Virus record (IMG/VR): IMGVR_UViG_3300024059_000003
Coordinates: 1 to 64,000 of that record
Source of the DNA: a virus
DNA length: 64,000 nt
Strand: one strand, 5' to 3'
The translations under genes and the position numbers were made by a program. Positions 1-64,000 of this stretch are shown piece after piece. The notes beneath the pieces are model-generated. The model was not told the origin of the DNA, made no database searches, and worked only from the letters and a program-made list of their open reading frames with translations. How positions within the stretch are numbered: position 1 is the first letter of the stretch; each line of letters starts with the position of its first letter.

Positions 1-1096
1 CGGTAGATATACCTGAGGTACCAGGACTACCTGGACTACCACTATTACCAGAGGTTCCACTACTACCAGAGGTTCCACTTGTACCAGATGTACCACTTGT
101 ACCGCTCGTACCAGATGTTCCTGTTGTACCGCTAGTACCAGACGTACCATCATCACCAGAAGAACCACTCGTTCCTGAAGTTCCATCTATCCCAGTAGTA
201 CCACTACTACCAGAGGTACCGGACGTACCAGATGTGCCATCATCACCACTGGATCCAGATGTACCTGACGTTCCAGTATTACCTGAAGTTCCTGACGTGC
301 CAGTCGTTCCTGATGTACCACTTGTACCATCATCACCAGAACTACCTGATGTACCAGCTGTTCCTGATGTACCAGTGGTGCCACTCGTTCCGCTTGTTCC
401 ATCTTCTCCATCTTCTCCTGAAGTTCCACTTGTACCTGACGATCCAGCTGTTCCTGATGTGCCACTAGTACCACTATCTCCACTGCTACCAGATGTTCCT
501 GAGGTTCCATCTTCACCAGTTGTACCAGAGGTACCACTAGTTCCACTTGTACCATCATCACCACTCGTGCCTGATGTTCCATCATCACCACTAGTACCTG
601 ACGTACCGGTTGTCCCTGAAGAGCCACTACTTCCAGCTGTACCAGAAGAACCACTAGTTCCATCATTACCAGAGCTTCCACTAGTTCCACTTGTACCTGA
701 TGAGCCACTTTCTCCACTAGTACCAGATGTTCCACTGCTACCACTTGTACCAGAGGTTCCATCCTCTCCAGTTGTACCACTAGTCCCTGATGTGCCAGTT
801 GTTCCTGAGCTACCACTAGTACCAGCCGTACCAGAGCTACCACTTTCTCCACTAGTACCTGATGTAGCAGAAGAACCTGATGTACCAGAGGTACCAGTTG
901 TTCCACTTGTTCCATCTGTACCAGTTGTACCAGAAGTCCCTGAGCTACCACTAGTTCCAGAGGTGCCAGATGTTCCATCTTGTGCACTTGTACCACTTGT
1001 ACCAGCTGTTCCACTTGTACCACTACTTCCACTATCACCTGAACTTCCAGATGTACCTGAAGTCCCTGAGGATCCAGATGTTCCATCCACACCTGG
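1..1096 (-). repeat. Collagen-like Gly-X-Y array E
   Basis: This is the C-terminal visible Gly-X-Y array of the collagen-like fibre, mainly GTS, GSS, GTT and GTA triplets with occasional EDG or DDG units. It reaches the window edge. Confidence 0.9.
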
Positions 1097-4000
1097 GTCT
1101 CCTTTATCTCCTGTTAATACAAAACATGCTGTAATATCTTCAAGGTTAGTAAGAGGACTACCACCTTGAGATTCATTTATTACTACTAATGTCCACCAAG
1201 TTCCATTGTCAGTTAATTCATCTATTGCAAATAATATAAAGTCAGATGAATCGTCTTTGTCTGCTAATCTTACGTGTCCTTTTATTGCAGATGTAGATGC
1301 ATCAATACTTTCTAGGAAAGATTGTATATTGTTACCATCATCATCAAACTCACTTATATATAATCTAGTAGCTGAAGTTTGTGTAGCATTATTTAACTGA
1401 ACTTTTCCTGTACCAGGATCTGCTGCAGGATTAGGAACAGTAGTTGAGAATGTATAATCGAAACATGCACCACCAAAACTACCGTCAGCTCCAGATGTAC
1501 CTGCTGTACCAGAACTTCCTGAAGTACCACTAGTTCCACTAGAACCAGTATTACCACTAGATCCACTCGTGCCAGATGTACCACTGGTTCCTGAACTACC
1601 AGAGTTTCCTGAAGATCCACTACTTCCTGAGGTACCACTTGTACCTGAGCTTCCACTGTCTCCACTAGATCCACTAGATCCACTTGTACCGTCTATACCG
1701 GTTGTACCACTGGTACCACTTGTACCACTTGTGCCTGATGTACCATCATTTCCACTACTTCCACTACTTCCAGCAGTACCACTAGATCCAGAAGATCCAC
1801 TCACACCACTTGTACCACTTGTTCCAGAACTACCGTCTTCACCAGTAGTACCTGATGTGCCACTTGAACCAGATGTTCCAGAAGTACCATCCTCTCCACT
1901 AGAGCCACTACTTCCTGCAGTACCACTACTTCCACTTGTACCATCTTCTCCGCTAGAACCACTTGTTCCAGATGTTCCACTAGTTCCGTCTATACCACTA
2001 GACCCTGAAGTACCTGTTGTTCCAGATGTACCACTAGTTCCATCTTCACCGGTTGTTCCTGATGTACCTGATGATCCACTAGTTCCACTACTTCCATTTT
2101 CTCCATCAGTTCCTGAACTACCACTAGTACCGGATGTTCCACTAGTACCACTAGTTGCACTGGTTCCTGAAGTTCCTGCTGTACCTGATGTTCCATTACT
2201 ACCATCCTCACCACTTGTTCCACTTGTACCGGTAGTACCGCTAGTTCCTGATGTACCATCTTCTCCAGCTGTACCACTCGTACCACTTGTAGCAGATGTT
2301 CCAGATGTACCACTGCTTCCGTCTGCTGCAGATGTACCAGAGCTACCTGAACTTCCGGATGTACCAGAGGTTCCAGAGGTACCAGATGTTCCACTGCTAC
2401 CAGAACATAATCCATTAATCCCTATAGATCCACTAGCGTCAAATCTAGGTAAATCTTTAGAACACACATCGATTGCATTTCCTTCGGATATAGTAATAGA
2501 TTGAGCTACGTTTGCACAGTCTGTATATGATGCATCACAATCACCTCCACCATTTGGACATGATAGGTTATAGCTTATACAGCTACCACCAGAAGATCCA
2601 GATGTTCCACTTGTACCACCTGATCCACTAGTGCCACTAGTGCCAGAGGTACCAGAAGTAGCAGATGTACCTGATGTTCCATCAATAGCTGATGTTCCAC
2701 TAGTTCCAGAAGTTGCGGATGTACCAGCTGTCCCACTTGAACCAGACGTTCCAGTTGTCCCACTCGTACCAGATGTACCTGATGTGGTTCCTACAGCTAC
2801 ACCAACTTGTACAGTATTAAATACTACAGAAGGTGCTGCTGGAGTTTGATAAGGGGTTGTTTTACTTGTGAGAGCATCTAATTGAACATTAGGATTACTT
2901 GATGCAATATATAGCTCTAAATAATCTTGAGATTCTAGTTCTATTATATATGATATATATGGTATATCAATTGCATCTTGATGATGTAGAGAATGGATCC
3001 TGTCTTTTCTTATAAAGTCTGTACCATTCTTTCTCAACCATATATCTATAGTTGTGTGTCCACCACCACCTGTCTTTTCCATTTGTAGAGAATAGCCCAC
3101 TTCATATACACCAGCATGAGGATATCTTACTTGTTGATTAAAGTCTAAGATAATACCATTAGAAAGTTCTGTAGTATTGAATGTAATACCTGTTGGAACA
3201 TCTGCTGCAGCTACCGGTTGTGTTGTGGTGTCTGAAAAGCTAGCATACCAGTTTGCTATACTAGCACCAGATGTTCCATTAATACCACTACTACCAGCTG
3301 TACCGCTTGTGCCTGATGTGCCACTCGTACCACTCGTACCTGTTGTTCCAGAAGAACCACTGGTTCCACTTGTAGCAGATGTTCCGGATGTTCCTGCTGT
3401 TCCACTTGTAGCAGATGTTCCACTAGTCCCTCGTGTTCCAGACGTTCCACTTGTTCCTGTAGTACCTGAAGTCCCTGTTGTACCTGAAGTTCCAGAGGTT
3501 CCTGATGTACCACTTGAACCAGTGTTACCACTAGATCCACTAGTTCCTGTTGTACCAGATGTTCCAGCTGTGCCAGAACTACCAGAAGTACCAGTCGTAC
3601 CACTTGTTCCAGTAGTACCACTTGTGCCACTTGTGCCTGTTGTACCACTTGTGCCAGATGTACCTGTTGTTCCACTAGTACCGCTGGTACCAGAAGACCC
3701 ATCTCCACCAGTTGCTCCATCAAGATTGATACACCACGAAGTGTATGTACCAGATCCTACTACCTTAAAAGGTGGGGTGAAACATAACTGTCCTGTTACT
3801 GGATCATAGGATACTACATCGCATTCTTGATAGTTATTTACATCATGAGCAATAACAATAGATTGACCTGCAGTGTATGCAAGTCCAGTGTCTACAGTTA
3901 AACATTCATTAACAGTATTACCTAAAGTAAATGATGTTCCTGTAATACATGTTTTATACTTATCTCCTTGATCTCCAGACGTTCCACTTGTTCCAGACGT

Positions 4001-4552
4001 TGCACTTGTTCCACTAGAGCCTGATGTACCACTCGTACCAGTTGTACCACTTGTACCGGTGGTCCCTGAAGTTCCAGATGTGCCACTTGTACCTGATGTA
4101 CCAGTTGTACCTGAGGTACCAGAAGTACCAACTGAACCAGATGAGCCTGACGAACCTGCTGTACCACTACTCCCACTAGTTCCAGTAGTACCTGATGTAC
4201 CTGACGTACCTGAAGAACCAGAACTTGCTGATGAACCTGAAGTACCTGTGGTACCTGAAGTACCAGATGTACCACTAGTTCCGGAAGTTCCAGATGTTCC
4301 AGATGTAGCAGAAGTACCAGAAGTACCAGCTGTACCTGACGTTCCACTAGTACCAGAAGTGCCACTTGTACCATCAGCTCCAGCACCACTACAAAGTCTT
4401 TTGTTTATTTCTTCTAGAGCATTTTCTACAGTCATATTTGTTAAGACTCCAGAGCATACGAGGTTTGGGCCCTCATAAAACACACAAGCTGCACTTAGTG
4501 TTATGGGGCAAGGATTAGCTGCACAAACTAACTTGTTACTACTTTTACTCAT
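1..4552 (-). CDS. Giant collagen-like tail fibre (3' partial)
   Basis: The frame from the ATG at 4552 stays open to the window edge (at least 1517 codons, stop not seen), so the protein continues to the left. An N-terminal domain of about 55 residues (CVFYEGPNL...[11 protein letters not shown]) is shared with three other proteins here. It is followed by five Gly-X-Y arrays, mostly GTS/GSS, alternating with four globular inserts. The first insert (3718-3974) has the GLAYTAGQS...GSGTYTSW pattern common in phage collagens. The second (2789-3267) resembles a C1q/TNF jelly roll ([18 protein letters not shown]). The third (2403-2589) is Cys-rich and the fourth (1097-1488) carries RLYI...IKGHVRL...FVLTGDKGD. 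The likely role is a long trimeric receptor-binding or surface fibre. Fibre identity is an inference from architecture. Confidence 0.9.
1489..2402 (-). repeat. Collagen-like Gly-X-Y array D
   Basis: About 300 residues of GTS/GSS triplets with periodic charged units (EDG, NDG, IDG, ENG). Serine is coded by both AGY and TCN codons, so the periodicity is held at the protein level rather than by fresh DNA duplication. Confidence 0.9.
2590..2788 (-). repeat. Collagen-like Gly-X-Y array C
   Basis: A short Gly-X-Y stretch (about 66 residues) between the C1q-like insert and the Cys-rich insert of the collagen-like fibre. Confidence 0.85.
3268..3717 (-). repeat. Collagen-like Gly-X-Y array B
   Basis: About 150 residues of GTS/GTT/GSS triplets between the first globular insert and the C1q-like insert. 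Confidence 0.88.
3975..4386 (-). repeat. Collagen-like Gly-X-Y array A
   Basis: The first Gly-X-Y array after the N-terminal adaptor domain, about 137 residues, mainly GTS with GSS, GTT and ATS interruptions. Confidence 0.88.
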
Positions 4553-4571
4553 CTAGAATGGGTATATGTTA

Positions 4572-4967
4572 TTAATGTACTATCTTAAGGAAGTCTCCTG
4601 TACGATATACCTGACCTACGGTTAGTCCAGCGAATATAGCAGCTGAATTATTAGAGTGCTCAGGAGCACCTGTTATAGGTACAGTTAAGAGTACTTCCCA
4701 ATCAGAAGCTGTTCCAGCAAGATTAGCAATGTAGACTTTCCCACTTGTTGCACTTTGATCAATGTGTATTTTTCCTACATAAGGTGCAGGACTTACAGGC
4801 GTAGATGTGTTAAACGAAGGAACTAAGTTCTTATCAATGCTTCCTAGGATGTTTTCTAAGTTATCTCCAGGGTTTACTACTGCATTGGGTAAGTAGGGGC
4901 CATTGTATATAATGCATTCTGCATTTTGATAAACAGCACATGTGGGACAAATTTCAGCGGTTCTCAT
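4572..4967 (-). CDS. Small fibre-associated protein with shared N-terminal domain
   Basis: 131 residues. The N-terminus (CIIYNGPYLP...NPGDNLENILGSID) matches the N-terminal domain of the adjacent collagen-like fibre and of the proteins at 45139-45450 and 45462-46601. The C-terminus (GLTVGQVYRTGDFLKIVH) resembles an ending I recall from phage virion proteins in which GLxVGxxYRTGDxLKIVH closes the chain. There is no signal peptide or membrane segment. It lies 19 nt upstream of the fibre start and has its own promoter-like box 7 nt before the ATG. A short fibre or fibre-tip protein is likely; the biochemical role is unknown. Confidence 0.82.
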   Translation of the reverse strand: MRTAEICPTCAVYQNAECIIYNGPYLPNAVVNPGDNLENILGSIDKNLVPSFNTSTPVSPAPYVGKIHIDQSATSGKVYIANLAGTASDWEVLLTVPITGAPEHSNNSAAIFAGLTVGQVYRTGDFLKIVH

Positions 4968-4974
4968 ATTATTA

Positions 4975-4982
4975 CAAATTTA
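4975..4982 (-). promoter_or_regulatory. Bacteroidetes-type -7 box TAAATTTG
   Basis: The minus strand reads TAAATTTG, an exact TAnnTTTG match, ending 7 nt before the ATG at 4967. A TTG -33 element at the usual spacing is not evident, so this is a half match. It lies in the 78-nt gap after the 1615-residue gene and would start the small-fibre/collagen transcript with almost no leader. Confidence 0.45.
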
Positions 4983-5045
4983 TGTTATTATTTTTTATTT
5001 TTAATCATTACTAGTAAAATACCTTCGTATAATATAGCAATTGTA

Positions 5046-8000
5046 TTATCTTCTTCTCTTTTCTTGGATGGTTACATCAAAATCTTTAGCGAATTCAGCA
5101 TCAAACATAGCTATCCACTGTACCATAGACTTAGTTACAGGAAGCATTCTCATTCCCTGTTTTATAGGAAGAGCATCTTCTCTAACTTCTATTGGTCCTT
5201 TATCAAGATTACCAAATTCAATACCTGTAGTTTGTCTACTCATGTGTTGAACAAAAGTACTGAATTCTTTAAGCAAACTTAATGATGGTAATATACCTCC
5301 ACTTAAAGTTGAACTCCACTCTGCTGGATTGTAAAAGAACATAAGTTCTTCATAGAATCTATTAAAAGATTTTCTCATGTATCTATAAGAATTCTTTTCA
5401 GCTCTATCTGCATCATCATCTGGTTCAAAGAACCCTGTTACAAATAGCATTCCTTGGAGTGTCATAAGTATAAGAAGTTCTTGTAGTTGTTTTCTTGTAT
5501 TCTGTCGTACCATTTCTATGAAGTCTTCTCTGGACATGTTTAATCTTTCTCCGGTTGTTTCTTCATAAGACTTAGCGTACTTCTCAAACATTTGATCCAT
5601 TTTTTCTAGACCTGCATCAGTTATATCATTACCAAATGCACCTATAGACATTAACTCCCTTATACTTCTTAGTAGATTAAGATGAAGAAAGTTTCCAGCA
5701 AACAATCTAACTCTTCCTATGTCATACTTCTCTCCGGTAGTCATACCATCTTCTCCTACTCGTGTAGTAAAGTCATCACCTACTTTTCTGAACTCACTAA
5801 AACGTGTGTCTACAAGTTTAGGGATCCAACCTTTAAACACCATCATGGACTTAGTCCAAATATTCATGTTCATTTTAATTTGATCGAAGTCTGTAAAACC
5901 ACCAGTAGCATTTCTAGCTATAGTTCTTGTAAGATTTGTAAGACGTTGAATCTCTTTTCTATTCTTTAAATCTAAACCTGGTACTACAACTTTACCATCT
6001 ACAAGTTTTTGAGTGGCTGTAATAGATTTATTTTTCTTTAGTTCTTCAATCTCTTTCTTTATGGTATCCTTTACTGAATTGTATGTTGCAGCATCCTTAT
6101 ATCTATCTTTATATTTATTTCTTACAAACTCTTTTATATTAATTAAGTTACCATCTATAACCATGGTGTTATCTAAAAGAGTTTTGAATAGAGATCTTTC
6201 TAAGTGTAGTTCTGGTTCTCTAAAGAATGCAAACAATGTATCCTGTGCACCCATATCTAATTTGGCAGACTTGGAGATAACAGAGTCTTTCAACTTTTCA
6301 TAAGTAGGACTCTCTTTCAGTGGCATAAATATCTCTACCAACTGCTCGAACATATCCCTCTCTTCACCTTTACGCCATTTATTTCCTACAAGTTTAAGCT
6401 CATTAGCTGCAAACTCTCTAGCGTTGAAATAGTTACCTGCTTGAGCTGCTACCTGTATGTTAGAACCAAAAATGTTAACAGCACCAGACAGAGGTTCTAG
6501 ACCTAAAGTCTTTGCTTGAAATGCATTATTAAGTGTTTGCATAAACTTAATAATAGAATAGTTACTTCCTTTTTCTCCTACATCAAACAACTCTTTACCT
6601 GTTAATTGTTTAGCGATCTTATTTATTCCTGTTCTTAATCTACCAGTAGGTACACCAAAGTCTTCACCGTCTGCAGGGAACTGATTATCATACATGATTG
6701 TTTCCATAAACAGGTCGAATATCTTTGCATTATTTTCATTACCTTTCTCTATAACTGGTTTACCACCTTCCATAGCAGTTCTTGAAAACCTGCCAGTTTT
6801 GTAGTGATCCTTAGCATGTACTATAGTTTTTACTAGATTCATCTGACCTTCTATATCACTCATGTACTTATACTTATTCATGTGATTGATATACAAGATT
6901 TGATTCTTAAAGAACTCTAACGATACATCAGTCATATCATTTGGTCCACCCTCAGAATCTGCACTAAAATCAAATGTATAGTATTTAGGAATAGCATTCT
7001 CAGTAGCTCCAGTTATTTCATTGATAGAACCGTATCCTATATCGTCTGCTCTTGCAGTTAATCTAGCTCCAAAATTCTTTACAGCACTCAGACTAAAATC
7101 CCATGCCATGCTTTCTGCTGTACCTTTACGTATAAAAGGTAGGAATGTACTTTGTACTCTATTATCTAAATAACCTATGTCTTTAGCTTTTTCATTCATC
7201 TTTGAGATGAAGTTGTACAAATCTAGTAGGTCTGGATTCTTCTTTATTTCTTTATACTCTGTAGATTCCCATTTAGATTGTGGATGTCTTTTAATTACAT
7301 AGTTGTTCCATCCATTAAAATCACTTCTACCTATATCCCACTTACGTTTGGCTTCTAGTATAAGTCTATCTCTTAAAGTTTCATCATCGTATAGTTTGTT
7401 ATACTTGTCTATTTCTCTTTTTAAAAGTTCATTAGCTTCTTTTTTGTAGCCTGCGATATCTATACTTTCTTGTAAAAACTTTTTACTTCTATTGCCCTCT
7501 TCTGCATTTTGATCTATAGCATCATAAAAATCTCTAGAGTATTTATAGATTAATTTATTTACTAAGCCACCCTCTGTGTTTGTTTGATACAAAGGTCTTA
7601 CAATGTCTAATAGGTTACCCCCTTGTTGTTTTAGTTTATCTCTAATTGCAAGAAGTTCATTAACTTCACCAACAGAAGTTGCTTGTGCTTCTGATTGTGC
7701 AACTCTAGCTACCCTCGACAATATTCTTAAAGAAGGTAAAGGCAACTCAGATAAACTTCTAAACGTAGACTTCAATCCTCGTAATAGTGTTTGAGGAGAA
7801 AGTAAACCACTTACATTATTCTTTAATCCTACAAACTTATCTGCAAATTCCCCACTTATCTTCTCTATCTCTCTTAGATTTCTACTTATTTGACGTGCTT
7901 TTTCATCTATGTCTTTTAAGTATGAAGCTTGTTCTTCCTTACTAAGACCAGAGTTTTTAATAAGTGGTTCTAGGTCTAAGTTAATTTGAGAAAATACTTT

Positions 8001-9893
8001 TCCTGTTTCTAGGTATTGAACTATTCTATCTGCATAGTCTGATAACTGTGCGTCCTCAAAGTCTTCAGCAGTAGCAGGCCTGTTCTTATATGTAGTTTCA
8101 AACTCTGCAATAAGGTTTTCACCTTCTGTTTGTTGCACAACCACCGCATCGATTAAAGGTGATAGGTTTTGATTTGCTTGTGCTTGACGTATGGCAGACT
8201 TTAGTATGTTAAGACGATCTCTTTTACTTGATCTATCAACCTCATCTGTAGGCTTTGTTTTTTCTATCTGAGTATAAACTGCGTTTAATTTTTGAATAAG
8301 CTGATCTAAGTCTCTCACACCAGTAGTCTCAGTCTTTTCAGATACAGGAGTTAAAGTTAAAGGCTCAACACTTGAAGGATTAACACTTCCTATACCTATT
8401 CCAACAAACTCTAATGGAGACTTGCGATCTTGAAAGTTTTGTCTCTTTAAATTTAATAGTATAGGAACAGCTCTATTCTTTCCTATTTCTTTTACTCCAT
8501 AGTTATCTTTTAAGATTTGCTTGTATGTACCAAGTTGTATACCATATGCTCCTTGTTTGTACCATGCTACATCTTTTGCACCTTTAGCTACATTCATAAA
8601 CTTCCAGTCATATATATGTGACGTTCCATCTTGATCTACAATCAGTAGGTCAATTGTGCCTGCTTCTTTATTCTGTTCATCATAAATCATGACTTCAGAA
8701 AACACCATAGGGTTTTTATTATTTTTAGAAAACTCTGCTATAAGATCTGTGTAATACTTTTCTAGTTTACTATAGACCTGAGCTTTCTTAACGTCTTGTA
8801 TAGTTGGTGAAGGGTCTGGAACTTCCCTTCTCGTACCATCTGAGTTAAAGAATCTTCCATGTATCTCTTCGAACATATCGTGAAACTCTACGCCCAGTTG
8901 TCTTTTTAATTCATTATCTCTTTTCTCTTCTGCAGTAAATGATTTACCTCTAAACTTACTAGCGTACCATGCCTTTACTCTATCTGTAACTCTTTTTAAT
9001 ACTCGTTGATACTCACCATTTACAAGAACTTCATAATAGTTATTTGCATTCTCGTCATCTAGTAATAAAGGATTAGCTTCTTTTGTACTCTCAACCTTCC
9101 TAAGACTATTCTTAGTAGCTATAAGTTTTTGCTGTATTGCCTTCTGTGCAGGGGTAATTGAAAAGTAAATTTCTTTTGCACTAGCATCAATCAGGTCTCC
9201 TTCTACACCCTCTGTTACTTGTTCTGCAGCTTGTTGAAATATGTCTAGATTAGATTGTGCATACTGTCCTCTAAACCAATCTTTTATAGTGTTCCATATC
9301 TGTCTAAAAAAACTAGTATTTTCTTCTTCTAGTGCAGCTGGATCACTTAGTTCGTTTAAGTTTTCACTTACTAGATATGTAATTAGTTTATCCGCTGCCT
9401 CTTTCTTTATCTTTCTAATATCAGGTCTACCGTTCTCTAACTGATAAACTGGATTGTCTCTATATTGATCTAACGTATCTTTGTATATCTTAAATCTATC
9501 TATCTTAGATATCATCTGAGTAACTAGACTTGGGTTCTGTTGCTCTAGTATAGCCGTAGCAATGTGAACCATTTCCTCTGTAATGTCTATATCTGTTGCT
9601 CCTTCACTTACAGCAATTATCTTTCCGGTAATATCAGCAATTGCATTAGCTGAACTAAAATCTATTTCAGGATTTTCCTTTGCATAATCTTGTAGCTCTA
9701 CAATGTTTACACCCATCTTAGCTATCAACTCTTTTACTCTAGGAGTGATAGAATTAACTCCAGCTACATCTGTATATTCCTGTGCAGGAACATTACCATT
9801 GTAATTATTCCATAAAAAATATGCTCGGTCTTCTCCTTTAGCAGCAACTAATTGTTTCCACTCCGGTAAATTTATGTTAGGACATCTTGCCAT
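5046..9893 (-). CDS. Giant virion protein with RecB-like PD-(D/E)XK nuclease core
   Basis: 1615 residues. An N-terminal segment (CPNINLPEWKQLV...GEDRAYFLW) is of a type I recall from giant phage polyproteins. The sequence then shows a PD-(D/E)XK nuclease layout: H338 in GVEFHDMFEEIH, E400, D415 in GTIDLL, then D429-W-K431. The order H, E, ID, DxK matches the RecB/Cas4-like branch. The remaining ~1100 residues are mostly helical with no recognised fold. The ATG overlaps the stop of the 4176-residue polymerase gene as TAATG, so the two are probably translated together and both packaged and ejected. Whether the nuclease is active, and on what DNA, is not known from sequence. Confidence 0.85.
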   Translation of the reverse strand: MARCPNINLPEWKQLVAAKGEDRAYFLWNNYNGNVPAQEYTDVAGVNSITPRVKELIAKMGVNIVELQDYAKENPEIDFSSANAIADITGKIIAVSEGATDIDITEEMVHIATAILEQQNPSLVTQMISKIDRFKIYKDTLDQYRDNPVYQLENGRPDIRKIKKEAADKLITYLVSENLNELSDPAALEEENTSFFRQIWNTIKDWFRGQYAQSNLDIFQQAAEQVTEGVEGDLIDASAKEIYFSITPAQKAIQQKLIATKNSLRKVESTKEANPLLLDDENANNYYEVLVNGEYQRVLKRVTDRVKAWYASKFRGKSFTAEEKRDNELKRQLGVEFHDMFEEIHGRFFNSDGTRREVPDPSPTIQDVKKAQVYSKLEKYYTDLIAEFSKNNKNPMVFSEVMIYDEQNKEAGTIDLLIVDQDGTSHIYDWKFMNVAKGAKDVAWYKQGAYGIQLGTYKQILKDNYGVKEIGKNRAVPILLNLKRQNFQDRKSPLEFVGIGIGSVNPSSVEPLTLTPVSEKTETTGVRDLDQLIQKLNAVYTQIEKTKPTDEVDRSSKRDRLNILKSAIRQAQANQNLSPLIDAVVVQQTEGENLIAEFETTYKNRPATAEDFEDAQLSDYADRIVQYLETGKVFSQINLDLEPLIKNSGLSKEEQASYLKDIDEKARQISRNLREIEKISGEFADKFVGLKNNVSGLLSPQTLLRGLKSTFRSLSELPLPSLRILSRVARVAQSEAQATSVGEVNELLAIRDKLKQQGGNLLDIVRPLYQTNTEGGLVNKLIYKYSRDFYDAIDQNAEEGNRSKKFLQESIDIAGYKKEANELLKREIDKYNKLYDDETLRDRLILEAKRKWDIGRSDFNGWNNYVIKRHPQSKWESTEYKEIKKNPDLLDLYNFISKMNEKAKDIGYLDNRVQSTFLPFIRKGTAESMAWDFSLSAVKNFGARLTARADDIGYGSINEITGATENAIPKYYTFDFSADSEGGPNDMTDVSLEFFKNQILYINHMNKYKYMSDIEGQMNLVKTIVHAKDHYKTGRFSRTAMEGGKPVIEKGNENNAKIFDLFMETIMYDNQFPADGEDFGVPTGRLRTGINKIAKQLTGKELFDVGEKGSNYSIIKFMQTLNNAFQAKTLGLEPLSGAVNIFGSNIQVAAQAGNYFNAREFAANELKLVGNKWRKGEERDMFEQLVEIFMPLKESPTYEKLKDSVISKSAKLDMGAQDTLFAFFREPELHLERSLFKTLLDNTMVIDGNLINIKEFVRNKYKDRYKDAATYNSVKDTIKKEIEELKKNKSITATQKLVDGKVVVPGLDLKNRKEIQRLTNLTRTIARNATGGFTDFDQIKMNMNIWTKSMMVFKGWIPKLVDTRFSEFRKVGDDFTTRVGEDGMTTGEKYDIGRVRLFAGNFLHLNLLRSIRELMSIGAFGNDITDAGLEKMDQMFEKYAKSYEETTGERLNMSREDFIEMVRQNTRKQLQELLILMTLQGMLFVTGFFEPDDDADRAEKNSYRYMRKSFNRFYEELMFFYNPAEWSSTLSGGILPSLSLLKEFSTFVQHMSRQTTGIEFGNLDKGPIEVREDALPIKQGMRMLPVTKSMVQWIAMFDAEFAKDFDVTIQEKRRR

Positions 9894-12800
9894 TACTTAC
9901 AAATTAGTTTAAATATTTCACCAGCTTGATCTTCTGTGTAACCTAAGTCAAGTAACATTGGCACATTGATTTCAGATATATTAAATTCTTTTGAACCAGT
10001 TCTACCTAGTTGAACCATGTCACCTTTCTTATCAAACATAAGTTTGTTAGGTGCGACAGATTGTGTAGGTGCATTTCTTGTTTTTCCTTTATTATTAAAT
10101 GCTTCTATAATTGATGAGTCATGCTTTTCATCAGCTTTTACTGTACCGTTATCAAATACTGATGGTCTAGGTCCAGTATAATATTCTTTAGCTCTATATC
10201 CATCTCCTAATGCATTGACATGTTTATAAACAAAATAAAGTTTTGGCTCACTCTCACCTTTTTTTGTATAGGAGTGTATAAAAGGGTCAGCAGTTGGAAG
10301 CATACTAATACTATTACCTCTTACCTTTTTAAATAGTCCTTTATTTATGAATGAATAATCTCCTTTGGAGGCCATCTCTTTTCTTTCTTTTGCATCAAAG
10401 TTTGGATTGTTCCAACTAAATGTAACAAGATCTGATTGTGCAGCTCTACTACCTGTACTTAATGTCATCACTTGAGGAATAGCTCCGGATGCTACAGAAG
10501 CTTTTACACCCTTTGGAAGATATGCCATTGCTGGATTATACACATACATACCGTTTTGTTGTTGAATCCATCTTGCTCTTTCTTGAGGTACAATTCCTGT
10601 GCTTGATGCCCAGTTGTTTCTCTCAAACATGTTCAAGGTATAGAAGTCATCTAAGGTATCAATTTTATCTAACCTAGACAAGGTTTGATTGTATATTTCT
10701 TGAAAGTCTTCATACGGCATTAAAGAAGTAAATGATATTTGTGAGTTATCTAGTCCGGACTGCAGTATACCTGTCACTATAATCTTTTTATAAAGAGCAG
10801 GGTCTATGTTTTGTTTAAGTTCACGAAACGCATATATTATGGTGTTCTGCTCATATACCTTTCTATTATTATTCCTAAGCTTTATGTTGTTAGGAGTATC
10901 TCCAGAACGTTTTGATGGATCTGTTTCTAATAACTGAATTACCTGATTACCGTATAGTGGGTGTTTAGGATTTCCAAGTACCTCAGTAACAAGTGATGCC
11001 ACCTCACCTGCTGTACCATCGTTATCCACAAGCATAGTTTTTAGCATCATGTTTAACTGTTGGTCTGTTTGAACAGCATAATCATATAAACTGTTAACAG
11101 CTCTTCTAGACACTTTTATAAATTCACTATCTGGTAAATTTGTATAAGGTAGTAACACATTTTGTAATATATCTCTAGTAGTTGATTGATCTGATGTAAG
11201 CATTAAAGACATAGCTTCTCTTGCCTCTAACAATGATGACACAGTTTCTTTTAAGAATGTATTATCTATAAGAGCCATAGCTGCAGACACTGACTCACCT
11301 TTATTATTCATTGCATAGAACACTGGATCAACCCTTTCTGTAAGAGAAATTGCTTTAGATAATTGTGCTTGTTTCTTAAACACTAAGTAAGGATCATTAA
11401 ATGTTGTTGTATCCCAATTAGTTCCTTGTGTAAGTGTAAACAAGTCACGTGCTTGTTCTGCATAGCTTATAAATTCATCTAATATAAATCTTTGATACGC
11501 TTTTTCTTTATTGCTCATGTTGGGTTTACCAAGTTGAGATCTCAGATAATCTCTGAAAGGGAGTAGTTCAGACTCTTTCTCTGTTAGTTCTGAAGGACTT
11601 CCATATTTGTCTTCTTTCAGTTCATTAGCAAAGTCTTCGATAAATAACCAAGTATATCCACTCTCCTCAATTCTACGTAAATAATCTCTAACGATTGGTT
11701 GATTCATAAAGTAGGATACAGTGTCAACAGGTACACCAGCTTTAATTAAATATAACCAAGTAGATGATGTAGCAGGTGTCATACCTAGTTCTATAATCCA
11801 CGGTCCTGCTGATATGTCTACCATACCATCTATTACCTGTCCATTTATATCAGATATAAAATCACCAGCAGCATTCTTTACACCAGACAAAGACACTGCT
11901 TCTCCAACACCTGGTATATTTACAGTGTTCTTTCTTCTAAACTTTATTTGTTCTGGCTTTACATATAGTAGAGAATGTTGATTAAGAGCTAAGTTAGTTT
12001 GATTAACTGCAGCTATACCAATACCTCTTTTACCTTGAACAAATGCATTACGTAACCTAGACATAAACCTTTTATCAAGTAAGTTTCCTATGTTACTGTA
12101 GTCAAATGCTCCTGTTCTAGTTTTATCCACAATCTCTTCTGACAATGCTTTTAATTGACTAGCATCATTAGGAACAATAAGTCTTTCAAAGTTCTCAGGT
12201 AATGTAATAATATTTTCTGTAGACTTTATATACTGGTTCTCTAAAGATCTAGAATACATTCTATCTACTACTGTTTGTCTGATTCCTTTTTCTTGAAGCT
12301 CAAACATGTAATCATCTATAACGTCTTGATTATCAAAGGTTTCTCCAAAGATAGCTTCTATTAACTCGCCTTCAAGTTCTCCAGACTCAAAGTCTTTTAT
12401 TCTTTGATTTAGTTCTTTCTGTTGAGCTTTATTAAGTAGTGCCCCACTGTCATACAGTTCTTCAAACCTTTTCTTAGCTTGATCACCGTATCCATAAAAA
12501 GGTACTTCTTGTAACTTACCATTAACTACAACTGCATTCTTAAGATACATGAAAAGTTTATCAATATCAAAATCCGATCCCACCTTCTCAACTATTGCTG
12601 CAGGAACTACAACATTATCTCCAAACTCTTTAGGTAAGAATTGTTTTATTCTTATAGCATCTATAGAGTTTTGTTTCTGTGTAGGTATACGGAATGCTAC
12701 ACCGGTCAATAACTCTTGACCTTCTTCAGTGTTATTTAGGTAGTCTAATAGTTCTGCATCTGTCATTCCCATGTTAGAGAACCAGCGACCCACCATAACC

Positions 12801-15800
12801 TCCATAACTCTTTTACCATCTGCATCTTCATAGAACTTAAGGACATCAGAAGCATAACCAGTCTTTCCATTGATAGTAGTCTTAGCTACACGATTAGACT
12901 CAAACAGAGAAGAAGGTATTTGTACCTTTTGTCCACCTGATATTTTAGGACGTATGATATTCTTCTGCACTATAGAGTATAAGATATTTCTAACTTGATT
13001 GTATGCAGGTGTGGCCTCTAATATAACATCACCCACTAAGAATCCATCAAGAGCAGAACTTATGTTATCATTAGTTTCTCTTTTAAATATCTCTTCACGC
13101 AAAGTTTTAGTAGCTGGAGCCATGTCTGTTAATTGAAGACCATTTGCTGTTTGTTTTATACCTAACTTTTTAAACAACTGATCAAGACCTTCCTTGGTCA
13201 TCTCATTAAGTAGCTCTGTGTTGTTGGCAACCTCTGCGTAAATGAGTGAAGCTTTCTGTTTTTGTTCTTCACTTAAACTAAACCATTGATCAAGTGTACC
13301 AGTGTAATCTATAGGTACACCATTATCTAATAAATCTAGAGTTAACAATTTAGTAATTTGACTAGCAAGTGTAACTCTACCATCTTCTTTTGATGGTACC
13401 TCCGATTGTATGCTCATTATATTAAAAGGAACATTTACGATGTTATCATAAACAGCATCATTAAATGACCCATCATCATTGTATGTAGCATGTGTTGGAC
13501 CAGCCCCAACCTTTCTACCAGACTCAAATATAATATAGTCTATGTCTTCCCTGAGCATTTTATCAAATAACTTAACGCCATTAGAGCCAGCGTTTAGTTC
13601 TTTCATAATTCTATAAGACAAAGGATACAGTGCATACTTATCTAACACTACATCGTTTGTATTATTTACATCAAAGTTTTCATTTAATCTAGCTCCAGAC
13701 ACAATAGGTTTTAATGTGGTGTATGCACTTTGTATACTAGGGTTACCTTCTTTTAAAAGATCTTTTTCTCTTTTAGTTAGTGTTTGATTTTTGTCTTTTT
13801 TATAAAAAGCAATATCATAACGGTATTGTTTCTCTTCTGCATCATTCCAATTGTTAGCTCGTATTCTTATTTCTCTATAAGCTTTAAATGTGATAATACC
13901 ACCACCATCGGTTTCTACCATTTCTTTATAATTAGGTAGATCTATAACACCTATAACATCTCCATGAGTTACAGTTCTTAATCCATCTTTGGTAAACTGT
14001 GTAAACCCAGGACTAAATTTATCAAAGTCTCTATTCCATAATCTGTTTGCGGATGCATTCCAATTAGGTGAATTAGATACTAGTGGTTGTCTAGGAGACA
14101 AGAAGCTCTTTGTACGCTTAAGTTCATCCTTATATTTGTATGGATCACCATAAAGAATCTTATGCATCTCTATGTTGGCAATAATATAATTAGCCTGTAG
14201 TACAATAAGTTTTCTATTCATATCTTGAATAGTCATATTAGTCATTCCTTGTACTCCATTTGCTGTGTACTTGTCTATGAGCTCTCCTGTTTTTTCGTTC
14301 TCTTGTTGTGTTATTACACCAAACCTCATTAAATAGTCAGCATACTGATCCTTACTATTTATTACATAACTAAAGGTGCTATCAACAATTTGATCTGCAT
14401 GTAAGTCATACACCTCTTCAGCTGAAAGTGAAGAGTCTAATATATTTACTTTTATATCTTTATGAATTTCTTCCCCCAATATGTCTTTAAAGAATCTAAG
14501 ATCAGTAGCATCTCTATCTCCTACTTTTGCTATAGCACGGTCCTCTCTAGCTAGATTAACTTCAGATATAAAGTATTCTCTCATTATAGTATTGAATACA
14601 ACATTGTTTTGAAGTAAGTCTCTTTCGGTTATAGGGTTACCCATTTCTAAAGTGTGCTCTAAAGAAGAGTCTCCAGGAACAAGGTTCATGTATATACCAC
14701 TAATGTTGTAATTTAGTTCTTGTCGAAGTCTATCAGGAAATTGAAGTCTACCTGATTTTTTAGAAGTGCCTTTTTGAGAGTTTAGTATACCACCAGCATA
14801 TCCAGGTTTAAACAAGTTAAGCTTGTCTGTTCTCAAGTTACCTTCTCTATCATACATTGAGTTTAATATAACAGACCCTTGAGAGAATGCATCTGTAAGT
14901 AAATAAGCATAAGGTGTACTACCTAGTTCTTCTTTATTGCTGACAGATGTCATAAAGTTATGAACTTCAGATGCTGTGTTAGGTCCAATATATGTTTGAG
15001 TTCTCTGTCCTTCTATATTAAAGTATGTACTACTTACCTCCGGATTAGCTATATCTACTTTTAACTCAGCTAAATTCAACAGACGTTTAGATAAATCTAA
15101 TGATTTAGTAGAGAATATTTTTAAATTCTTAGTATCCTGAATACTTTTCTTTATACCATTTACAGAAGAAGCAAATATTTTCTTTTGTGTTTGATTAAGT
15201 AATGCATACTCTTTTGAATTAAAAGGTATACCTAACTCATCTAAGAATCTAAACATATTGTTTAAGGTAGCTAAGGAGTATTTGCCCAACTTAACAGTAT
15301 CAGGATTAAATACACCATCTGTTTCTTTGAATATACCGTTACCTTGTTTAGACTTAGTTACAATAGAGTTTAGATACTGTTGTTGCATTTGTCTAGATGC
15401 TAAAGATAAATTAGCATCTGTCAAAGCAGTTTCACCGTTCTCTAAAACCATCACCATCTTAACTGAAGGATCTTGTAACTTGAAGGTTTTCCAAAGTGCA
15501 GTGGCTAATGTAAGCTCGTGTGTTTCATTAAGTGTTCTAAAATCAAATGTACCTTCATTAGCATTTTGTTTTGTAATACGTTTATAAAGTGCATTGTAAT
15601 TAGGGTCACTGATAGCTATAGATCTAAGTCTTTCTATCATGTCTTCCATGCTAGTGGAAGAAGATAACTGCTCTAGTAATGTAATGTATACTTGTGTAGT
15701 TGGTAAAAGTTTAACACCGTTAATAGCACTAGGACTAAACCTTATGTCACCATTATCGTTGACATTAACTATAGGAAGTGTTCCCATTAACAATCTTAGG

Positions 15801-18800
15801 GCTACATTAGTTTTCTTGAAGTTGTCTATTTGAGTTGCATCTAGATTAAATCCTTTGTTAGACATGTCTTCAGAAGCCATACTCATAGCACCTTCATCAA
15901 AAGTAACTCCAAAGGATCTCATGTACTCTTTGTGTTTCTTTACAATATCAGGCCATGAAGTACTAATGTTCTGCATAAGAGAAACAGTGTCTTGCAGTCT
16001 TACATCTCTTTCTTCGGACTGTGGTAAAGACTCTAGAGTTTTTACTATTTGTGCAGTTGATGCTAATACTTCTCCTTTTAATCTTGTATATAAAACATCT
16101 TCATTAAGTAATGCATTCTTAATATTGAATAAGCTCTGATTGTTTTTGATTAAATCTCTAAGTGTGAGATATGTCATGTGCTGGATAGTGTCATGCGTAA
16201 CAACATCACTTAACCCTGCCACTCTAAACACAGCATTGTTTCCTGGTATTGCAAAGTCAACAGTGTTGTTTGAAATGTCTAGATTAAAAGGACCAAGATC
16301 TTCGTAAGATTCACCAAAGAATTCAAAACCACCTCCATCAATCTTGTTAAACAACTCATCAGTATAAGTTTGTGACTGTGGACTAATAAACCATTTTTCA
16401 ATAAGATCCTTTAATTGTTTAAATAATCTAGAAAAGAAACCACCTTCTGGTTTTTTCTTGTCTTGTATATAATCTCTAAAGTCTTCTGCTAACTGTTCTC
16501 TCATTTGATCCAGTGTAGCATCTTTATGCTTAACTGTTCTGCCGGTTGGTCTATCTACAAAGCTTCCTCTACGAGATTTAAACTCGTTAAATAGTTTCTC
16601 TTTTTCTTGAGGAAATAAGAATTGTGCAAAGACAGCTTCAAATGCTTCATGATAGACTGTACCTACTTCTGCATTTTCATATACATATATACTATTGTTT
16701 TCAAAGAATCCCCATGCTTTTTTTCCACCTTTAGTTTTTATTACATTCTTAACTCTGTTGAAATTAACACCAGGTAAATTCTTAGACATCCATGCTCTTG
16801 CATCTTTCCAGTTTTCCTCACTCATTGCTTCTACAGAATCAGTAATAACCTCACGTAGAACTTCATTGTTCATGTTATTCTGACCACGCTCTAATGCAGC
16901 TTTAACATCATCATCTAGTTGCTGATCTCTAGATTTTTGTAACTCTGCAAATTGTTCAGGAGAAATCTGAACTGACATTTCTGCTTCTTCTTTCTTAAGT
17001 TTTGCAAGAGCAGGACTAATATAATTATATATTGGACCTTTTATTTCATTTTTATCTTTACCACTCTTTTCAAATAACGCTACTATTTCTGCTAAGTCAC
17101 CTCCTTCAATCAACTGTATCTTCTTTTTATAGTTTGATATTGTAGTATCAGCAGGTGCTCTAAAGATTAACTTCTTACCTTCTGGACTAGTATATGTATT
17201 AGCAGTTTGACCATCTAATACAATACGTTCTGCATCAGGAGTCACCTTAATTACTTCACTACTTTGTTGTGCTGTGTCAGCTGGTGGTATTTCAGATATA
17301 AAGTCTCCAGCACTATCTTCATTTACAAAGTATACACCTTTTCTATTAACCTCTTCACTGTCTTTTATAACAGGTTTCATTGTAGTATGTAGAGGAAGTT
17401 CGAAGTCTTCTCTAACACCACCCCCTGGAATATTTTTAGATAGTAGGTAGGTTTGATAGTTTGGCCAAACGATAGACTCTACATTTCCTTCCTCACTAAC
17501 TGATGTGATTTGTTCGAACTCTTGGTCTAGTTTCTGTGTATATGCATTATCTATATTGTTATACATCTGCCCTAGAGTATCAATAATAAGTTGTTTACTT
17601 TTATCTAAACTAGCAGGTCTTAAATCTATTTTTGTGTTAGGTCCTATTTGTAAAACTAACTTACTAAAAGATAAACCTTTTACAGTTGTGCTTTCTTCTC
17701 TTTCAAAGAACACACTATTCTGACCTGTGTCTTTTCTTTTACCCTGAGCATCTTTTGGTATACCCCAATAGGTAACACCTTTTAAGAAGTTCAACATTCT
17801 TACAGACATGTCACTATTAGCACCTTGATCTGGATCAACTATTTGTTTAGATAATGTATACAATGCATCAAATATAGCTTCAGCCTCAGATGTAGTATGT
17901 CTCCTATTTCTAAGTTTTACATAACCATTAGGTAAATCTAAATACACACTACCTAAAGGTTGACTATATGCAACTGTTCCTTTAAATATGTTCTTGTTTG
18001 TAGTAGGAATAAATATGACTTGATCTTTAGATAGATCCTCTTCTGCAATAAGGTCTGCTTCTACAACAGATGTAGCACTAAACACATCATTGTCTTTAGA
18101 ATCTTTCTCATACTGAGGAACACCAAACGATGCTTCAATATTAAAAGGTGCACCTATCATAGTTCTGTCTAGAATACCTTTTCTGAAGACCCCAAACTGT
18201 TTTTTAATTTCAGCTGTTTCTGCATTCTCCTCTCTAAACATACTACCTTTACTGTTTGTGAGATCTGCTTCAGGCAGAACTTGGTATATAGCATTGTCTA
18301 GCTTACTTTGATTTTTACCAATAGCTTGACCGTTCACATCTACTAGATTACCTGCAGCATCTATCATCACCATGATAATAATACTGTCACCAAACTTATC
18401 CATAAGTTCCTGATTACCATCATCAAGTATTCTTTCAACTACACCATCTAGTAATTGATCTTGTGTAGCACGTGTAACATATACACCACGAATTTGATTT
18501 CTGTTTTCAAACTTATTTAAGTTTACTCCAAACCTATTAGCTCTAATATGATGATCTTGTACTTCACCTGCAGGTTGTCCTATACTAGCTCTTGGTACTA
18601 CGTCATTAGACTTTTTAGGAATAGGACTAAATGACTTTGGTTCAGCTTCTATAACAGGACTATTAGTTTGTGTATTTAATAGTTGAGCTTGTAATTTAAG
18701 ATCCTTAGATAGTTTATCTTGCTGTGCCTGTTCTTGTACATACTCATCTATTATTCTTTGAAACCTATCTGCTATTACTTTCTTAGCCTTGTATTCTCCC

Positions 18801-21800
18801 CTTAGACTTTCCAGCTGCTCTTCAAGTTCCTTAATACTTTCCATAGCATCAAACACGCCTCTTTCTCCTACACTGGTATCTAATTGTATATCGTTAGTTA
18901 GATTAAAGTTTGCCAACTCTTGTTTGAGCAAAGGCCAGACATTAACTAAGTCTTCCCCTTTAGCAGCTTTATCTAAAAGCTCTTTCATATAATCACCATA
19001 ATCTTGGTCAAATACATACGTGGTTTCTAGAGCACTTCTAAGTAACTTGCTTGCTTCTTTTGCAGCTTTAATTATTGCTGTTGCTAACTTTTGATTTTCA
19101 GCTATTTCTTTCTTTACAGCCTTTCCGTTTTGTTCTAGTAAATTAATTTGATCTTTTAGTTCCTGTAAAAACTCTCCAGTGTTTCCTGGTAGATCTAATA
19201 AGTCTGTTTCAAATGCTTCGAAATAAGATATGTTAAACTCCTGCTCTTCTTGTTCTTTAGACAACTGTTGAATACGAAGTGCTGTATCATCTTGCATTTC
19301 TGTCAACTTGTTCAGAGCTCTTGTAAAGTTTTTCTGTGCATTAGAATACTTTAATTTGATTCTAGGACCACCTTCACGCATTTCATATATAGCACTTATA
19401 TCTTTGTTGACATCAGCTAACTTCTTCTTATCTTTTTCTAACTGTTTGTTTATCTCCTCTAGCCTTCTTTTAGATTCAACACCTAAGTCATTCATTATCT
19501 TAAGCCTGTTCTCTCTGTTCTGTGCAAGAGTTTGTTCGTTCTTTGCTAACTCTTCTGCAGACAGGAATTGAATAGTTGCATCTTTTTGAGATTGAGTGAC
19601 AGTTCCTACTGGTCTTATTCTAGCTTCATTATATCCTTCTTGAGGTATAAAGAATTTATTTGCTAATTGTTTTTTGAGGACTGTACCATTAGCATCTTTA
19701 TATACAAACAATAACTTACCATTATCATACTGTAATCTTCCTCTTCTTTTACCACCAAAGTTCTTTCCGAAGTTAAATTCAAATATATTGTTTCTGTGTC
19801 TGAAGTAGAAGTTTGCGGTTTTATTATAATTTACTGTTTCAAAAGGTGCCACCTTATAATCTATAAGTACATCAGGAGATATAGTTTTAGTTTCACCAGC
19901 TGGTGTTTTTATTTCTATACTACCATCTTCTTTCTTTCCAATAACAGTGAAGTTAGGAATTACCACTGGCTCATCTAGTGGTGTATCTTTTAAGAAGTTT
20001 ACACCTTGTCCTACAAAATATTGCTGTCCTGCTTGTAGAGTCTTTTCTCCATTCTTTGTTTGAACAACTATGCTTTCAGTTACATCATTAATGTCCTGTG
20101 TTATATCTGTCTCTGCCGGTCTTACATCAAATTCCTTAGGGTTGGTTTTTATATCCTCGTACTCTTGGAGAAGTTCTTCTCTCATTTTAGCTATAGTAGC
20201 TACATCATTTAACTTTTGTCCTAGTGTATCTTTTGTGTCTGAAATTACATCTAGATTACTTATTTCCTCAACTGCTGCGTTAAAGCTTTCAGCCTTATTA
20301 TTTAATACATCTTGAATGATTGTATTAACATCGATATTAGGCAATGCAGTTTGAAGTTCTTGTGTAAGCTGAGGTATACGTGTGTCAAAGTCTGTAATCA
20401 TACTAGCTGTATATAACATCTTATCCATTACAGCTGGTCCGTATACACGTCTTTGTTTTCCATCTGGACCCTCTTCTGTTATACCTCCGTATCTCAAGTT
20501 TAAAGACTGGTAAAGACTTAATGTACTTTCAGCTGTATTTTTAAACCTCTGCATACGTGCAAGAAATGCATCTCTAGTATCACCCTCTTGTATCTTACCT
20601 TCAGCCTGAAGTTGAGCAAACCCTTGTTCTGTTTGTGCTAAGTTTATAACATCTGCAATCTCTTGTTGCACCATGTCGTATCTTCCATACTTTATTCTAG
20701 GAGTTAGATAATTAACTATATACTGTAACTCTAGATTCTTGTAAGCTAACTCATCTCCCATACGAGCTGCTGTTTCTATTTCTTGTCCTATAACCCCTGC
20801 TCTATTTACAGCATCTATAGTACCATTTGTAAAATCAGAGAAGGTGTAAGGCTTACCAGTGATTGGGTTTAATCTATTAAGTGCTTGTAATGCTGCTTGT
20901 GTATTAGATTCTCTTGCACTGTTTCTTCGGTATCTTCCTCTACCAGTCATTATAGAACCAGACAGTCCACCGATTAGTGCATTCTTAGCTCCCTCATCAC
21001 TAAACACACCTTTAGTCACTGCTGCACCAGCTGAGTCTAACCAAGAGGTTGCTTCATTATTATACTTCTTATTATAATAATCTTGAGATCCTACACTAGC
21101 ACCAAACTGTCCCACCTCTTCTGCAGCTTCTGTAGCTGAAAAAAGGTAAGGTCTAATTTTATTTACTCTGGCTAATACAGGATGTATCTTACTTACTTTC
21201 TCAGTATACTTACCACCTTTATATACTATTTCATCTGTTTCTCTTACTAAGCTGTTGATCGCACCTTTGTCTCCTTTATATGTGAAGCGTCCTATACGTG
21301 GAAACATAACGTAGTTACTTGCACTTAAGATTCCTACATTTGTCCAGAATGAAGCATTCCCTGCACCATCAGCAGCATCATTAATTACTTCTAGTGCTTC
21401 AGAGCCTGGTGTTACTCCATACTCATCTTCATATTCTTTTATTAATTTATCTCTAAATTCATTTGAATTATGTAAAGCTTCAATGCCTGCCTCACCGCTT
21501 GTTGCAAGACCTGCAACTACAGCTCGTTGTCCTGGGTTTAATATATTATATTGTGTTAGTAAATTATCAGACAATGCCTTCACCTCACCATACACTCCAG
21601 CTCCTTTACCTGCTGCACTTAATCCTTTTTCTGTGGCTGCAACTGTCTCAGCAGCTTTACCTACACTAACTAATTTAGCTGAAGGTATTACTGATGTCAT
21701 AGCTTTTGTTGCAAGATTTATACCTCTACTAAACACACCACCGGACGCATATGCACCTGCTGCAAATCCTAAGTTTTTAACTACACCATCCCATAAAAAG

Positions 21801-22423
21801 TTTCCTGTTAGCAAATAGTCAGGACTATACCACTTAGCATCTCTTTCTCTTTGTGTATAATAGTTTGGAAACTGATCTTCTGACCATTTATTAACTGAGT
21901 CAAGTTTTCTATTAAATTCATTATCATAGAATGAAGCAAACCTACCATCAGAGATTGCTTTATATGTTCCGTTTACTAGCCCTACGGTACTTTGTAGAAA
22001 TGTATTAACTGCAAGTATGGATCCTTTGGTAACACCATTAACAGCTTTACTACCAAAACTTTGATACTTTGCAGCAAGCTCTTCGTTGTCCACACCCATA
22101 GAAGTTGGTTGAAAATAATCATACCTTCCAGATCCTTCATACTCATCTTGAGTTGTTATCCTACTTCCTGCACCTTTATTACCAGGTCTTGATGTTTCTT
22201 GAATAAGATCGTTAAGTCCACCTTTTCTAGGTGCCATCATTGGACTACTAGGAGTATATTGAGAACGACCTTGAAGATTAGAAAACATATTAGGAGGAGG
22301 GGTATACCCACCAAACTGTGCATCAAATGACCCAAAGTCTAACTGAGGGGTAATAGGACTTGTAGCCATTGGTGGTATGTTAACTCCTTGTTGAGCTTTT
22401 TTAAGATCTTTTTTACTTGCCAT
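9893..22423 (-). CDS. Giant virion RNA polymerase fusion protein
   Basis: 4176 residues. Residues 3284-3288 are DFDID inside VGSDFDIDKLFMYLK. This matches the three-aspartate catalytic motif of the single-chain double-psi-beta-barrel RNA polymerase of crAss-like phages (phi14:2 gp66, 2180 residues). About 890 residues follow the motif, close to phi14:2, so the polymerase likely fills the C-terminal ~2200 residues. The N-terminal ~1900 residues are additional. They include Gly/Ala-rich hydrophobic stretches near 200-500, long coiled coils near 990-1200, and HEAFEAVF at 1925, a zincin-like motif lacking the second His. The predicted role is ejection with the genome to transcribe early genes. 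It is followed by the nuclease gene through a TAATG overlap and preceded by the 918-residue cargo gene 8 nt upstream. Confidence 0.9.
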   Translation of the reverse strand: MASKKDLKKAQQGVNIPPMATSPITPQLDFGSFDAQFGGYTPPPNMFSNLQGRSQYTPSSPMMAPRKGGLNDLIQETSRPGNKGAGSRITTQDEYEGSGRYDYFQPTSMGVDNEELAAKYQSFGSKAVNGVTKGSILAVNTFLQSTVGLVNGTYKAISDGRFASFYDNEFNRKLDSVNKWSEDQFPNYYTQRERDAKWYSPDYLLTGNFLWDGVVKNLGFAAGAYASGGVFSRGINLATKAMTSVIPSAKLVSVGKAAETVAATEKGLSAAGKGAGVYGEVKALSDNLLTQYNILNPGQRAVVAGLATSGEAGIEALHNSNEFRDKLIKEYEDEYGVTPGSEALEVINDAADGAGNASFWTNVGILSASNYVMFPRIGRFTYKGDKGAINSLVRETDEIVYKGGKYTEKVSKIHPVLARVNKIRPYLFSATEAAEEVGQFGASVGSQDYYNKKYNNEATSWLDSAGAAVTKGVFSDEGAKNALIGGLSGSIMTGRGRYRRNSARESNTQAALQALNRLNPITGKPYTFSDFTNGTIDAVNRAGVIGQEIETAARMGDELAYKNLELQYIVNYLTPRIKYGRYDMVQQEIADVINLAQTEQGFAQLQAEGKIQEGDTRDAFLARMQRFKNTAESTLSLYQSLNLRYGGITEEGPDGKQRRVYGPAVMDKMLYTASMITDFDTRIPQLTQELQTALPNIDVNTIIQDVLNNKAESFNAAVEEISNLDVISDTKDTLGQKLNDVATIAKMREELLQEYEDIKTNPKEFDVRPAETDITQDINDVTESIVVQTKNGEKTLQAGQQYFVGQGVNFLKDTPLDEPVVIPNFTVIGKKEDGSIEIKTPAGETKTISPDVLIDYKVAPFETVNYNKTANFYFRHRNNIFEFNFGKNFGGKRRGRLQYDNGKLLFVYKDANGTVLKKQLANKFFIPQEGYNEARIRPVGTVTQSQKDATIQFLSAEELAKNEQTLAQNRENRLKIMNDLGVESKRRLEEINKQLEKDKKKLADVNKDISAIYEMREGGPRIKLKYSNAQKNFTRALNKLTEMQDDTALRIQQLSKEQEEQEFNISYFEAFETDLLDLPGNTGEFLQELKDQINLLEQNGKAVKKEIAENQKLATAIIKAAKEASKLLRSALETTYVFDQDYGDYMKELLDKAAKGEDLVNVWPLLKQELANFNLTNDIQLDTSVGERGVFDAMESIKELEEQLESLRGEYKAKKVIADRFQRIIDEYVQEQAQQDKLSKDLKLQAQLLNTQTNSPVIEAEPKSFSPIPKKSNDVVPRASIGQPAGEVQDHHIRANRFGVNLNKFENRNQIRGVYVTRATQDQLLDGVVERILDDGNQELMDKFGDSIIIMVMIDAAGNLVDVNGQAIGKNQSKLDNAIYQVLPEADLTNSKGSMFREENAETAEIKKQFGVFRKGILDRTMIGAPFNIEASFGVPQYEKDSKDNDVFSATSVVEADLIAEEDLSKDQVIFIPTTNKNIFKGTVAYSQPLGSVYLDLPNGYVKLRNRRHTTSEAEAIFDALYTLSKQIVDPDQGANSDMSVRMLNFLKGVTYWGIPKDAQGKRKDTGQNSVFFEREESTTVKGLSFSKLVLQIGPNTKIDLRPASLDKSKQLIIDTLGQMYNNIDNAYTQKLDQEFEQITSVSEEGNVESIVWPNYQTYLLSKNIPGGGVREDFELPLHTTMKPVIKDSEEVNRKGVYFVNEDSAGDFISEIPPADTAQQSSEVIKVTPDAERIVLDGQTANTYTSPEGKKLIFRAPADTTISNYKKKIQLIEGGDLAEIVALFEKSGKDKNEIKGPIYNYISPALAKLKKEEAEMSVQISPEQFAELQKSRDQQLDDDVKAALERGQNNMNNEVLREVITDSVEAMSEENWKDARAWMSKNLPGVNFNRVKNVIKTKGGKKAWGFFENNSIYVYENAEVGTVYHEAFEAVFAQFLFPQEKEKLFNEFKSRRGSFVDRPTGRTVKHKDATLDQMREQLAEDFRDYIQDKKKPEGGFFSRLFKQLKDLIEKWFISPQSQTYTDELFNKIDGGGFEFFGESYEDLGPFNLDISNNTVDFAIPGNNAVFRVAGLSDVVTHDTIQHMTYLTLRDLIKNNQSLFNIKNALLNEDVLYTRLKGEVLASTAQIVKTLESLPQSEERDVRLQDTVSLMQNISTSWPDIVKKHKEYMRSFGVTFDEGAMSMASEDMSNKGFNLDATQIDNFKKTNVALRLLMGTLPIVNVNDNGDIRFSPSAINGVKLLPTTQVYITLLEQLSSSTSMEDMIERLRSIAISDPNYNALYKRITKQNANEGTFDFRTLNETHELTLATALWKTFKLQDPSVKMVMVLENGETALTDANLSLASRQMQQQYLNSIVTKSKQGNGIFKETDGVFNPDTVKLGKYSLATLNNMFRFLDELGIPFNSKEYALLNQTQKKIFASSVNGIKKSIQDTKNLKIFSTKSLDLSKRLLNLAELKVDIANPEVSSTYFNIEGQRTQTYIGPNTASEVHNFMTSVSNKEELGSTPYAYLLTDAFSQGSVILNSMYDREGNLRTDKLNLFKPGYAGGILNSQKGTSKKSGRLQFPDRLRQELNYNISGIYMNLVPGDSSLEHTLEMGNPITERDLLQNNVVFNTIMREYFISEVNLAREDRAIAKVGDRDATDLRFFKDILGEEIHKDIKVNILDSSLSAEEVYDLHADQIVDSTFSYVINSKDQYADYLMRFGVITQQENEKTGELIDKYTANGVQGMTNMTIQDMNRKLIVLQANYIIANIEMHKILYGDPYKYKDELKRTKSFLSPRQPLVSNSPNWNASANRLWNRDFDKFSPGFTQFTKDGLRTVTHGDVIGVIDLPNYKEMVETDGGGIITFKAYREIRIRANNWNDAEEKQYRYDIAFYKKDKNQTLTKREKDLLKEGNPSIQSAYTTLKPIVSGARLNENFDVNNTNDVVLDKYALYPLSYRIMKELNAGSNGVKLFDKMLREDIDYIIFESGRKVGAGPTHATYNDDGSFNDAVYDNIVNVPFNIMSIQSEVPSKEDGRVTLASQITKLLTLDLLDNGVPIDYTGTLDQWFSLSEEQKQKASLIYAEVANNTELLNEMTKEGLDQLFKKLGIKQTANGLQLTDMAPATKTLREEIFKRETNDNISSALDGFLVGDVILEATPAYNQVRNILYSIVQKNIIRPKISGGQKVQIPSSLFESNRVAKTTINGKTGYASDVLKFYEDADGKRVMEVMVGRWFSNMGMTDAELLDYLNNTEEGQELLTGVAFRIPTQKQNSIDAIRIKQFLPKEFGDNVVVPAAIVEKVGSDFDIDKLFMYLKNAVVVNGKLQEVPFYGYGDQAKKRFEELYDSGALLNKAQQKELNQRIKDFESGELEGELIEAIFGETFDNQDVIDDYMFELQEKGIRQTVVDRMYSRSLENQYIKSTENIITLPENFERLIVPNDASQLKALSEEIVDKTRTGAFDYSNIGNLLDKRFMSRLRNAFVQGKRGIGIAAVNQTNLALNQHSLLYVKPEQIKFRRKNTVNIPGVGEAVSLSGVKNAAGDFISDINGQVIDGMVDISAGPWIIELGMTPATSSTWLYLIKAGVPVDTVSYFMNQPIVRDYLRRIEESGYTWLFIEDFANELKEDKYGSPSELTEKESELLPFRDYLRSQLGKPNMSNKEKAYQRFILDEFISYAEQARDLFTLTQGTNWDTTTFNDPYLVFKKQAQLSKAISLTERVDPVFYAMNNKGESVSAAMALIDNTFLKETVSSLLEAREAMSLMLTSDQSTTRDILQNVLLPYTNLPDSEFIKVSRRAVNSLYDYAVQTDQQLNMMLKTMLVDNDGTAGEVASLVTEVLGNPKHPLYGNQVIQLLETDPSKRSGDTPNNIKLRNNNRKVYEQNTIIYAFRELKQNIDPALYKKIIVTGILQSGLDNSQISFTSLMPYEDFQEIYNQTLSRLDKIDTLDDFYTLNMFERNNWASSTGIVPQERARWIQQQNGMYVYNPAMAYLPKGVKASVASGAIPQVMTLSTGSRAAQSDLVTFSWNNPNFDAKERKEMASKGDYSFINKGLFKKVRGNSISMLPTADPFIHSYTKKGESEPKLYFVYKHVNALGDGYRAKEYYTGPRPSVFDNGTVKADEKHDSSIIEAFNNKGKTRNAPTQSVAPNKLMFDKKGDMVQLGRTGSKEFNISEINVPMLLDLGYTEDQAGEIFKLICK

Positions 22424-22431
22424 AATATCTT

Positions 22432-25188
22432 TTATTGTCCTATTTTACTATCACCATTCAGATCTCTGCCAACAAACTTTTCATAATCTATATTTGTGTT
22501 GGGACTTTGTGCTGCTTTAGCTAACTGTTGGTACTGTCTTGAACTCATTTGAGCACCTGGTTCTACAAGCAGCTCATATATAATCTCATCAGTGAGTTGA
22601 CCTAATAAAGGTGCAATTTGTTCTTTTGGAACCATAGAAGGCCATAATATATTTTTAGATATTCTACCAGATAATGGATCATATATATTAAGTTGTAACC
22701 TGTACATTCCATTCTCTGTTTTTGGACTCATGTCACTCACAACATTTCCACTTGCTTTATAATATTTAAGTGATGGGAAGTCACCTGATTCAGAACTTAA
22801 GAATGCATTTTCCAAACTTGTTTTATATTTACTGTCTGTAGCTGTAGTAAAATAAGCATTTGGATTTCTTCTGAATGATCTTTCTCCATTAGACAATGTA
22901 AATTCCTCTAGAGGTTGTCTAGTGTCTATCATTGCAGGTAATATTCTTTGGTTGAAAGCTCTGACAGCTGGGCTTGGTTCATATCTACCTTGAAAGAATC
23001 TGTCATATTGTTGTTGACTTAAATCTATCTCACTAGGATTACCATCTCCATCCGTTAGAATTAATTGATACTTACCATCAGCTCCAGCAGTTACAACATT
23101 AGCAGATATTATACCTTTTTCAAGAGCAGTTCTAATTTCTGAAGCTACACCACCGCCTCCAAACACTCCCTCATCAACATCTCCTTTATCCATGTCAATA
23201 GCTATTCCTCCTAGTAAACCATCAAACTCTGCTTTCTGTGCTGTGTTAGTTAGAGGAATAGGATAGGCAACTGATTGAGGAATTATATTAGTCTTTCTTA
23301 ATTCTTCTGCAATAAACTTTTCTCTCTGTTCTATAATATTACGTAATGCATTTTGAATAGGTTTGTTTTCACTAAAAGATATAATGTCATCATATACAGC
23401 ACTACCAGAATTCCCACTAATTCCATACGCTACTCCTCTATCCGTATACCCAGGAGCAAACAGTTGTTCGAATACAGCCTTCTCCTGTGCAGACAATTCA
23501 CTCTCTGGACCCATAGCTTTTTGATAATCTCTAGTAAAAATTGTATCAGGTCCCTCTGCATCTGGATCTTCATACACATACTGTTGGAACTTATCACTAT
23601 TGAACATACTAATTAATGATTTGTAGTCAGCAGTGTAAGTAGATGGCATACCATCATCGACATAATCAATTGTTAGTGACTTATTTGCAGCCTTCAGTTG
23701 AGGGGGTTCAGGGTATATTTTTAAAGCATCTTCATTAATAGATGTTACTAGATTACTTATTTGTTTATATTCTGCATCAAGTCTACTTAGAACAGATAGG
23801 TCCGATCTTAGATCATCTGGTAGAGATGCAGGATTACTACTATTTATTGTTATTTCATCCTGTAACTGTTTATCAGTGTATCCGTATTTAGTTTTTAATC
23901 TTTCACGCTCGGTTATTGTTAGTTGCAATGCTTCTTCCATAGCAATTTTTCCAGCAGCTGCTACTTGCGAATCACTAGCATCATCACCCTGATTAATAGG
24001 AACTCCTCCATATGCACCAAATTCAAGTGTATCATTTTCTTGTTTTTTCAACCTAGCCATTTCTGCATTATGTTTTTCAGTCTGATAAAACTTAGCATTA
24101 AAGTTTGCTTGATCTTGTTGCATCTTAGCAACTTTAAGTTCTGTTTCTCTAAATGGATTACTGTGAATTGTTTCAGATACATTTTTATAAGAATAAGAAT
24201 TAGTAAAATTCTTCATCCAATCAGTACTGTATAATTGTCCTTTTGATGTTTCTACATCACTATTTAAAAAGCTTGAAGACACACTTTCGTATTCTGATTT
24301 TAGAGATTCTGCCTGACGTTGAAGAGCATCTATTTGATCCTGAATAGCATTCTTTTCTGCAGCAGTCTTTGAGGAGCCTTGTAAAGACTCCATGTCTTCT
24401 ATCTCCTTCTGAAGTCCTAGGAATGTGTTGTTGTATGACTGATTTACATCTTGAGAAAATACTTCATCATCTATACCGTTGTATTTAAACTGTCCATCAA
24501 TAGCCATTTGCTGATATGCATCTGGTGGAAGAGCAGCTTTTAAAGCAGTTTGAATTTTCTCTGGAGTAAGAGCTTCTATCTTTCTTCTAGTGACAGCATC
24601 ATAATATACAATTTTACCTCTTGAGTCTGTAGTTGCATATATATCATTCTGTGTTGAATCAGCAGCTAAACCTTTTACAACATCCTGAGCCATTTTATTA
24701 TAGTCTACATAAGGTCTGTATGTTGCATTGAATGTAGAGTTTAAATCTCCATCCATCCAAGCTTGTACTTGTTTAGAAAAGAATAAATCATTTGATTGAG
24801 ACCCTTTTCCTTTACCTGTAATTTCTTGTTGTTGTTCTAATTGTTTTCTATATTTAGCTGCAGAACCAACAGCATTTAAAATAACTGGATCATTTACCAA
24901 TTGTTTAGTCATACCATCAACTGAATTAACAAGTTGAAAGTTTGAGAAATCTGATGCAGCAATACTATTGAGCTGTCCTCCTAAAGCATTAAGCTTAGAT
25001 TGAAGATATTCTTTATCTTGTGGTCTAACTACATCAAGACCAGCAATGTTATCAATGCTTTCCTGAATCTTTTGTACTCCCTGGTTATATGCTTGTTGCT
25101 TGAACAAACCAACCTTAAGCATTTCATCCTGAGGACGCTGCTCTACATATTCGTTGAAGGTGGGAATGTTATCTAGATATGATGCCAT
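22432..25188 (-). CDS. Large coiled-coil cargo/ejection protein
   Basis: 918 residues, without signal peptide or Cys clusters. The start (IPTFNEYVEQRPQDEMLKVG) and the region with AGLDVVRPQDKEYLQ resemble internal virion proteins of crAss-like phages; this is recognition from memory. Residues 255-410 are rich in heptad-like helices. It sits directly upstream of the virion RNA polymerase (8-nt gap), and a good promoter match precedes it, so it is probably the first gene of the cargo-polymerase-nuclease transcript. The role is inferred as a capsid cargo protein; no enzymatic motif was seen. Confidence 0.82.
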   Translation of the reverse strand: MASYLDNIPTFNEYVEQRPQDEMLKVGLFKQQAYNQGVQKIQESIDNIAGLDVVRPQDKEYLQSKLNALGGQLNSIAASDFSNFQLVNSVDGMTKQLVNDPVILNAVGSAAKYRKQLEQQQEITGKGKGSQSNDLFFSKQVQAWMDGDLNSTFNATYRPYVDYNKMAQDVVKGLAADSTQNDIYATTDSRGKIVYYDAVTRRKIEALTPEKIQTALKAALPPDAYQQMAIDGQFKYNGIDDEVFSQDVNQSYNNTFLGLQKEIEDMESLQGSSKTAAEKNAIQDQIDALQRQAESLKSEYESVSSSFLNSDVETSKGQLYSTDWMKNFTNSYSYKNVSETIHSNPFRETELKVAKMQQDQANFNAKFYQTEKHNAEMARLKKQENDTLEFGAYGGVPINQGDDASDSQVAAAGKIAMEEALQLTITERERLKTKYGYTDKQLQDEITINSSNPASLPDDLRSDLSVLSRLDAEYKQISNLVTSINEDALKIYPEPPQLKAANKSLTIDYVDDGMPSTYTADYKSLISMFNSDKFQQYVYEDPDAEGPDTIFTRDYQKAMGPESELSAQEKAVFEQLFAPGYTDRGVAYGISGNSGSAVYDDIISFSENKPIQNALRNIIEQREKFIAEELRKTNIIPQSVAYPIPLTNTAQKAEFDGLLGGIAIDMDKGDVDEGVFGGGGVASEIRTALEKGIISANVVTAGADGKYQLILTDGDGNPSEIDLSQQQYDRFFQGRYEPSPAVRAFNQRILPAMIDTRQPLEEFTLSNGERSFRRNPNAYFTTATDSKYKTSLENAFLSSESGDFPSLKYYKASGNVVSDMSPKTENGMYRLQLNIYDPLSGRISKNILWPSMVPKEQIAPLLGQLTDEIIYELLVEPGAQMSSRQYQQLAKAAQSPNTNIDYEKFVGRDLNGDSKIGQ

Positions 25189-25195
25189 AATTTAA

Positions 25196-25226
25196 CAAAT
25201 GTATTATTATTTAAAGACTTATCCAA
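25196..25226 (-). promoter_or_regulatory. Bacteroidetes-type promoter (TTG-N20-TACATTTG)
   Basis: The minus strand has TTG at 25226-25224, a 20-nt spacer, then TACATTTG at 25203-25196. This fits the Bacteroidetes primary sigma consensus (TTTG-N19-21-TAnnTTTG). The box ends 7 nt before the ATG at 25188, so the mRNA would have a leader of only a few bases. It lies in the 83-nt gap before the cargo/RNA polymerase/nuclease genes. Confidence 0.6.
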
Positions 25227-25271
25227 GATACACTAATCGATTCTGGTAATTCTTTATAATCAGATTAGTTA

Positions 25272-28200
25272 TTATTTTTTGAATTGTCTTAGTATATTAC
25301 TATTCCTGTGGTTCTTTTTTACTTTTTTATTGATAGGTTTTAATTTTGTTCCGTACTTTCCAACTGCTGTACTTGGATCATTTACATAATCGTATATAGG
25401 TTCAGCCTTTGCAGCATCTAACACTTCACCCATTGCGTCTTCATTTATACCTTCATTAGTAGAATTAGTAGTTTGTCCACCTCCAAAACCACCACCAGTT
25501 AAATAATCAAAGATAGTTTGATAAGGTCCAAAAGCAGATGTCTGCCCTTTACCAGGTATATTAAACTGTGCAATTCCTTGATTAAATAAATCTAAATCTT
25601 CACTAAATCTAAAGTTAGGATATAGTTCACGTAGAACTTTCTCTCTTCGGTTCTCTAGTTTATTCTGCTGATACTTATCAGATATAGACTTAACAATTTC
25701 TTGCTGTGTTGCTTTTGTATTAGCTACAGCTTGAGCTTGTCTTTGTTGTTGTTGATCATAAATACCTAAGTTAGTAAGCCTTGCCTGATTAATCGCCTCA
25801 ATGTTGCCAGAGTATACTTGATCTTTCATTGCTTGGTTCTGTCTAAACTCTTCAGCACCGATAGTATTAAGTGCATCAAAGAAAGGAGCTTGTGCAGCAG
25901 CTAGAGCTGCAGGATTATTTGCCAGTATAGGATTTTGAGCCATAGCTCTATACTGTGAGTTAATTACATTTCTTTGATCCTGCAAACTTATATCGTAAGG
26001 AACTCTTAATCTAGGTTGGTATGTCTGTGCGTAAACAGGATCAAGTTGATTGTTTGCAGCTGCATTCATCTCAGGCAGTATCTGGTTATAATCAAGATCA
26101 TTGTCTATAGGTCTTCTAAATAAGGGTCTAAGAAAACTTGCATCAAATGGTGTTTTTGGTTTTACTGTAGTAGTTTCTGTAGTAGTTGCTTCTTCTTCTT
26201 CTACCTCTGCAAATTCATATTCAGCAGGTGCAGCTTCCTTTGATTCTACCTCAGGGGTAAATCTAGCACTAGAAGTTTCTTGACCAATAATACCATCTAC
26301 ATTTACTGACACGTTTATACCTGCATCTTTGTTTCTTTTATTAAATTCTCTTTGGAATCTTTTTACATCTTCTTTCTTTCTACGATCAAAGTTCTCCCAA
26401 TCAAACCAAGAGTTTTCTTTTACAAACGCTTCATAATCTGCTTCAGTTACATTACCAGCTAATCCTGTTTTATCATCATACTTCTGTCCTTTAGGCATAT
26501 CACCTATATCAGAACCAGTTGCATCTTTACGATCAACTTTTTCTTTTGCTGGTGTCTTTTCCTTCTTCCACTTTTTCTGCTCTTCATCCCACACAAAGTC
26601 AGCATCTTCAGCTTCTTTTATTGTTTTAAATTTTGTAGGAAGGTTATTTATTTTAAGACCATCTTGGGCTATAGGTATTTCTGTACCATCTTCAGCATAA
26701 TCCTGTGTGTCTTTAACAGCTTCTATCTCACCTTTAGATAAGAACTTATTACCATCTATACCACGTTCATTAAATGTATCATTTAAGGCTGTTTGAAGAT
26801 CAGCTAACATTTCTTTCTTATTAGCTATATCTTTTAATTTCATGTCACCACCTTGTACAATTGCATCTGAAGTTGATCTTACCAACTCGCCCCATTTAGT
26901 CTTTTGGGTATCTCCAGCATTTTCTACAGCTTTTCCCATTTGTTTATTTATTCTTGCTTCCTCATCATTGAGGTTGTTTACATAGTTTTTAAACTTTTTA
27001 CCTTTTGCATTATCGTCACCTAACTCTGATATAAAATTATTTGGTATTTTTAAATCTCCGAACACTACTAAGTTTTCCTGGTTCCCACCGTCTTGCATAA
27101 TTTGAGCTGGTTCATTTTCTACTTCTACCACTGCTTCATTGTTAGCAACGGACTGTGGACCATACGCAACACCAATACCAGTTTGACCAGTCTTAGGATC
27201 TTTTTTATCATGCGAGTTACCAGAGAAATATAAACTTTCTCCCCCAGCATAAGGGTTATAGGATACAGCATTTACATCTCCACCCCATAGAGTTTTAACA
27301 TTACCATCACCTGCTACCGATCCACCTTTTTTCATATGAGAAGCATATCCTGCGTGGATTTGAGGACCTATCTTCATGTTGTTCATTGTTGATATATTCC
27401 TATCTATTGCCTCTCTTTCGTGTCTTTGTCTTCTATCGTTTCTATCAAGAACATCCCCAATACCACTGCCAATAAAATCACCAATAGCACCACCAAGTGG
27501 TCCACCAACAAGCGTACCTATACCTCTACCAACACCACCACCAATATTGCTTCCTGCATCTCTACTAGCTTTATCTCCATATGCAAAATTTCCTAACGTG
27601 TTTCCTATTGCATCATATGGTACTCCTCCACCATCTTGATATGATTTAACTATGCTAGGATTATTTAGTGGAACATATCCTCCATCCTGAAGAGCACGCA
27701 TACTATTTACGTTTCTTCTATTAAGCATTCTGTTATGTTCTAATTTTTCTTGCATGGTTTTATAGTAAGGTAGACTATAAGTAAATTCTCCTTTACCAAG
27801 AAGATCATCTCCTTTTAGATTTAAGTTTCTAGGACCTCCAGCTCTAAAGTTATTTAGAAAATTACCACCACGTTTAGCAAGTACGTTTGTGCCTACACCA
27901 TAAATAGGGAAGAACTCTTCGCCTGTGTTCTGAATATCTTCAGGACGAACATAGTCTCTTTCTATTTCTTCTGGTTTAGTCAGAGCAGCCTGTAATGCTA
28001 TTCCACTTACCTCCTTCATTTGTTTAAGATCTTTTAGGGCATCCTTCTGACCTTTTATCTTACTGATACCCATCATGATATCTTTTGTAATAGGACTATT
28101 AAGGACTTGACCTAATTCATCTGATTGTAAAAAGCTTCCCACTCTCTGTCCAAAATTCATAGCAGTTCCATCCTCATTGTATTGCCCTTTACTAAATGCT

Positions 28201-29096
28201 TTTCCAAACATACCAGATCCATCAGGATTACCATACTGATCTTGTTGTGGGATCTCAAATCCTAGATCCATACTTTCTATCTGACCCAAACCAGTTTGTG
28301 CTTTAGGTGTTTTCTTTTTTAGTTTTTGTTTTAGTTTTAAAGAATCAATTTTGTTTTTTAACTGTCTAGTTTCAACATCATTAAAAGTTTTTCTTTGTAT
28401 AAGTTCATCAAACATTTTATTCAGATCCTTGTCTGAAACTTTTTCTGTTACATTTTTACCATCTTGTGCTTTAGGTGCTTCATGTCCCCAACCTTTTTTC
28501 TTAAGTGCTAAGTGCTCTTTGTAAGTCATAGCTTTCTTACTCTTCTTAGTCTTAGGATCATACATCATATGAGGTGTAAACTTTTCAACTTTAGCACCCT
28601 TCTTACCAGCCACCATTCCTATTATTTCTGCATCACCAACTTCTACAGATCCTGTTGGACCACCTTCACCTCCACCAAACATACCACTAAGTCCTTCTAG
28701 TGCACCTCCCATGCCTTGTATTTTCCCCAATAAACCATCGTCTTTTTTATTCATGTTAGCATACATAGCATCTATCTTTGCTTTGTATTCATAATCTTCT
28801 TTCTCATCTTCAGTAGTCAAAGAATCAAGGCCCAGCTCATAGGCTCTATCTTTAAACTGATCAAAGTAATCCAAAGTATCTTTATTTACACTCTCTAGAA
28901 GTTCTGTACCGTCAATAACTTTACGGTTATTACCAGCTTCCACATCGGTGTATTCTATAACATCACCTACTTCAGCTTTCTTAAGCTTAGCTAGTTCTTT
29001 TCCATGCTTCTTCATAAAAGCTGCCTCTGTAGGAAACTTCTTGTAGAATTCTTTTTCAGACTTAACGCCTGCTATTTTTAATATTTGAGCTTTCAT
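25272..29096 (-). CDS. Ejection/cargo protein with glycine zipper and peptidoglycan-binding domain
   Basis: 1274 residues. Residues about 510-555 form a glycine zipper (GGGVGRGIGTLVGGPLGGAI), a usual sign of membrane insertion. Residues about 895-945 (VKRFQREFNKRNKD...VDGIIGQETSSA) match the PG_binding_1 peptidoglycan-binding fold. The chain also carries repeated QDGG-type motifs (KAQDGK, LQDGGY, SYQDGGG, MQDGGN, AEDGTE, AQDGLK). Near 1120-1180 there is a Gln/Ala-rich helical section (YDQQQQRQAQ). The gene starts 4 nt after the metalloprotease gene. Together the domains suggest a protein released at infection to help the genome across the cell wall and membrane. No muramidase catalytic residues were recognised. 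Confidence 0.85.
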   Translation of the reverse strand: MKAQILKIAGVKSEKEFYKKFPTEAAFMKKHGKELAKLKKAEVGDVIEYTDVEAGNNRKVIDGTELLESVNKDTLDYFDQFKDRAYELGLDSLTTEDEKEDYEYKAKIDAMYANMNKKDDGLLGKIQGMGGALEGLSGMFGGGEGGPTGSVEVGDAEIIGMVAGKKGAKVEKFTPHMMYDPKTKKSKKAMTYKEHLALKKKGWGHEAPKAQDGKNVTEKVSDKDLNKMFDELIQRKTFNDVETRQLKNKIDSLKLKQKLKKKTPKAQTGLGQIESMDLGFEIPQQDQYGNPDGSGMFGKAFSKGQYNEDGTAMNFGQRVGSFLQSDELGQVLNSPITKDIMMGISKIKGQKDALKDLKQMKEVSGIALQAALTKPEEIERDYVRPEDIQNTGEEFFPIYGVGTNVLAKRGGNFLNNFRAGGPRNLNLKGDDLLGKGEFTYSLPYYKTMQEKLEHNRMLNRRNVNSMRALQDGGYVPLNNPSIVKSYQDGGGVPYDAIGNTLGNFAYGDKASRDAGSNIGGGVGRGIGTLVGGPLGGAIGDFIGSGIGDVLDRNDRRQRHEREAIDRNISTMNNMKIGPQIHAGYASHMKKGGSVAGDGNVKTLWGGDVNAVSYNPYAGGESLYFSGNSHDKKDPKTGQTGIGVAYGPQSVANNEAVVEVENEPAQIMQDGGNQENLVVFGDLKIPNNFISELGDDNAKGKKFKNYVNNLNDEEARINKQMGKAVENAGDTQKTKWGELVRSTSDAIVQGGDMKLKDIANKKEMLADLQTALNDTFNERGIDGNKFLSKGEIEAVKDTQDYAEDGTEIPIAQDGLKINNLPTKFKTIKEAEDADFVWDEEQKKWKKEKTPAKEKVDRKDATGSDIGDMPKGQKYDDKTGLAGNVTEADYEAFVKENSWFDWENFDRRKKEDVKRFQREFNKRNKDAGINVSVNVDGIIGQETSSARFTPEVESKEAAPAEYEFAEVEEEEATTTETTTVKPKTPFDASFLRPLFRRPIDNDLDYNQILPEMNAAANNQLDPVYAQTYQPRLRVPYDISLQDQRNVINSQYRAMAQNPILANNPAALAAAQAPFFDALNTIGAEEFRQNQAMKDQVYSGNIEAINQARLTNLGIYDQQQQRQAQAVANTKATQQEIVKSISDKYQQNKLENRREKVLRELYPNFRFSEDLDLFNQGIAQFNIPGKGQTSAFGPYQTIFDYLTGGGFGGGQTTNSTNEGINEDAMGEVLDAAKAEPIYDYVNDPSTAVGKYGTKLKPINKKVKKNHRNSNILRQFKK

Positions 29097-29100
29097 AGTA

Positions 29101-31152
29101 TTAGTATTTGTCTAACCAGCCTCCTGGTTGTGGTGTATTATAGTTCGTAAAGTTAGTTAATTGATCTAGTTCTACCAAAGACTTTCCATCTTTAGCCATA
29201 GGATACTCTGTAACAGAGTTACCATCAAACTTGTAATCTTTTCCTGGTTGCATCATCTTCTTATCACCAGTGTCAGATATTCCAAGTACAGGGTAGTTAA
29301 CACCCTTCATTGTTATATTGTTGGAGTTTATTTTAGTTATCTTTCCAGGGTATGCCCATTGTCCTCTATTATCTTCTATCACACCACCTTCTTGGAACTT
29401 ATCTAACCATCCACCATCTTCAGCTTTCTGACAACTACCCTTACTAAAAGGTGTCTTACCAGCAACTGTTTTATATCCTGGCCAGCATCTTCCACCATCT
29501 CTTTGTTGAGGTATACTACCAATAGCAATAGGTGCTGCTACAGCAGGAAGAACTTTAAACAGATTCTTAAATGCTTTTTTATCTTTTATCATTTTAAAGA
29601 ACCTTGCATCCACTGAAGTTTTACCTGCTTTACCTTCCAATATTATTTTATTTATCAAGTCATCAGAAACCTCATATTGTTTATCTGTTCCCCAAAACTT
29701 TTTAGGTATGTATTCCATTCTTAACTCATCAATTCTTCCAGCAACTTCTTGTGGTCTAGATAGATATTCTATACTTTCTGCTGTATCATCTCCTAAGTTT
29801 TTTATATTTCCATAAACTTTTTGGATATCCTTTTTGTGACCTCCTGTTAACACCTTTGTGTAATCATCTGTTACCTGAGGAACAGCAGATTGAATTGTTC
29901 TAGCATATTCAGGCTTAGTAGCTCTTGCACCAATATCCATTGCATGTTTATTTTCATGTGCAACAGTTCTTGAAAGTTTCCAATTCCTTTGGGATAAATT
30001 TGGAAATCTTGATTCAAACCTAGGAAGAGAAATAAGTGACCTATTTTCTGAAGCTCTAAAGAACCCTAGTGTGTTAGGGTTATTAGCAAAATAGCTTATA
30101 TCATCAGCACTTGTAGGTGCCATTACTTTTGTAAATCTACCTGTTGCTCCTATTTGATCTACATTCATTCTAGCGTTATTAGCATAGTTGATTTTATTAG
30201 CTCCTTCAACTACCTGATTGTTTAACCTTCTTAGTAACATTGCATCATCAGCAAGTCTTGGGAACATTTTTTGTATTGCATTTAAAGGTACACTTAGTTC
30301 ACCGCTTGGTGTAAATAGATCTGGTGCTTTTGCTTTTAATTGTTCAAGACCTCGTTTGTATAAATTTTGATTATTACGAACTTGTCTGGTTAGACTGGGA
30401 TCATTAAATTGATATGTAAAATCATCAAACCTTGTTTGAAACCCTGGAGCTTTTTGCCAAGTCTTATTAAAGTCAGAAGCTGCTTTAACACCACTTTCAT
30501 TAAAACCTCTAAACTTAGATTTAAACGGTCCTCCCTTTAGTAGTCCCATCAATTCAGTAAGATTTACTCTAGTGTCTGATAAAGGATTAGTAAGGTTAGC
30601 TATTGCACTTGTCTTTTTAGAAGGTTTTGCTGCATCAACTAACTCATCAAGTTTTTGCAACGGTACATTCTTAACTGCAGTTTTTCCTTTTGATAGCCAT
30701 GCAGGTACAATTGGTATTGCACCTAATGTATCAAAACCAGCATCAAGATATTCTCCTTCATCTAAATTACGTTTTGCAGATGTAGCATATTTAGCCCAAG
30801 CAAATGGATTAACCATATCAATTACACTATCAAATGCATTTCTGTTTTCTGCATTAATTGGTATACTATCTGGAAGGTCTTGATTACTAGCAGAATAACT
30901 AAAAGCAGTCATAGGACTTGCTAAATAATCTACCACTTTCTCATACCATGCTGGTTCTTCGTATTGAGATATAGTTGCTTGTTTTTTACCACCATCTTGA
31001 TACTTATCTAACCAACCACCGTTAATTGCTTTCACAGGCGTAGCACCTCCAGCTATAGCACCGAAGTATTTCTTCTGCTTATCAGTCAGACCTCTCCCAT
31101 GGACAGTTCCGTCTTCTAACATCTTTCTCGCTTTGCCTGGTGTTAATGCCAT
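29101..31152 (-). CDS. Virion HExxH metalloprotease with GGWLDKY motifs
   Basis: 683 residues. HENKH at 399-403 (RTVAHENKHAMDIG) is a zincin HExxH motif, and E469 in YLSRPQEVAGR is a plausible third zinc ligand, as in gluzincins. The N-terminus (KARKMLEDGTVHGRGLTDKQ...YFGAIAGG) is a short module I have seen on many phage virion proteins. The heptapeptide GGWLDKY or GGWLDKF occurs three times: near residue 45, near 580, and as the last seven residues. Adjacent motifs are QDGG, RDGG, EDGG and QEGG. The start overlaps the previous stop as TAATG. It is probably packaged; its target could be other virion proteins or host envelope proteins. Confidence 0.85.
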   Translation of the reverse strand: MALTPGKARKMLEDGTVHGRGLTDKQKKYFGAIAGGATPVKAINGGWLDKYQDGGKKQATISQYEEPAWYEKVVDYLASPMTAFSYSASNQDLPDSIPINAENRNAFDSVIDMVNPFAWAKYATSAKRNLDEGEYLDAGFDTLGAIPIVPAWLSKGKTAVKNVPLQKLDELVDAAKPSKKTSAIANLTNPLSDTRVNLTELMGLLKGGPFKSKFRGFNESGVKAASDFNKTWQKAPGFQTRFDDFTYQFNDPSLTRQVRNNQNLYKRGLEQLKAKAPDLFTPSGELSVPLNAIQKMFPRLADDAMLLRRLNNQVVEGANKINYANNARMNVDQIGATGRFTKVMAPTSADDISYFANNPNTLGFFRASENRSLISLPRFESRFPNLSQRNWKLSRTVAHENKHAMDIGARATKPEYARTIQSAVPQVTDDYTKVLTGGHKKDIQKVYGNIKNLGDDTAESIEYLSRPQEVAGRIDELRMEYIPKKFWGTDKQYEVSDDLINKIILEGKAGKTSVDARFFKMIKDKKAFKNLFKVLPAVAAPIAIGSIPQQRDGGRCWPGYKTVAGKTPFSKGSCQKAEDGGWLDKFQEGGVIEDNRGQWAYPGKITKINSNNITMKGVNYPVLGISDTGDKKMMQPGKDYKFDGNSVTEYPMAKDGKSLVELDQLTNFTNYNTPQPGGWLDKY

Positions 31153-32018
31153 TACTTATATGATATTTGTGCTGGTGCTACAATAAATTGACTAACTATG
31201 TGTGTAGTAGATGTATTATCTAATATATGTCTTACCTTTAAATCCTTTGCTCTAAGTTGTGACTTCTTAAATGATAGGTCACCATAGTTCATGTTATCTT
31301 GATTTACCTCCTTATCCAAAGATAGTGATGTACACGGTGTTTCAAATAAAGGAACATTACTACTTTTTTGTAATGCCCAAAAAGTATTATACTGATAAAA
31401 GTTATCACTTTTAGTGAATATAATAGTCTTACTGTCACTATTTAATATAGGATATTGTAAGTATGAACTTAGATCATTCATAGGTTTAGGTACAAGTTTT
31501 AGTATACCTGTTGATTGTTGTCCGTTATATAATACAGCTTTATTAAAGTATTTATTATTTGTCTGAACTTTACTGTTGTCATCAAATGCCCCAACAGTAG
31601 AAGGTATATATGTATATGTCTTACTATAATCTTTTATGTTCTGTACTATTTGATCATTGTACTTGTAATCAAATGGATACTCAATGATGTAAGGAGAAAT
31701 GTCCCCATAGTAATAGTTATATAAACTATCATTTCTCAAGTGAGTCCACAAACATCCTGTTCTTTTAGGAACAAATTTAGAATTTCTATAATCAAAGCCA
31801 TTTATCTTTCCTTGTACATCGAAAGATTTTTCAAACTCGCAGTCCCCTGTTGAGGTTAGCGTAATAACTTTCACTGCATTTTGTACATCATAAGACACAC
31901 CTGTTATTAATGTAAACAAAGATACGCCTGTAACTATAGTATTACCTAAGTCATCAGTGATTGTAAACGGTCCTACGTTAGGACTAGCAGATGTTATTTT
32001 TATACTTATTGTTTTCAT
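31152..32018 (-). CDS. Virion protein with divergent GPFDLYS-type N-terminal domain
   Basis: 288 residues. The first ~65 residues (ISIKITSASPNVGPFTITDD...LITGVSYDV...ITLTSTGDCEFE) align by eye with the GPFDLYS adaptor domain of the proteins at 42493-45139 and 50484-53258, though LYS is replaced. The remainder is Tyr/Asn-rich, predicted beta, with no recognised family. It lies between the muzzle gene (2-nt gap) and the metalloprotease gene (TAATG overlap), so a tail-end structural role is likely. It may be an older, tail-attached member of the adaptor family. Confidence 0.72.
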   Translation of the reverse strand: MKTISIKITSASPNVGPFTITDDLGNTIVTGVSLFTLITGVSYDVQNAVKVITLTSTGDCEFEKSFDVQGKINGFDYRNSKFVPKRTGCLWTHLRNDSLYNYYYGDISPYIIEYPFDYKYNDQIVQNIKDYSKTYTYIPSTVGAFDDNSKVQTNNKYFNKAVLYNGQQSTGILKLVPKPMNDLSSYLQYPILNSDSKTIIFTKSDNFYQYNTFWALQKSSNVPLFETPCTSLSLDKEVNQDNMNYGDLSFKKSQLRAKDLKVRHILDNTSTTHIVSQFIVAPAQISYK

Positions 32019-32020
32019 AC

Positions 32021-35000
32021 TTATATATCACAAGGTCCTATTAATGTTCCTTCTGCACCAGAACTTTCCTTTGTACAGTACTGTTGTGTCGAACCACTAG
32101 GAACTGATAAACTTTGAGGAAGTCCACTACAGTCATCATACCATACTACAATAGGTCCTGTTACTTCCCACTTATAACATGGGTATATTGATGTTGTACT
32201 TGTTGTTGTAGTGAACTCAGTAGTACTTGTTGTACTAGTAGTTATTCCACCAGCCGGACTTATACAAGATTGTTGCTGGGTTATGTTTGTGATACTATAT
32301 GCATCCCAAATCTTATCATCTCCTGACTCATTTGTGGCAGGACCAATATATATAATATCAAATGGAGACAGAGTAGTTAATTGAAACATTGCTTGATTAA
32401 CTGTGTTTCCATCACTAATAATTATAACATCACAATTACATTCATAGATTGCTCTAACAGGACCGACAAACTCAGAAGATGTAATAGTTATATCTACTTC
32501 TGGAGGTATAACTGCATTATCATAATCCCATTGGAAATAGTGGAATGTTCCTGCTCCATCATCTCCTATTGTTATTAGTTTTCCAGATGTAGTATAAAGT
32601 AAATTAGTTGTAAATATATAACCAAGAGGTAAAGCAAACTTAACTGTTGTTGCTCCTGTTGTTGTATCTATCTCTACTACATTACCTAAAGATGTCTCTA
32701 ATGCAATTAGTGTATTATCATCTTTGACTACTACTCCAGCAGTTGTAGCAAATCCAGATACAGTCACGTCAGGTTCTGGTTCTGCATCCCAGTTCGTTGT
32801 ATTTATATTCCACTTCTTAAATACAGATCCATCCCATGCATACAATGTATTTGGTCCAACGGCCAACTTACCAGAACTGTATCCAGGAATGTACAGGGTT
32901 TTCCAATAGTTCTCTCCTTCTTGTGTTCCTTGATTTTGATTTGAGACTAATGCATTCCCTAAATCATCGTTGTATATAAAACCACAACACTCGTCCAATG
33001 TTCCGGTAAATGCTGTTGTTGTAGTTGTTAATGTTGAACAATCACAATCTTGTTCTTCAAGAATTGAACCAGCGTTTACATAATATGCTGTACTATATCC
33101 ATCAGATGCTCTCGTATACCACCCATCAGAAACAAATGTACAATCACCATCAGTTCCCATATACGTAATTGTAGTTATTCCAAATTCAGTATCACTACTT
33201 TGTGTATACTGGAAAGGAAAATCTATGGCACCTATTTCACTAGAAGGATCAGGTTGACCATCAAAATCAACCAGTGCAGCATTTTTTAAACTTGCTGCTA
33301 CAGCACATGCATTTGCAGAACTATCTTTTCCTAATATAGGTGATCCACCTTTAATCATATAACCCTCAGTAAATAGATCTGTACCTAACCCATCAGGTCT
33401 GTTACATATTGTTGTAGTAGTAGGACTAGGAACAGTAATATATCCTACACCATCTATGTTACAATTTATTTCTTCTAATATTGATATATCAAGATCACAA
33501 TCAGGAACATATCCTGTAGTAGTTGTAGTAGTAAATAAAGGATCAGATGAAGTTGTGGTAGTAGTTGTTATAAGTTCTTCAGGTTCTACCTCTCCAAACC
33601 ATCCCTCCAGCTGTGGAGTCTCTTCCCCTATTTCAGATCTATCAGGAGTTTCTAACACTGCTGTAAATTGTGTACAACAGTTATTTATACCAGAATAGTA
33701 AAAGTTGTTTTCACCAATGTAGAAATTAGGTAGATAGGAATGAAAAGATATCCAACTTCTAGTACTAAAGTCAAAAGACATAGTCCAAGATTTGTTACAG
33801 AAATACTCTCTATCAAATAAGTATACTTCTTGTTCTTGTTCTGTTTCTCCTACCGTTACATAAAACTTCTTATTTACAGAATCATACTTTACATCATCGT
33901 TAATAGGAATATAGTCTAACTTAGTAATAATTACTCTATCAAACCTATTATCATATACACCGTGTAATCCAATGCCATTAAAATGATTGTCTGTATAAAC
34001 ATCTGGGAAGTATTCTAGAATCTCAAAAGGTAAATGACTTGTCATAAATCTATTTACACCTGATCCAAACTTAGTCATGTCTATAACTTTTGACCCAGCC
34101 ATTAAGAATATCTGACCTCTTTTTGCATCTGCAGTAACTGCTCCGTATGGAACTTTTAGTAAGAACTTATTTTGAGAACCTACATATCCCAAATCTGTCT
34201 CTGCAAAATCTATAGGAGGTGCTCCATCAAACAATCTAGGATTACCTATATATGCTGCTTGAGGATTACTGGTATCAATAGTTAGTAACTTGTTATATAG
34301 TAAAGCTTTATTTTCAAACCTTGCCAATACAGCCTTATCCATCATTCCATCTAGAGATGTTAGATTACCGTAGTTTTGTGGGAAGTCATGGTAAGAAAGA
34401 GCTCTATATACTAACCAGTTGTTTACTCTATTATCCGCACTGTCCCCTTGTGTATCTGAATAAATTGCTCTGAATGGAAAGAATGTATAACATTCAGCTA
34501 TCCAATCTGGAGGCAGTTGACTAAATACATTTTCTTTGTTCTGTTTAGAGAATGTTACATTATAGTAATACGTATTATCTTGAGCAATTGGTACATTTGT
34601 TTCTTGTAACCAGTCATCAGGAATACCTGAACTTACATGAGGCCAGAAGTCTCCTTCTTTTGTATTAAATGCTTGCCTTAAGTCTGTATTATATACACTC
34701 TCACAATAGAAATTAGGAATACCATATGCCCATAGATACATATATCCATTATAAAATGATCTGTAAGTTCCTGCTATGGGGTTGTCTGAACCTGAAGTGT
34801 AAACAGAAGGATCACTAGGACAGTCTAAATTGTGAGCCTTAGTAGAGATAAGGTTGAACATGTTTTGAGGAGCATTATTACCTGAAGTTACTTGATAATT
34901 ATCTAATATAGATCTTGCCGAATGCCAGTATTTAGGATAAGCAACATTACCTAACTCATCAAAGAATATATCTGAATCATCTGGTGCTTCCACTCTATTA

Positions 35001-38000
35001 TCTATAAAGAATGGTAGTTTGGTTTTAAAAGCAAATCTAGATATAAATATGTCTCCACCAAATATTGTATCTGTTCCTGAAGCTGTAACAAGTTTTTGAT
35101 AACCAGTGTCAATTCTTTGAAATGAGTTTAACTGACCCCATTGATTAGGAATAATATTCTTCATAGAAGCATAGTAGGAAACAACTTTTGTACCTTGCTC
35201 TTTTTCAGGAGTATCACATGCTCCAGACTCTCCTATGTTAAACCTTGAATATTCTATTATACTTGGTTCACCGTCTGTACCTATTAAACTATTTGTATTT
35301 TGTGGTAGAGGTAATGCTAATATATTATCATCAATCTTAGTATCAATAAATACAGAAGATTCTCTGTTCCAGTTATTTATAGGCGACTGGTTATTATTAA
35401 AAGATTGTACACCTGGTATAAGGTATCTTGTAAGTTCTATTTCTCTTTGTTTGATACCACCTTTCGTATTATTGTTGATAGGAAAATGATAATCATAGTT
35501 TGCTCTTGAGTTGAAAGACATTGCATAATTCCTTCTTGTAATACCATTTATATATATAGTAAGATAGGATTGGTATACTGTAAACATTATACCAGCATTA
35601 AATCCTGAACCCATAGAAGCCACTCTCTCAGCACTGTTTAACGCATCTTCTTGAGCTTCTTTACTTAGAAGTTTGTACTTAGCATTGTCTTTAACTTCTA
35701 CAAAGTGAGCCTTTCCTGCTCCAAACATTACACTTTCTAACTTAAGTACGCTACCTAGAAAAGGTTGACCAAATGACGTATCAGGAGAGTTGAATATTTG
35801 TTTAGATAAAATATCTTTTACTTCTTCATAGTCTGAATCATCTAATGGAGTAATAGGAATATCTCTGTTACATCTTAAACAAGATCTTCTGCTCCATCTA
35901 CTGTCAGTACCATTCAAGTCGCCACCACCATTGTTATTAATATTTGTAGCAGGAGTAAAAGTATTTTTTGAATTTGTAGGTGGAGGAAAGTTTGTAATAC
36001 TATCAATCGATGGTAGAGGATTTGTAGGTTGCCCAAAAGCAGGGGCTGGCCAAGGTGTAAGTTCTTCTGGGTTTTCTGTTTTTATACATGAGTCACAAGC
36101 TGTACCAGCACTATCAGTTTGACAAGGATAATTAGGATCAAAACTCCCAGGAGGATATTCGATTATTGGATCACTATAATTAAACTCATCAGTTGAATCT
36201 GGTAACGGTTCTCCAAAACAATTACCTGCTCTTATTGCATTTAAATCAATTCTAGGTTTCTCACAACAACCTCCTGTATCTGTAATGCCTGGTTTATTAA
36301 TATGACCACTTCCACTTATAGTGGTAGTTCCGCCTATTGGAGGACTAAGTTCTGGATCAATATTAGTAATAACAGTACAAGTTTCTCTACCAAACCAACC
36401 AGTGGCATTAAGAAACCTTTTGTTGTAAACTGTTCCGTCAAAATTAAAATTATTAAATGGATTTTGCCATTCGATTGCCCACCCAGACAATATACCAAAG
36501 AGCCCCCTTCCATGATCCCCTCGCCACACATCAAAGTCTGCTGGTCCTATAGTCATTACTCCCTTTAGTGCAACTGGTCTAGTAAGAGAACACACTTCTA
36601 CAATACAATTAGGCTGGATTTTTCTTTGTGTTGGTCTACCGTTGTCAATACTTACATACTGAAACACACCTTCATCTTCCTGTACAGAAATCTCTATGTT
36701 AAACCCTGGAAAGATTTGTCTTGTATCTTGATCTGAATAATATATTAACCATGGTTTAGAATCAATATTCCAAGCATTGTTGTTTTCCTGTAAAAAAGAG
36801 TCTTCTCCAGATACTTGATTATATGGATAGTTAGGATAGTAGTACTCTTGATCTTGTCTAGAATATTTACCTACATTTCTAAGAATACCTTTTGCTATTA
36901 CTGATTTGTTTGTACCACGGTCCCCTCTTACTATTTTAAATGCTACAATATCATCTTTCTGTTCTTGAGTAAGCTTAGAAGCTGCTATTAGTCCTGTTAT
37001 TTGAGTATTGTTAATCTTAACTCCTATAGGATAGATAGCATCAGAGTCTTGCATCGTGGGTACAATACTAGTACCTTCATAAACAATCTGTGGATTTTCT
37101 ACAATAGCACTTACTAATACATCTGGAAACTTATGATGTCGTATAGGTGTATCTGCAAGGCTTCCCCACAACTCAGTATTACATGGATACTTTTCAGTAG
37201 ATTCCCAGTATGCAAAGTTTCCGTATTCAAAAGGTCCTTTATAATTAGCATCTCCATTATACTCAGGTGAAAATCCTAAGTTTGTAGCATTGTTATATAT
37301 CTTCCAATAAGGACTATAACCAATACCACTTTCAAAGTAATCAGGTTCTCCAATAAAGTCATCATTGGTATTAGCAACATCCGGTTGAGGGTTTAGATTA
37401 AGTGGGCCTGGTATGTGAAATGAGTCTGTCTGTTTTCCATTTCTTAAAAGAAATACTATTTCAAATGCATACACTTCATCACGCATGTATCCACGATAAT
37501 TAGTAGCATTCAATTCATCACTATAGTCTTCTCCAGGTGGGAGTCTATGTGTTTCCCATTGTAATGTTATTTGACTAGCAATATTCTGATAATTAATTCT
37601 ATCTACAGAAGCTAAGTCACTCCATATCAGTGTGTCTTGTGCAGAAGTTATATCCTTGGCTACATCATAATATGGATACTTCTCAAAAATATCTGCAATA
37701 GATAATTGTATAGGATTTGCATCTGCACCAGTATATGTAATTATCTGTTGATCTTCAGTAATGTTATATGTACCTACTAACTCTACAGAGGTTATATCAT
37801 TAATAGTTTTTATTACTGCTAAATTGAAGTAGTTATATTGTCCTGATAAGTCCAGGTTTGATACTCTTACTTCTATTGATTTACCTACTGGATAGTTAAA
37901 GTTTACTGTTGTGTTTAACGGATCAGCAATAGGTGTAGGGTTAGTAACTGAATAGTAAGAAGTAAGATCGCTACCAGCTGCATCTGAATACTGTACAGCA

Positions 38001-38683
38001 AATTGATATGTTCCAGCAACCAGTGAGCCTACGTTTAGTATATCGTTTACTTCTAAAAAAGGTATGTCGAAATTAGGTTGTATCTTAAGTTGATTACAAT
38101 CCAATTGATCAGTATATACAGGATCACATCCAGGGTCTGAGTTAGGATCAATAACATATGGAATGTTATCTATATCTAAATATCTCCTAGCATTAAATCC
38201 ATCTGTCCAGTATATCTCTGTACTGCAATTTGTTATTCTATGCACTACTTTATGTATAGGATAATCTATACTAAAGTTTAAACAAGGAGCATTTACTAAT
38301 GTTTGATATTGACAATCATTATTAAACATGAAGCCAATTTCACTATCACCAGTTAAAGGGTTTGTTAGAAAGAATATGTTTTTCTTTTTCTCTGGAATTG
38401 TATATTTTCCAATGAGTTCGTACCCATCAGGAAAACTTAAACAAGGCTCATTACCAGGTTCATTTTGATAGTTGACTGAACTAGAATCAAAGTTCTCTAT
38501 AGTAGCATTCAATGCATAGGTAAGACTTCCTGTCTTTACTTGATTGATAGTGCTATCCATGTTAAGACCAGTAGTAGCTTGATTATATTCAAGTCTAACT
38601 TGGCCTTTCTGAGCTTTGTCATCTTTTTGAGCAGCAGCAGCTTTTTTAGCTTTTGCGTCTTCCATTTCTTTTCTAGTAGCCAT
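32021..38683 (-). CDS. Tail muzzle/nozzle-like protein with threonine-linked extension
   Basis: 2220 residues. The position after the ring proteins, the size, and the N-terminal pattern (TGLNMDSTINQVKTGSLTYALNA, IFFLTNP) fit the muzzle or stabilisation protein of crAss-like tails, analogous to P22 gp10 and T7 gp12 nozzles. After about residue 1700 the sequence changes style: two TTTTTT blocks around 1705-1722, TTTTT near 1885, and a TT/ST-rich linker at about 2143-2165 separate small domains. One insert (LYAWDGSVFKKWNINT, VVEIDTTTGATTV) looks like a beta-propeller and resembles the protein at 50484-53258. The extension may place accessory binding domains at the tail tip. The muzzle assignment is inferred from order and size. 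Confidence 0.82.
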   Translation of the reverse strand: MATRKEMEDAKAKKAAAAQKDDKAQKGQVRLEYNQATTGLNMDSTINQVKTGSLTYALNATIENFDSSSVNYQNEPGNEPCLSFPDGYELIGKYTIPEKKKNIFFLTNPLTGDSEIGFMFNNDCQYQTLVNAPCLNFSIDYPIHKVVHRITNCSTEIYWTDGFNARRYLDIDNIPYVIDPNSDPGCDPVYTDQLDCNQLKIQPNFDIPFLEVNDILNVGSLVAGTYQFAVQYSDAAGSDLTSYYSVTNPTPIADPLNTTVNFNYPVGKSIEVRVSNLDLSGQYNYFNLAVIKTINDITSVELVGTYNITEDQQIITYTGADANPIQLSIADIFEKYPYYDVAKDITSAQDTLIWSDLASVDRINYQNIASQITLQWETHRLPPGEDYSDELNATNYRGYMRDEVYAFEIVFLLRNGKQTDSFHIPGPLNLNPQPDVANTNDDFIGEPDYFESGIGYSPYWKIYNNATNLGFSPEYNGDANYKGPFEYGNFAYWESTEKYPCNTELWGSLADTPIRHHKFPDVLVSAIVENPQIVYEGTSIVPTMQDSDAIYPIGVKINNTQITGLIAASKLTQEQKDDIVAFKIVRGDRGTNKSVIAKGILRNVGKYSRQDQEYYYPNYPYNQVSGEDSFLQENNNAWNIDSKPWLIYYSDQDTRQIFPGFNIEISVQEDEGVFQYVSIDNGRPTQRKIQPNCIVEVCSLTRPVALKGVMTIGPADFDVWRGDHGRGLFGILSGWAIEWQNPFNNFNFDGTVYNKRFLNATGWFGRETCTVITNIDPELSPPIGGTTTISGSGHINKPGITDTGGCCEKPRIDLNAIRAGNCFGEPLPDSTDEFNYSDPIIEYPPGSFDPNYPCQTDSAGTACDSCIKTENPEELTPWPAPAFGQPTNPLPSIDSITNFPPPTNSKNTFTPATNINNNGGGDLNGTDSRWSRRSCLRCNRDIPITPLDDSDYEEVKDILSKQIFNSPDTSFGQPFLGSVLKLESVMFGAGKAHFVEVKDNAKYKLLSKEAQEDALNSAERVASMGSGFNAGIMFTVYQSYLTIYINGITRRNYAMSFNSRANYDYHFPINNNTKGGIKQREIELTRYLIPGVQSFNNNQSPINNWNRESSVFIDTKIDDNILALPLPQNTNSLIGTDGEPSIIEYSRFNIGESGACDTPEKEQGTKVVSYYASMKNIIPNQWGQLNSFQRIDTGYQKLVTASGTDTIFGGDIFISRFAFKTKLPFFIDNRVEAPDDSDIFFDELGNVAYPKYWHSARSILDNYQVTSGNNAPQNMFNLISTKAHNLDCPSDPSVYTSGSDNPIAGTYRSFYNGYMYLWAYGIPNFYCESVYNTDLRQAFNTKEGDFWPHVSSGIPDDWLQETNVPIAQDNTYYYNVTFSKQNKENVFSQLPPDWIAECYTFFPFRAIYSDTQGDSADNRVNNWLVYRALSYHDFPQNYGNLTSLDGMMDKAVLARFENKALLYNKLLTIDTSNPQAAYIGNPRLFDGAPPIDFAETDLGYVGSQNKFLLKVPYGAVTADAKRGQIFLMAGSKVIDMTKFGSGVNRFMTSHLPFEILEYFPDVYTDNHFNGIGLHGVYDNRFDRVIITKLDYIPINDDVKYDSVNKKFYVTVGETEQEQEVYLFDREYFCNKSWTMSFDFSTRSWISFHSYLPNFYIGENNFYYSGINNCCTQFTAVLETPDRSEIGEETPQLEGWFGEVEPEELITTTTTTSSDPLFTTTTTTGYVPDCDLDISILEEINCNIDGVGYITVPSPTTTTICNRPDGLGTDLFTEGYMIKGGSPILGKDSSANACAVAASLKNAALVDFDGQPDPSSEIGAIDFPFQYTQSSDTEFGITTITYMGTDGDCTFVSDGWYTRASDGYSTAYYVNAGSILEEQDCDCSTLTTTTTAFTGTLDECCGFIYNDDLGNALVSNQNQGTQEGENYWKTLYIPGYSSGKLAVGPNTLYAWDGSVFKKWNINTTNWDAEPEPDVTVSGFATTAGVVVKDDNTLIALETSLGNVVEIDTTTGATTVKFALPLGYIFTTNLLYTTSGKLITIGDDGAGTFHYFQWDYDNAVIPPEVDITITSSEFVGPVRAIYECNCDVIIISDGNTVNQAMFQLTTLSPFDIIYIGPATNESGDDKIWDAYSITNITQQQSCISPAGGITTSTTSTTEFTTTTSTTSIYPCYKWEVTGPIVVWYDDCSGLPQSLSVPSGSTQQYCTKESSGAEGTLIGPCDI

Positions 38684-38693
38684 ATGCTATTTG

Positions 38694-39710
38694 TTAACTC
38701 CTACCGTTACCTTTCCACAAACCATATCCATATCTGTTTGAATATCTTCCTGAAACTTGAGATTTTGCATCAGGTAATTCATACATATTATTACGATTGA
38801 GATCAGTAATAACTCTTCTTTGTTTTTGATATACTGTTTCTTTCTTAAGTTCTGTTTCTGCCATAATCCAAGACTCATCAGACATTTGTTTATAATAAAC
38901 TAGTTTTTGTTGTAGTTGATTAAATGTTTCATCATTCGTCTGATTTGTTAGAGTTTCAAATACCTTAAACTTAATAAACGATTCTATATATTCTCTTACA
39001 CGATAATTATCTGGAATCAATTGATTTCCTATCTTGTCATAGTCTGTAGAATAGAATACTAAATGAACTACTCCTTTTCTAAAGTTAGTAACAAACTTAT
39101 TGTCTCTTACATCAAAAGAATCGTAAGAAGAAGATCCTGGAGTGAACTCACGTCCTGATAAAGCTAACTGATTGTATTGGTCCCAAGAATCTGTATATGC
39201 TAAATTACAACTCTTTCTAGCTGAGATGTTACCTGGTTTAAGTAGGTATGTTCTTCTATATGCTCTAGGTATTTCACTGTTTGTTTTATATACAGCTTGT
39301 ACTATCTCAGGCATACATGTCCCATCGCAACTAGGATGTTGACAATCAGGATTATTACAGGGAGTACCACCAATAGTTAAAGGAGCAATTTGAATAGTTG
39401 TAGCATTTGCAGCCTGACTATAAAAAGAAGATGCTGCAGGATAAGGGTTTCCTGGAATAACTGCACACATCCAAGCTTCTCTCACAGCATGAAAGTTGTC
39501 TGGTAACCTTGCTTCAAAGTCTTCTATAAATAGAGCCTCTGTAGTAATCTTATATGTTGTTCTTCCCATTTTCCTAAGACACTTATCTAAGTATGTAGGA
39601 AATAGTAAATCATCTACAGCACCAGTATCGAAGTAACTTTTAAGCTCTTCTTTTACTGTAGCGTATAGTGGTTCTGGGGATACAAAATCGTATTTATAAT
39701 AGTATGACAT
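38694..39710 (-). CDS. Tail adaptor/ring protein (tail-tubular-like)
   Basis: 338 residues. The N-terminal region (VKEELKSYFDTGAVDDLLFPTY, LDKCLRKMG) has the helical start typical of connector adaptor proteins of short-tailed phages. A Cys-rich insert (CNNPDCQHPSCDGTCM) near residue 117 could bind zinc. It sits between the 159-residue conserved protein (3-nt gap) and the muzzle gene (10-nt gap), the usual place of ring proteins in crAss-like genomes. Assignment to T7 gp11 or P22 gp4-like function is an inference from order and pattern. Confidence 0.75.
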   Translation of the reverse strand: MSYYYKYDFVSPEPLYATVKEELKSYFDTGAVDDLLFPTYLDKCLRKMGRTTYKITTEALFIEDFEARLPDNFHAVREAWMCAVIPGNPYPAASSFYSQAANATTIQIAPLTIGGTPCNNPDCQHPSCDGTCMPEIVQAVYKTNSEIPRAYRRTYLLKPGNISARKSCNLAYTDSWDQYNQLALSGREFTPGSSSYDSFDVRDNKFVTNFRKGVVHLVFYSTDYDKIGNQLIPDNYRVREYIESFIKFKVFETLTNQTNDETFNQLQQKLVYYKQMSDESWIMAETELKKETVYQKQRRVITDLNRNNMYELPDAKSQVSGRYSNRYGYGLWKGNGRS

Positions 39711-39713
39711 AAC

Positions 39714-40193
39714 TTATTTTTTCCATTCGTGATAGGTCTGTTGATATTTAGGATCTGCTTTTATATAATGAGAAAGGTCTCTGGAAGTTCTTCTAGATGG
39801 TTTAAAATACCATAAGTCTGAGTTTCTAAATCTTGCTGTAGATTTAAACCACATCCAACCAAAAAAATAACCTTCTGTATGATAGTTAAAGTTATATACA
39901 ACTTTTCCTTTCTTTCGTGTCTTCTGCCAATCAATAGGAAGATTTACAAACTCCTTTCCATTGATGTCTTTAGTTTTTCTTCTTTTCTTCTTATTAATTG
40001 AAAACTCTCCAAAACCAGTTGGAAGCTTTTCTTTCTCTCCTGTTTCTAAAATATAGTGTTTGAATGACTCATTGAAACCATACAGGATATTTCTCCACTC
40101 ATCAAAAGTTAGAGATATTAAAGGGTGCTTCTTACAGAAGTCCTCGTAATTCTTTTTACTTGCACTTCGCCAGTCAACTGCTACTCTTGACAT
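39714..40193 (-). CDS. Conserved crAss-like structural protein
   Basis: 159 residues, basic and aromatic-rich (VAVDWRSASKKNYEDFCKKH, NLPIDWQKTRKKGK, NFNYHTEGYFFGWMW). I recognise this pattern as one strongly conserved across crAss-like phages, but the function is not established to my knowledge; a ring or connector role fits the neighbours. I chose the ATG at 40193 (MSRVAVDW). An upstream ATG at 40238 would force a 35-nt overlap with the previous gene and adds residues unlike the family start. It lies 10 nt after the previous stop. Confidence 0.8.
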   Translation of the reverse strand: MSRVAVDWRSASKKNYEDFCKKHPLISLTFDEWRNILYGFNESFKHYILETGEKEKLPTGFGEFSINKKKRRKTKDINGKEFVNLPIDWQKTRKKGKVVYNFNYHTEGYFFGWMWFKSTARFRNSDLWYFKPSRRTSRDLSHYIKADPKYQQTYHEWKK

Positions 40194-40203
40194 ATATAAT
40201 TTA

Positions 40204-40932
40204 TTACTGAGTTGGTTGGGCATTTGGAGCTTGTCCATCTATGCCTTCGTTACTCATGTCGGTTTTAATTTGGAAATATGTAGCTAAGAGTTTTTGTGAT
40301 ACTAATCCTAAAGCTGAAGACTCTAAATAACCTGGTAGAGCATACTCTTTATCCAAAGGGTTTTTACAATATTCTTCATCTGTAACATCCACACCACCAC
40401 AATCACAATCTGGATACATAATTTCACTAGGTACATCTTCTTCAAAAAATGCAGATAGTCTGATTGCTTTTAGTAAAGGATTGTTTACATATAAGTATCC
40501 ATTAGATATCCAGAAGTAATAATCATTTTTTACTATTGGTAGTTTCAATAAATTCAAATATCTATTTATAGTTATCTCCTTTAATTTAGTTCCTCTTCCT
40601 CCCATAGCATCTACAGAATATACACCCTGTATTACATATTGGTAGTTACCTTCCGATATTCTAGGTAGTTTATGTGCAGTTCTGGATACATTACACTCGT
40701 CTGCATACTCACAACATTCTGAGATGGGAACTTCTTTCATCTCTAGACAAGGAATAGTGGTATATAATGTATCACTAGCCCATAGTTTTCTTAAATTGGT
40801 TTCTCTTTTTATCAACATTTGAGATGTGTTTCTTATCTCAGAAGCAATAACTCTATCTGTTATCAAAGCATCTGTTGATAAAATCTTATGTGTACCTCTC
40901 ACATCCGAAACCAATTTTCTTAATGTTGCCAT
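40204..40932 (-). CDS. Head-tail connector/ring protein
   Basis: 242 residues. It starts MATLRKLVSDVRGTHKILSTD, with an alpha-helical N-terminus followed by a Cys-containing middle (PCLEMKEVPISECCEYADEC) and a beta-rich part. This opening is typical of the first tail-connector protein in crAss-like gene order, directly before the conserved 159-residue protein. There are no catalytic motifs. The function is inferred as a stacked ring of the tail barrel, contacting the portal or the next ring. Confidence 0.74.
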   Translation of the reverse strand: MATLRKLVSDVRGTHKILSTDALITDRVIASEIRNTSQMLIKRETNLRKLWASDTLYTTIPCLEMKEVPISECCEYADECNVSRTAHKLPRISEGNYQYVIQGVYSVDAMGGRGTKLKEITINRYLNLLKLPIVKNDYYFWISNGYLYVNNPLLKAIRLSAFFEEDVPSEIMYPDCDCGGVDVTDEEYCKNPLDKEYALPGYLESSALGLVSQKLLATYFQIKTDMSNEGIDGQAPNAQPTQ

Positions 40933-40936
40933 TGTT

Positions 40937-41077
40937 TTATTTTTTATAATTACCGAAGCCTTTTATTCCTCCCTCTTGGTCAGCCTCTCTCATATAATTC
41001 TTTTTCATATTATAAGGACGCACCTTGGGAGCTTTTACATTCTTGCCTGGTGTAGGCTTTCCATACTTTGTTGCCAT
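40937..41077 (-). CDS. Small basic protein, 46 residues
   Basis: An ATG at 41077 and TAA at 40937-40939 encode 46 residues, starting MATKYGKPTPGKNVKAPKV and ending in GIKGFGNYKK. It is Lys/Gly/Asn-rich with no Cys and no hydrophobic core, so probably extended and possibly nucleic-acid or capsid binding. It fits tightly between the metallophosphoesterase stop (2-nt gap) and the connector start (4-nt gap), which supports a real gene. Function unknown. Confidence 0.7.
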   Translation of the reverse strand: MATKYGKPTPGKNVKAPKVRPYNMKKNYMREADQEGGIKGFGNYKK

Positions 41078-41079
41078 AA

Positions 41080-42321
41080 TTATATTCTTTCTTCAAATTC
41101 AGCAACCTTGCCAACTTTACTATCGTAAACTAAAGCTAAGGCAGCTCGTACACTATGTACAAAATTATTATCTTTATGCCACCTATCTGTTCCAGATAAA
41201 CTAGGCATTTGTTGTATCCTAACTCCTTTTATCTCTTTGGCCATATAGTGATGTTTATCACCTGTATGAACTTCTCTATATGTAGCATCACCAAACCACT
41301 TACTATATTTTGGATGCGTTGCAAACAATAATGGTAATGCATCAATTTTACAATTACCATGATGGAAGCCAATAAACGTATTACCTACTACAGTAGCTTT
41401 TACTAAACCTTCTTCTCTTACAAAAGATATATTCTTATCTTCCTTAAAATATATGTCTAACGCATGGGCTAAGTAATATGATTTAGTTCTATCGTGATTA
41501 CCTTGTACTAAAATAACCTCAACATGTTTAGAATTAGTCTTTAACATTTTAATAGTATCTACTAAAAGATCAAATCCCATCTCGTACTCTGACGCATAAT
41601 CTAATATTATATCTTGAGGAGTACCATTAGTTGTAGTGTTCTGATAATTATCTGTATGAAAGAAATCATTAGATATAGGAAACACTACTTTATTTATATT
41701 GTAAATAGATCTAACTTTATGAGTTAAAGCTTCTGCTATTTTTACAAATCTATTAGCCCTAGTTTGTGGATCATTATCTCCATCAACATATCTTTTAGCT
41801 AAGTGGTAATCTGATAAAGATAACTCAATATCTACCAGAGGTTTCAGCTCCATCTGAGGAGCAGGAATAGGAATGTAGTTTGACTTATAATTCTCTAGGA
41901 ACTTGCTGAAGTCATCAGCTGTATAATCTTTTGGACCTTTTCTTTTAGAAAAGATTGAAGATGTAAACTTCCCAGTGGGAAGAACTTTAGACCAATAGTT
42001 AGTAATTATATACTTTTCTAGATCTATCTTGTGTAATTGTGCTAACTCTATATCACTTTTTGGTTCGAAGTCTAGAGTTATTGTACTTTCAATTGTGCCC
42101 TGTTCATTGCTAACTTTTCTTACTGCTTCCTCAAGCTGTTTACTGTTTGTTGCCCCATCTAGAAATTTATTACTGTCGTCATATTTCTTTCCTTTTAGTT
42201 CCTTTTTCAGCTCTTTTACTTCATTAACTGTAACGTTTAGCTTTTCTGCATACCACTCTTCACTTCTTTTTCTTGTTAACAACTCTTTAAGTTGATTAAG
42301 AAGACTCTGATTCTCAGACAT
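41080..42321 (-). CDS. Calcineurin-like metallophosphoesterase with N-terminal HTH
   Basis: 413 residues. Metal-binding motifs appear in family order: DYHLAKR (D-x-H), SNDFFH, GNHD (N275 H276 D277), HH in IGFHHGN, and HTGDKHH (H352, G354-H358). This matches the calcineurin-like phosphoesterase fold used by phosphodiesterases and nucleases. Residues 10-45 (RSEEWYAEKLNVTVNEVKELK) look like a helix-turn-helix. It is the first gene after a terminator-like hairpin pair and a promoter-like box and leads the connector/muzzle gene series. Substrate unknown; nucleic acid or cyclic nucleotide signalling molecules are possible. Confidence 0.88.
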   Translation of the reverse strand: MSENQSLLNQLKELLTRKRSEEWYAEKLNVTVNEVKELKKELKGKKYDDSNKFLDGATNSKQLEEAVRKVSNEQGTIESTITLDFEPKSDIELAQLHKIDLEKYIITNYWSKVLPTGKFTSSIFSKRKGPKDYTADDFSKFLENYKSNYIPIPAPQMELKPLVDIELSLSDYHLAKRYVDGDNDPQTRANRFVKIAEALTHKVRSIYNINKVVFPISNDFFHTDNYQNTTTNGTPQDIILDYASEYEMGFDLLVDTIKMLKTNSKHVEVILVQGNHDRTKSYYLAHALDIYFKEDKNISFVREEGLVKATVVGNTFIGFHHGNCKIDALPLLFATHPKYSKWFGDATYREVHTGDKHHYMAKEIKGVRIQQMPSLSGTDRWHKDNNFVHSVRAALALVYDSKVGKVAEFEERI

Positions 42322-42349
42322 ATGTATCGTATTTAATTAGAAAATATCT

Positions 42350-42380
42350 CAAAGATAGATAAATTATTTAACTTAACATA
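42350..42380 (-). promoter_or_regulatory. Bacteroidetes-type promoter (TATG-N19-TATCTTTG)
   Basis: The minus strand has TATCTTTG at 42357-42350, an exact TAnnTTTG match, with TATG (3 of 4 for TTTG) 19 nt upstream. The metallophosphoesterase ATG lies 28 nt further on, giving a leader of about 25 nt. The site is in the 171-nt gap between the fibre cluster and the connector genes. Confidence 0.55.
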
Positions 42381-42433
42381 AAAAACTTAACCATGAGAGT
42401 TATTCTTTATAACTAATTTGGTTATATATAAAA

Positions 42434-42461
42434 CTCCCTAGGGGCGTTTTGCCCCTGGGAG
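42434..42461 (-). terminator. GC-rich hairpin, probable terminator after fibre cluster
   Basis: The arms CTCCC-GGGGC and GCCCC-GGGAG pair around a GTTTT loop with small bulges; the stem is the most GC-rich stretch nearby. On the minus strand it is followed by TTTTATATATAA. It sits just after the last fibre-cluster gene and before a promoter-like box, which suggests it separates two transcripts. Confidence 0.6.
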
Positions 42462-42494
42462 AAGTTCTCTAAAACCAACAAAAGAGAACTTTTT
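42462..42494. other. Second inverted repeat, AAGTTCTCT / AGAGAACTT
   Basis: A perfect 9-bp inverted repeat (42462-42470 and 42483-42491) with a 12-nt loop directly beside the GC-rich hairpin, overlapping the stop of the 223-residue gene by two bases. Its T run lies on the plus strand, where no gene is present, so it may act with the neighbouring hairpin or protect the 3' end of the mRNA. Confidence 0.5.
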
Positions 42495-43164
42495 ATTCTA
42501 TCTCAACATCACTTCCACAACATGCGTCATAGATCCATGAAAACTCAAAGTCTACTCCAGACGATCCTACCCACTCAAGATCTTCAATAACACATGGGTT
42601 TATTAATGTATTCCCTGATATCTCGTAGTTGCGTATTGATAATGTACCTTGATTATCGTTTCCATTATTTTGTGTGTTTATCATTTGTACAGTGTTTCTT
42701 AGAGTTATTATATCTGGATCAAAAAAGAACAACTGCATGTTGCTCAAGGGACAAGGAAAGTCTGGTTCAGTTATCACTAACGGTGTATTGCTAGCAATAA
42801 ATATCGATCCTACTTGAGCATCTTGATTTAGATCTAAATTCCCTATTAAGCTCCCATTTAGAAATACATCAAAATTGTCATCCCTGGATGCGTTTTCATT
42901 ACAAACCTGAAAGACAGTGACATTATTTGGACAATTTGGAGCTGCGTCTAGTTCTTTATCTATATAAGTATTACAGTCAGGACTATTAGATATAATTCTA
43001 ACTACAGCAGTTCCAAAAGGAACGTTATATGAAACAAATCCTGCAAGTAGTTGATTACTTGTTACATCTATTTCAAAAGCTTCAGTAAAACCATCAACCT
43101 GAGAAAACAAGTTAAAAGGTCCAGCATCTGCTCCTATGTTACTAGCTTGTATTAGTATTGCCAT
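42493..43164 (-). CDS. Adaptor-domain protein (GPFDLYS family)
   Basis: 223 residues. The N-terminal ~70 residues (ASNIGADAGPFNLFSQVDGF...LLAGFVSYNVPFGTAVVRI...CNTYID) are the GPFDLYS-type domain. The remainder contains VFLNGSLIGNLDLN and an ending (WVGSSGVDFEFSWIYD-AC) like the small cargo domain of the 380-residue paralogue. There is no threonine stalk. It is the last gene of the fibre cluster, just before the hairpin pair. Likely a virion surface or tail-fibre component; target unknown. Confidence 0.78.
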   Translation of the reverse strand: MAILIQASNIGADAGPFNLFSQVDGFTEAFEIDVTSNQLLAGFVSYNVPFGTAVVRIISNSPDCNTYIDKELDAAPNCPNNVTVFQVCNENASRDDNFDVFLNGSLIGNLDLNQDAQVGSIFIASNTPLVITEPDFPCPLSNMQLFFFDPDIITLRNTVQMINTQNNGNDNQGTLSIRNYEISGNTLINPCVIEDLEWVGSSGVDFEFSWIYDACCGSDVEIE

Positions 43165-43175
43165 TTTATATTTTT

Positions 43176-43727
43176 TTAGGATACAGAAGGACTACAAAGA
43201 GTAGTACAACATAAAACTTCATATCCATTTAAAGCTATCTGAACTGCTGCTACACTTGTGTTAGTTGTACTCGGTCCTATTTTATACCACCCTGCATCCA
43301 ATGCTAATAGACTTGCTGTTGCTGGGTCTGGATCATCATATAAAAAAGACCCAACAGGTGGAATATAATTAAAACTATCACCATTGTGCCAGTACTCAGT
43401 TACCGGTGTTGTAGATATATCTGAACATGCATCTGTAGCATTATTATGAGGTGCTGGAGCACCAAAAAGTCCAAATCCAGATGTATACTGTGAAACAATT
43501 GATGCTTCAACATAATTATCACAGTTAGCATTATTATTTTTTATTCTCACAATAGTAGTTCCAGTAGGAACAAGACTTGTAGATATGTTATAACCTAATG
43601 TACTTGTTAGAATAGTTATAGAAACATTCGTAGCAAAGGGCGTTGTATAAAAATTTGCATTTGAATATAGATCAACTGGTCCTGAACAACTGCCTGCGGA
43701 TTCTAGTTTTATTGTTAGTGTTGCCAT
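43176..43727 (-). CDS. Adaptor-domain protein (GPFDLYS family)
   Basis: 183 residues with the ATG at 43727 (MATLTIKLESAGSCSGPVDLYS). An ATG at 43757 is rejected because it overlaps the previous gene and lies outside the family alignment. The N-terminal domain runs to about residue 70 and ends with NCDNYVE. The C-terminal part (ACSDISTTPVTEYWHNG...GSFLYDD...DAGWYKIG) matches a small repeated domain seen in other proteins of this cluster: Cys near the start, Trp or Tyr plus Asn-Gly, GWY, final Cys. Probably a surface-exposed virion protein. Confidence 0.78.
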   Translation of the reverse strand: MATLTIKLESAGSCSGPVDLYSNANFYTTPFATNVSITILTSTLGYNISTSLVPTGTTIVRIKNNNANCDNYVEASIVSQYTSGFGLFGAPAPHNNATDACSDISTTPVTEYWHNGDSFNYIPPVGSFLYDDPDPATASLLALDAGWYKIGPSTTNTSVAAVQIALNGYEVLCCTTLCSPSVS

Positions 43728-43741
43728 TTTATAATTTTGTT

Positions 43742-44884
43742 TTATGGATCTGGACAATCCTCAACGTTAGTAATACGTCCATTTGTATCAATTTTTATAA
43801 GCCAACTTCCTGGATTGGGTGTAGATAGAGACAGTTGAAACCTGTACCATTTGTTGTCTCCGTTAAATGTTTGAGATGCTGGAAATATTACATCATATGT
43901 AAAATCATTTATTTGTGGTTCAACAAGTGATCCATTTTTCCATAGGAATGCAGCAAGGTCAGCACTACATAAACCAATATTTAGATTTGAACTACTAGTT
44001 ATTGATCTTATACCAGCTGCAAGAGATGGACTAGATTTTGTAGTAGTAGTTGTCGTAAGTGGAATTTGAGTTGTTGTAGTACCAGTAAGTGTTATAGTAG
44101 GATTATTTAAGGAACAATCACATGTAGTAGTAGTAGTTGTTGTTGAAGAAGAGCTGGTACTGGTTGTAGTGCTAGTAGAACTAGTAGAACTAGTAGTTGT
44201 TGTTGTAACTTCTTTATAAGTGTCAGCTATAAAGGAGAAGTCTACATCAACCCCTGCTCCAGTATAATTAGGACTTAGGGCAGTTACAAAATTATCAGTA
44301 CAGAAAGTACATATATCCTGTCCTTGATATAGTATTCCGTCTTTTTGAATTGTATTGATAAAATTGTAAACTCCTGTTCTGTTACTATCTATTGTAGCAG
44401 AAACTACATCTCCTGGTAAGATTTGAATAGTTCCACTTTGTGAAGATGCATTACCTGTAATAGTTGCATCTACAACATTATTTCCATTAACATCTATTTT
44501 TAAGTTGCTGCTCTGTGGTTCTGGTGCAATTAAAGAATTTGGAGTATTAGTTATAAGCTCCCAGTTAAGTCTGTTAGGAGGCTGTTGTGTTGTAGTGGTT
44601 GATGTAGATGTTGAAGTACTTGTAGTAGTTGACGTACTAGAACTACTTGTTGTAGTTGTTGTAGGACAATTAGTTGGTAGGTCAATACAATTATCACATG
44701 TACCAACAGAGCAGACTCTTATAATAGTTGCTCCTGTAGGAAGTTCAATAACATATCCATTAGTTAAAGTTAAAGCAGGAACTTGTGTTTGAAATGGAGT
44801 AGTATATCCATTTGCATCTGAGTATAAATCAAAAGGTCCAGCAGAGCCTCCTGGGGGTATGGTTATGTTTATTTGTATCAACAT
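43742..44884 (-). CDS. Adaptor plus threonine-linked cargo domains
   Basis: 380 residues. The order is: GPFDLYS-type N-terminal domain (1-75, GGSAGPFDLYSDANGYTTPF); Ser/Thr linker (about 76-100); a small beta domain (LNWELI...SSNLKIDVNG...PGDVVSATI, about 105-215); a second Ser/Thr linker (about 218-285); and a C-terminal domain with CSADLAAFLWKNG and KWYRFQ, ending in VEDC. The middle domain closely resembles one near the C-terminus of the trypsin-like protein at 46626-50474. No catalytic residues were seen. It is a clear example of the stalk-and-cargo architecture. Confidence 0.82.
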   Translation of the reverse strand: MLIQINITIPPGGSAGPFDLYSDANGYTTPFQTQVPALTLTNGYVIELPTGATIIRVCSVGTCDNCIDLPTNCPTTTTTSSSSTSTTTSTSTSTSTTTTQQPPNRLNWELITNTPNSLIAPEPQSSNLKIDVNGNNVVDATITGNASSQSGTIQILPGDVVSATIDSNRTGVYNFINTIQKDGILYQGQDICTFCTDNFVTALSPNYTGAGVDVDFSFIADTYKEVTTTTTSSTSSTSTTTSTSSSSTTTTTTTCDCSLNNPTITLTGTTTTQIPLTTTTTTKSSPSLAAGIRSITSSSNLNIGLCSADLAAFLWKNGSLVEPQINDFTYDVIFPASQTFNGDNKWYRFQLSLSTPNPGSWLIKIDTNGRITNVEDCPDP

Positions 44885-44887
44885 ATC

Positions 44888-45139
44888 TTATGGTGTTGTT
44901 GTTGTTGTGGTAGTTGTAGTTTGTTCTAATACAATATCAAAACTATTTTCACATAATGAATCTGACGTTACTCTTATTATAGTAGTAAAATCAGGAACTA
45001 CAGTACTAGTATAGCCAGCTAATAAATTAACTTTAGTTACACCAGTTTCAAAAGCAGCAGTGAACCCATCTACATCTGAGAACAGATCGAAGGGTCCAGT
45101 ATTGTTTCCTGCAGTTGTTAGTTTAATAAATGCTTCCAT
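44888..45139 (-). CDS. Stand-alone GPFDLYS adaptor ending in poly-threonine
   Basis: 83 residues with the ATG at 45139 (MEAFIKLTTAGNNTGPFDLFS), which overlaps the previous stop as TAATG; an ATG at 45154 is less likely. It consists only of the N-terminal adaptor domain (DVDGFTAAFETGVTKVNLLAGY) and then nine threonines, a proline and a stop. Paralogues continue from such a linker into a cargo domain, so this looks like an adaptor that has lost its cargo or works as a bare plug. Confidence 0.78.
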   Translation of the reverse strand: MEAFIKLTTAGNNTGPFDLFSDVDGFTAAFETGVTKVNLLAGYTSTVVPDFTTIIRVTSDSLCENSFDIVLEQTTTTTTTTTP

Positions 45140-45450
45140 TATGATCCGCAACAAGTATTTAGTGTGTTATTTATATTTATAACTTGCTCTTTTATAGCAG
45201 AAATATCTGATGTATTAGTTGCTTGTTGAGTCTTCAATATACAAAGAAGTTCGTCAATTTTAGACAAAGCAACGTTTAAATCATCACAAGGTTCTACATT
45301 AGAACAAGGTAATATTGGTCCATTGTATGTAATAGATTTTGAATAATGTATTCCAGTTTGACATGGATCATTACTTACAGAAGTAGAACAACCACAAGTA
45401 GTGTTCACTGCTATATTTGTACAACAAGGATTAGTGGGTAAGTATGCCAT
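45139..45450 (-). CDS. Small protein with fibre N-terminal domain and coiled coil
   Basis: 103 residues. A Cys-rich start (NPCCTNIAVNTTCGCS) is followed by SITYNGPILP...EPCDDLNVALSKIDELLC, the domain shared with the collagen-like fibre and two others. The end is a short coiled coil (DISAIKEQVININNTLN). It may be a minimal fibre base or an assembly partner for larger fibres. Translationally coupled to the next gene by TAATG. Confidence 0.75.
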   Translation of the reverse strand: MAYLPTNPCCTNIAVNTTCGCSTSVSNDPCQTGIHYSKSITYNGPILPCSNVEPCDDLNVALSKIDELLCILKTQQATNTSDISAIKEQVININNTLNTCCGS

Positions 45451-45461
45451 TGTTTTTAGTA

Positions 45462-46601
45462 TTAAGGTATGTAAATTATATAATATGATCCAATTCCAGG
45501 TTGATAATTATTATGTGGTAATCCTCCACCAGTAGGATTTATTGTAACAGTTGTAGCTACAGTTTGACTAACATCAGTAGTTTTTCCTACAGTAGATGTA
45601 GTACTTGTTCCTCTAAGTGCATATCCTAAGTTACCACCTGTGCCTTTTGCCTGGCGAATATAGTTACTGCTTGTAGGAGGATCTGTTTCATTTGAACTTC
45701 CCATACTTGCAACAAGGTGGCTGTGAGAAGCTGGACTAAGTGAAGCTGCTACAGTATTAGTGTGTGTATGTGAAGGTATTTGTGCTGTTGTTAATACAAC
45801 TTGATTTGTTCCAGTAAGGTCATTTAGGTTATATGTAGGATTTCCACTAACAGACGGATCAACTATGTTATCCATACTTTGACCTGGCATATCAGTAGCT
45901 CCAACAGCTACTCTTCCTCTCATATCTGGTGTACCATTGTTTCCATTACATAGAAATATTCTATCCCAAATACCTATTCCTGCACCTGATGCATCAAATG
46001 GTGTTAAGTCTCCAAAGTATGGCTGTGCAGAAAATGGAACCATTCGATTACTAATAAGCTGTTGCTGAGGATTAGTGTTTAAATAGTTTTCTATATACGT
46101 ATTAATATCAACAATTTGTACGTAGTTGTTTGTAACATCAGTAATAAAAGTGTTCAGTGACTGCTCAACTTCACACAACTTATTTATAGTTTGTTGTAAT
46201 ACATCTGATGTGCTTGTAGTATCTGTTACTCCAGATACACAGCCTACATCATAGTTTACAACTCTTGATCCTGAACCACCTTCTATCTCACTTACTTCTT
46301 CCTGTAATTTACAGATAGTTTTGATTATACCTACTAGGTAGTTATTTAAAGTTAATGGGTTACAGTCATCTAGATTAGCCTGCACTGCAGGGCATATATC
46401 TGATGGGGGAACTACAGGTGTTATACCTGTTCCGTCTAGTGTAGATCCTAAAAAGGTAATAAGAGCTTGCTCCACAAATGATAGGGAGTCTCCATTCTTT
46501 ATTCCTAGTATAGGAACGTCTACACCTGTATATTTAACGCACTTGTCTGAAGTAATTTCAGTACATCCGTTATAACAATTTGAGCAATTTTGTGTTGACA
46601 T
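45462..46601 (-). CDS. Tail-collar domain fibre protein
   Basis: 379 residues. The N-terminal ~60 residues (CVKYTGVDVPILGIKNGDSLSFVEQAL) are a divergent copy of the shared fibre domain. A helical middle follows (VLQQTINKLCEVEQSLN). From about residue 187 to the end is a phage tail collar domain: WDRIFLCNGNNGTPDMRGRV, then PSHTHTNTV near residue 276, and HNNYQPGIGSYYIIYIP at the C-terminus. Such domains form fibre tips or short tail fibres. Its start codon is in frame with the TAG stop of the preceding protease gene, 24 nt downstream of it. Confidence 0.87.
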   Translation of the reverse strand: MSTQNCSNCYNGCTEITSDKCVKYTGVDVPILGIKNGDSLSFVEQALITFLGSTLDGTGITPVVPPSDICPAVQANLDDCNPLTLNNYLVGIIKTICKLQEEVSEIEGGSGSRVVNYDVGCVSGVTDTTSTSDVLQQTINKLCEVEQSLNTFITDVTNNYVQIVDINTYIENYLNTNPQQQLISNRMVPFSAQPYFGDLTPFDASGAGIGIWDRIFLCNGNNGTPDMRGRVAVGATDMPGQSMDNIVDPSVSGNPTYNLNDLTGTNQVVLTTAQIPSHTHTNTVAASLSPASHSHLVASMGSSNETDPPTSSNYIRQAKGTGGNLGYALRGTSTTSTVGKTTDVSQTVATTVTINPTGGGLPHNNYQPGIGSYYIIYIP

Positions 46602-46625
46602 AATTTTATTTATTTGTTTATCACA

Positions 46626-49600
46626 CTATGGTGATGTTTGTGTTGCGTTTAGAGAAATAGCACCTGTTCCTGTTACTGTAAAGTTTCCAGCTACTGGACC
46701 TATTACTGTTTGAGCAGCTCCAGTAGCGACATCACTAAAACTAGTAAATCCACTAACTTGAAGACCACTTACTGTTAAAGTGTCATTTTGTCCTGGGTTA
46801 AGTGATTTATAAGTTGCTAGTAGGTCATAATTCTCTCCGTTTACTAAAGTAAAGTTGTAAGTTCCATTACTGCTTGGATCAGCAAGATAAGTCTCCGAAA
46901 ACTGGCCGTTTTCACCGTCAAGAGTTACAAAGTTAGTTCCGTCTCCAGTGTCATCAAAGTCTATTATAAGACTTGCAGGTGTAGTTGCAGTACTAATAGT
47001 ATCATAATTCCAAACACTATTACTTACACCTGTTTGAGTCCAGTTGTTAAATACATATGTATAGTTACTAGATGCAGATACAAGACTTTTTTGAATTGTA
47101 GGTGTAGTAGGTGCTACACTAGTAAATAGTTTGTGTTCAACAAAAAGAGTATCGCTTGTTAAATTTTCAGTTGTCATTGTTGCACTAATAACGTCACCTA
47201 TTGCTGTCATTATTGTGCCACCGTCTGATGTATTAGTTTTGTTTATAACAGAATTTACAACTGCTACGCTATTAACTAATATCTTAAGATTCGCACTCTC
47301 AAATAGACCTGCTCCACTTGGATTACTCTTACCACTAAACACCCAATTAAATGCATACTGTTTAGGATCAGCAGTGGTAGTTGTTGTAGTTGTTGGTACT
47401 GCAGTGGTGGTAGTTGTTGTTGTCGTAGGTGCTACAGTGGTGGTAGTTGTAGTTGTTGGTGCTACAGTAGTTGTTGTAGTTGTCGTGGGTGCTACAGTTG
47501 TTGTAGTAGTTGTTGTTGGAGCAACAGTTGTAGTTGTTGTTGTTGTAGGTGCTACAGTTGTAGTTGTTGTTGTTGTTGGTGTTGTACAATCTCCAAATGC
47601 AGTAACTTTATAACTATCTCCAGTTGTATGATCAAAGGTAGAAAGTATTGATGATAAGTCATTACCATTTGCATCTATCTTTGAAAATTGGAATGCATTT
47701 GTAGATGATAACGGACCTGAAGAAGCGTTACTGCTAACTTTACCATAAGGAACAGTAACTGCTCCAACTCCAACATCAACAAGTTGATACACTGCTGTAT
47801 AGTCTACTCCTCCTATATTAAATACTACATCATAGTTGGTATTTGGAACTTGAGACCAGTTGGTATAACTTGTTGTGTTTGTAGTTGGTCCAACGAAAGA
47901 TGATCGAGCATATAGAGAGGGGGTATTCACACCTACAGGACTTGGTGGGTCTGTATACCAGAAGCTATTATCTGTAGTAGTTAAATAGTCAAACTCTAGA
48001 CATCCAACTAATGGTGCAAGAGTTGTTGTTGTAGTTGTAGTAGGTGTTACCGTTGTGGTTGTAGTTGTTGTTGGTGCCACTGTAGTTGTAGTAGTGGTAG
48101 TAGGAGCAACAGTTGTTGTAGTTGTAGTTGTTGGTGTTGTACCAGTTGCTGCAACAGCACAACCAGTACCAGATCCTGAGTTACTATATCCTGAAGGAAC
48201 AATAAATGCAAGCGTATAAGAAACTGTTCCAGCAATATATACAGTTGTAATACCCCCACTATAATTGTAACTAGTTATAGCTAGATTGAGTCCATCATAT
48301 ACAACACTTCCATTCAGTGGATCTCCTACAATTCCATCAGGTAAAGATACTGTTAGTAGTGGATCTGTACAAAGGAAAACAGGTAAGGTTGTGGTTGTTG
48401 TAGTTGTAGGAGCTACAGTAGTTGTTGTAGTTGTAGTAGTAGGAGCTACAGTTGTGGTTGTAGTAGTAGTAGGTGCTACAGTAGTTGTGGTTGTAGTAGT
48501 TGTATTTTGATCATCTGGACATAGATAAAAATCAAGAATACAACCTGCTAACCTAGCTCCTATATGTGTAAATGTTAGTTCATTAATTCTATCACCATTG
48601 TTTTTAGGGAATATATTAAATAAACCACGATTTCCTATATCTCCTGCATAAAGCCTTCCTTTAAATATCACACTACCATCTGTCTCATTAGAAACTATAA
48701 AACTATCAGCATTTTCTCTACACACCTGTATAAATTCTATATTAAGATCTACGTCAGCTGTTACTCTTACTGTTTCATATATTCCTGGATTAGGATAATA
48801 CCCTATACCAGTACAGAAAAATGCTATAGACGATATTGAGTTATCAAATGACATTGTGGATGAAGAACAAGATCCACTACCTAATGCATAACGCCCTTTA
48901 TTATTATATTGCCTATTGCTGAAACCAATCAAGTCACAAGTTCCAATTCCTTCATTATTGGGAATAAGTTCTGGAGCTGGACCTGGAACATACGTAGCAC
49001 CACAATCACCACTTGATGATGTCAAAGTTAAGATAGTCCCATTACTTAATGTTTTAGTTCCATTTCCAGTACTAATTCCTGGGAATCCCTCTGGAGCATC
49101 AAAGTCATAAGGTTGGCTACATCCACTAGAAGGAGTTAAAGTAGTACTAGTAGTAGTTGTAGTATTACCACCACAATTAGCTTCTAGTGAACCTGTAAAT
49201 CCTACTTGCCAGTACGCTTCACTTTCACAATATATTATTTTCTGGTCACTTTGTCCATCTATAGTTATATACTCAATTGTATCTGGATCTACTAGTGGAC
49301 CAGGAGTAATAAACTGCTGTATACCCATTTGTTCTGCAACCATATCTATTCTACAGGCATAACCATATAGATAACAACCAGCTACCACTTGAGCTCCACC
49401 AGCATAACATAGTCCTATTATCTTGATAGTTCCATTTATATCTGCGAGGAGGAATGATCCTGAATCTCCTGAATATATAGGATTACAACAATATTCTGTT
49501 GTACTCGCATTATCAGGATCTTCTTGAGGAGGTTTAATAAATCTAATAGCATCAGTAAACTTACAATTTACACTAGTTGCTTGTGAACTAGGATAAGCTA

Positions 49601-50474
49601 TATTTTCAAGCGTAGCACCTATTGATTGAATTAACATAGGACAATCTGGTACAATACCTTTAGGTCCAGTAGTTCTTCCAGTACTATATACACGAGGGTT
49701 TGTAGCTAATAGATTATCTATTTCTAATGTAGAAGCAAACGGTGGTGGGTTACTACCTAGTATAGACTCTAGTCCTACTTGATTCCATGCAATTGTTGGA
49801 TTCCATCTTGTCGGATCAATAGAAATTATAGCTGCATCTACCTGATTAAGTAAACCTGTAGACTTTGCATGAATAGGAACATACTGTAAACTTACACCAC
49901 AGTTATAACTTGCAGGTTTGGATGCACTTCCACCTTCTCCTTGTTGGTATACATAATCTACTGGACTATATTCATTTACAAGAGCTCCAGTAACACTTCT
50001 ATCAGATGTATAAAATGCATCTTGAATAGTAACGTGATTATTTGTTAAACCAACTGAACAGCCTGTTTCTGAATGTATAACTACACCTCCAAGAGTACCT
50101 ACACTAGTTCCATTATTTCTACTAGAAAAAGAAATACCACCTTGTAAATGTTGAAAGAACTGTCTGTTTGCTAGTGAAGTGTTATTTGTTTGTCCACAAG
50201 TTGTAGAACACGTACCTATAACTTCATGCTTCGCTATTTCTATTACATCTGTTTTTATACTTTTTCCAGATACTATAACACGTGATGGAATATGTTCATT
50301 TATTGAAATCTCAGAAAGAGGCTTCTTTTTTTCTACAGCTATAACTATAGCAAAGTCACCTGTCCACGTTCCATTAACAACTTTTCTTCCCCAAGCAACA
50401 CTAGTTACATTAGGAAGTTGCTGAGACAACTCTAATATTCTATCTTTTATTTCTTGTGTTAATAGTCCTTTCAT
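46626..50474 (-). CDS. Trypsin-like serine protease on threonine stalks
   Basis: 1282 residues ending in TAG. The N-terminal ~400 residues form a chymotrypsin-fold peptidase: H147 in GLTNNHV, D213 in LLNQVDAAII, S338 in YSGDSGS, with GGAQVVAGC after the serine. The pattern is closest to Nal1-like trypsin peptidases. A short Thr linker near 440 leads to a Cys-containing beta domain. Then VAPTTTTTTT-type arrays at about 656-695, 781-821 and 965-1035 separate further small beta domains. The last ~245 residues include SANLKILVN...GDVISATM, a domain shared with the 380-residue adaptor protein. There is no secretion signal, consistent with a virion component. It could cut host surface proteins, act in fibre maturation, or be only a scaffold. 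Confidence 0.85.
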   Translation of the reverse strand: MKGLLTQEIKDRILELSQQLPNVTSVAWGRKVVNGTWTGDFAIVIAVEKKKPLSEISINEHIPSRVIVSGKSIKTDVIEIAKHEVIGTCSTTCGQTNNTSLANRQFFQHLQGGISFSSRNNGTSVGTLGGVVIHSETGCSVGLTNNHVTIQDAFYTSDRSVTGALVNEYSPVDYVYQQGEGGSASKPASYNCGVSLQYVPIHAKSTGLLNQVDAAIISIDPTRWNPTIAWNQVGLESILGSNPPPFASTLEIDNLLATNPRVYSTGRTTGPKGIVPDCPMLIQSIGATLENIAYPSSQATSVNCKFTDAIRFIKPPQEDPDNASTTEYCCNPIYSGDSGSFLLADINGTIKIIGLCYAGGAQVVAGCYLYGYACRIDMVAEQMGIQQFITPGPLVDPDTIEYITIDGQSDQKIIYCESEAYWQVGFTGSLEANCGGNTTTTTSTTLTPSSGCSQPYDFDAPEGFPGISTGNGTKTLSNGTILTLTSSSGDCGATYVPGPAPELIPNNEGIGTCDLIGFSNRQYNNKGRYALGSGSCSSSTMSFDNSISSIAFFCTGIGYYPNPGIYETVRVTADVDLNIEFIQVCRENADSFIVSNETDGSVIFKGRLYAGDIGNRGLFNIFPKNNGDRINELTFTHIGARLAGCILDFYLCPDDQNTTTTTTTTVAPTTTTTTTVAPTTTTTTTTVAPTTTTTTTLPVFLCTDPLLTVSLPDGIVGDPLNGSVVYDGLNLAITSYNYSGGITTVYIAGTVSYTLAFIVPSGYSNSGSGTGCAVAATGTTPTTTTTTTVAPTTTTTTTVAPTTTTTTTVTPTTTTTTTLAPLVGCLEFDYLTTTDNSFWYTDPPSPVGVNTPSLYARSSFVGPTTNTTSYTNWSQVPNTNYDVVFNIGGVDYTAVYQLVDVGVGAVTVPYGKVSSNASSGPLSSTNAFQFSKIDANGNDLSSILSTFDHTTGDSYKVTAFGDCTTPTTTTTTTVAPTTTTTTTVAPTTTTTTTVAPTTTTTTTVAPTTTTTTTVAPTTTTTTTTAVPTTTTTTTADPKQYAFNWVFSGKSNPSGAGLFESANLKILVNSVAVVNSVINKTNTSDGGTIMTAIGDVISATMTTENLTSDTLFVEHKLFTSVAPTTPTIQKSLVSASSNYTYVFNNWTQTGVSNSVWNYDTISTATTPASLIIDFDDTGDGTNFVTLDGENGQFSETYLADPSSNGTYNFTLVNGENYDLLATYKSLNPGQNDTLTVSGLQVSGFTSFSDVATGAAQTVIGPVAGNFTVTGTGAISLNATQTSP
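47370..47583 (-). repeat. Poly-threonine linker array 1
   Basis: About 70 residues made of near-exact VAPTTTTTTT units (ten residues, 30 nt) plus AVPTTTTTTT. Threonine codons mix ACT, ACA and ACC between units. Confidence 0.9.
48013..48135 (-). repeat. Poly-threonine linker array 2
   Basis: About 40 residues of TTTTTTT blocks separated by VAP, VTP and LAP, between two small domains of the trypsin-like protein. Confidence 0.88.
48390..48508 (-). repeat. Poly-threonine linker array 3
   Basis: About 40 residues of TTTTTTT blocks separated by VAP, between two small domains of the trypsin-like protein. Confidence 0.88.
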
Positions 50475-50483
50475 ATCTATGTG

Positions 50484-53258
50484 TTATGCTGGTACTGACC
50501 CTGCACTAAATTTAGTAAATATTGTTCTTACACCAGGCGTAGATGTAGTAGTGGTAGTTGTTGTTGATATATCAGGATCTGTTGTAGTAGTGGTAGTTGT
50601 ACCAACTATAGCAAATCCATCATTTGTTCTACATAATGGTAAACTTCCTGAACTTCCACCAAAGTATTCAGATTCGTTTGCTACTTCTTCCCAAACATGT
50701 GTTTGTAGATTAACTCTATATAATCTATAAAATCTAAAAACTCCTTCTGTATTACTACCTAAAGTTACATATAAATAATCATCAACTACAGCCATGTCTC
50801 CACCACTGTTCCAATTACCAACTGGTCCTGGAATCTCTACTTCTAGATTACCTGTGTCATAATCAAACTGAGCAAGTATATATGGTTGAGTTCCATAATC
50901 AGATTTGACTGCTATAAATTTATTTGGTGTTCCATCTTCTTTAAGGGTAACCACATGTTCACCAGAACCATTAAATGGTTCAGGTATAAGGAATTTAAGT
51001 GTAACTGCTAATGTTGTAGATCCCTCTACAAATTCAGCTTCAAACACTTGTTGACCTCCTCCATCAAAGGAAGAGATACCGTACGATAGTACCATTAAGT
51101 TGTCATTAACCGTACTTACTCCAAAGTAAGTAGGAGGAAATATATTAGGTAACTCACTTTGATTTATAGTATAAAGTATACCCTCCCATGTAAAGTTTGA
51201 AGGTGTACCACTTGGTAATGTGGTATCATAACTCCATCTTGTAAATTGTGAAATTGCATCTCCTTCTGCATCTTTATTGTTAACTTGACCAATAAAATAA
51301 TTATTAGTAATATCTGAATTAGGTAGTTGGAAATAGCTACCTCCTGGAAGAGCAATTTCCTCTATGGTATTTGTTACAATATTTTGTGAATAAACTCTAT
51401 TATAGCTTCCCTTCAAATTCTCAGGGGCACATATTCCATCACTACAGCTCTCTGTAACGTTACGAGTAAATATTCTTGAGCAACTTAAAGGAGGAGTGAC
51501 ACAACCAAGCAGAATTGGTCCCCCAGTTGGTGCATTACCGGATATAGTTATAACAGTAAAGTTGGTAGGAGTTGTTACAATAAACTCTCCATCACCTTCT
51601 GTATTGTAATCTGGCACACCTCCACCTATTCTATTTCCTTGTACTTGTACATTACATCCATTACTTATTGATATAGAAGGTGTTCCTGCATTTGTAGTAA
51701 TTTCATAAACGTCCCCAGCACTAAAGTCAGGTTGAGTATTAAGTACAGCAGCTCTAATAGGAAGATTATTAATAGGACTTTCAAAAGTTAGAGTAATATT
51801 AAAATCATTACCTTGAACAGTTTTTAACTTATTAGTTGCAGCTGGATTAGATAATCCACTACATCCGCCATTAGGCACACCTCCAACTGGATCTCCTGGT
51901 AGTAATGCTAAGTAGTTATCGTCAGCAGTAGCTGTAACCTGAATTCCCTGATATGTAAAAGTAACAGGCCCAATGTAGAAGAGGTTATTTCTATCATCTC
52001 GTTCAGTTAGTGCAGGTATCCAAGTAGCCTCACAATCAGGATCTGTTAATTTAATACCAACATTTGCACAACCAGTTGATGTATGTATCCAAACACTATC
52101 GTCAGCCACTGTAGTTTCTAATGTAGCATTATATGGTGCTGTTTGACTTATGTTATATACTTCAAGTGTTTCTGGTTGAATTACTTGTATTAATCCATTT
52201 ACACCCCATACAGGCATAGCTTTAGTTGAACCAGTCCATGTAGATGTAAATTCAGGAACACCAGAATTCTGTAAGTTGATTATAGGAGTGAGAGGATTTG
52301 GCGACCAACTACCAGAAGAAGGTAAACCTGGATATTGTTTAATTCGATTTGAGGCATTGAAATCACTTTGGTTTTCATAATATCTACTAGAAAGAATAAC
52401 ATCACCATCATTAGTAATAAACATACCTGTAAGCTCTGTTGTGTGTCCAGAGGCATTACCAAAGCTAACAGTGGCTTCATCACTATTATTAGATTCAGTT
52501 AATTCAATATCTCCAACTGTAGAAATGTCCCATTCGTAAACACCCATAGCAACATTTCCATTAAATCTATCACTAAACCCTACAAGTAATGTGTTATTAT
52601 CAGAGGTTGTAGCTATTGTAGATATTTTAGTTCCCCATATACTTTTGTAATTAAGTGAACTTACAGCAATCGTTATTTCTCTAACATAAGATAAAGTTGG
52701 TACAGGACCAGATATAACTATGTCCCACTCTCTAATGTATGCCACTGTATTATCAGTTGTAACACTAGCCAACCATAACTTATCTTCTGTAGAGCAGATA
52801 GGTCTGTTGATTCCTACAGTAGTTGTAAAGTCATTAGGTACAAGCACAGGACTTGAGGAATTAGTATTAAAGTCATATACAGCTATTTCTCCAGGGTTAC
52901 CTCCATAAGTTGACCATGTACATGGTGAGAATGCTGGATAATTAGTACTTGTTGTAGTACTTGTTGATGATGACGTGGTTGTTGTTGTTGTAACATCACA
53001 AAGAATAGATCCAGAAAAATCGCAATTTGGTATAGCACAAGAATAAATATCTGTTGTATTAGGTGTACACAATGCACCTAAGTCCAACAGTCTAACAGTT
53101 ATAGTTCCATCAGGGGCTAATGATGTTTCATACCCAGACAATAGATCCGCTTTAGTCACACCTGTCTCAAATGGAGTAGTAAACCCATCTACGTTCGAGT
53201 ATAGATCAAAAGGACCTGTATCTGCACCTGCAAAACTTAATGTTATTATTATTGTCAT
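50484..53258 (-). CDS. Adaptor-domain protein with beta-propeller-like cargo and threonine linkers
   Basis: 924 residues. The N-terminal GPFDLYS domain (FAGADTGPFDLYSNVDGFTT) ends near residue 80 and is followed by a Thr/Ser linker at about 88-105. The large middle has repeated strands with WDI, YEWDIST and similar motifs. Near the C-terminus, RFYRLYRVNLQTHVWEEV suggests a beta-propeller like that in the muzzle extension. The end has two TTTTTTT linkers and a short tail (RTIFTKFSAGSVPA). Located between the trypsin-like gene (9-nt gap) and the vWA-like gene. A binding role at the virion surface is likely; the ligand is unknown. Confidence 0.8.
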   Translation of the reverse strand: MTIIITLSFAGADTGPFDLYSNVDGFTTPFETGVTKADLLSGYETSLAPDGTITVRLLDLGALCTPNTTDIYSCAIPNCDFSGSILCDVTTTTTTSSSTSTTTSTNYPAFSPCTWSTYGGNPGEIAVYDFNTNSSSPVLVPNDFTTTVGINRPICSTEDKLWLASVTTDNTVAYIREWDIVISGPVPTLSYVREITIAVSSLNYKSIWGTKISTIATTSDNNTLLVGFSDRFNGNVAMGVYEWDISTVGDIELTESNNSDEATVSFGNASGHTTELTGMFITNDGDVILSSRYYENQSDFNASNRIKQYPGLPSSGSWSPNPLTPIINLQNSGVPEFTSTWTGSTKAMPVWGVNGLIQVIQPETLEVYNISQTAPYNATLETTVADDSVWIHTSTGCANVGIKLTDPDCEATWIPALTERDDRNNLFYIGPVTFTYQGIQVTATADDNYLALLPGDPVGGVPNGGCSGLSNPAATNKLKTVQGNDFNITLTFESPINNLPIRAAVLNTQPDFSAGDVYEITTNAGTPSISISNGCNVQVQGNRIGGGVPDYNTEGDGEFIVTTPTNFTVITISGNAPTGGPILLGCVTPPLSCSRIFTRNVTESCSDGICAPENLKGSYNRVYSQNIVTNTIEEIALPGGSYFQLPNSDITNNYFIGQVNNKDAEGDAISQFTRWSYDTTLPSGTPSNFTWEGILYTINQSELPNIFPPTYFGVSTVNDNLMVLSYGISSFDGGGQQVFEAEFVEGSTTLAVTLKFLIPEPFNGSGEHVVTLKEDGTPNKFIAVKSDYGTQPYILAQFDYDTGNLEVEIPGPVGNWNSGGDMAVVDDYLYVTLGSNTEGVFRFYRLYRVNLQTHVWEEVANESEYFGGSSGSLPLCRTNDGFAIVGTTTTTTTDPDISTTTTTTTSTPGVRTIFTKFSAGSVPA

Positions 53259-53282
53259 CTTTATCTACAATTTTTGATTTTA

Positions 53283-55028
53283 CTAAACTCCATATCCAAA
53301 GCTTATTAATGTATTTCTTATTTCATCATACCAGTACTGCTCTGGGTTAGCAGGATTATTATCTAGATCCTCTGACCATGCAAATCTTGTAGGACTTGCA
53401 CTTGGGTAGTTTATTAGATTATCTGTAGAACTGTTGTAAGCACTAGCAGGAACATTACCAATACTTGCAACTACAGCTACACCATTATTTCCTGCATTAA
53501 GAAGTCCTTCAGGTGAAACTAGAGGTTTTATTGTTGAATCTGTATATATAGGTGTAGCTTCAGGATGGAAAAACTTAGCTCTATATATATTAGTGTTTCC
53601 TGCTGCAGCTTCTATATTCGTAACAAAAGTTCTTACACTTGATATATCATCTACTATTCTTGAATTTGTTTGACTCGCTCGAGTTGACCAGGCAGGTCCT
53701 GAACTTCCGAACTTACCATCCATATTATATCCTATACCTGACTCATCACCAAATGCCATAATTACTAAATTATCTGCATCAGGAAAATATCCTGTTGGGC
53801 CTATAGTGTCCCCAAAACCTTTGTTTGAGAGCATTTGAATTTGTCTCTCTTCACCACTGTGACACCAGTATACACGAGCTTCAAACTCATCACTACCGTT
53901 AGTAGCTCTGTCTGTATTTCCACTTGCTTCAGTTCCACCTGTTGCATAAAAATCTTGAAGTAAGTTTCTTAAATTAGATGGGTTTTGGTAATCAGTAGTT
54001 TTCTGAGCATCTGTTAAATTAAAAGTAATAATACCATTAGGTCCCTGGAGAATGTCCGCTGTTGTTGCAACAGGGCTTCCATTAATGTCTACAAGATTAA
54101 ATGTGATAACATTTGATCCTGTAGCAATAAAAGTTCCTGCAGGTATTGCAGGATGTATAGCTTCCATACCAGGTACAAGACATAAATATGCCTTACTTGT
54201 AGTGTCTCCACTAACAGCTGACACAGTAACTTTATTAGCCTGATTACCTTGTGATAGTTGGATTGTTGTTGATCCTGCTGTTAAACTAGGTGAAACTAGA
54301 CACTTTACACCTGTAACACTAGCTATTTGTGCTGTCACTGAAATTGTATCATCCATAGAACCTGAAACATCACTCCAGAAAGTAAAGTATGAGTTTCCTG
54401 TGACTTTTATTAGAGTAGTAGTAGTTGTAGTGGTAATAGGATTGGTAGTGGTAGTTGTTGTTGTGCTTGACGTACTTGTACTAGTTGTACTAGTTGTACT
54501 AGTTGTACTAGTTGTACTTGTACTTGTACTTGTACTAGTAGAACTAGTTGTGGTAGTAGTTGGTGTTGTAAAACATCCTTCCACTCTACAGTCTGGATAG
54601 ATTGTACTAGTTGTAGTAGTAGTTGATGATGTACTAGTTGTAGTAGTACTAGTAGTACTAGAGGTACTAGTTGTAGTTGTTGTTGGATTAGGACAAGGTT
54701 TGATTGCACATGTAGTTATTTCACATACAGTTGGTTCGTTACAGAATGGTACACAACCAGCTGTAAGACGTATTACCTTACTTGCAATGTCTTCTGTAGA
54801 TACACTGTTGCAACCTTTTGCATAATGACTGTCACAAAATCTATGTTGTAATATACGTTTATAGACTAACAGTTCTGAAATCTCACTAACAGCTATGGGT
54901 CTGTTTAACATAAATACAATATTGTTGTATAAGTTATTCCCTAGCTCTGCAAGTTTACAGTCTATTTTTCGTAATAGATCAGGAATGTTTGCACACTCCT
55001 TACAATTCGTTAGTCTTGGTGAGATCAT
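53283..55028 (-). CDS. Core structural domain fused by threonine linkers to a vWA-like domain
   Basis: 581 residues ending TAG-TAA in tandem. The first ~105 residues (CKECANIPDLLRKIDCKLAE...NIVFMLNRPI) resemble a small crAss-like structural protein. Two Thr/Ser linkers follow (about 116-143 and 155-205). The rest has a MIDAS-like set: D220-V-S222-G-S224-M, T366 in GGTEA and D428 in AFGDES. That order, each aspartate or threonine at the end of a hydrophobic strand, fits a von Willebrand factor A domain that binds metal and a protein ligand. Immediately downstream of the zinc-ribbon gene (5-nt gap). The likely role is adhesion or fibre anchoring. Confidence 0.8.
   Translation of the reverse strand: MISPRLTNCKECANIPDLLRKIDCKLAELGNNLYNNIVFMLNRPIAVSEISELLVYKRILQHRFCDSHYAKGCNSVSTEDIASKVIRLTAGCVPFCNEPTVCEITTCAIKPCPNPTTTTTSTSSTTSTTTTSTSSTTTTTSTIYPDCRVEGCFTTPTTTTTSSTSTSTSTSTTSTTSTTSTTSTSTSSTTTTTTTNPITTTTTTTLIKVTGNSYFTFWSDVSGSMDDTISVTAQIASVTGVKCLVSPSLTAGSTTIQLSQGNQANKVTVSAVSGDTTSKAYLCLVPGMEAIHPAIPAGTFIATGSNVITFNLVDINGSPVATTADILQGPNGIITFNLTDAQKTTDYQNPSNLRNLLQDFYATGGTEASGNTDRATNGSDEFEARVYWCHSGEERQIQMLSNKGFGDTIGPTGYFPDADNLVIMAFGDESGIGYNMDGKFGSSGPAWSTRASQTNSRIVDDISSVRTFVTNIEAAAGNTNIYRAKFFHPEATPIYTDSTIKPLVSPEGLLNAGNNGVAVVASIGNVPASAYNSSTDNLINYPSASPTRFAWSEDLDNNPANPEQYWYDEIRNTLISFGYGV
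54412..54690 (-). repeat. Threonine/serine linker pair in vWA-like protein
   Basis: Two low-complexity Thr/Ser segments (54412-54566 and about 54600-54690) separated by a short Cys-containing spacer (CRVEGCFTTP). They connect the N-terminal core domain with the vWA-like domain. Confidence 0.85.
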
Positions 55029-55033
55029 ATGTC

Positions 55034-55144
55034 TTACTTTTTACCTTGCTGTTTTTCTAACTTAGCTTTACAGGTAGCACATAGACCATTTGAAAGTCTA
55101 CAGCCACATCCCACTTTTGCTCCACATCCTGCACACTGTGCCAT
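55034..55144 (-). CDS. Tiny zinc-ribbon protein, 36 residues
   Basis: An ATG at 55144 and TAA at 55034-55036 encode 36 residues. Cysteines are arranged CAGC...CGC...CATC (residues 4, 7, 13, 15, 22, 25), followed by a basic tail ending QQGKK. Paired CxxC motifs indicate a zinc ribbon or zinc knuckle. It fits between the 188-residue gene (2-nt gap) and the vWA-like gene (5-nt gap), so it is very likely translated. Role unknown; a structural knuckle or nucleic-acid contact is possible. Confidence 0.8.
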   Translation of the reverse strand: MAQCAGCGAKVGCGCRLSNGLCATCKAKLEKQQGKK

Positions 55145-55146
55145 AA

Positions 55147-55713
55147 TTAAATAAAGTTTATTTGGTAGTTGTTTCCAGTACAACCACAATTTGATTTTAT
55201 AAATGTATCAAGCATATTACTAGCTTGATTGTATAGTTTTAAAGCTTCTTTCTCAGCACAGTTATTAGCAGCAGCTAATGACCCTTGAATAAAGAAGTTA
55301 ATTGTATTTAAAGTAACGTTAGACTGTGTTCTCAGAGCACTGTCACACTCCATCATATTTAACTTTAAAAACGCATCGTCAAACTTTTGTTGAAGTTTAT
55401 CAATACGCATTATAGTCTTTTCTACATAATTCTTGTAGGCAGGTGCCACAGAGTATTTCAGATAGTATATACCATCTGGAATAGGTTGTTTGCATCCAGC
55501 TTCAGTAATTCCTAAAGTATCTGACGCAAAAATATTTGTTTCTAAAGGTTTGAAAGGTAAGACTTTTGTTCCAAATCCAGGTATCTCTATTTCAATCGTA
55601 GGTGATGAGACCAACGGTGGATCATCTGGATACACTGATGCATCAGTAACTGCTAATAAATTAACACTATAACTAGGAGGAACAATAATATCTAACTGTA
55701 AAATAGCTGACAT
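55147..55713 (-). CDS. Conserved head/tail structural protein
   Basis: 188 residues. A beta-rich N-terminal half (LQLDIIVPPSYSVNLLAV, VSSPTIEIEIPGFG, DGIYYLKYSVAP) is followed by a helical half (RIDKLQQKFDDAFLKLNM, EALKLYNQASNMLDTF) ending with CGC. The layout resembles a protein near the capsid genes of crAss-like phages, but I cannot name its function. It follows a strong terminator, and the next three genes downstream are packed within 2-5 nt. Confidence 0.72.
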   Translation of the reverse strand: MSAILQLDIIVPPSYSVNLLAVTDASVYPDDPPLVSSPTIEIEIPGFGTKVLPFKPLETNIFASDTLGITEAGCKQPIPDGIYYLKYSVAPAYKNYVEKTIMRIDKLQQKFDDAFLKLNMMECDSALRTQSNVTLNTINFFIQGSLAAANNCAEKEALKLYNQASNMLDTFIKSNCGCTGNNYQINFI

Positions 55714-55724
55714 AAGAATTATTT

Positions 55725-55773
55725 AAAAAAAATACCAGAGGATTGAGTATTTAATCCTCTCACCTCTGGTATT
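55725..55773 (-). terminator. Rho-independent terminator after the 379-residue head protein gene
   Basis: The minus strand forms an 11-bp perfect stem (AATACCAGAGG paired with CCTCTGGTATT) followed by a run of eight T residues. Inside the loop, AGAGGATT and AATCCTCT form a second, overlapping hairpin sharing the GAGG arm. It lies between the 379- and 188-residue genes. Confidence 0.88.
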
Positions 55774-55806
55774 ATAGGTTAGTATTGTTTTATGTAACTC
55801 TGTTTA

Positions 55807-56946
55807 TTAGGCAGTAGTGGTTGTAGTTGTAGTTGTAATACAAACATTATTATCAACAACAGTTCCAAGAGCAGCCACTAGGACAGCAGATACAGCTGTA
55901 GATAGTCCAGCAGAAGAATCTTCATTAGGTACAGCAATTATTACAATATTGTCCATGTGGATATAATCACCCCATTGGTAAGCAGCTTTGTCATATTCAT
56001 TGAATCTGATTGTGTAGCTATCGTACACAGCTCCATCAGTTACATAAGACTCAAAGTTCTCATTGTAACCACCCATTCTATAAAGAGATTTTAAATACCC
56101 AGCTTGGTAGCTATAGTAGTTAATTTCTGCTTGCTTCCATTCAGTAGATAATCCTGAAGGGTAAGTAGAATTTTGGATGATAGAAGAAGTTGCAACAATG
56201 TTACATGCATCAGCTACGATAAAGTCAGCAGTAGTAGCTGGTCCTTCGTATACAAATGCATTAAAATACATTCTGTCATATTCAAATGGGAATGCAGCGA
56301 TATCACATGGTTGACCATATTGTGTTAATGGTTTTCCGTGGATTCTAAGTTTAGTTCCACCTACATTTTCAAAAGTATAGAAACTGCTGAAAGAAATATT
56401 GTCTGGATTGTTACCAGGAGCTTTCTTGTTAAAAGCAGCAATAAGTGAATTGATTAATGCATTAGTGTCAACATCAGTACATACATCACCACCACACTCA
56501 CAACATGGAGCTTGGACAGTTACCGAACGTGTAAATCCGTTGAAGTATAACGTATTAATATAATTTGAAAAAGCTCTAAGCGTTACAGTTAGTATTTCAC
56601 CACATTGTACTTTGAAGTCTGTGATGTCAGTAATCTGATTAGCTGCAGTTGCACAACCAGAAACTTTATACCATTCTGTTACGTTAGAGTTACAAGATGC
56701 ACCAGCTGTTGGGCATCCTTTAATTTTGTCAGATCTTTTAGATCCTTGCAAATAAGTATTTGCTCTACCTTGTGCGACATAGAAATATGGTGAAGCAGCA
56801 ATATCTGAAGCATCAACTGCTGCATATGTATTGCTAAAAAAACCAACTTCACCAGCGGTCAAGTCTTGGGTAGATTTCGAACCAGAGCTAGGTATTGTAG
56901 AACCTACTGGCACCACGAATAACGTGGTTAATGCGAATGTACTCAT
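55807..56946 (-). CDS. Head-associated virion protein ending in poly-threonine
   Basis: 379 residues. It starts STFALTTLFVVPVGSTIPSS and has Cys pairs (PCCECGGDVC near residue 147) and a beta-rich body (MYFNAFVYEGP, DNIVIIAVPN). The C-terminus is CITTTTTTTTA, a bare threonine tail like the linkers in the fibre cluster. Position after the major capsid protein and two other head genes, and a strong terminator behind it, point to an abundant head protein, possibly an auxiliary or decoration protein. That role is inferred from order and a loose resemblance to crAss-like head proteins. Confidence 0.75.
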   Translation of the reverse strand: MSTFALTTLFVVPVGSTIPSSGSKSTQDLTAGEVGFFSNTYAAVDASDIAASPYFYVAQGRANTYLQGSKRSDKIKGCPTAGASCNSNVTEWYKVSGCATAANQITDITDFKVQCGEILTVTLRAFSNYINTLYFNGFTRSVTVQAPCCECGGDVCTDVDTNALINSLIAAFNKKAPGNNPDNISFSSFYTFENVGGTKLRIHGKPLTQYGQPCDIAAFPFEYDRMYFNAFVYEGPATTADFIVADACNIVATSSIIQNSTYPSGLSTEWKQAEINYYSYQAGYLKSLYRMGGYNENFESYVTDGAVYDSYTIRFNEYDKAAYQWGDYIHMDNIVIIAVPNEDSSAGLSTAVSAVLVAALGTVVDNNVCITTTTTTTTA

Positions 56947-56974
56947 AATTTAATTTATATTTAAGGGTTAATAA

Positions 56975-57706
56975 TTATTCATTTGTTTGAATTCTAAATT
57001 GTGCACTTTGTACAGCAGCAGCATTCTCTGTGTACATAGCTAGATTCTGAACTGTTAAATCTACAACTTCATCCTCTAGATATTCTTCTAGTTCACAATT
57101 TACGTCTGTAGATGGTGTACCATCTAACATAATATATCCTGATTTATTTATATATACAGGATATCTCATATACATTATATATATCATTGTGGGGGTAAAT
57201 GTACCGTCCGTATAGACACTTAGACTATTAGAAGACAATGAATTCATTGTTTCCTGATACTCAAAGCTTGGTTTATAATGATCATTGTTAAGTAATAAGG
57301 AGATGTCTCCATGTTTACTTAGATCTTTATTAATCCAAATCTTACGATCTTTGCATCTTCCTTTATCAGCTAGCAAATAACTATCTACATAGAACATGTA
57401 TTTAGGCTTGAGTTGTGTAAGGTCAGCATCCCACTGATGTAATTGTGTATTAGTTTCTACTAATTGTAATGGTTGATTTGTAAAATCTACAACCAAGTTT
57501 TGTAAATCCTCATACCTTTTTTTAAACGCATCAAAACCTAACCTGTTAGGAATTGGAAAACCATCAACTTTTTGTTTTATCAACTTAATCTGAGCTTCAT
57601 TCAAACTCAAGATTTTGTCTTCTAGTGCAATTTGTTGATGCTCGTTAGTTGATAGTTTATTTAGTTTTTGATCAATCTTATATAATAAACTATCGACTGG
57701 TATCAT
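56975..57706 (-). CDS. Conserved head/connector structural protein
   Basis: 243 residues. A helical N-terminus (VDSLLYKIDQKLNKLSTNEH, LNEAQIKLIKQKV) leads into a mixed middle (QPLQLVETNTQLHQWDADL, KCK-like KGRCKDRKIWIN) and an acidic C-terminal part (CELEEYLEDEVVDLTVQNLA). The composition and place two genes after the capsid protein are typical of crAss-like phages. No enzymatic motif was seen; the role is likely connector or head completion. The start follows a small hairpin by about 20 nt. Confidence 0.72.
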   Translation of the reverse strand: MIPVDSLLYKIDQKLNKLSTNEHQQIALEDKILSLNEAQIKLIKQKVDGFPIPNRLGFDAFKKRYEDLQNLVVDFTNQPLQLVETNTQLHQWDADLTQLKPKYMFYVDSYLLADKGRCKDRKIWINKDLSKHGDISLLLNNDHYKPSFEYQETMNSLSSNSLSVYTDGTFTPTMIYIMYMRYPVYINKSGYIMLDGTPSTDVNCELEEYLEDEVVDLTVQNLAMYTENAAAVQSAQFRIQTNE

Positions 57707-57720
57707 ATTTAACTAGTTTT

Positions 57721-57754
57721 ATAAAAAACTAGCTACTTATACTGCAGCTAGTTT
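57721..57754 (-). terminator. AT-rich hairpin overlapping the stop codon of the 322-residue gene
   Basis: The minus strand arms AAACTAGCT and AGCTAGTTT (9 bp, 11-nt loop) begin inside the last codons of the 322-residue gene, hold its stop codon in the loop, and end in a TTTTTTAT run. The stem has few GC pairs, so partial termination or attenuation before the 243-residue gene is more likely than full stop. Confidence 0.5.
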
Positions 57755-58705
57755 CTTAGATTTTAATTTCTTTTCGAGTACTAGTAAGTCATCTTGGTGA
57801 TCTTCATCAATTAGATACTTAACTAATTCATCTTCATCCATTGCTACTTCATACTCTCCTTCGTATATCTTACCGCTCGGTTTGATTCTATAGATAGAAT
57901 GTTGAATAGCTTGTTTAACTAAATCTTTAATATGTAGTAAATTATCTTTCATGTCTGCAAATCTGCCAAACACTTCTACAGGATTTAATCCTTTGAAAGA
58001 ACCACTTTTAACTTCAGATTGTTTTAACATGTTATCAACTAAATTATAAACAACTTCCTCTTTGGAATCTGATGTAACTGGTAATCCGAGTAGTCTTGCA
58101 ACTTTTCTCTTCTTCTCCATACTCATGCCATCGAACTTAATGATAGCTTTATTAATTTGTTGTTTCTTTTTATAAACTATTTGACTTTCAATCTCATCAT
58201 TTACAACATAAAACTGTGTATCTGCTGGAAACTCACCTCTTTCCCATGCTTGGTAAGAAGATGCAATAGTTGGATGCACTCTTAACCATGAAAAAGAAAG
58301 TTCTTGAATAGGTACAGTTAAATCGTAAAGATTATCTCCATCTAAAAGTTTAATTGCTTTTACATGTAAGAGATCTTGTGATCCACTTGATAGTCCGTAG
58401 TTCCAAAACTTTGATCTTGGTCCTAAATCTATATCTCCTAGAGCAGCTTGAAGTTTATCTTTAAGCTCAGTAACTCTCTCTATCTCCAGTTCTTTTTCAA
58501 GAGGATCTTGAATCCTTTTAATATACCCAGCTTCAGGATCTAAACCTGTTCGGTACTTACCATCTAATTCCTTGTAAGGGTACTTAAATACCCCTGTTCC
58601 AGGAATCCTTGTCATACCTTGTTTAGATAGACCACTTTGAAGGGTCTGTAGTTGACTGCTATTATACTCTTTCTTAATCGTAGAGATTTTTCCTAATTTA
58701 CCCAT
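57737..58705 (-). CDS. Conserved structural protein downstream of the capsid gene
   Basis: 322 residues. Charged and helical, starting GKLGKISTIKKEYNSSQLQT, with a middle segment (WNYGLSSGSQDLLHVKAIKLL) and an acidic end (EDELVKYLIDEDHQDDLLVLE) closed by basic KKLKSKKLAAV. I recognise the general type as a conserved gene directly after the crAss-like major capsid gene, but the role is not established to me; an internal head or packaging-associated protein is possible. The gap to the capsid gene holds structured RNA. Confidence 0.75.
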   Translation of the reverse strand: MGKLGKISTIKKEYNSSQLQTLQSGLSKQGMTRIPGTGVFKYPYKELDGKYRTGLDPEAGYIKRIQDPLEKELEIERVTELKDKLQAALGDIDLGPRSKFWNYGLSSGSQDLLHVKAIKLLDGDNLYDLTVPIQELSFSWLRVHPTIASSYQAWERGEFPADTQFYVVNDEIESQIVYKKKQQINKAIIKFDGMSMEKKRKVARLLGLPVTSDSKEEVVYNLVDNMLKQSEVKSGSFKGLNPVEVFGRFADMKDNLLHIKDLVKQAIQHSIYRIKPSGKIYEGEYEVAMDEDELVKYLIDEDHQDDLLVLEKKLKSKKLAAV

Positions 58706-58750
58706 AATGTAGTTTAATTAATTATTCTTTTTGGTTTTATTTTACTTAGT

Positions 58751-58850
58751 AGAGTGATCCAATTGAATGGGTAGAAACTTAATTCGTCACTCTGATTGAG
58801 AAGCCTGTCCCCTCTGAGGAGGGACAGTGTGGGTGAGGGGACTACTTCTC
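58751..58850 (-). other. Structured region in the 3' untranslated part of the capsid gene
   Basis: In the 191-nt gap after the capsid stop, several inverted repeats nest. GAGAAG/CTTCTC (58845-58850 with 58798-58803) encloses CTGTCCC/GGGACAG (58805-58811, 58821-58827). A competing stem GTCCCCTC/GAGGGGAC pairs 58807-58814 with 58835-58842. A third hairpin AGAGTGA/TCACTCT pairs 58751-58757 with 58787-58793. No long T run follows, so it may be an mRNA-stability or processing element rather than a standard terminator. Confidence 0.6.
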
Positions 58851-58896
58851 TGTGAAGGGTGAGTATTACGCTAGCAATAAGTCACCTATTCTGTTT

Positions 58897-60462
58897 TTAG
58901 AACTGTGGAATTTCTTCAATAAGTACAGTTCTTGATAAATCCTCGATAAATACATCGCATCTATCTTTCATCCAGATTTCGTATCCTGGGAATTTATTAG
59001 CAGACTGCATTCCTTGAGACTTAGCAAAGCCTAGGTGGGAACGAGTTCCGTCAATATAACCCCAAGTCATAGAAGGAGCACCCTTCATACGAACTTCTCG
59101 GATGTTGTTTACCATTGCACCATCAGATAGTGGAGAAACATCAAACACCATAAATACTGGAGTAGATTTCATGTTTTGTCCAAACTCTAAATTAGTTTGT
59201 GGTAAATCAAGTTCTTTCAAGTGAATTAATTCAACTCGACCTGTCTCTCTTGTAACCATTGCATCAAATGCAAAGTTATAAGTGATATTTTGTCCTTCTC
59301 CTTGCATGTATCTGTTTCCAGAATCTGCAACGAAAGTAAGACCTGAATTAAGTGCATCGTCTTTAAGAGCTTGTTGGAATACATCGAATCCAGCCTCATT
59401 AGTATACATCTTAACTCGTCTATCTTTAACATCCACTCGTCTATAGAACAAGTCTCCAAATACTGAACGAATCAGGTTTGCAGAGAACTCACCTCTATTG
59501 TATTGTACTAAGTTTCCGTTATTTCTCATTCTGTGGTATACACCAGCAGAAGTTCTTTTTAAGTTTTGTTGTGAACCATTAGTTTTAACAGTACCTGGAG
59601 AAGCCCAGATCATTCTTTTAACTTTTAGTTCTAGCATAGACTTACGCATCCAGAACTCAATAAATGGCTCCCACTTAACATCTTCTCTTCTTAAAGGAAG
59701 TTGATTACGTCTTTGTGGAGCATATACTAAGATATCTAGTGGCTTACCAGCAGAATCACGCAACATTTTGTCATCAGCCCATTCTGTAATTTTGTGCTCA
59801 TATCCATATGCAGAACCTAGTGATTCAAACATAGTGATTTCTTCACCTAATTTAGGAAGGCCTAATAGATCTTGATCAAATTCACCGATAGCAGCATCTA
59901 CTAATTCTAATTCAACACCTTGTGTTAAGAATGTAGGATTAACAAAGTCTACAATTGGATTATCACTTACTAGTGTGAATTTGTAAATCCATCCCATGTT
60001 CCATGGTTGTGGATCTTTAATTACGTAGAAACGTGGTCCATATTGACGTGTTCCTACAGAGATGATAGCATTCTTGGAGAATTCGTTAGAACTTAAGATA
60101 AGCTCAAACTCTTGTCCATCAACACCAACTTTACCTCCAGCATCAATCACATCTTGTGTAGATTTTGGAATGTCAATAATTTTAGGGAATTTGTAAGGAA
60201 CTGCGATATTCCATTTCCATGCATCGCTGTTATTATCAATAAAGTAAGGTGTACTCTTATTGATCATGTCTAGAAAATCATTGCTATACAATGAAGATTG
60301 AGTATACAGACTGATAATCTTTTTATCATAGTCTGCAGGCTCAGTAGAGTGAAAAGACTCTAGGTGGTTTGCATCTGTAAGTTTACCTACAGCACGTGCG
60401 TCCATAGACGCTACACGAGCATAAGTAAAACCAGTTAAACCTGGGATTGTTTGAATTGCCAT
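58897..60462 (-). CDS. Major capsid protein
   Basis: 521 residues, the size of crAss-like major capsid proteins (about 500). It starts MAIQTIPGLTGFTYARVASM and ends FIEDLSRTVLIEEIPQF. The mixed alpha/beta sequence with FVNPTFLTQGVELELVDAA, a WMRKSMLELKVKRMIW helix and GYIDGTRSHLGFAKSQG fits HK97-fold capsid proteins of this group. Its place after the portal and an acidic scaffold-like protein, and the structured 3' region, support the call. No protease gene or obvious delta-domain cleavage signal is visible nearby. The start is preceded by an A-rich, SD-less leader. Confidence 0.88.
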   Translation of the reverse strand: MAIQTIPGLTGFTYARVASMDARAVGKLTDANHLESFHSTEPADYDKKIISLYTQSSLYSNDFLDMINKSTPYFIDNNSDAWKWNIAVPYKFPKIIDIPKSTQDVIDAGGKVGVDGQEFELILSSNEFSKNAIISVGTRQYGPRFYVIKDPQPWNMGWIYKFTLVSDNPIVDFVNPTFLTQGVELELVDAAIGEFDQDLLGLPKLGEEITMFESLGSAYGYEHKITEWADDKMLRDSAGKPLDILVYAPQRRNQLPLRREDVKWEPFIEFWMRKSMLELKVKRMIWASPGTVKTNGSQQNLKRTSAGVYHRMRNNGNLVQYNRGEFSANLIRSVFGDLFYRRVDVKDRRVKMYTNEAGFDVFQQALKDDALNSGLTFVADSGNRYMQGEGQNITYNFAFDAMVTRETGRVELIHLKELDLPQTNLEFGQNMKSTPVFMVFDVSPLSDGAMVNNIREVRMKGAPSMTWGYIDGTRSHLGFAKSQGMQSANKFPGYEIWMKDRCDVFIEDLSRTVLIEEIPQF

Positions 60463-60492
60463 TTTTATTTGTTTTTTATTATTAATTTAAAT

Positions 60493-61770
60493 TTACAAGA
60501 ACCATGAATTAGGTTTCTTATTGTTACTACTTTGTTTTTGAGAAGCAACAGTTTTAGCTTTTGTAACTTGTCTTGCAACTTCTCCAAATAACTGGTTAGA
60601 CTTTTTAGTCACACCTGCTCTTTGTATCGTAGATAACGTTGGATCTTTTTCTAACACCTTTAGTAGTAATCCCACTTTTACTTTTAATTCATGATTCTCT
60701 GGTCTTTTCAAATCTAAGATAGAACGATCAAAATCTGTTAGGGTATCTCCACTTGGTGTTTTCCATTTATCCACTAGTAAGAAGTCTTGTAGTTCGTTTG
60801 CTAAATTAGAGTTGATAGGTATACCATCGAACTCTTTTTCTTTTACTTTATCTGAAAGTATAGTCTGAACATTAGTAACATACTCTTGCTTAATAGCATT
60901 TTTTGTTTGTAACTCTTGTTGAGACTGTGCCTCTAGTTGTTGAAGCTTTTTAGCTTCCTTTTTTACTAGTACCTTATGGTGTCTAGTTGATACGGATTCT
61001 AGATCACCGTAATTTTGTAATCTTTCAATTTCTTTATCTATGTCTTCTGTTTCGAACCCTTGATCAGAAAGTGCTTGTTTCATCACTTGTTTTTGATTGT
61101 TTTCTTTGCTCAAGTCCATTTCAGAAAAGTTAACAATATTATTGTAAGTTCCGAAATATTCTTTTGGGTTTACACCTTTTACAAAGATTGATTCAAACGC
61201 TTGTTGATAATCTTCACCAAATTGACCTATGAATTGTTGAACTAAATCTTGTGCTCCCTTTTTCTTTTCAGATTCAAAACGAGCTAAGAAGTCTTCTGGT
61301 GATTCTATGTTTACCTCTTCATCTTCTTCCTTGTTAAATACTCCTAGTTCAAATAGGTCATTTGCTAAAGCTTCAAAATTAGGGGCAGTTGCATCAGATT
61401 CGTCATCTTCCACCTTATCTAGAACATCAGGTTCTGGTTCAACCACTGGAGTTTCCTCTGTAGTTATTTCTTCCTCTTCTGTATCCGGAATATCACTTAA
61501 GAAGTCAGCAATTAGAGATTCTCCAGTTTGCTTTTCTTCTTCAGTCTTTCCGTGTACACTTTTAGGAGGAACAATATCTTTACCTTTGGGAGCTGTCTTT
61601 TCAGGGACAGCATCTTCTACCTCTTTGACTATTGGCTCTACTGCTTCTGGATCTGCTTGAGCAGTCTCAGGAGCTAATAAATCGTTTAGTAACTGGGTAT
61701 CACCAGCTCCACCAACAGACATGGTATCTTGTATGCCAAAGTTACCTTGTGCTTGCATATTATCAGACAT
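60493..61770 (-). CDS. Scaffold-like acidic protein between portal and capsid
   Basis: 425 residues. The first ~150 residues are acidic and disordered (EAVEPIVKEVEDAV, ITTEETPVVEPEPDVLDKVE). A helical middle (DLVQQFIGQFGEDYQQAFES) leads to a coiled coil (VKKEAKKLQQLEAQSQQELQ), and the C-terminus is basic (RQVTKAKTVASQKQSSNNKK). This charge layout, with a basic capsid-binding tail and location between portal and capsid genes, fits an assembly scaffold. The function is inferred from composition and synteny. Confidence 0.75.
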   Translation of the reverse strand: MSDNMQAQGNFGIQDTMSVGGAGDTQLLNDLLAPETAQADPEAVEPIVKEVEDAVPEKTAPKGKDIVPPKSVHGKTEEEKQTGESLIADFLSDIPDTEEEEITTEETPVVEPEPDVLDKVEDDESDATAPNFEALANDLFELGVFNKEEDEEVNIESPEDFLARFESEKKKGAQDLVQQFIGQFGEDYQQAFESIFVKGVNPKEYFGTYNNIVNFSEMDLSKENNQKQVMKQALSDQGFETEDIDKEIERLQNYGDLESVSTRHHKVLVKKEAKKLQQLEAQSQQELQTKNAIKQEYVTNVQTILSDKVKEKEFDGIPINSNLANELQDFLLVDKWKTPSGDTLTDFDRSILDLKRPENHELKVKVGLLLKVLEKDPTLSTIQRAGVTKKSNQLFGEVARQVTKAKTVASQKQSSNNKKPNSWFL

Positions 61771-61925
61771 ATGTAGTTATTTTTATTATAAATTGGTTTT
61801 ACTTCCGTATTTTACTGTAAATTTAATTCAGTCAGTTCGAATTACAAAACTTTATTTATCTATTTTTGTAAATTCTTGAAATAATATAGCATTAATATTT
61901 TCTCTTCTATAATGAAGATAATTAT

Positions 61926-64000
61926 TTAGCTTTTCTTTCTTCCTTTTGCGTTCTCTTTTGCTACAGCTAGATCATTTGCTTGATTGTCACGAGCTAGTTT
62001 TATTTTGTCTCGTTCAAGTTGTAGTTTCTGCTGTGATAAAGAGTTTCTATTGTTAATCTCTGCCATCTTTCCTTCAAACTCTTTATTTGCTTTGTTTGTT
62101 TCTGCTGACAGTTTAGATAGTTCTATTATATCAGGAGCACCTGAGTTATCAATGTCAGCCCCTACACCTTGTGGATCTTTAGCCATAGCATTAATAAGAG
62201 CTATCTCTTTTTTATTAACTCTATCAAGTTCATTTTGTCTATCTGCATTAGCTTGATCTTGCAACTTCATTTGGGCAGCTTGTTGTAATGCAGCCTGGGC
62301 TTGTTGTTGTTGAGCCTCTTGCTGTTGTTGCTGCAATTGAAGTTGTTGTTGTTGTTGAGCATCCATCTTATCTCTGAGATCCTTAAATGTTTTCTTCATC
62401 TCTCTCATTGATTTGGTGCTGTATAATTCTATTACATCATAAAGCGTACCACCGTTTTGAATAACTGCTTGTGATAATTGTCTAAGCTCATTAAACATTT
62501 GAGTGTCTTCAGGTCTATTAGTTAAGAATACTTGAAGATCACGTAATGATAGGTCTGTACCGTTAACTTGCACAAATGCAGACTCACCTTCATTAGTTAT
62601 ATATGATAATGTAGATTGTGGTTTCTGACTTTCTATATATAGAGCTGAATCTACAATTGCTTGATATAATTGTCCTGTTACATACTCATGAGCAACGAAT
62701 AGAGGCTCTGTCTGAGAGTAACTCTGTTGCATTGCTGTGTTTGTAGCTGTAGCTGTTTCTGATGCAGCTATAGATCCCATACGTTGTTTTGACATACCAA
62801 TGAGCTCCCAACATTCTACTTTCATTTGTTGTGCTAGGGTATATCTTGATTGTATTTCCTGTGTACGTGTAAGATCTAGTGATGTGAACTGGTTAAATGA
62901 ACTTGGAGCTTTTAAGTTCTCTGGACTATCATCTACAAATACTACACCCCTATTTCTTGCTTCCATTTCCCACATCTCTAATGCATCTTGTGAGTCTCCA
63001 TCTTTAGGAATAGGAATGTGGCGTAAAGACATAAGCTGAACTTTACCCATCTCCTTCTCTAGTAACTTATATAATTGATTCATGCAAACATTATAGATAA
63101 CCTGAAAAGGTTTCATTAAGTCTACTAAAGATTTAGCTTCTGTATTCTTCTGCTCATAAACTGTACCTATAATAGGACAGTAGTCTAGTAGTTTATAAGG
63201 TTTAACATGATAGATGTCTGCACCTATTTTAATTCCTTGATACCATTGATTTACCCATCCCCACTCTAGTGAGATTTGTGTAGGCATCATACCATTCTTG
63301 TAATTTTCATCTACAAGTGTAGATTGTTCATTACCTAGTTCGTCTAAATATATAAGTCTACCAATTTTCTTTTTAGAAACCCAATAGCTTCTGAGAACTA
63401 CATACTTGTATCCAAACGCTGACACATTATTAGTTAGACCTAAAAAGTCTCTCAACCCATCATCGTTCTCCTTCATTTCAGACTCTATAATCATACGTGT
63501 CTGTAATACTAAAGGATCATAAGTATCGTAAGTAATAGAATCAGCACCTGGTGTAACATCTGGATTAGTAAGGTTAGATTCTGAAACATTTAACAGTCCA
63601 TAGTTTTCAAGAGATGATCTTAAGTGATCAATCTCTTCTTTAGTTAGTTCTGGAACTGCTTCAATTATTTCTGATAGCTCCATTACTTCTACTGTACCTG
63701 CAGCATATGCTCCTTGTTTTCTACCTGTAGGATCAGATATATACTTCTTATTGGGTGTAGTTAAATACCAAGTATTTCTAGGATTACATACTTCTATGTT
63801 ATATCCTGCCTTAGAGTTATCTTCATAAATGTGATAGAATTGACGTGCAGATATTAGAAGGTCTCTAAATGCTTCCTCTGACTTTTCTTTCATATTAAAG
63901 TCTGCTTTCTGTGCAGTAAGGACATGGTTGGCCCACTTTTCTGCTACAGAGGTGTAACTATCAAGTTGATCTTTTACTTGATCAAATGTAAGTTTCTCTA
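61926..64000 (-). CDS. Portal protein (5' partial)
   Basis: About 690 codons are visible. The frame is open without stop upstream of the internal ATG at 63893 to the window edge (…QVKDQLDSYTSVAEKWANH…), so the true start lies outside. The body has portal-type stretches (NPRNTWYLTTPNKKYISDP, RLIYLDELGNEQST, FQVIYNVCMNQLYKLLEKEM, IGMSKQRMGSIAASETATAT). The end is a Gln-rich coiled coil (QQQQQLQLQQQQ) and a basic tail (ENAKGRKKS). It is followed by scaffold and capsid genes, as in crAss-like phages. It forms the genome-packaging vertex and the docking site for the tail. Confidence 0.87.
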   Translation of the reverse strand, partial: EKLTFDQVKDQLDSYTSVAEKWANHVLTAQKADFNMKEKSEEAFRDLLISARQFYHIYEDNSKAGYNIEVCNPRNTWYLTTPNKKYISDPTGRKQGAYAAGTVEVMELSEIIEAVPELTKEEIDHLRSSLENYGLLNVSESNLTNPDVTPGADSITYDTYDPLVLQTRMIIESEMKENDDGLRDFLGLTNNVSAFGYKYVVLRSYWVSKKKIGRLIYLDELGNEQSTLVDENYKNGMMPTQISLEWGWVNQWYQGIKIGADIYHVKPYKLLDYCPIIGTVYEQKNTEAKSLVDLMKPFQVIYNVCMNQLYKLLEKEMGKVQLMSLRHIPIPKDGDSQDALEMWEMEARNRGVVFVDDSPENLKAPSSFNQFTSLDLTRTQEIQSRYTLAQQMKVECWELIGMSKQRMGSIAASETATATNTAMQQSYSQTEPLFVAHEYVTGQLYQAIVDSALYIESQKPQSTLSYITNEGESAFVQVNGTDLSLRDLQVFLTNRPEDTQMFNELRQLSQAVIQNGGTLYDVIELYSTKSMREMKKTFKDLRDKMDAQQQQQLQLQQQQQEAQQQQAQAALQQAAQMKLQDQANADRQNELDRVNKKEIALINAMAKDPQGVGADIDNSGAPDIIELSKLSAETNKANKEFEGKMAEINNRNSLSQQKLQLERDKIKLARDNQANDLAVAKENAKGRKKS

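Follow-up and report, generated by a model that had tools for sequence, protein, structure and literature searches.

Six virion proteins of a crAss-like phage open with the same domain of about 70 residues, for which we use the working name GPF. This raises the question of where on the particle such a domain would dock, and what it would hold there. The phage record (IMGVR_UViG_3300024059_000003) has 76,268 bases and contains the window, i.e. the 64,000 nucleotides analysed here, as well as the six GPF copies. A profile search of the whole record gave a count of six at E values up to 0.001. The six open reading frames (ORFs) listed by a first-pass annotation were confirmed at their coordinates, all on the minus strand; 43176-43727 and 44888-45139 start at internal ATGs within slightly longer frames. 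The copies are listed below with their E values in the GPF (A2) profile search.

31809..32018, minus strand: GPF, muzzle type, N-terminus of the 288-residue protein 31152-32018; E 6.7e-16
42955..43164, minus strand: GPF, plug type, of 42493-43164; E 5.0e-27; about 150 residues of cargo after it
43497..43727, minus strand: GPF, plug type, of 43176-43727; E 1.4e-24; about 106 residues of cargo after it
44675..44884, minus strand: GPF, plug type, of 43742-44884; E 2.7e-26; 310 residues after it, made of Thr/Ser linkers and cargo
44930..45139, minus strand: GPF, plug type, bare protein 44888-45139; E 8.9e-33; Thr tail
53043..53258, minus strand: GPF, plug type, of 50484-53258; E 1.2e-30; Thr/Ser linkers, then cargo

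The domain common to six proteins

The proposal that the six proteins have one N-terminal domain in common is borne out by hidden Markov models (HMMs) and by the relatives of the sixth copy. Five copies (42493-43164, 43176-43727, 43742-44884, 44888-45139 and 50484-53258) gave shuffle Z scores of 14.7 to 26.1 over their ten pairs. Leave-one-out HMMs recovered all five at E values of 1.6e-15 to 9e-27, the search space being the window's 416 stop-to-stop frames of at least 40 residues. For the sixth copy, 31152-32018, pairwise Z scores were 3.3 to 7.5, weak by themselves, and a search from the other five gave an E value of 0.0015 among the 416 frames and 0.03 among 8,700 frames. Chance likeness was ruled out by the reverse search. 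An HMM built only from the protein's own 290-residue family retrieved 47 outside ORFs at E ≤1e-6 (best 1.5e-10), including the window copy 44888-45139 at 4.7e-8. Low complexity was also ruled out, since GPF precedes the Thr/Ser runs and the leave-one-out HMMs work.

The literal motif GPF(D/N)L(Y/F)S is present in four of the six proteins but not in 43176-43727 (GPVDLYS) or 31152-32018 (GPFTITD); one Gly is kept in all 241 distinct GPF rows. Of the 233 rows that have a residue in the column of the Cys expected near the domain end, 98% have the Cys, which stands before the last strand. In 187 of the 241 rows it is present with no other Cys at earlier model columns. The predicted fold is a small Ig/Fn3-like sandwich, as judged from the AF2 model of 44888-45139 (mean pLDDT 84.9, pTM 0.70). 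When the whole 288-residue protein was modelled, pLDDT was 80-94 over residues 1-70 and below 50 over residues 86-288, the muzzle-C body described below. The order of strands and helices was the same in these two separate models.

When 66 GPF members were scanned, no convincing match was obtained in Pfam, PHROGs or NCBIfam (best E values 0.016, 0.0052 and 0.0015, respectively), and each weakly matching family was hit by one or two members only, of unlike kinds. Searching solved structures by sequence gave no meaningful match for the muzzle or for GPF. Among the mostly open-access papers searched, no title or abstract opening mentioned a split crassvirus muzzle or a GPF-like domain. Using three tblastn queries (the window copy of 50484-53258, a second-clade copy and the whole protein 31152-32018), GPF was found in none of 50,697 deposited phage records; the 39 records matched by the whole protein aligned solely from residue 80 on. 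One pattern-limited scan of prokaryote genomes gave no GPF relative among 7 stretches, and a second gave one among 80, which proved to be a crassvirus contig inside a Tissierellales MAG (L170). At least 570 relatives were counted among unannotated proteins in one scan. By the scans made, GPF thus appears only in an uncultured crassvirus lineage.

A muzzle chain cut at one point

In crassviruses, passage through the tail is reported to be gated by the muzzle, a large and conserved protein; it is hexameric in crAss001, where disulphides are reported in the tail (PMC10172136). The window encodes it in pieces.

31152..31757, minus strand: muzzle C-terminal part (residues 88-288 of the 288-residue protein, plus stop), from tblastn matches at the 3′ ends of genes that encode intact muzzles
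32021..33615, minus strand: Thr-linked tail that closes muzzle chain 1 where the muzzle is cut (approximate boundary), without counterpart in intact muzzles
33616..38683, minus strand: muzzle N-terminal part, about residues 1-1690 of 2220, from Pfam crAss_MUZ and profile alignment to intact muzzles

ORF 32021-38683 matched PF25731 (crAss_MUZ) with an E value of 2.6e-31 and 109.1 bits, the cut-off being 27. Residues 80-288 of 31152-32018 matched by tblastn the muzzle gene ends of Fpv3 (2e-7), Lbo-JY46 (2e-18) and csAssE-Sib (5e-7); with phi4:1, tblastn gave just 0.9 and the profile 1.8e-6 among six proteins. In Fpv3, the matching part carries PF25729 (crAss_MUZ_C) at 1775-1884 (E 9.5e-10). This family matched two of the ten members of set A6, and the window protein had no match to it at E values up to 10. 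Judged from these alignments, 31152-32018 is GPF followed by the detached C-terminal 200 or so residues of a crassvirus muzzle, carried by a separate gene. That one GPF protein is part of the muzzle gives a first hint of where the attachment site may be.

As in the crassvirus muzzle (crAss001 gp44; PF25731, PF25729), both parts are present, in order and adjoining, and the preceding gene encodes a ring protein, just as gp43 precedes gp44 in crAss001. However, the muzzles of Fpv3, Lbo-JY46, csAssE-Sib, phi4:1 and crAss001 are single chains, whereas here a Thr-rich tail ends one piece and GPF opens the next. In csAssE-Sib and Fpv3, the muzzle-N and muzzle-C matches abut (2064/2065 and 1763/1765), with nothing between them corresponding to the window's chain-1 tail. 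The cut is less sharply defined in Lbo-JY46 and phi4:1, where the muzzle-N profile extends 67 and 42 residues, respectively, past the beginning of the muzzle-C match. On crAss001 gp44, the cut falls near residue 1236, in a stretch that reads like a beta-hairpin turn.

The same arrangement was observed among relatives. Muzzle-N and muzzle-C were never in one ORF among 99 muzzle-C ORFs, 98 of which carry GPF; the remaining one (L132) is cut by the locus edge. The muzzle-C ORF directly follows the muzzle-N ORF in 81 cases, in which the chain-1 tail measures 130-554 residues, and a plug-type GPF gene lies between the two halves in 12. Overall, this comparison of genes shows a predicted muzzle chain cut at one point, where chain 1 ends in a mostly Thr-rich tail with modules and chain 2 opens with GPF and then completes the muzzle. 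A second cut leaves the muzzle in three pieces in 11 loci, and the additional piece opens without GPF; GPF is therefore not needed for joining muzzle pieces.

The two muzzle genes nearly touch or overlap, as they would if programmed frameshifting produced one chain and there were no real split. We rejected this explanation as hardly credible, because the 81 adjacent pairs show all three frame relations (38, 25 and 18 pairs) and a whole gene separates the halves in the 12 loci mentioned above. We also considered that GPF is a domain already inside intact muzzles. Against this, the GPF profile found nothing in four intact-muzzle phage records, whereas it had hits in 37 of 37 records elsewhere, and a comparison with 15 crAss001 proteins gave no match either (best E 0.17). 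These few intact muzzles are a small control for the putative link between GPF and the split. A query with the Lbo-JY46 C-terminus found no intact-muzzle relatives in viral_contigs.

Placement of GPF and its exchangeable cargo

In the loci examined, GPF is single and N-terminal in all 326 domain-bearing ORFs and starts within 45 residues of the upstream stop in every one; it is never in tandem and never at the distal end. What follows differs among the proteins, as the first-pass annotation had noted, and parts are sometimes common to different proteins. Each genome carries one to five further GPF-headed proteins, some bare, others continued by a linker with exchangeable modules. Of 141 cargo-bearing plug-type ORFs, 122 have at least six Thr/Ser residues in a row within 60 residues of GPF. 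The cargo of 50484-53258 is Kelch/propeller-like, with a Kelch_6 E value of 1.9e-4 that stays under the curated cut-off. Distal modules were found on both muzzle tails and GPF proteins: one such pair (L062/L142) is 81% identical over 75 residues, and Fib_succ_major occurs on a muzzle tail and on a GPF protein (L133, L050). A single N-terminal domain followed by differing modules thus behaves as a constant base, the rest being exchangeable cargo.

Bare copies are frequent. Leaving aside muzzle-C ORFs, fewer than 40 residues follow the domain in 87 of 228 GPF ORFs (four of these reach the edge of their locus, a cut muzzle-type copy among them), which indicates that bare GPF is a normal state. 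Cargo is lacking in seven of 11 representative orthologues of 42493-43164 and in nine of 11 of 43176-43727, and Cys is absent from 12 of 68 distinct bare proteins. Such copies could be remnants if GPF were an aid to folding, solubility or packaging of late-protein N-termini without a role in the finished virion, and an exclusively N-terminal domain on otherwise unlike proteins would also agree with this. Nevertheless, bare copies recur at matching gene positions in the window clade's 28 other loci, and by the scans made GPF occurs in just one virus lineage, which makes the explanation very improbable.

Alternatively, GPF could itself be an adhesin and bind to the host surface as other phage Ig-like domains do, its N-terminal place being accidental. 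The predicted Ig/Fn3-like fold and the many bare copies agree with this, as does a weak fold likeness to the C-terminal domains of the Bacteroidota type IX secretion system (T9SS), described as small Ig-like sandwiches of about 75 residues (8gl8_D, 8glk_D, 8gl6_D; PMC11285876). Two comparisons with 8gl8_D gave Z 5.8 (rmsd 2.7, 66 aligned) and Z 6.2 (rmsd 2.4, 65 aligned), scores tied with those of Fn3 and other Ig-like domains. However, the T9SS domains sit C-terminally and have no sequence match to GPF. PF18962 had no match in the phage's own record, control genomes likewise staying under the cut-off, and was absent from the matches of the 66 GPF members at E up to 1. T9SS mimicry is kept as a weak lead only. 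An accidental position fits poorly with a domain that is single and N-terminal throughout, neither tandem nor distal, and that opens a muzzle chain in 98 of 99 cases; on balance, adhesion is a rather unlikely role.

Ackermannviridae TSP1-4 are described as having conserved N-terminal assembly domains (XD/TD) and variable C-terminal host-contact parts, and some complexes of this type include a member with structural domains only (PMC11414711). GPF genomes resemble this description by their constant N-terminal domain, variable C-terminal parts and several proteins per genome. In contrast to the XD domains as described there, GPF has about 70 residues, is Ig/Fn3-like by prediction and occurs once per protein; furthermore, one copy is joined to a structural protein of the tail tip. 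In crAss001, short N-terminal segments of gp21, gp22 and gp29 are described as anchoring head and tail fibres at fixed virion sites (PMC10172136). The search of 15 crAss001 proteins gave no sequence homology between these anchors and GPF.

Candidate docking at the tail tip

The notion of a shared plug for different cargoes is partly supported: constant base and exchangeable cargo were found, but one member is the muzzle C-terminal part and many copies are bare. The reading we prefer, at about even chances, is that GPF, with its Ig/Fn3-like fold, acts as a coupling domain at the tail tip and that plug copies dock at or near the muzzle. If the muzzle is a hexamer as in crAss001, six GPF domains would sit at fixed places on it. 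Plug-type GPF would assemble onto or next to muzzle GPF, either GPF to GPF or on an equivalent seat, and this assembly may be locked by a disulphide formed through the conserved Cys that precedes the last strand. Cargo modules would then project on Thr/Ser linkers and contact the host cell.

Gene order and phylogeny bear on this reading. Among 37 records searched, 31 contain the muzzle-C body, a muzzle-type copy and at least one plug-type copy; the other six contain plug-type copies only, and each of these records stops within 6.2 kb of the last copy. In a tree of 159 rows and just 70 columns, in which second-clade copies and cut window-clade contigs are pooled under the label 'B', muzzle and plug types lie on opposite sides of one branch (support 100/99). 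The 43176-43727 group is single, whereas the 44888-45139 and 42493-43164 groups are not single clades; nothing else was taken from this tree than the division into two types and the single group.

The two types may thus have diverged in function. Moreover, about 10 kb separate the plug genes from the muzzle-C gene in the window clade and in some of the second clade; in the window the distance is 10.5 kb, near the tail-fibre-like gene 45462-46601. Plug copies could therefore dock elsewhere on the virion, at the tail hub or collar or on the capsid, the muzzle copy being an old relative re-used at the cut. When 53283-55028 and 55147-55713 were compared with the crAss001 tail hub proteins gp38 and gp39, no significant match was obtained. 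Docking at another site is less probable than docking at the muzzle, given the plug gene between the muzzle halves in 12 loci and the modules common to plug proteins and muzzle tails, and we consider it somewhat unlikely.

Docking at or near the muzzle can be extended, tentatively, to a multi-chain adhesin hub. GPF would be a self-pairing Ig-like coupler, perhaps disulphide-locked; the muzzle would be cut at surface turns and retain six GPF sockets, next to which up to five further GPF-headed proteins would plug in, with distal modules mobile between muzzle tails and plugs. The gene data suggest that GPF could serve as a plug by which exchangeable host-contact modules are attached to the tail tip. 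In this uncultured lineage the muzzle consists of two or three chains, whose cut ends carry modules that are likely to contact the host, and the domain at the start of the last muzzle chain also heads as many as five other virion proteins. If GPF is a coupler, it indicates where host-range proteins attach in these viruses and provides a short, testable module for gain and loss of adhesins at the tail tip; its unannotated relatives could then be sorted by their first 70 residues.

Five uncharacterized proteins of Virus NIOZ-UU157, for which the BFVD listing gives no function or domain name, matched the GPF model with E values of 4.3e-7 to 1.7e-4. Their sizes resemble those of the window clade's proteins:

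A0A7S9XH99, 417 residues
A0A7S9STY0, 939 residues
A0A7S9SU37, 287 residues
A0A7S9SU94, 77 residues
A0A7S9XFL2, 77 residues

Copies and distribution of the GPF domain

Matches to the crassvirus major capsid protein (PF23898, E 3.7e-31), a P22-like portal (E 5.9e-12), ring protein 1 (PF24228, E 6.9e-8), ring protein 2 (PF25702, E 3.4e-20) and the tail-tip protein called muzzle (PF25731, E 2.6e-31) indicate that the window, a section of a 76,268-base virus record, derives from a crAss-like phage. The first-pass annotation had claimed that six of its proteins share an N-terminal domain of about 70 residues (GPF). All six were found in place. The genes concerned are:

31152-32018, minus strand: GPF, then the C-terminal part of the muzzle (muzzle-C)
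32021-38683, minus strand: N-terminal part of the muzzle (muzzle-N)
42493-43164: GPF protein
43176-43727: GPF protein
43742-44884: GPF protein
44888-45139: GPF protein
50484-53258: GPF protein

Five copies are homologous, each being recovered by a leave-one-out HMM (E 1.6e-15 to 9e-27). The copy opening 31152-32018 is distant from these five (E 0.0015 among 416 frames, 0.03 among 8,700). An HMM built from its family alone reaches 47 outside ORFs at E <=1e-6 and matches window copy 44888-45139 at E 4.7e-8, so its membership is upheld by this reverse search. No seventh copy was found in a profile search of the 76,268-base record.

Scanning viral contigs with GPF gave at least 570 relatives, and the best 80 loci were retained; searching with the muzzle-C body yielded 432 relatives, from which 80 loci were retained. 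The window and both locus sets contain 326 GPF ORFs (E <=1e-5) with one domain in each, always starting within the first 45 residues of the stop-to-stop frame and, in 318, close to a Met. Among 37 records searched whole, those of the window type hold six copies (five in three shorter ones, one in a cut record) and those of the second type hold two (three and four in two records, one in two short ones). The muzzle-C profile has exactly one match in 31 of the 37, and the same 31 hold a muzzle-type GPF, that is, a copy opening muzzle-C. The other six end at most 6.2 kb from their last plug-type copy (any other GPF) and may simply be cut. GPF was absent from 50,697 deposited phage records (tblastn, three queries). 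Two pattern-limited scans of prokaryote genomes found it only on one crassvirus contig within a Tissierellales MAG (L170, JACIXZ010000023.1), where it is probably misbinned.

An AlphaFold2 model from 66 sequences (mean pLDDT 84.9) shows three strands, a short helix and three strands, predicting an Ig/Fn3-like fold. The same order was obtained from a separate alignment for the first 70 residues of 31152-32018, beyond which pLDDT was below 50. The best solved-structure matches are tied with each other (Z 5.8 to 6.2) and include T9SS C-terminal domains and many Fn3 domains; a plain Foldseek search gave nothing at E <0.001. Bacteroidota T9SS domains recur among these best, non-significant matches (8gl8_D, 8glk_D, 8gl6_D, 8glj_D), the first two for both the 44888-45139 and 31152-32018 models. 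In a viral structure library, five Virus NIOZ-UU157 proteins match the GPF model (E 4.3e-7 to 1.7e-4). None of the 66 members has a convincing Pfam, PHROGs or NCBIfam match.

The turn preceding the last strand carries a conserved Cys (98% of the 233 distinct rows that have a residue at this position), without any other Cys at earlier model columns in 187 of 241 rows. The 68 distinct bare proteins, which have GPF but no cargo (a further part after the domain), contain exactly one Cys in 38 cases, none in 12, two in 12 and three in 6. Since disulphides between proteins are described as stabilising the crAss001 tail (PMC10172136), a disulphide lock may be guessed at.

Organisation of the muzzle genes

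Residues 80-288 of 31152-32018 match the extreme end of intact muzzle genes from Flavobacterium phage Fpv3, Lbo-JY46 and csAssE-Sib (annotated as muzzle), and weakly that of Cellulophaga phage phi4:1. Pfam crAss_MUZ_C maps within the matching part of the Fpv3 muzzle; the 31152-32018 protein itself has no Pfam match. The annotation was right about the shared domain in this protein, whose remainder is the muzzle end rather than a separate cargo. Both parts abut in the intact chains of csAssE-Sib (2064/2065) and Fpv3 (1763/1765). In Lbo-JY46 and phi4:1 the two matches overlap, the muzzle-N profile running 67 and 42 residues, respectively, past the start of the muzzle-C match. On crAss001 gp44, the muzzle of that phage, the junction falls near residue 1236, just ahead of a segment starting KMWEQF and between two stretches whose sequence suggests a beta-hairpin. 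The phage PP438436.1, whose intact muzzle is crassvirus-like, has the cyanobacterium Leptolyngbya boryana as its recorded host; since Bacteroidota are the described hosts of crassviruses, this entry deserves a check.

GPF opens 98 of 99 muzzle-C ORFs, the remaining one being cut by the locus edge, and none of the 99 also contains muzzle-N. Judged from these loci, the split is a stable trait. The muzzle-N ORF ends directly before muzzle-C in 81 loci, and a plug-type gene intervenes in 12, several of them near-copies. The other six are the window, also directly adjacent (gap 2 nt), three loci without upstream sequence and two with gaps of 245 and 530 nt. Programmed frameshifting as the rule joining the halves is ruled out, because all three frame relations occur among the 81 pairs (38, 25, 18). 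In loci with directly adjacent halves, an extra tail of 130-554 residues (median 504), containing Thr runs, closes the first chain; in loci with an intervening plug gene this tail tends to be shorter (23-376), which would fit tail and plug gene being alternative carriers, the second group being small.

A tree of 159 domains, built on few alignment columns, places the muzzle type (61 rows) on one side of a branch (100/99) and all others opposite. The 43176-43727 copies form one group (99/92). Not every other position-wise group holds together, partly because cut window-clade contigs carry the second-clade label; that of 44888-45139 falls in two places.

A second muzzle cut, near window-muzzle residue 1610-1620, occurs in 11 loci (L142, L133, L134, L141, L144, L148, L149, L162, L165, L169, L047), the next piece starting without GPF. 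Among five upstream pieces, those of L142, L133 and L162 carry Thr-linked modules, that of L169 a short Thr tail and that of L144 no such tail.

Cargoes and candidate docking at the muzzle

The claim that differing parts follow the shared domain was confirmed: the sequences show GPF as an N-terminal base that bears exchangeable ends. Cargo lengths were tabulated over all 29 window-clade loci, with 11 representatives. Cargo is present in all 11 for both 50484-53258 and 43742-44884, and absent in seven for 42493-43164. The 43176-43727 protein has cargo in the window and two near relatives; nine of 11 representative orthologues stop at the domain end. A Thr/Ser run of at least six lies within 60 residues of the domain in 122 of 141 cargo-bearing plug-type ORFs. 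Modules are also shared: one of 75 residues occurs at 81% identity in a GPF protein of L062 and in a muzzle tail of L142, Fib_succ_major (PF09603) is terminal on the L133 muzzle chain and on an L050 GPF protein, and the window protein 46626-50474 has a 159-residue stretch in common, at 76% identity, with the L025 relative of 50484-53258.

The evidence best supports an account in which GPF serves as a coupling domain, with one copy incorporated into the muzzle where it is cut and the others opening accessory proteins, often with likely host-contact modules. GPF-muzzle fusion, the gene between the halves and module sharing suggest that plugs dock at the muzzle. Three findings weigh against such docking: in the window clade the plug genes lie at a distance from the muzzle, many copies are bare, and in 11 loci the muzzle is cut a second time without GPF. 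Branched receptor-binding complexes are described as having shared N-terminal assembly domains and variable ends (PMC11414711). The literature searched showed no split muzzle that carries a domain of this kind on one of its parts.

Other features of the window

The segment SDVSGSMDD in 53283-55028, without Pfam match, resembles a von Willebrand A metal site; the GPF protein of L025 (9995-14302) has a VWA match just short of the cut-off (E 1e-4). Positions 1-4500 are GC-richer (0.446) and repeat-rich, and we would guess that their frames are the other reading frames of a gene for a collagen-like (Gly-X-Y) protein. The proteins 4572-4967, 45139-45450 and 45462-46601 seem to have a further N-terminal motif in common (Cys-rich, then Y.GP or YTG, then GD.L); by phmmer the first two match at E 1.7e-6, and the match to the third is weak (0.027).
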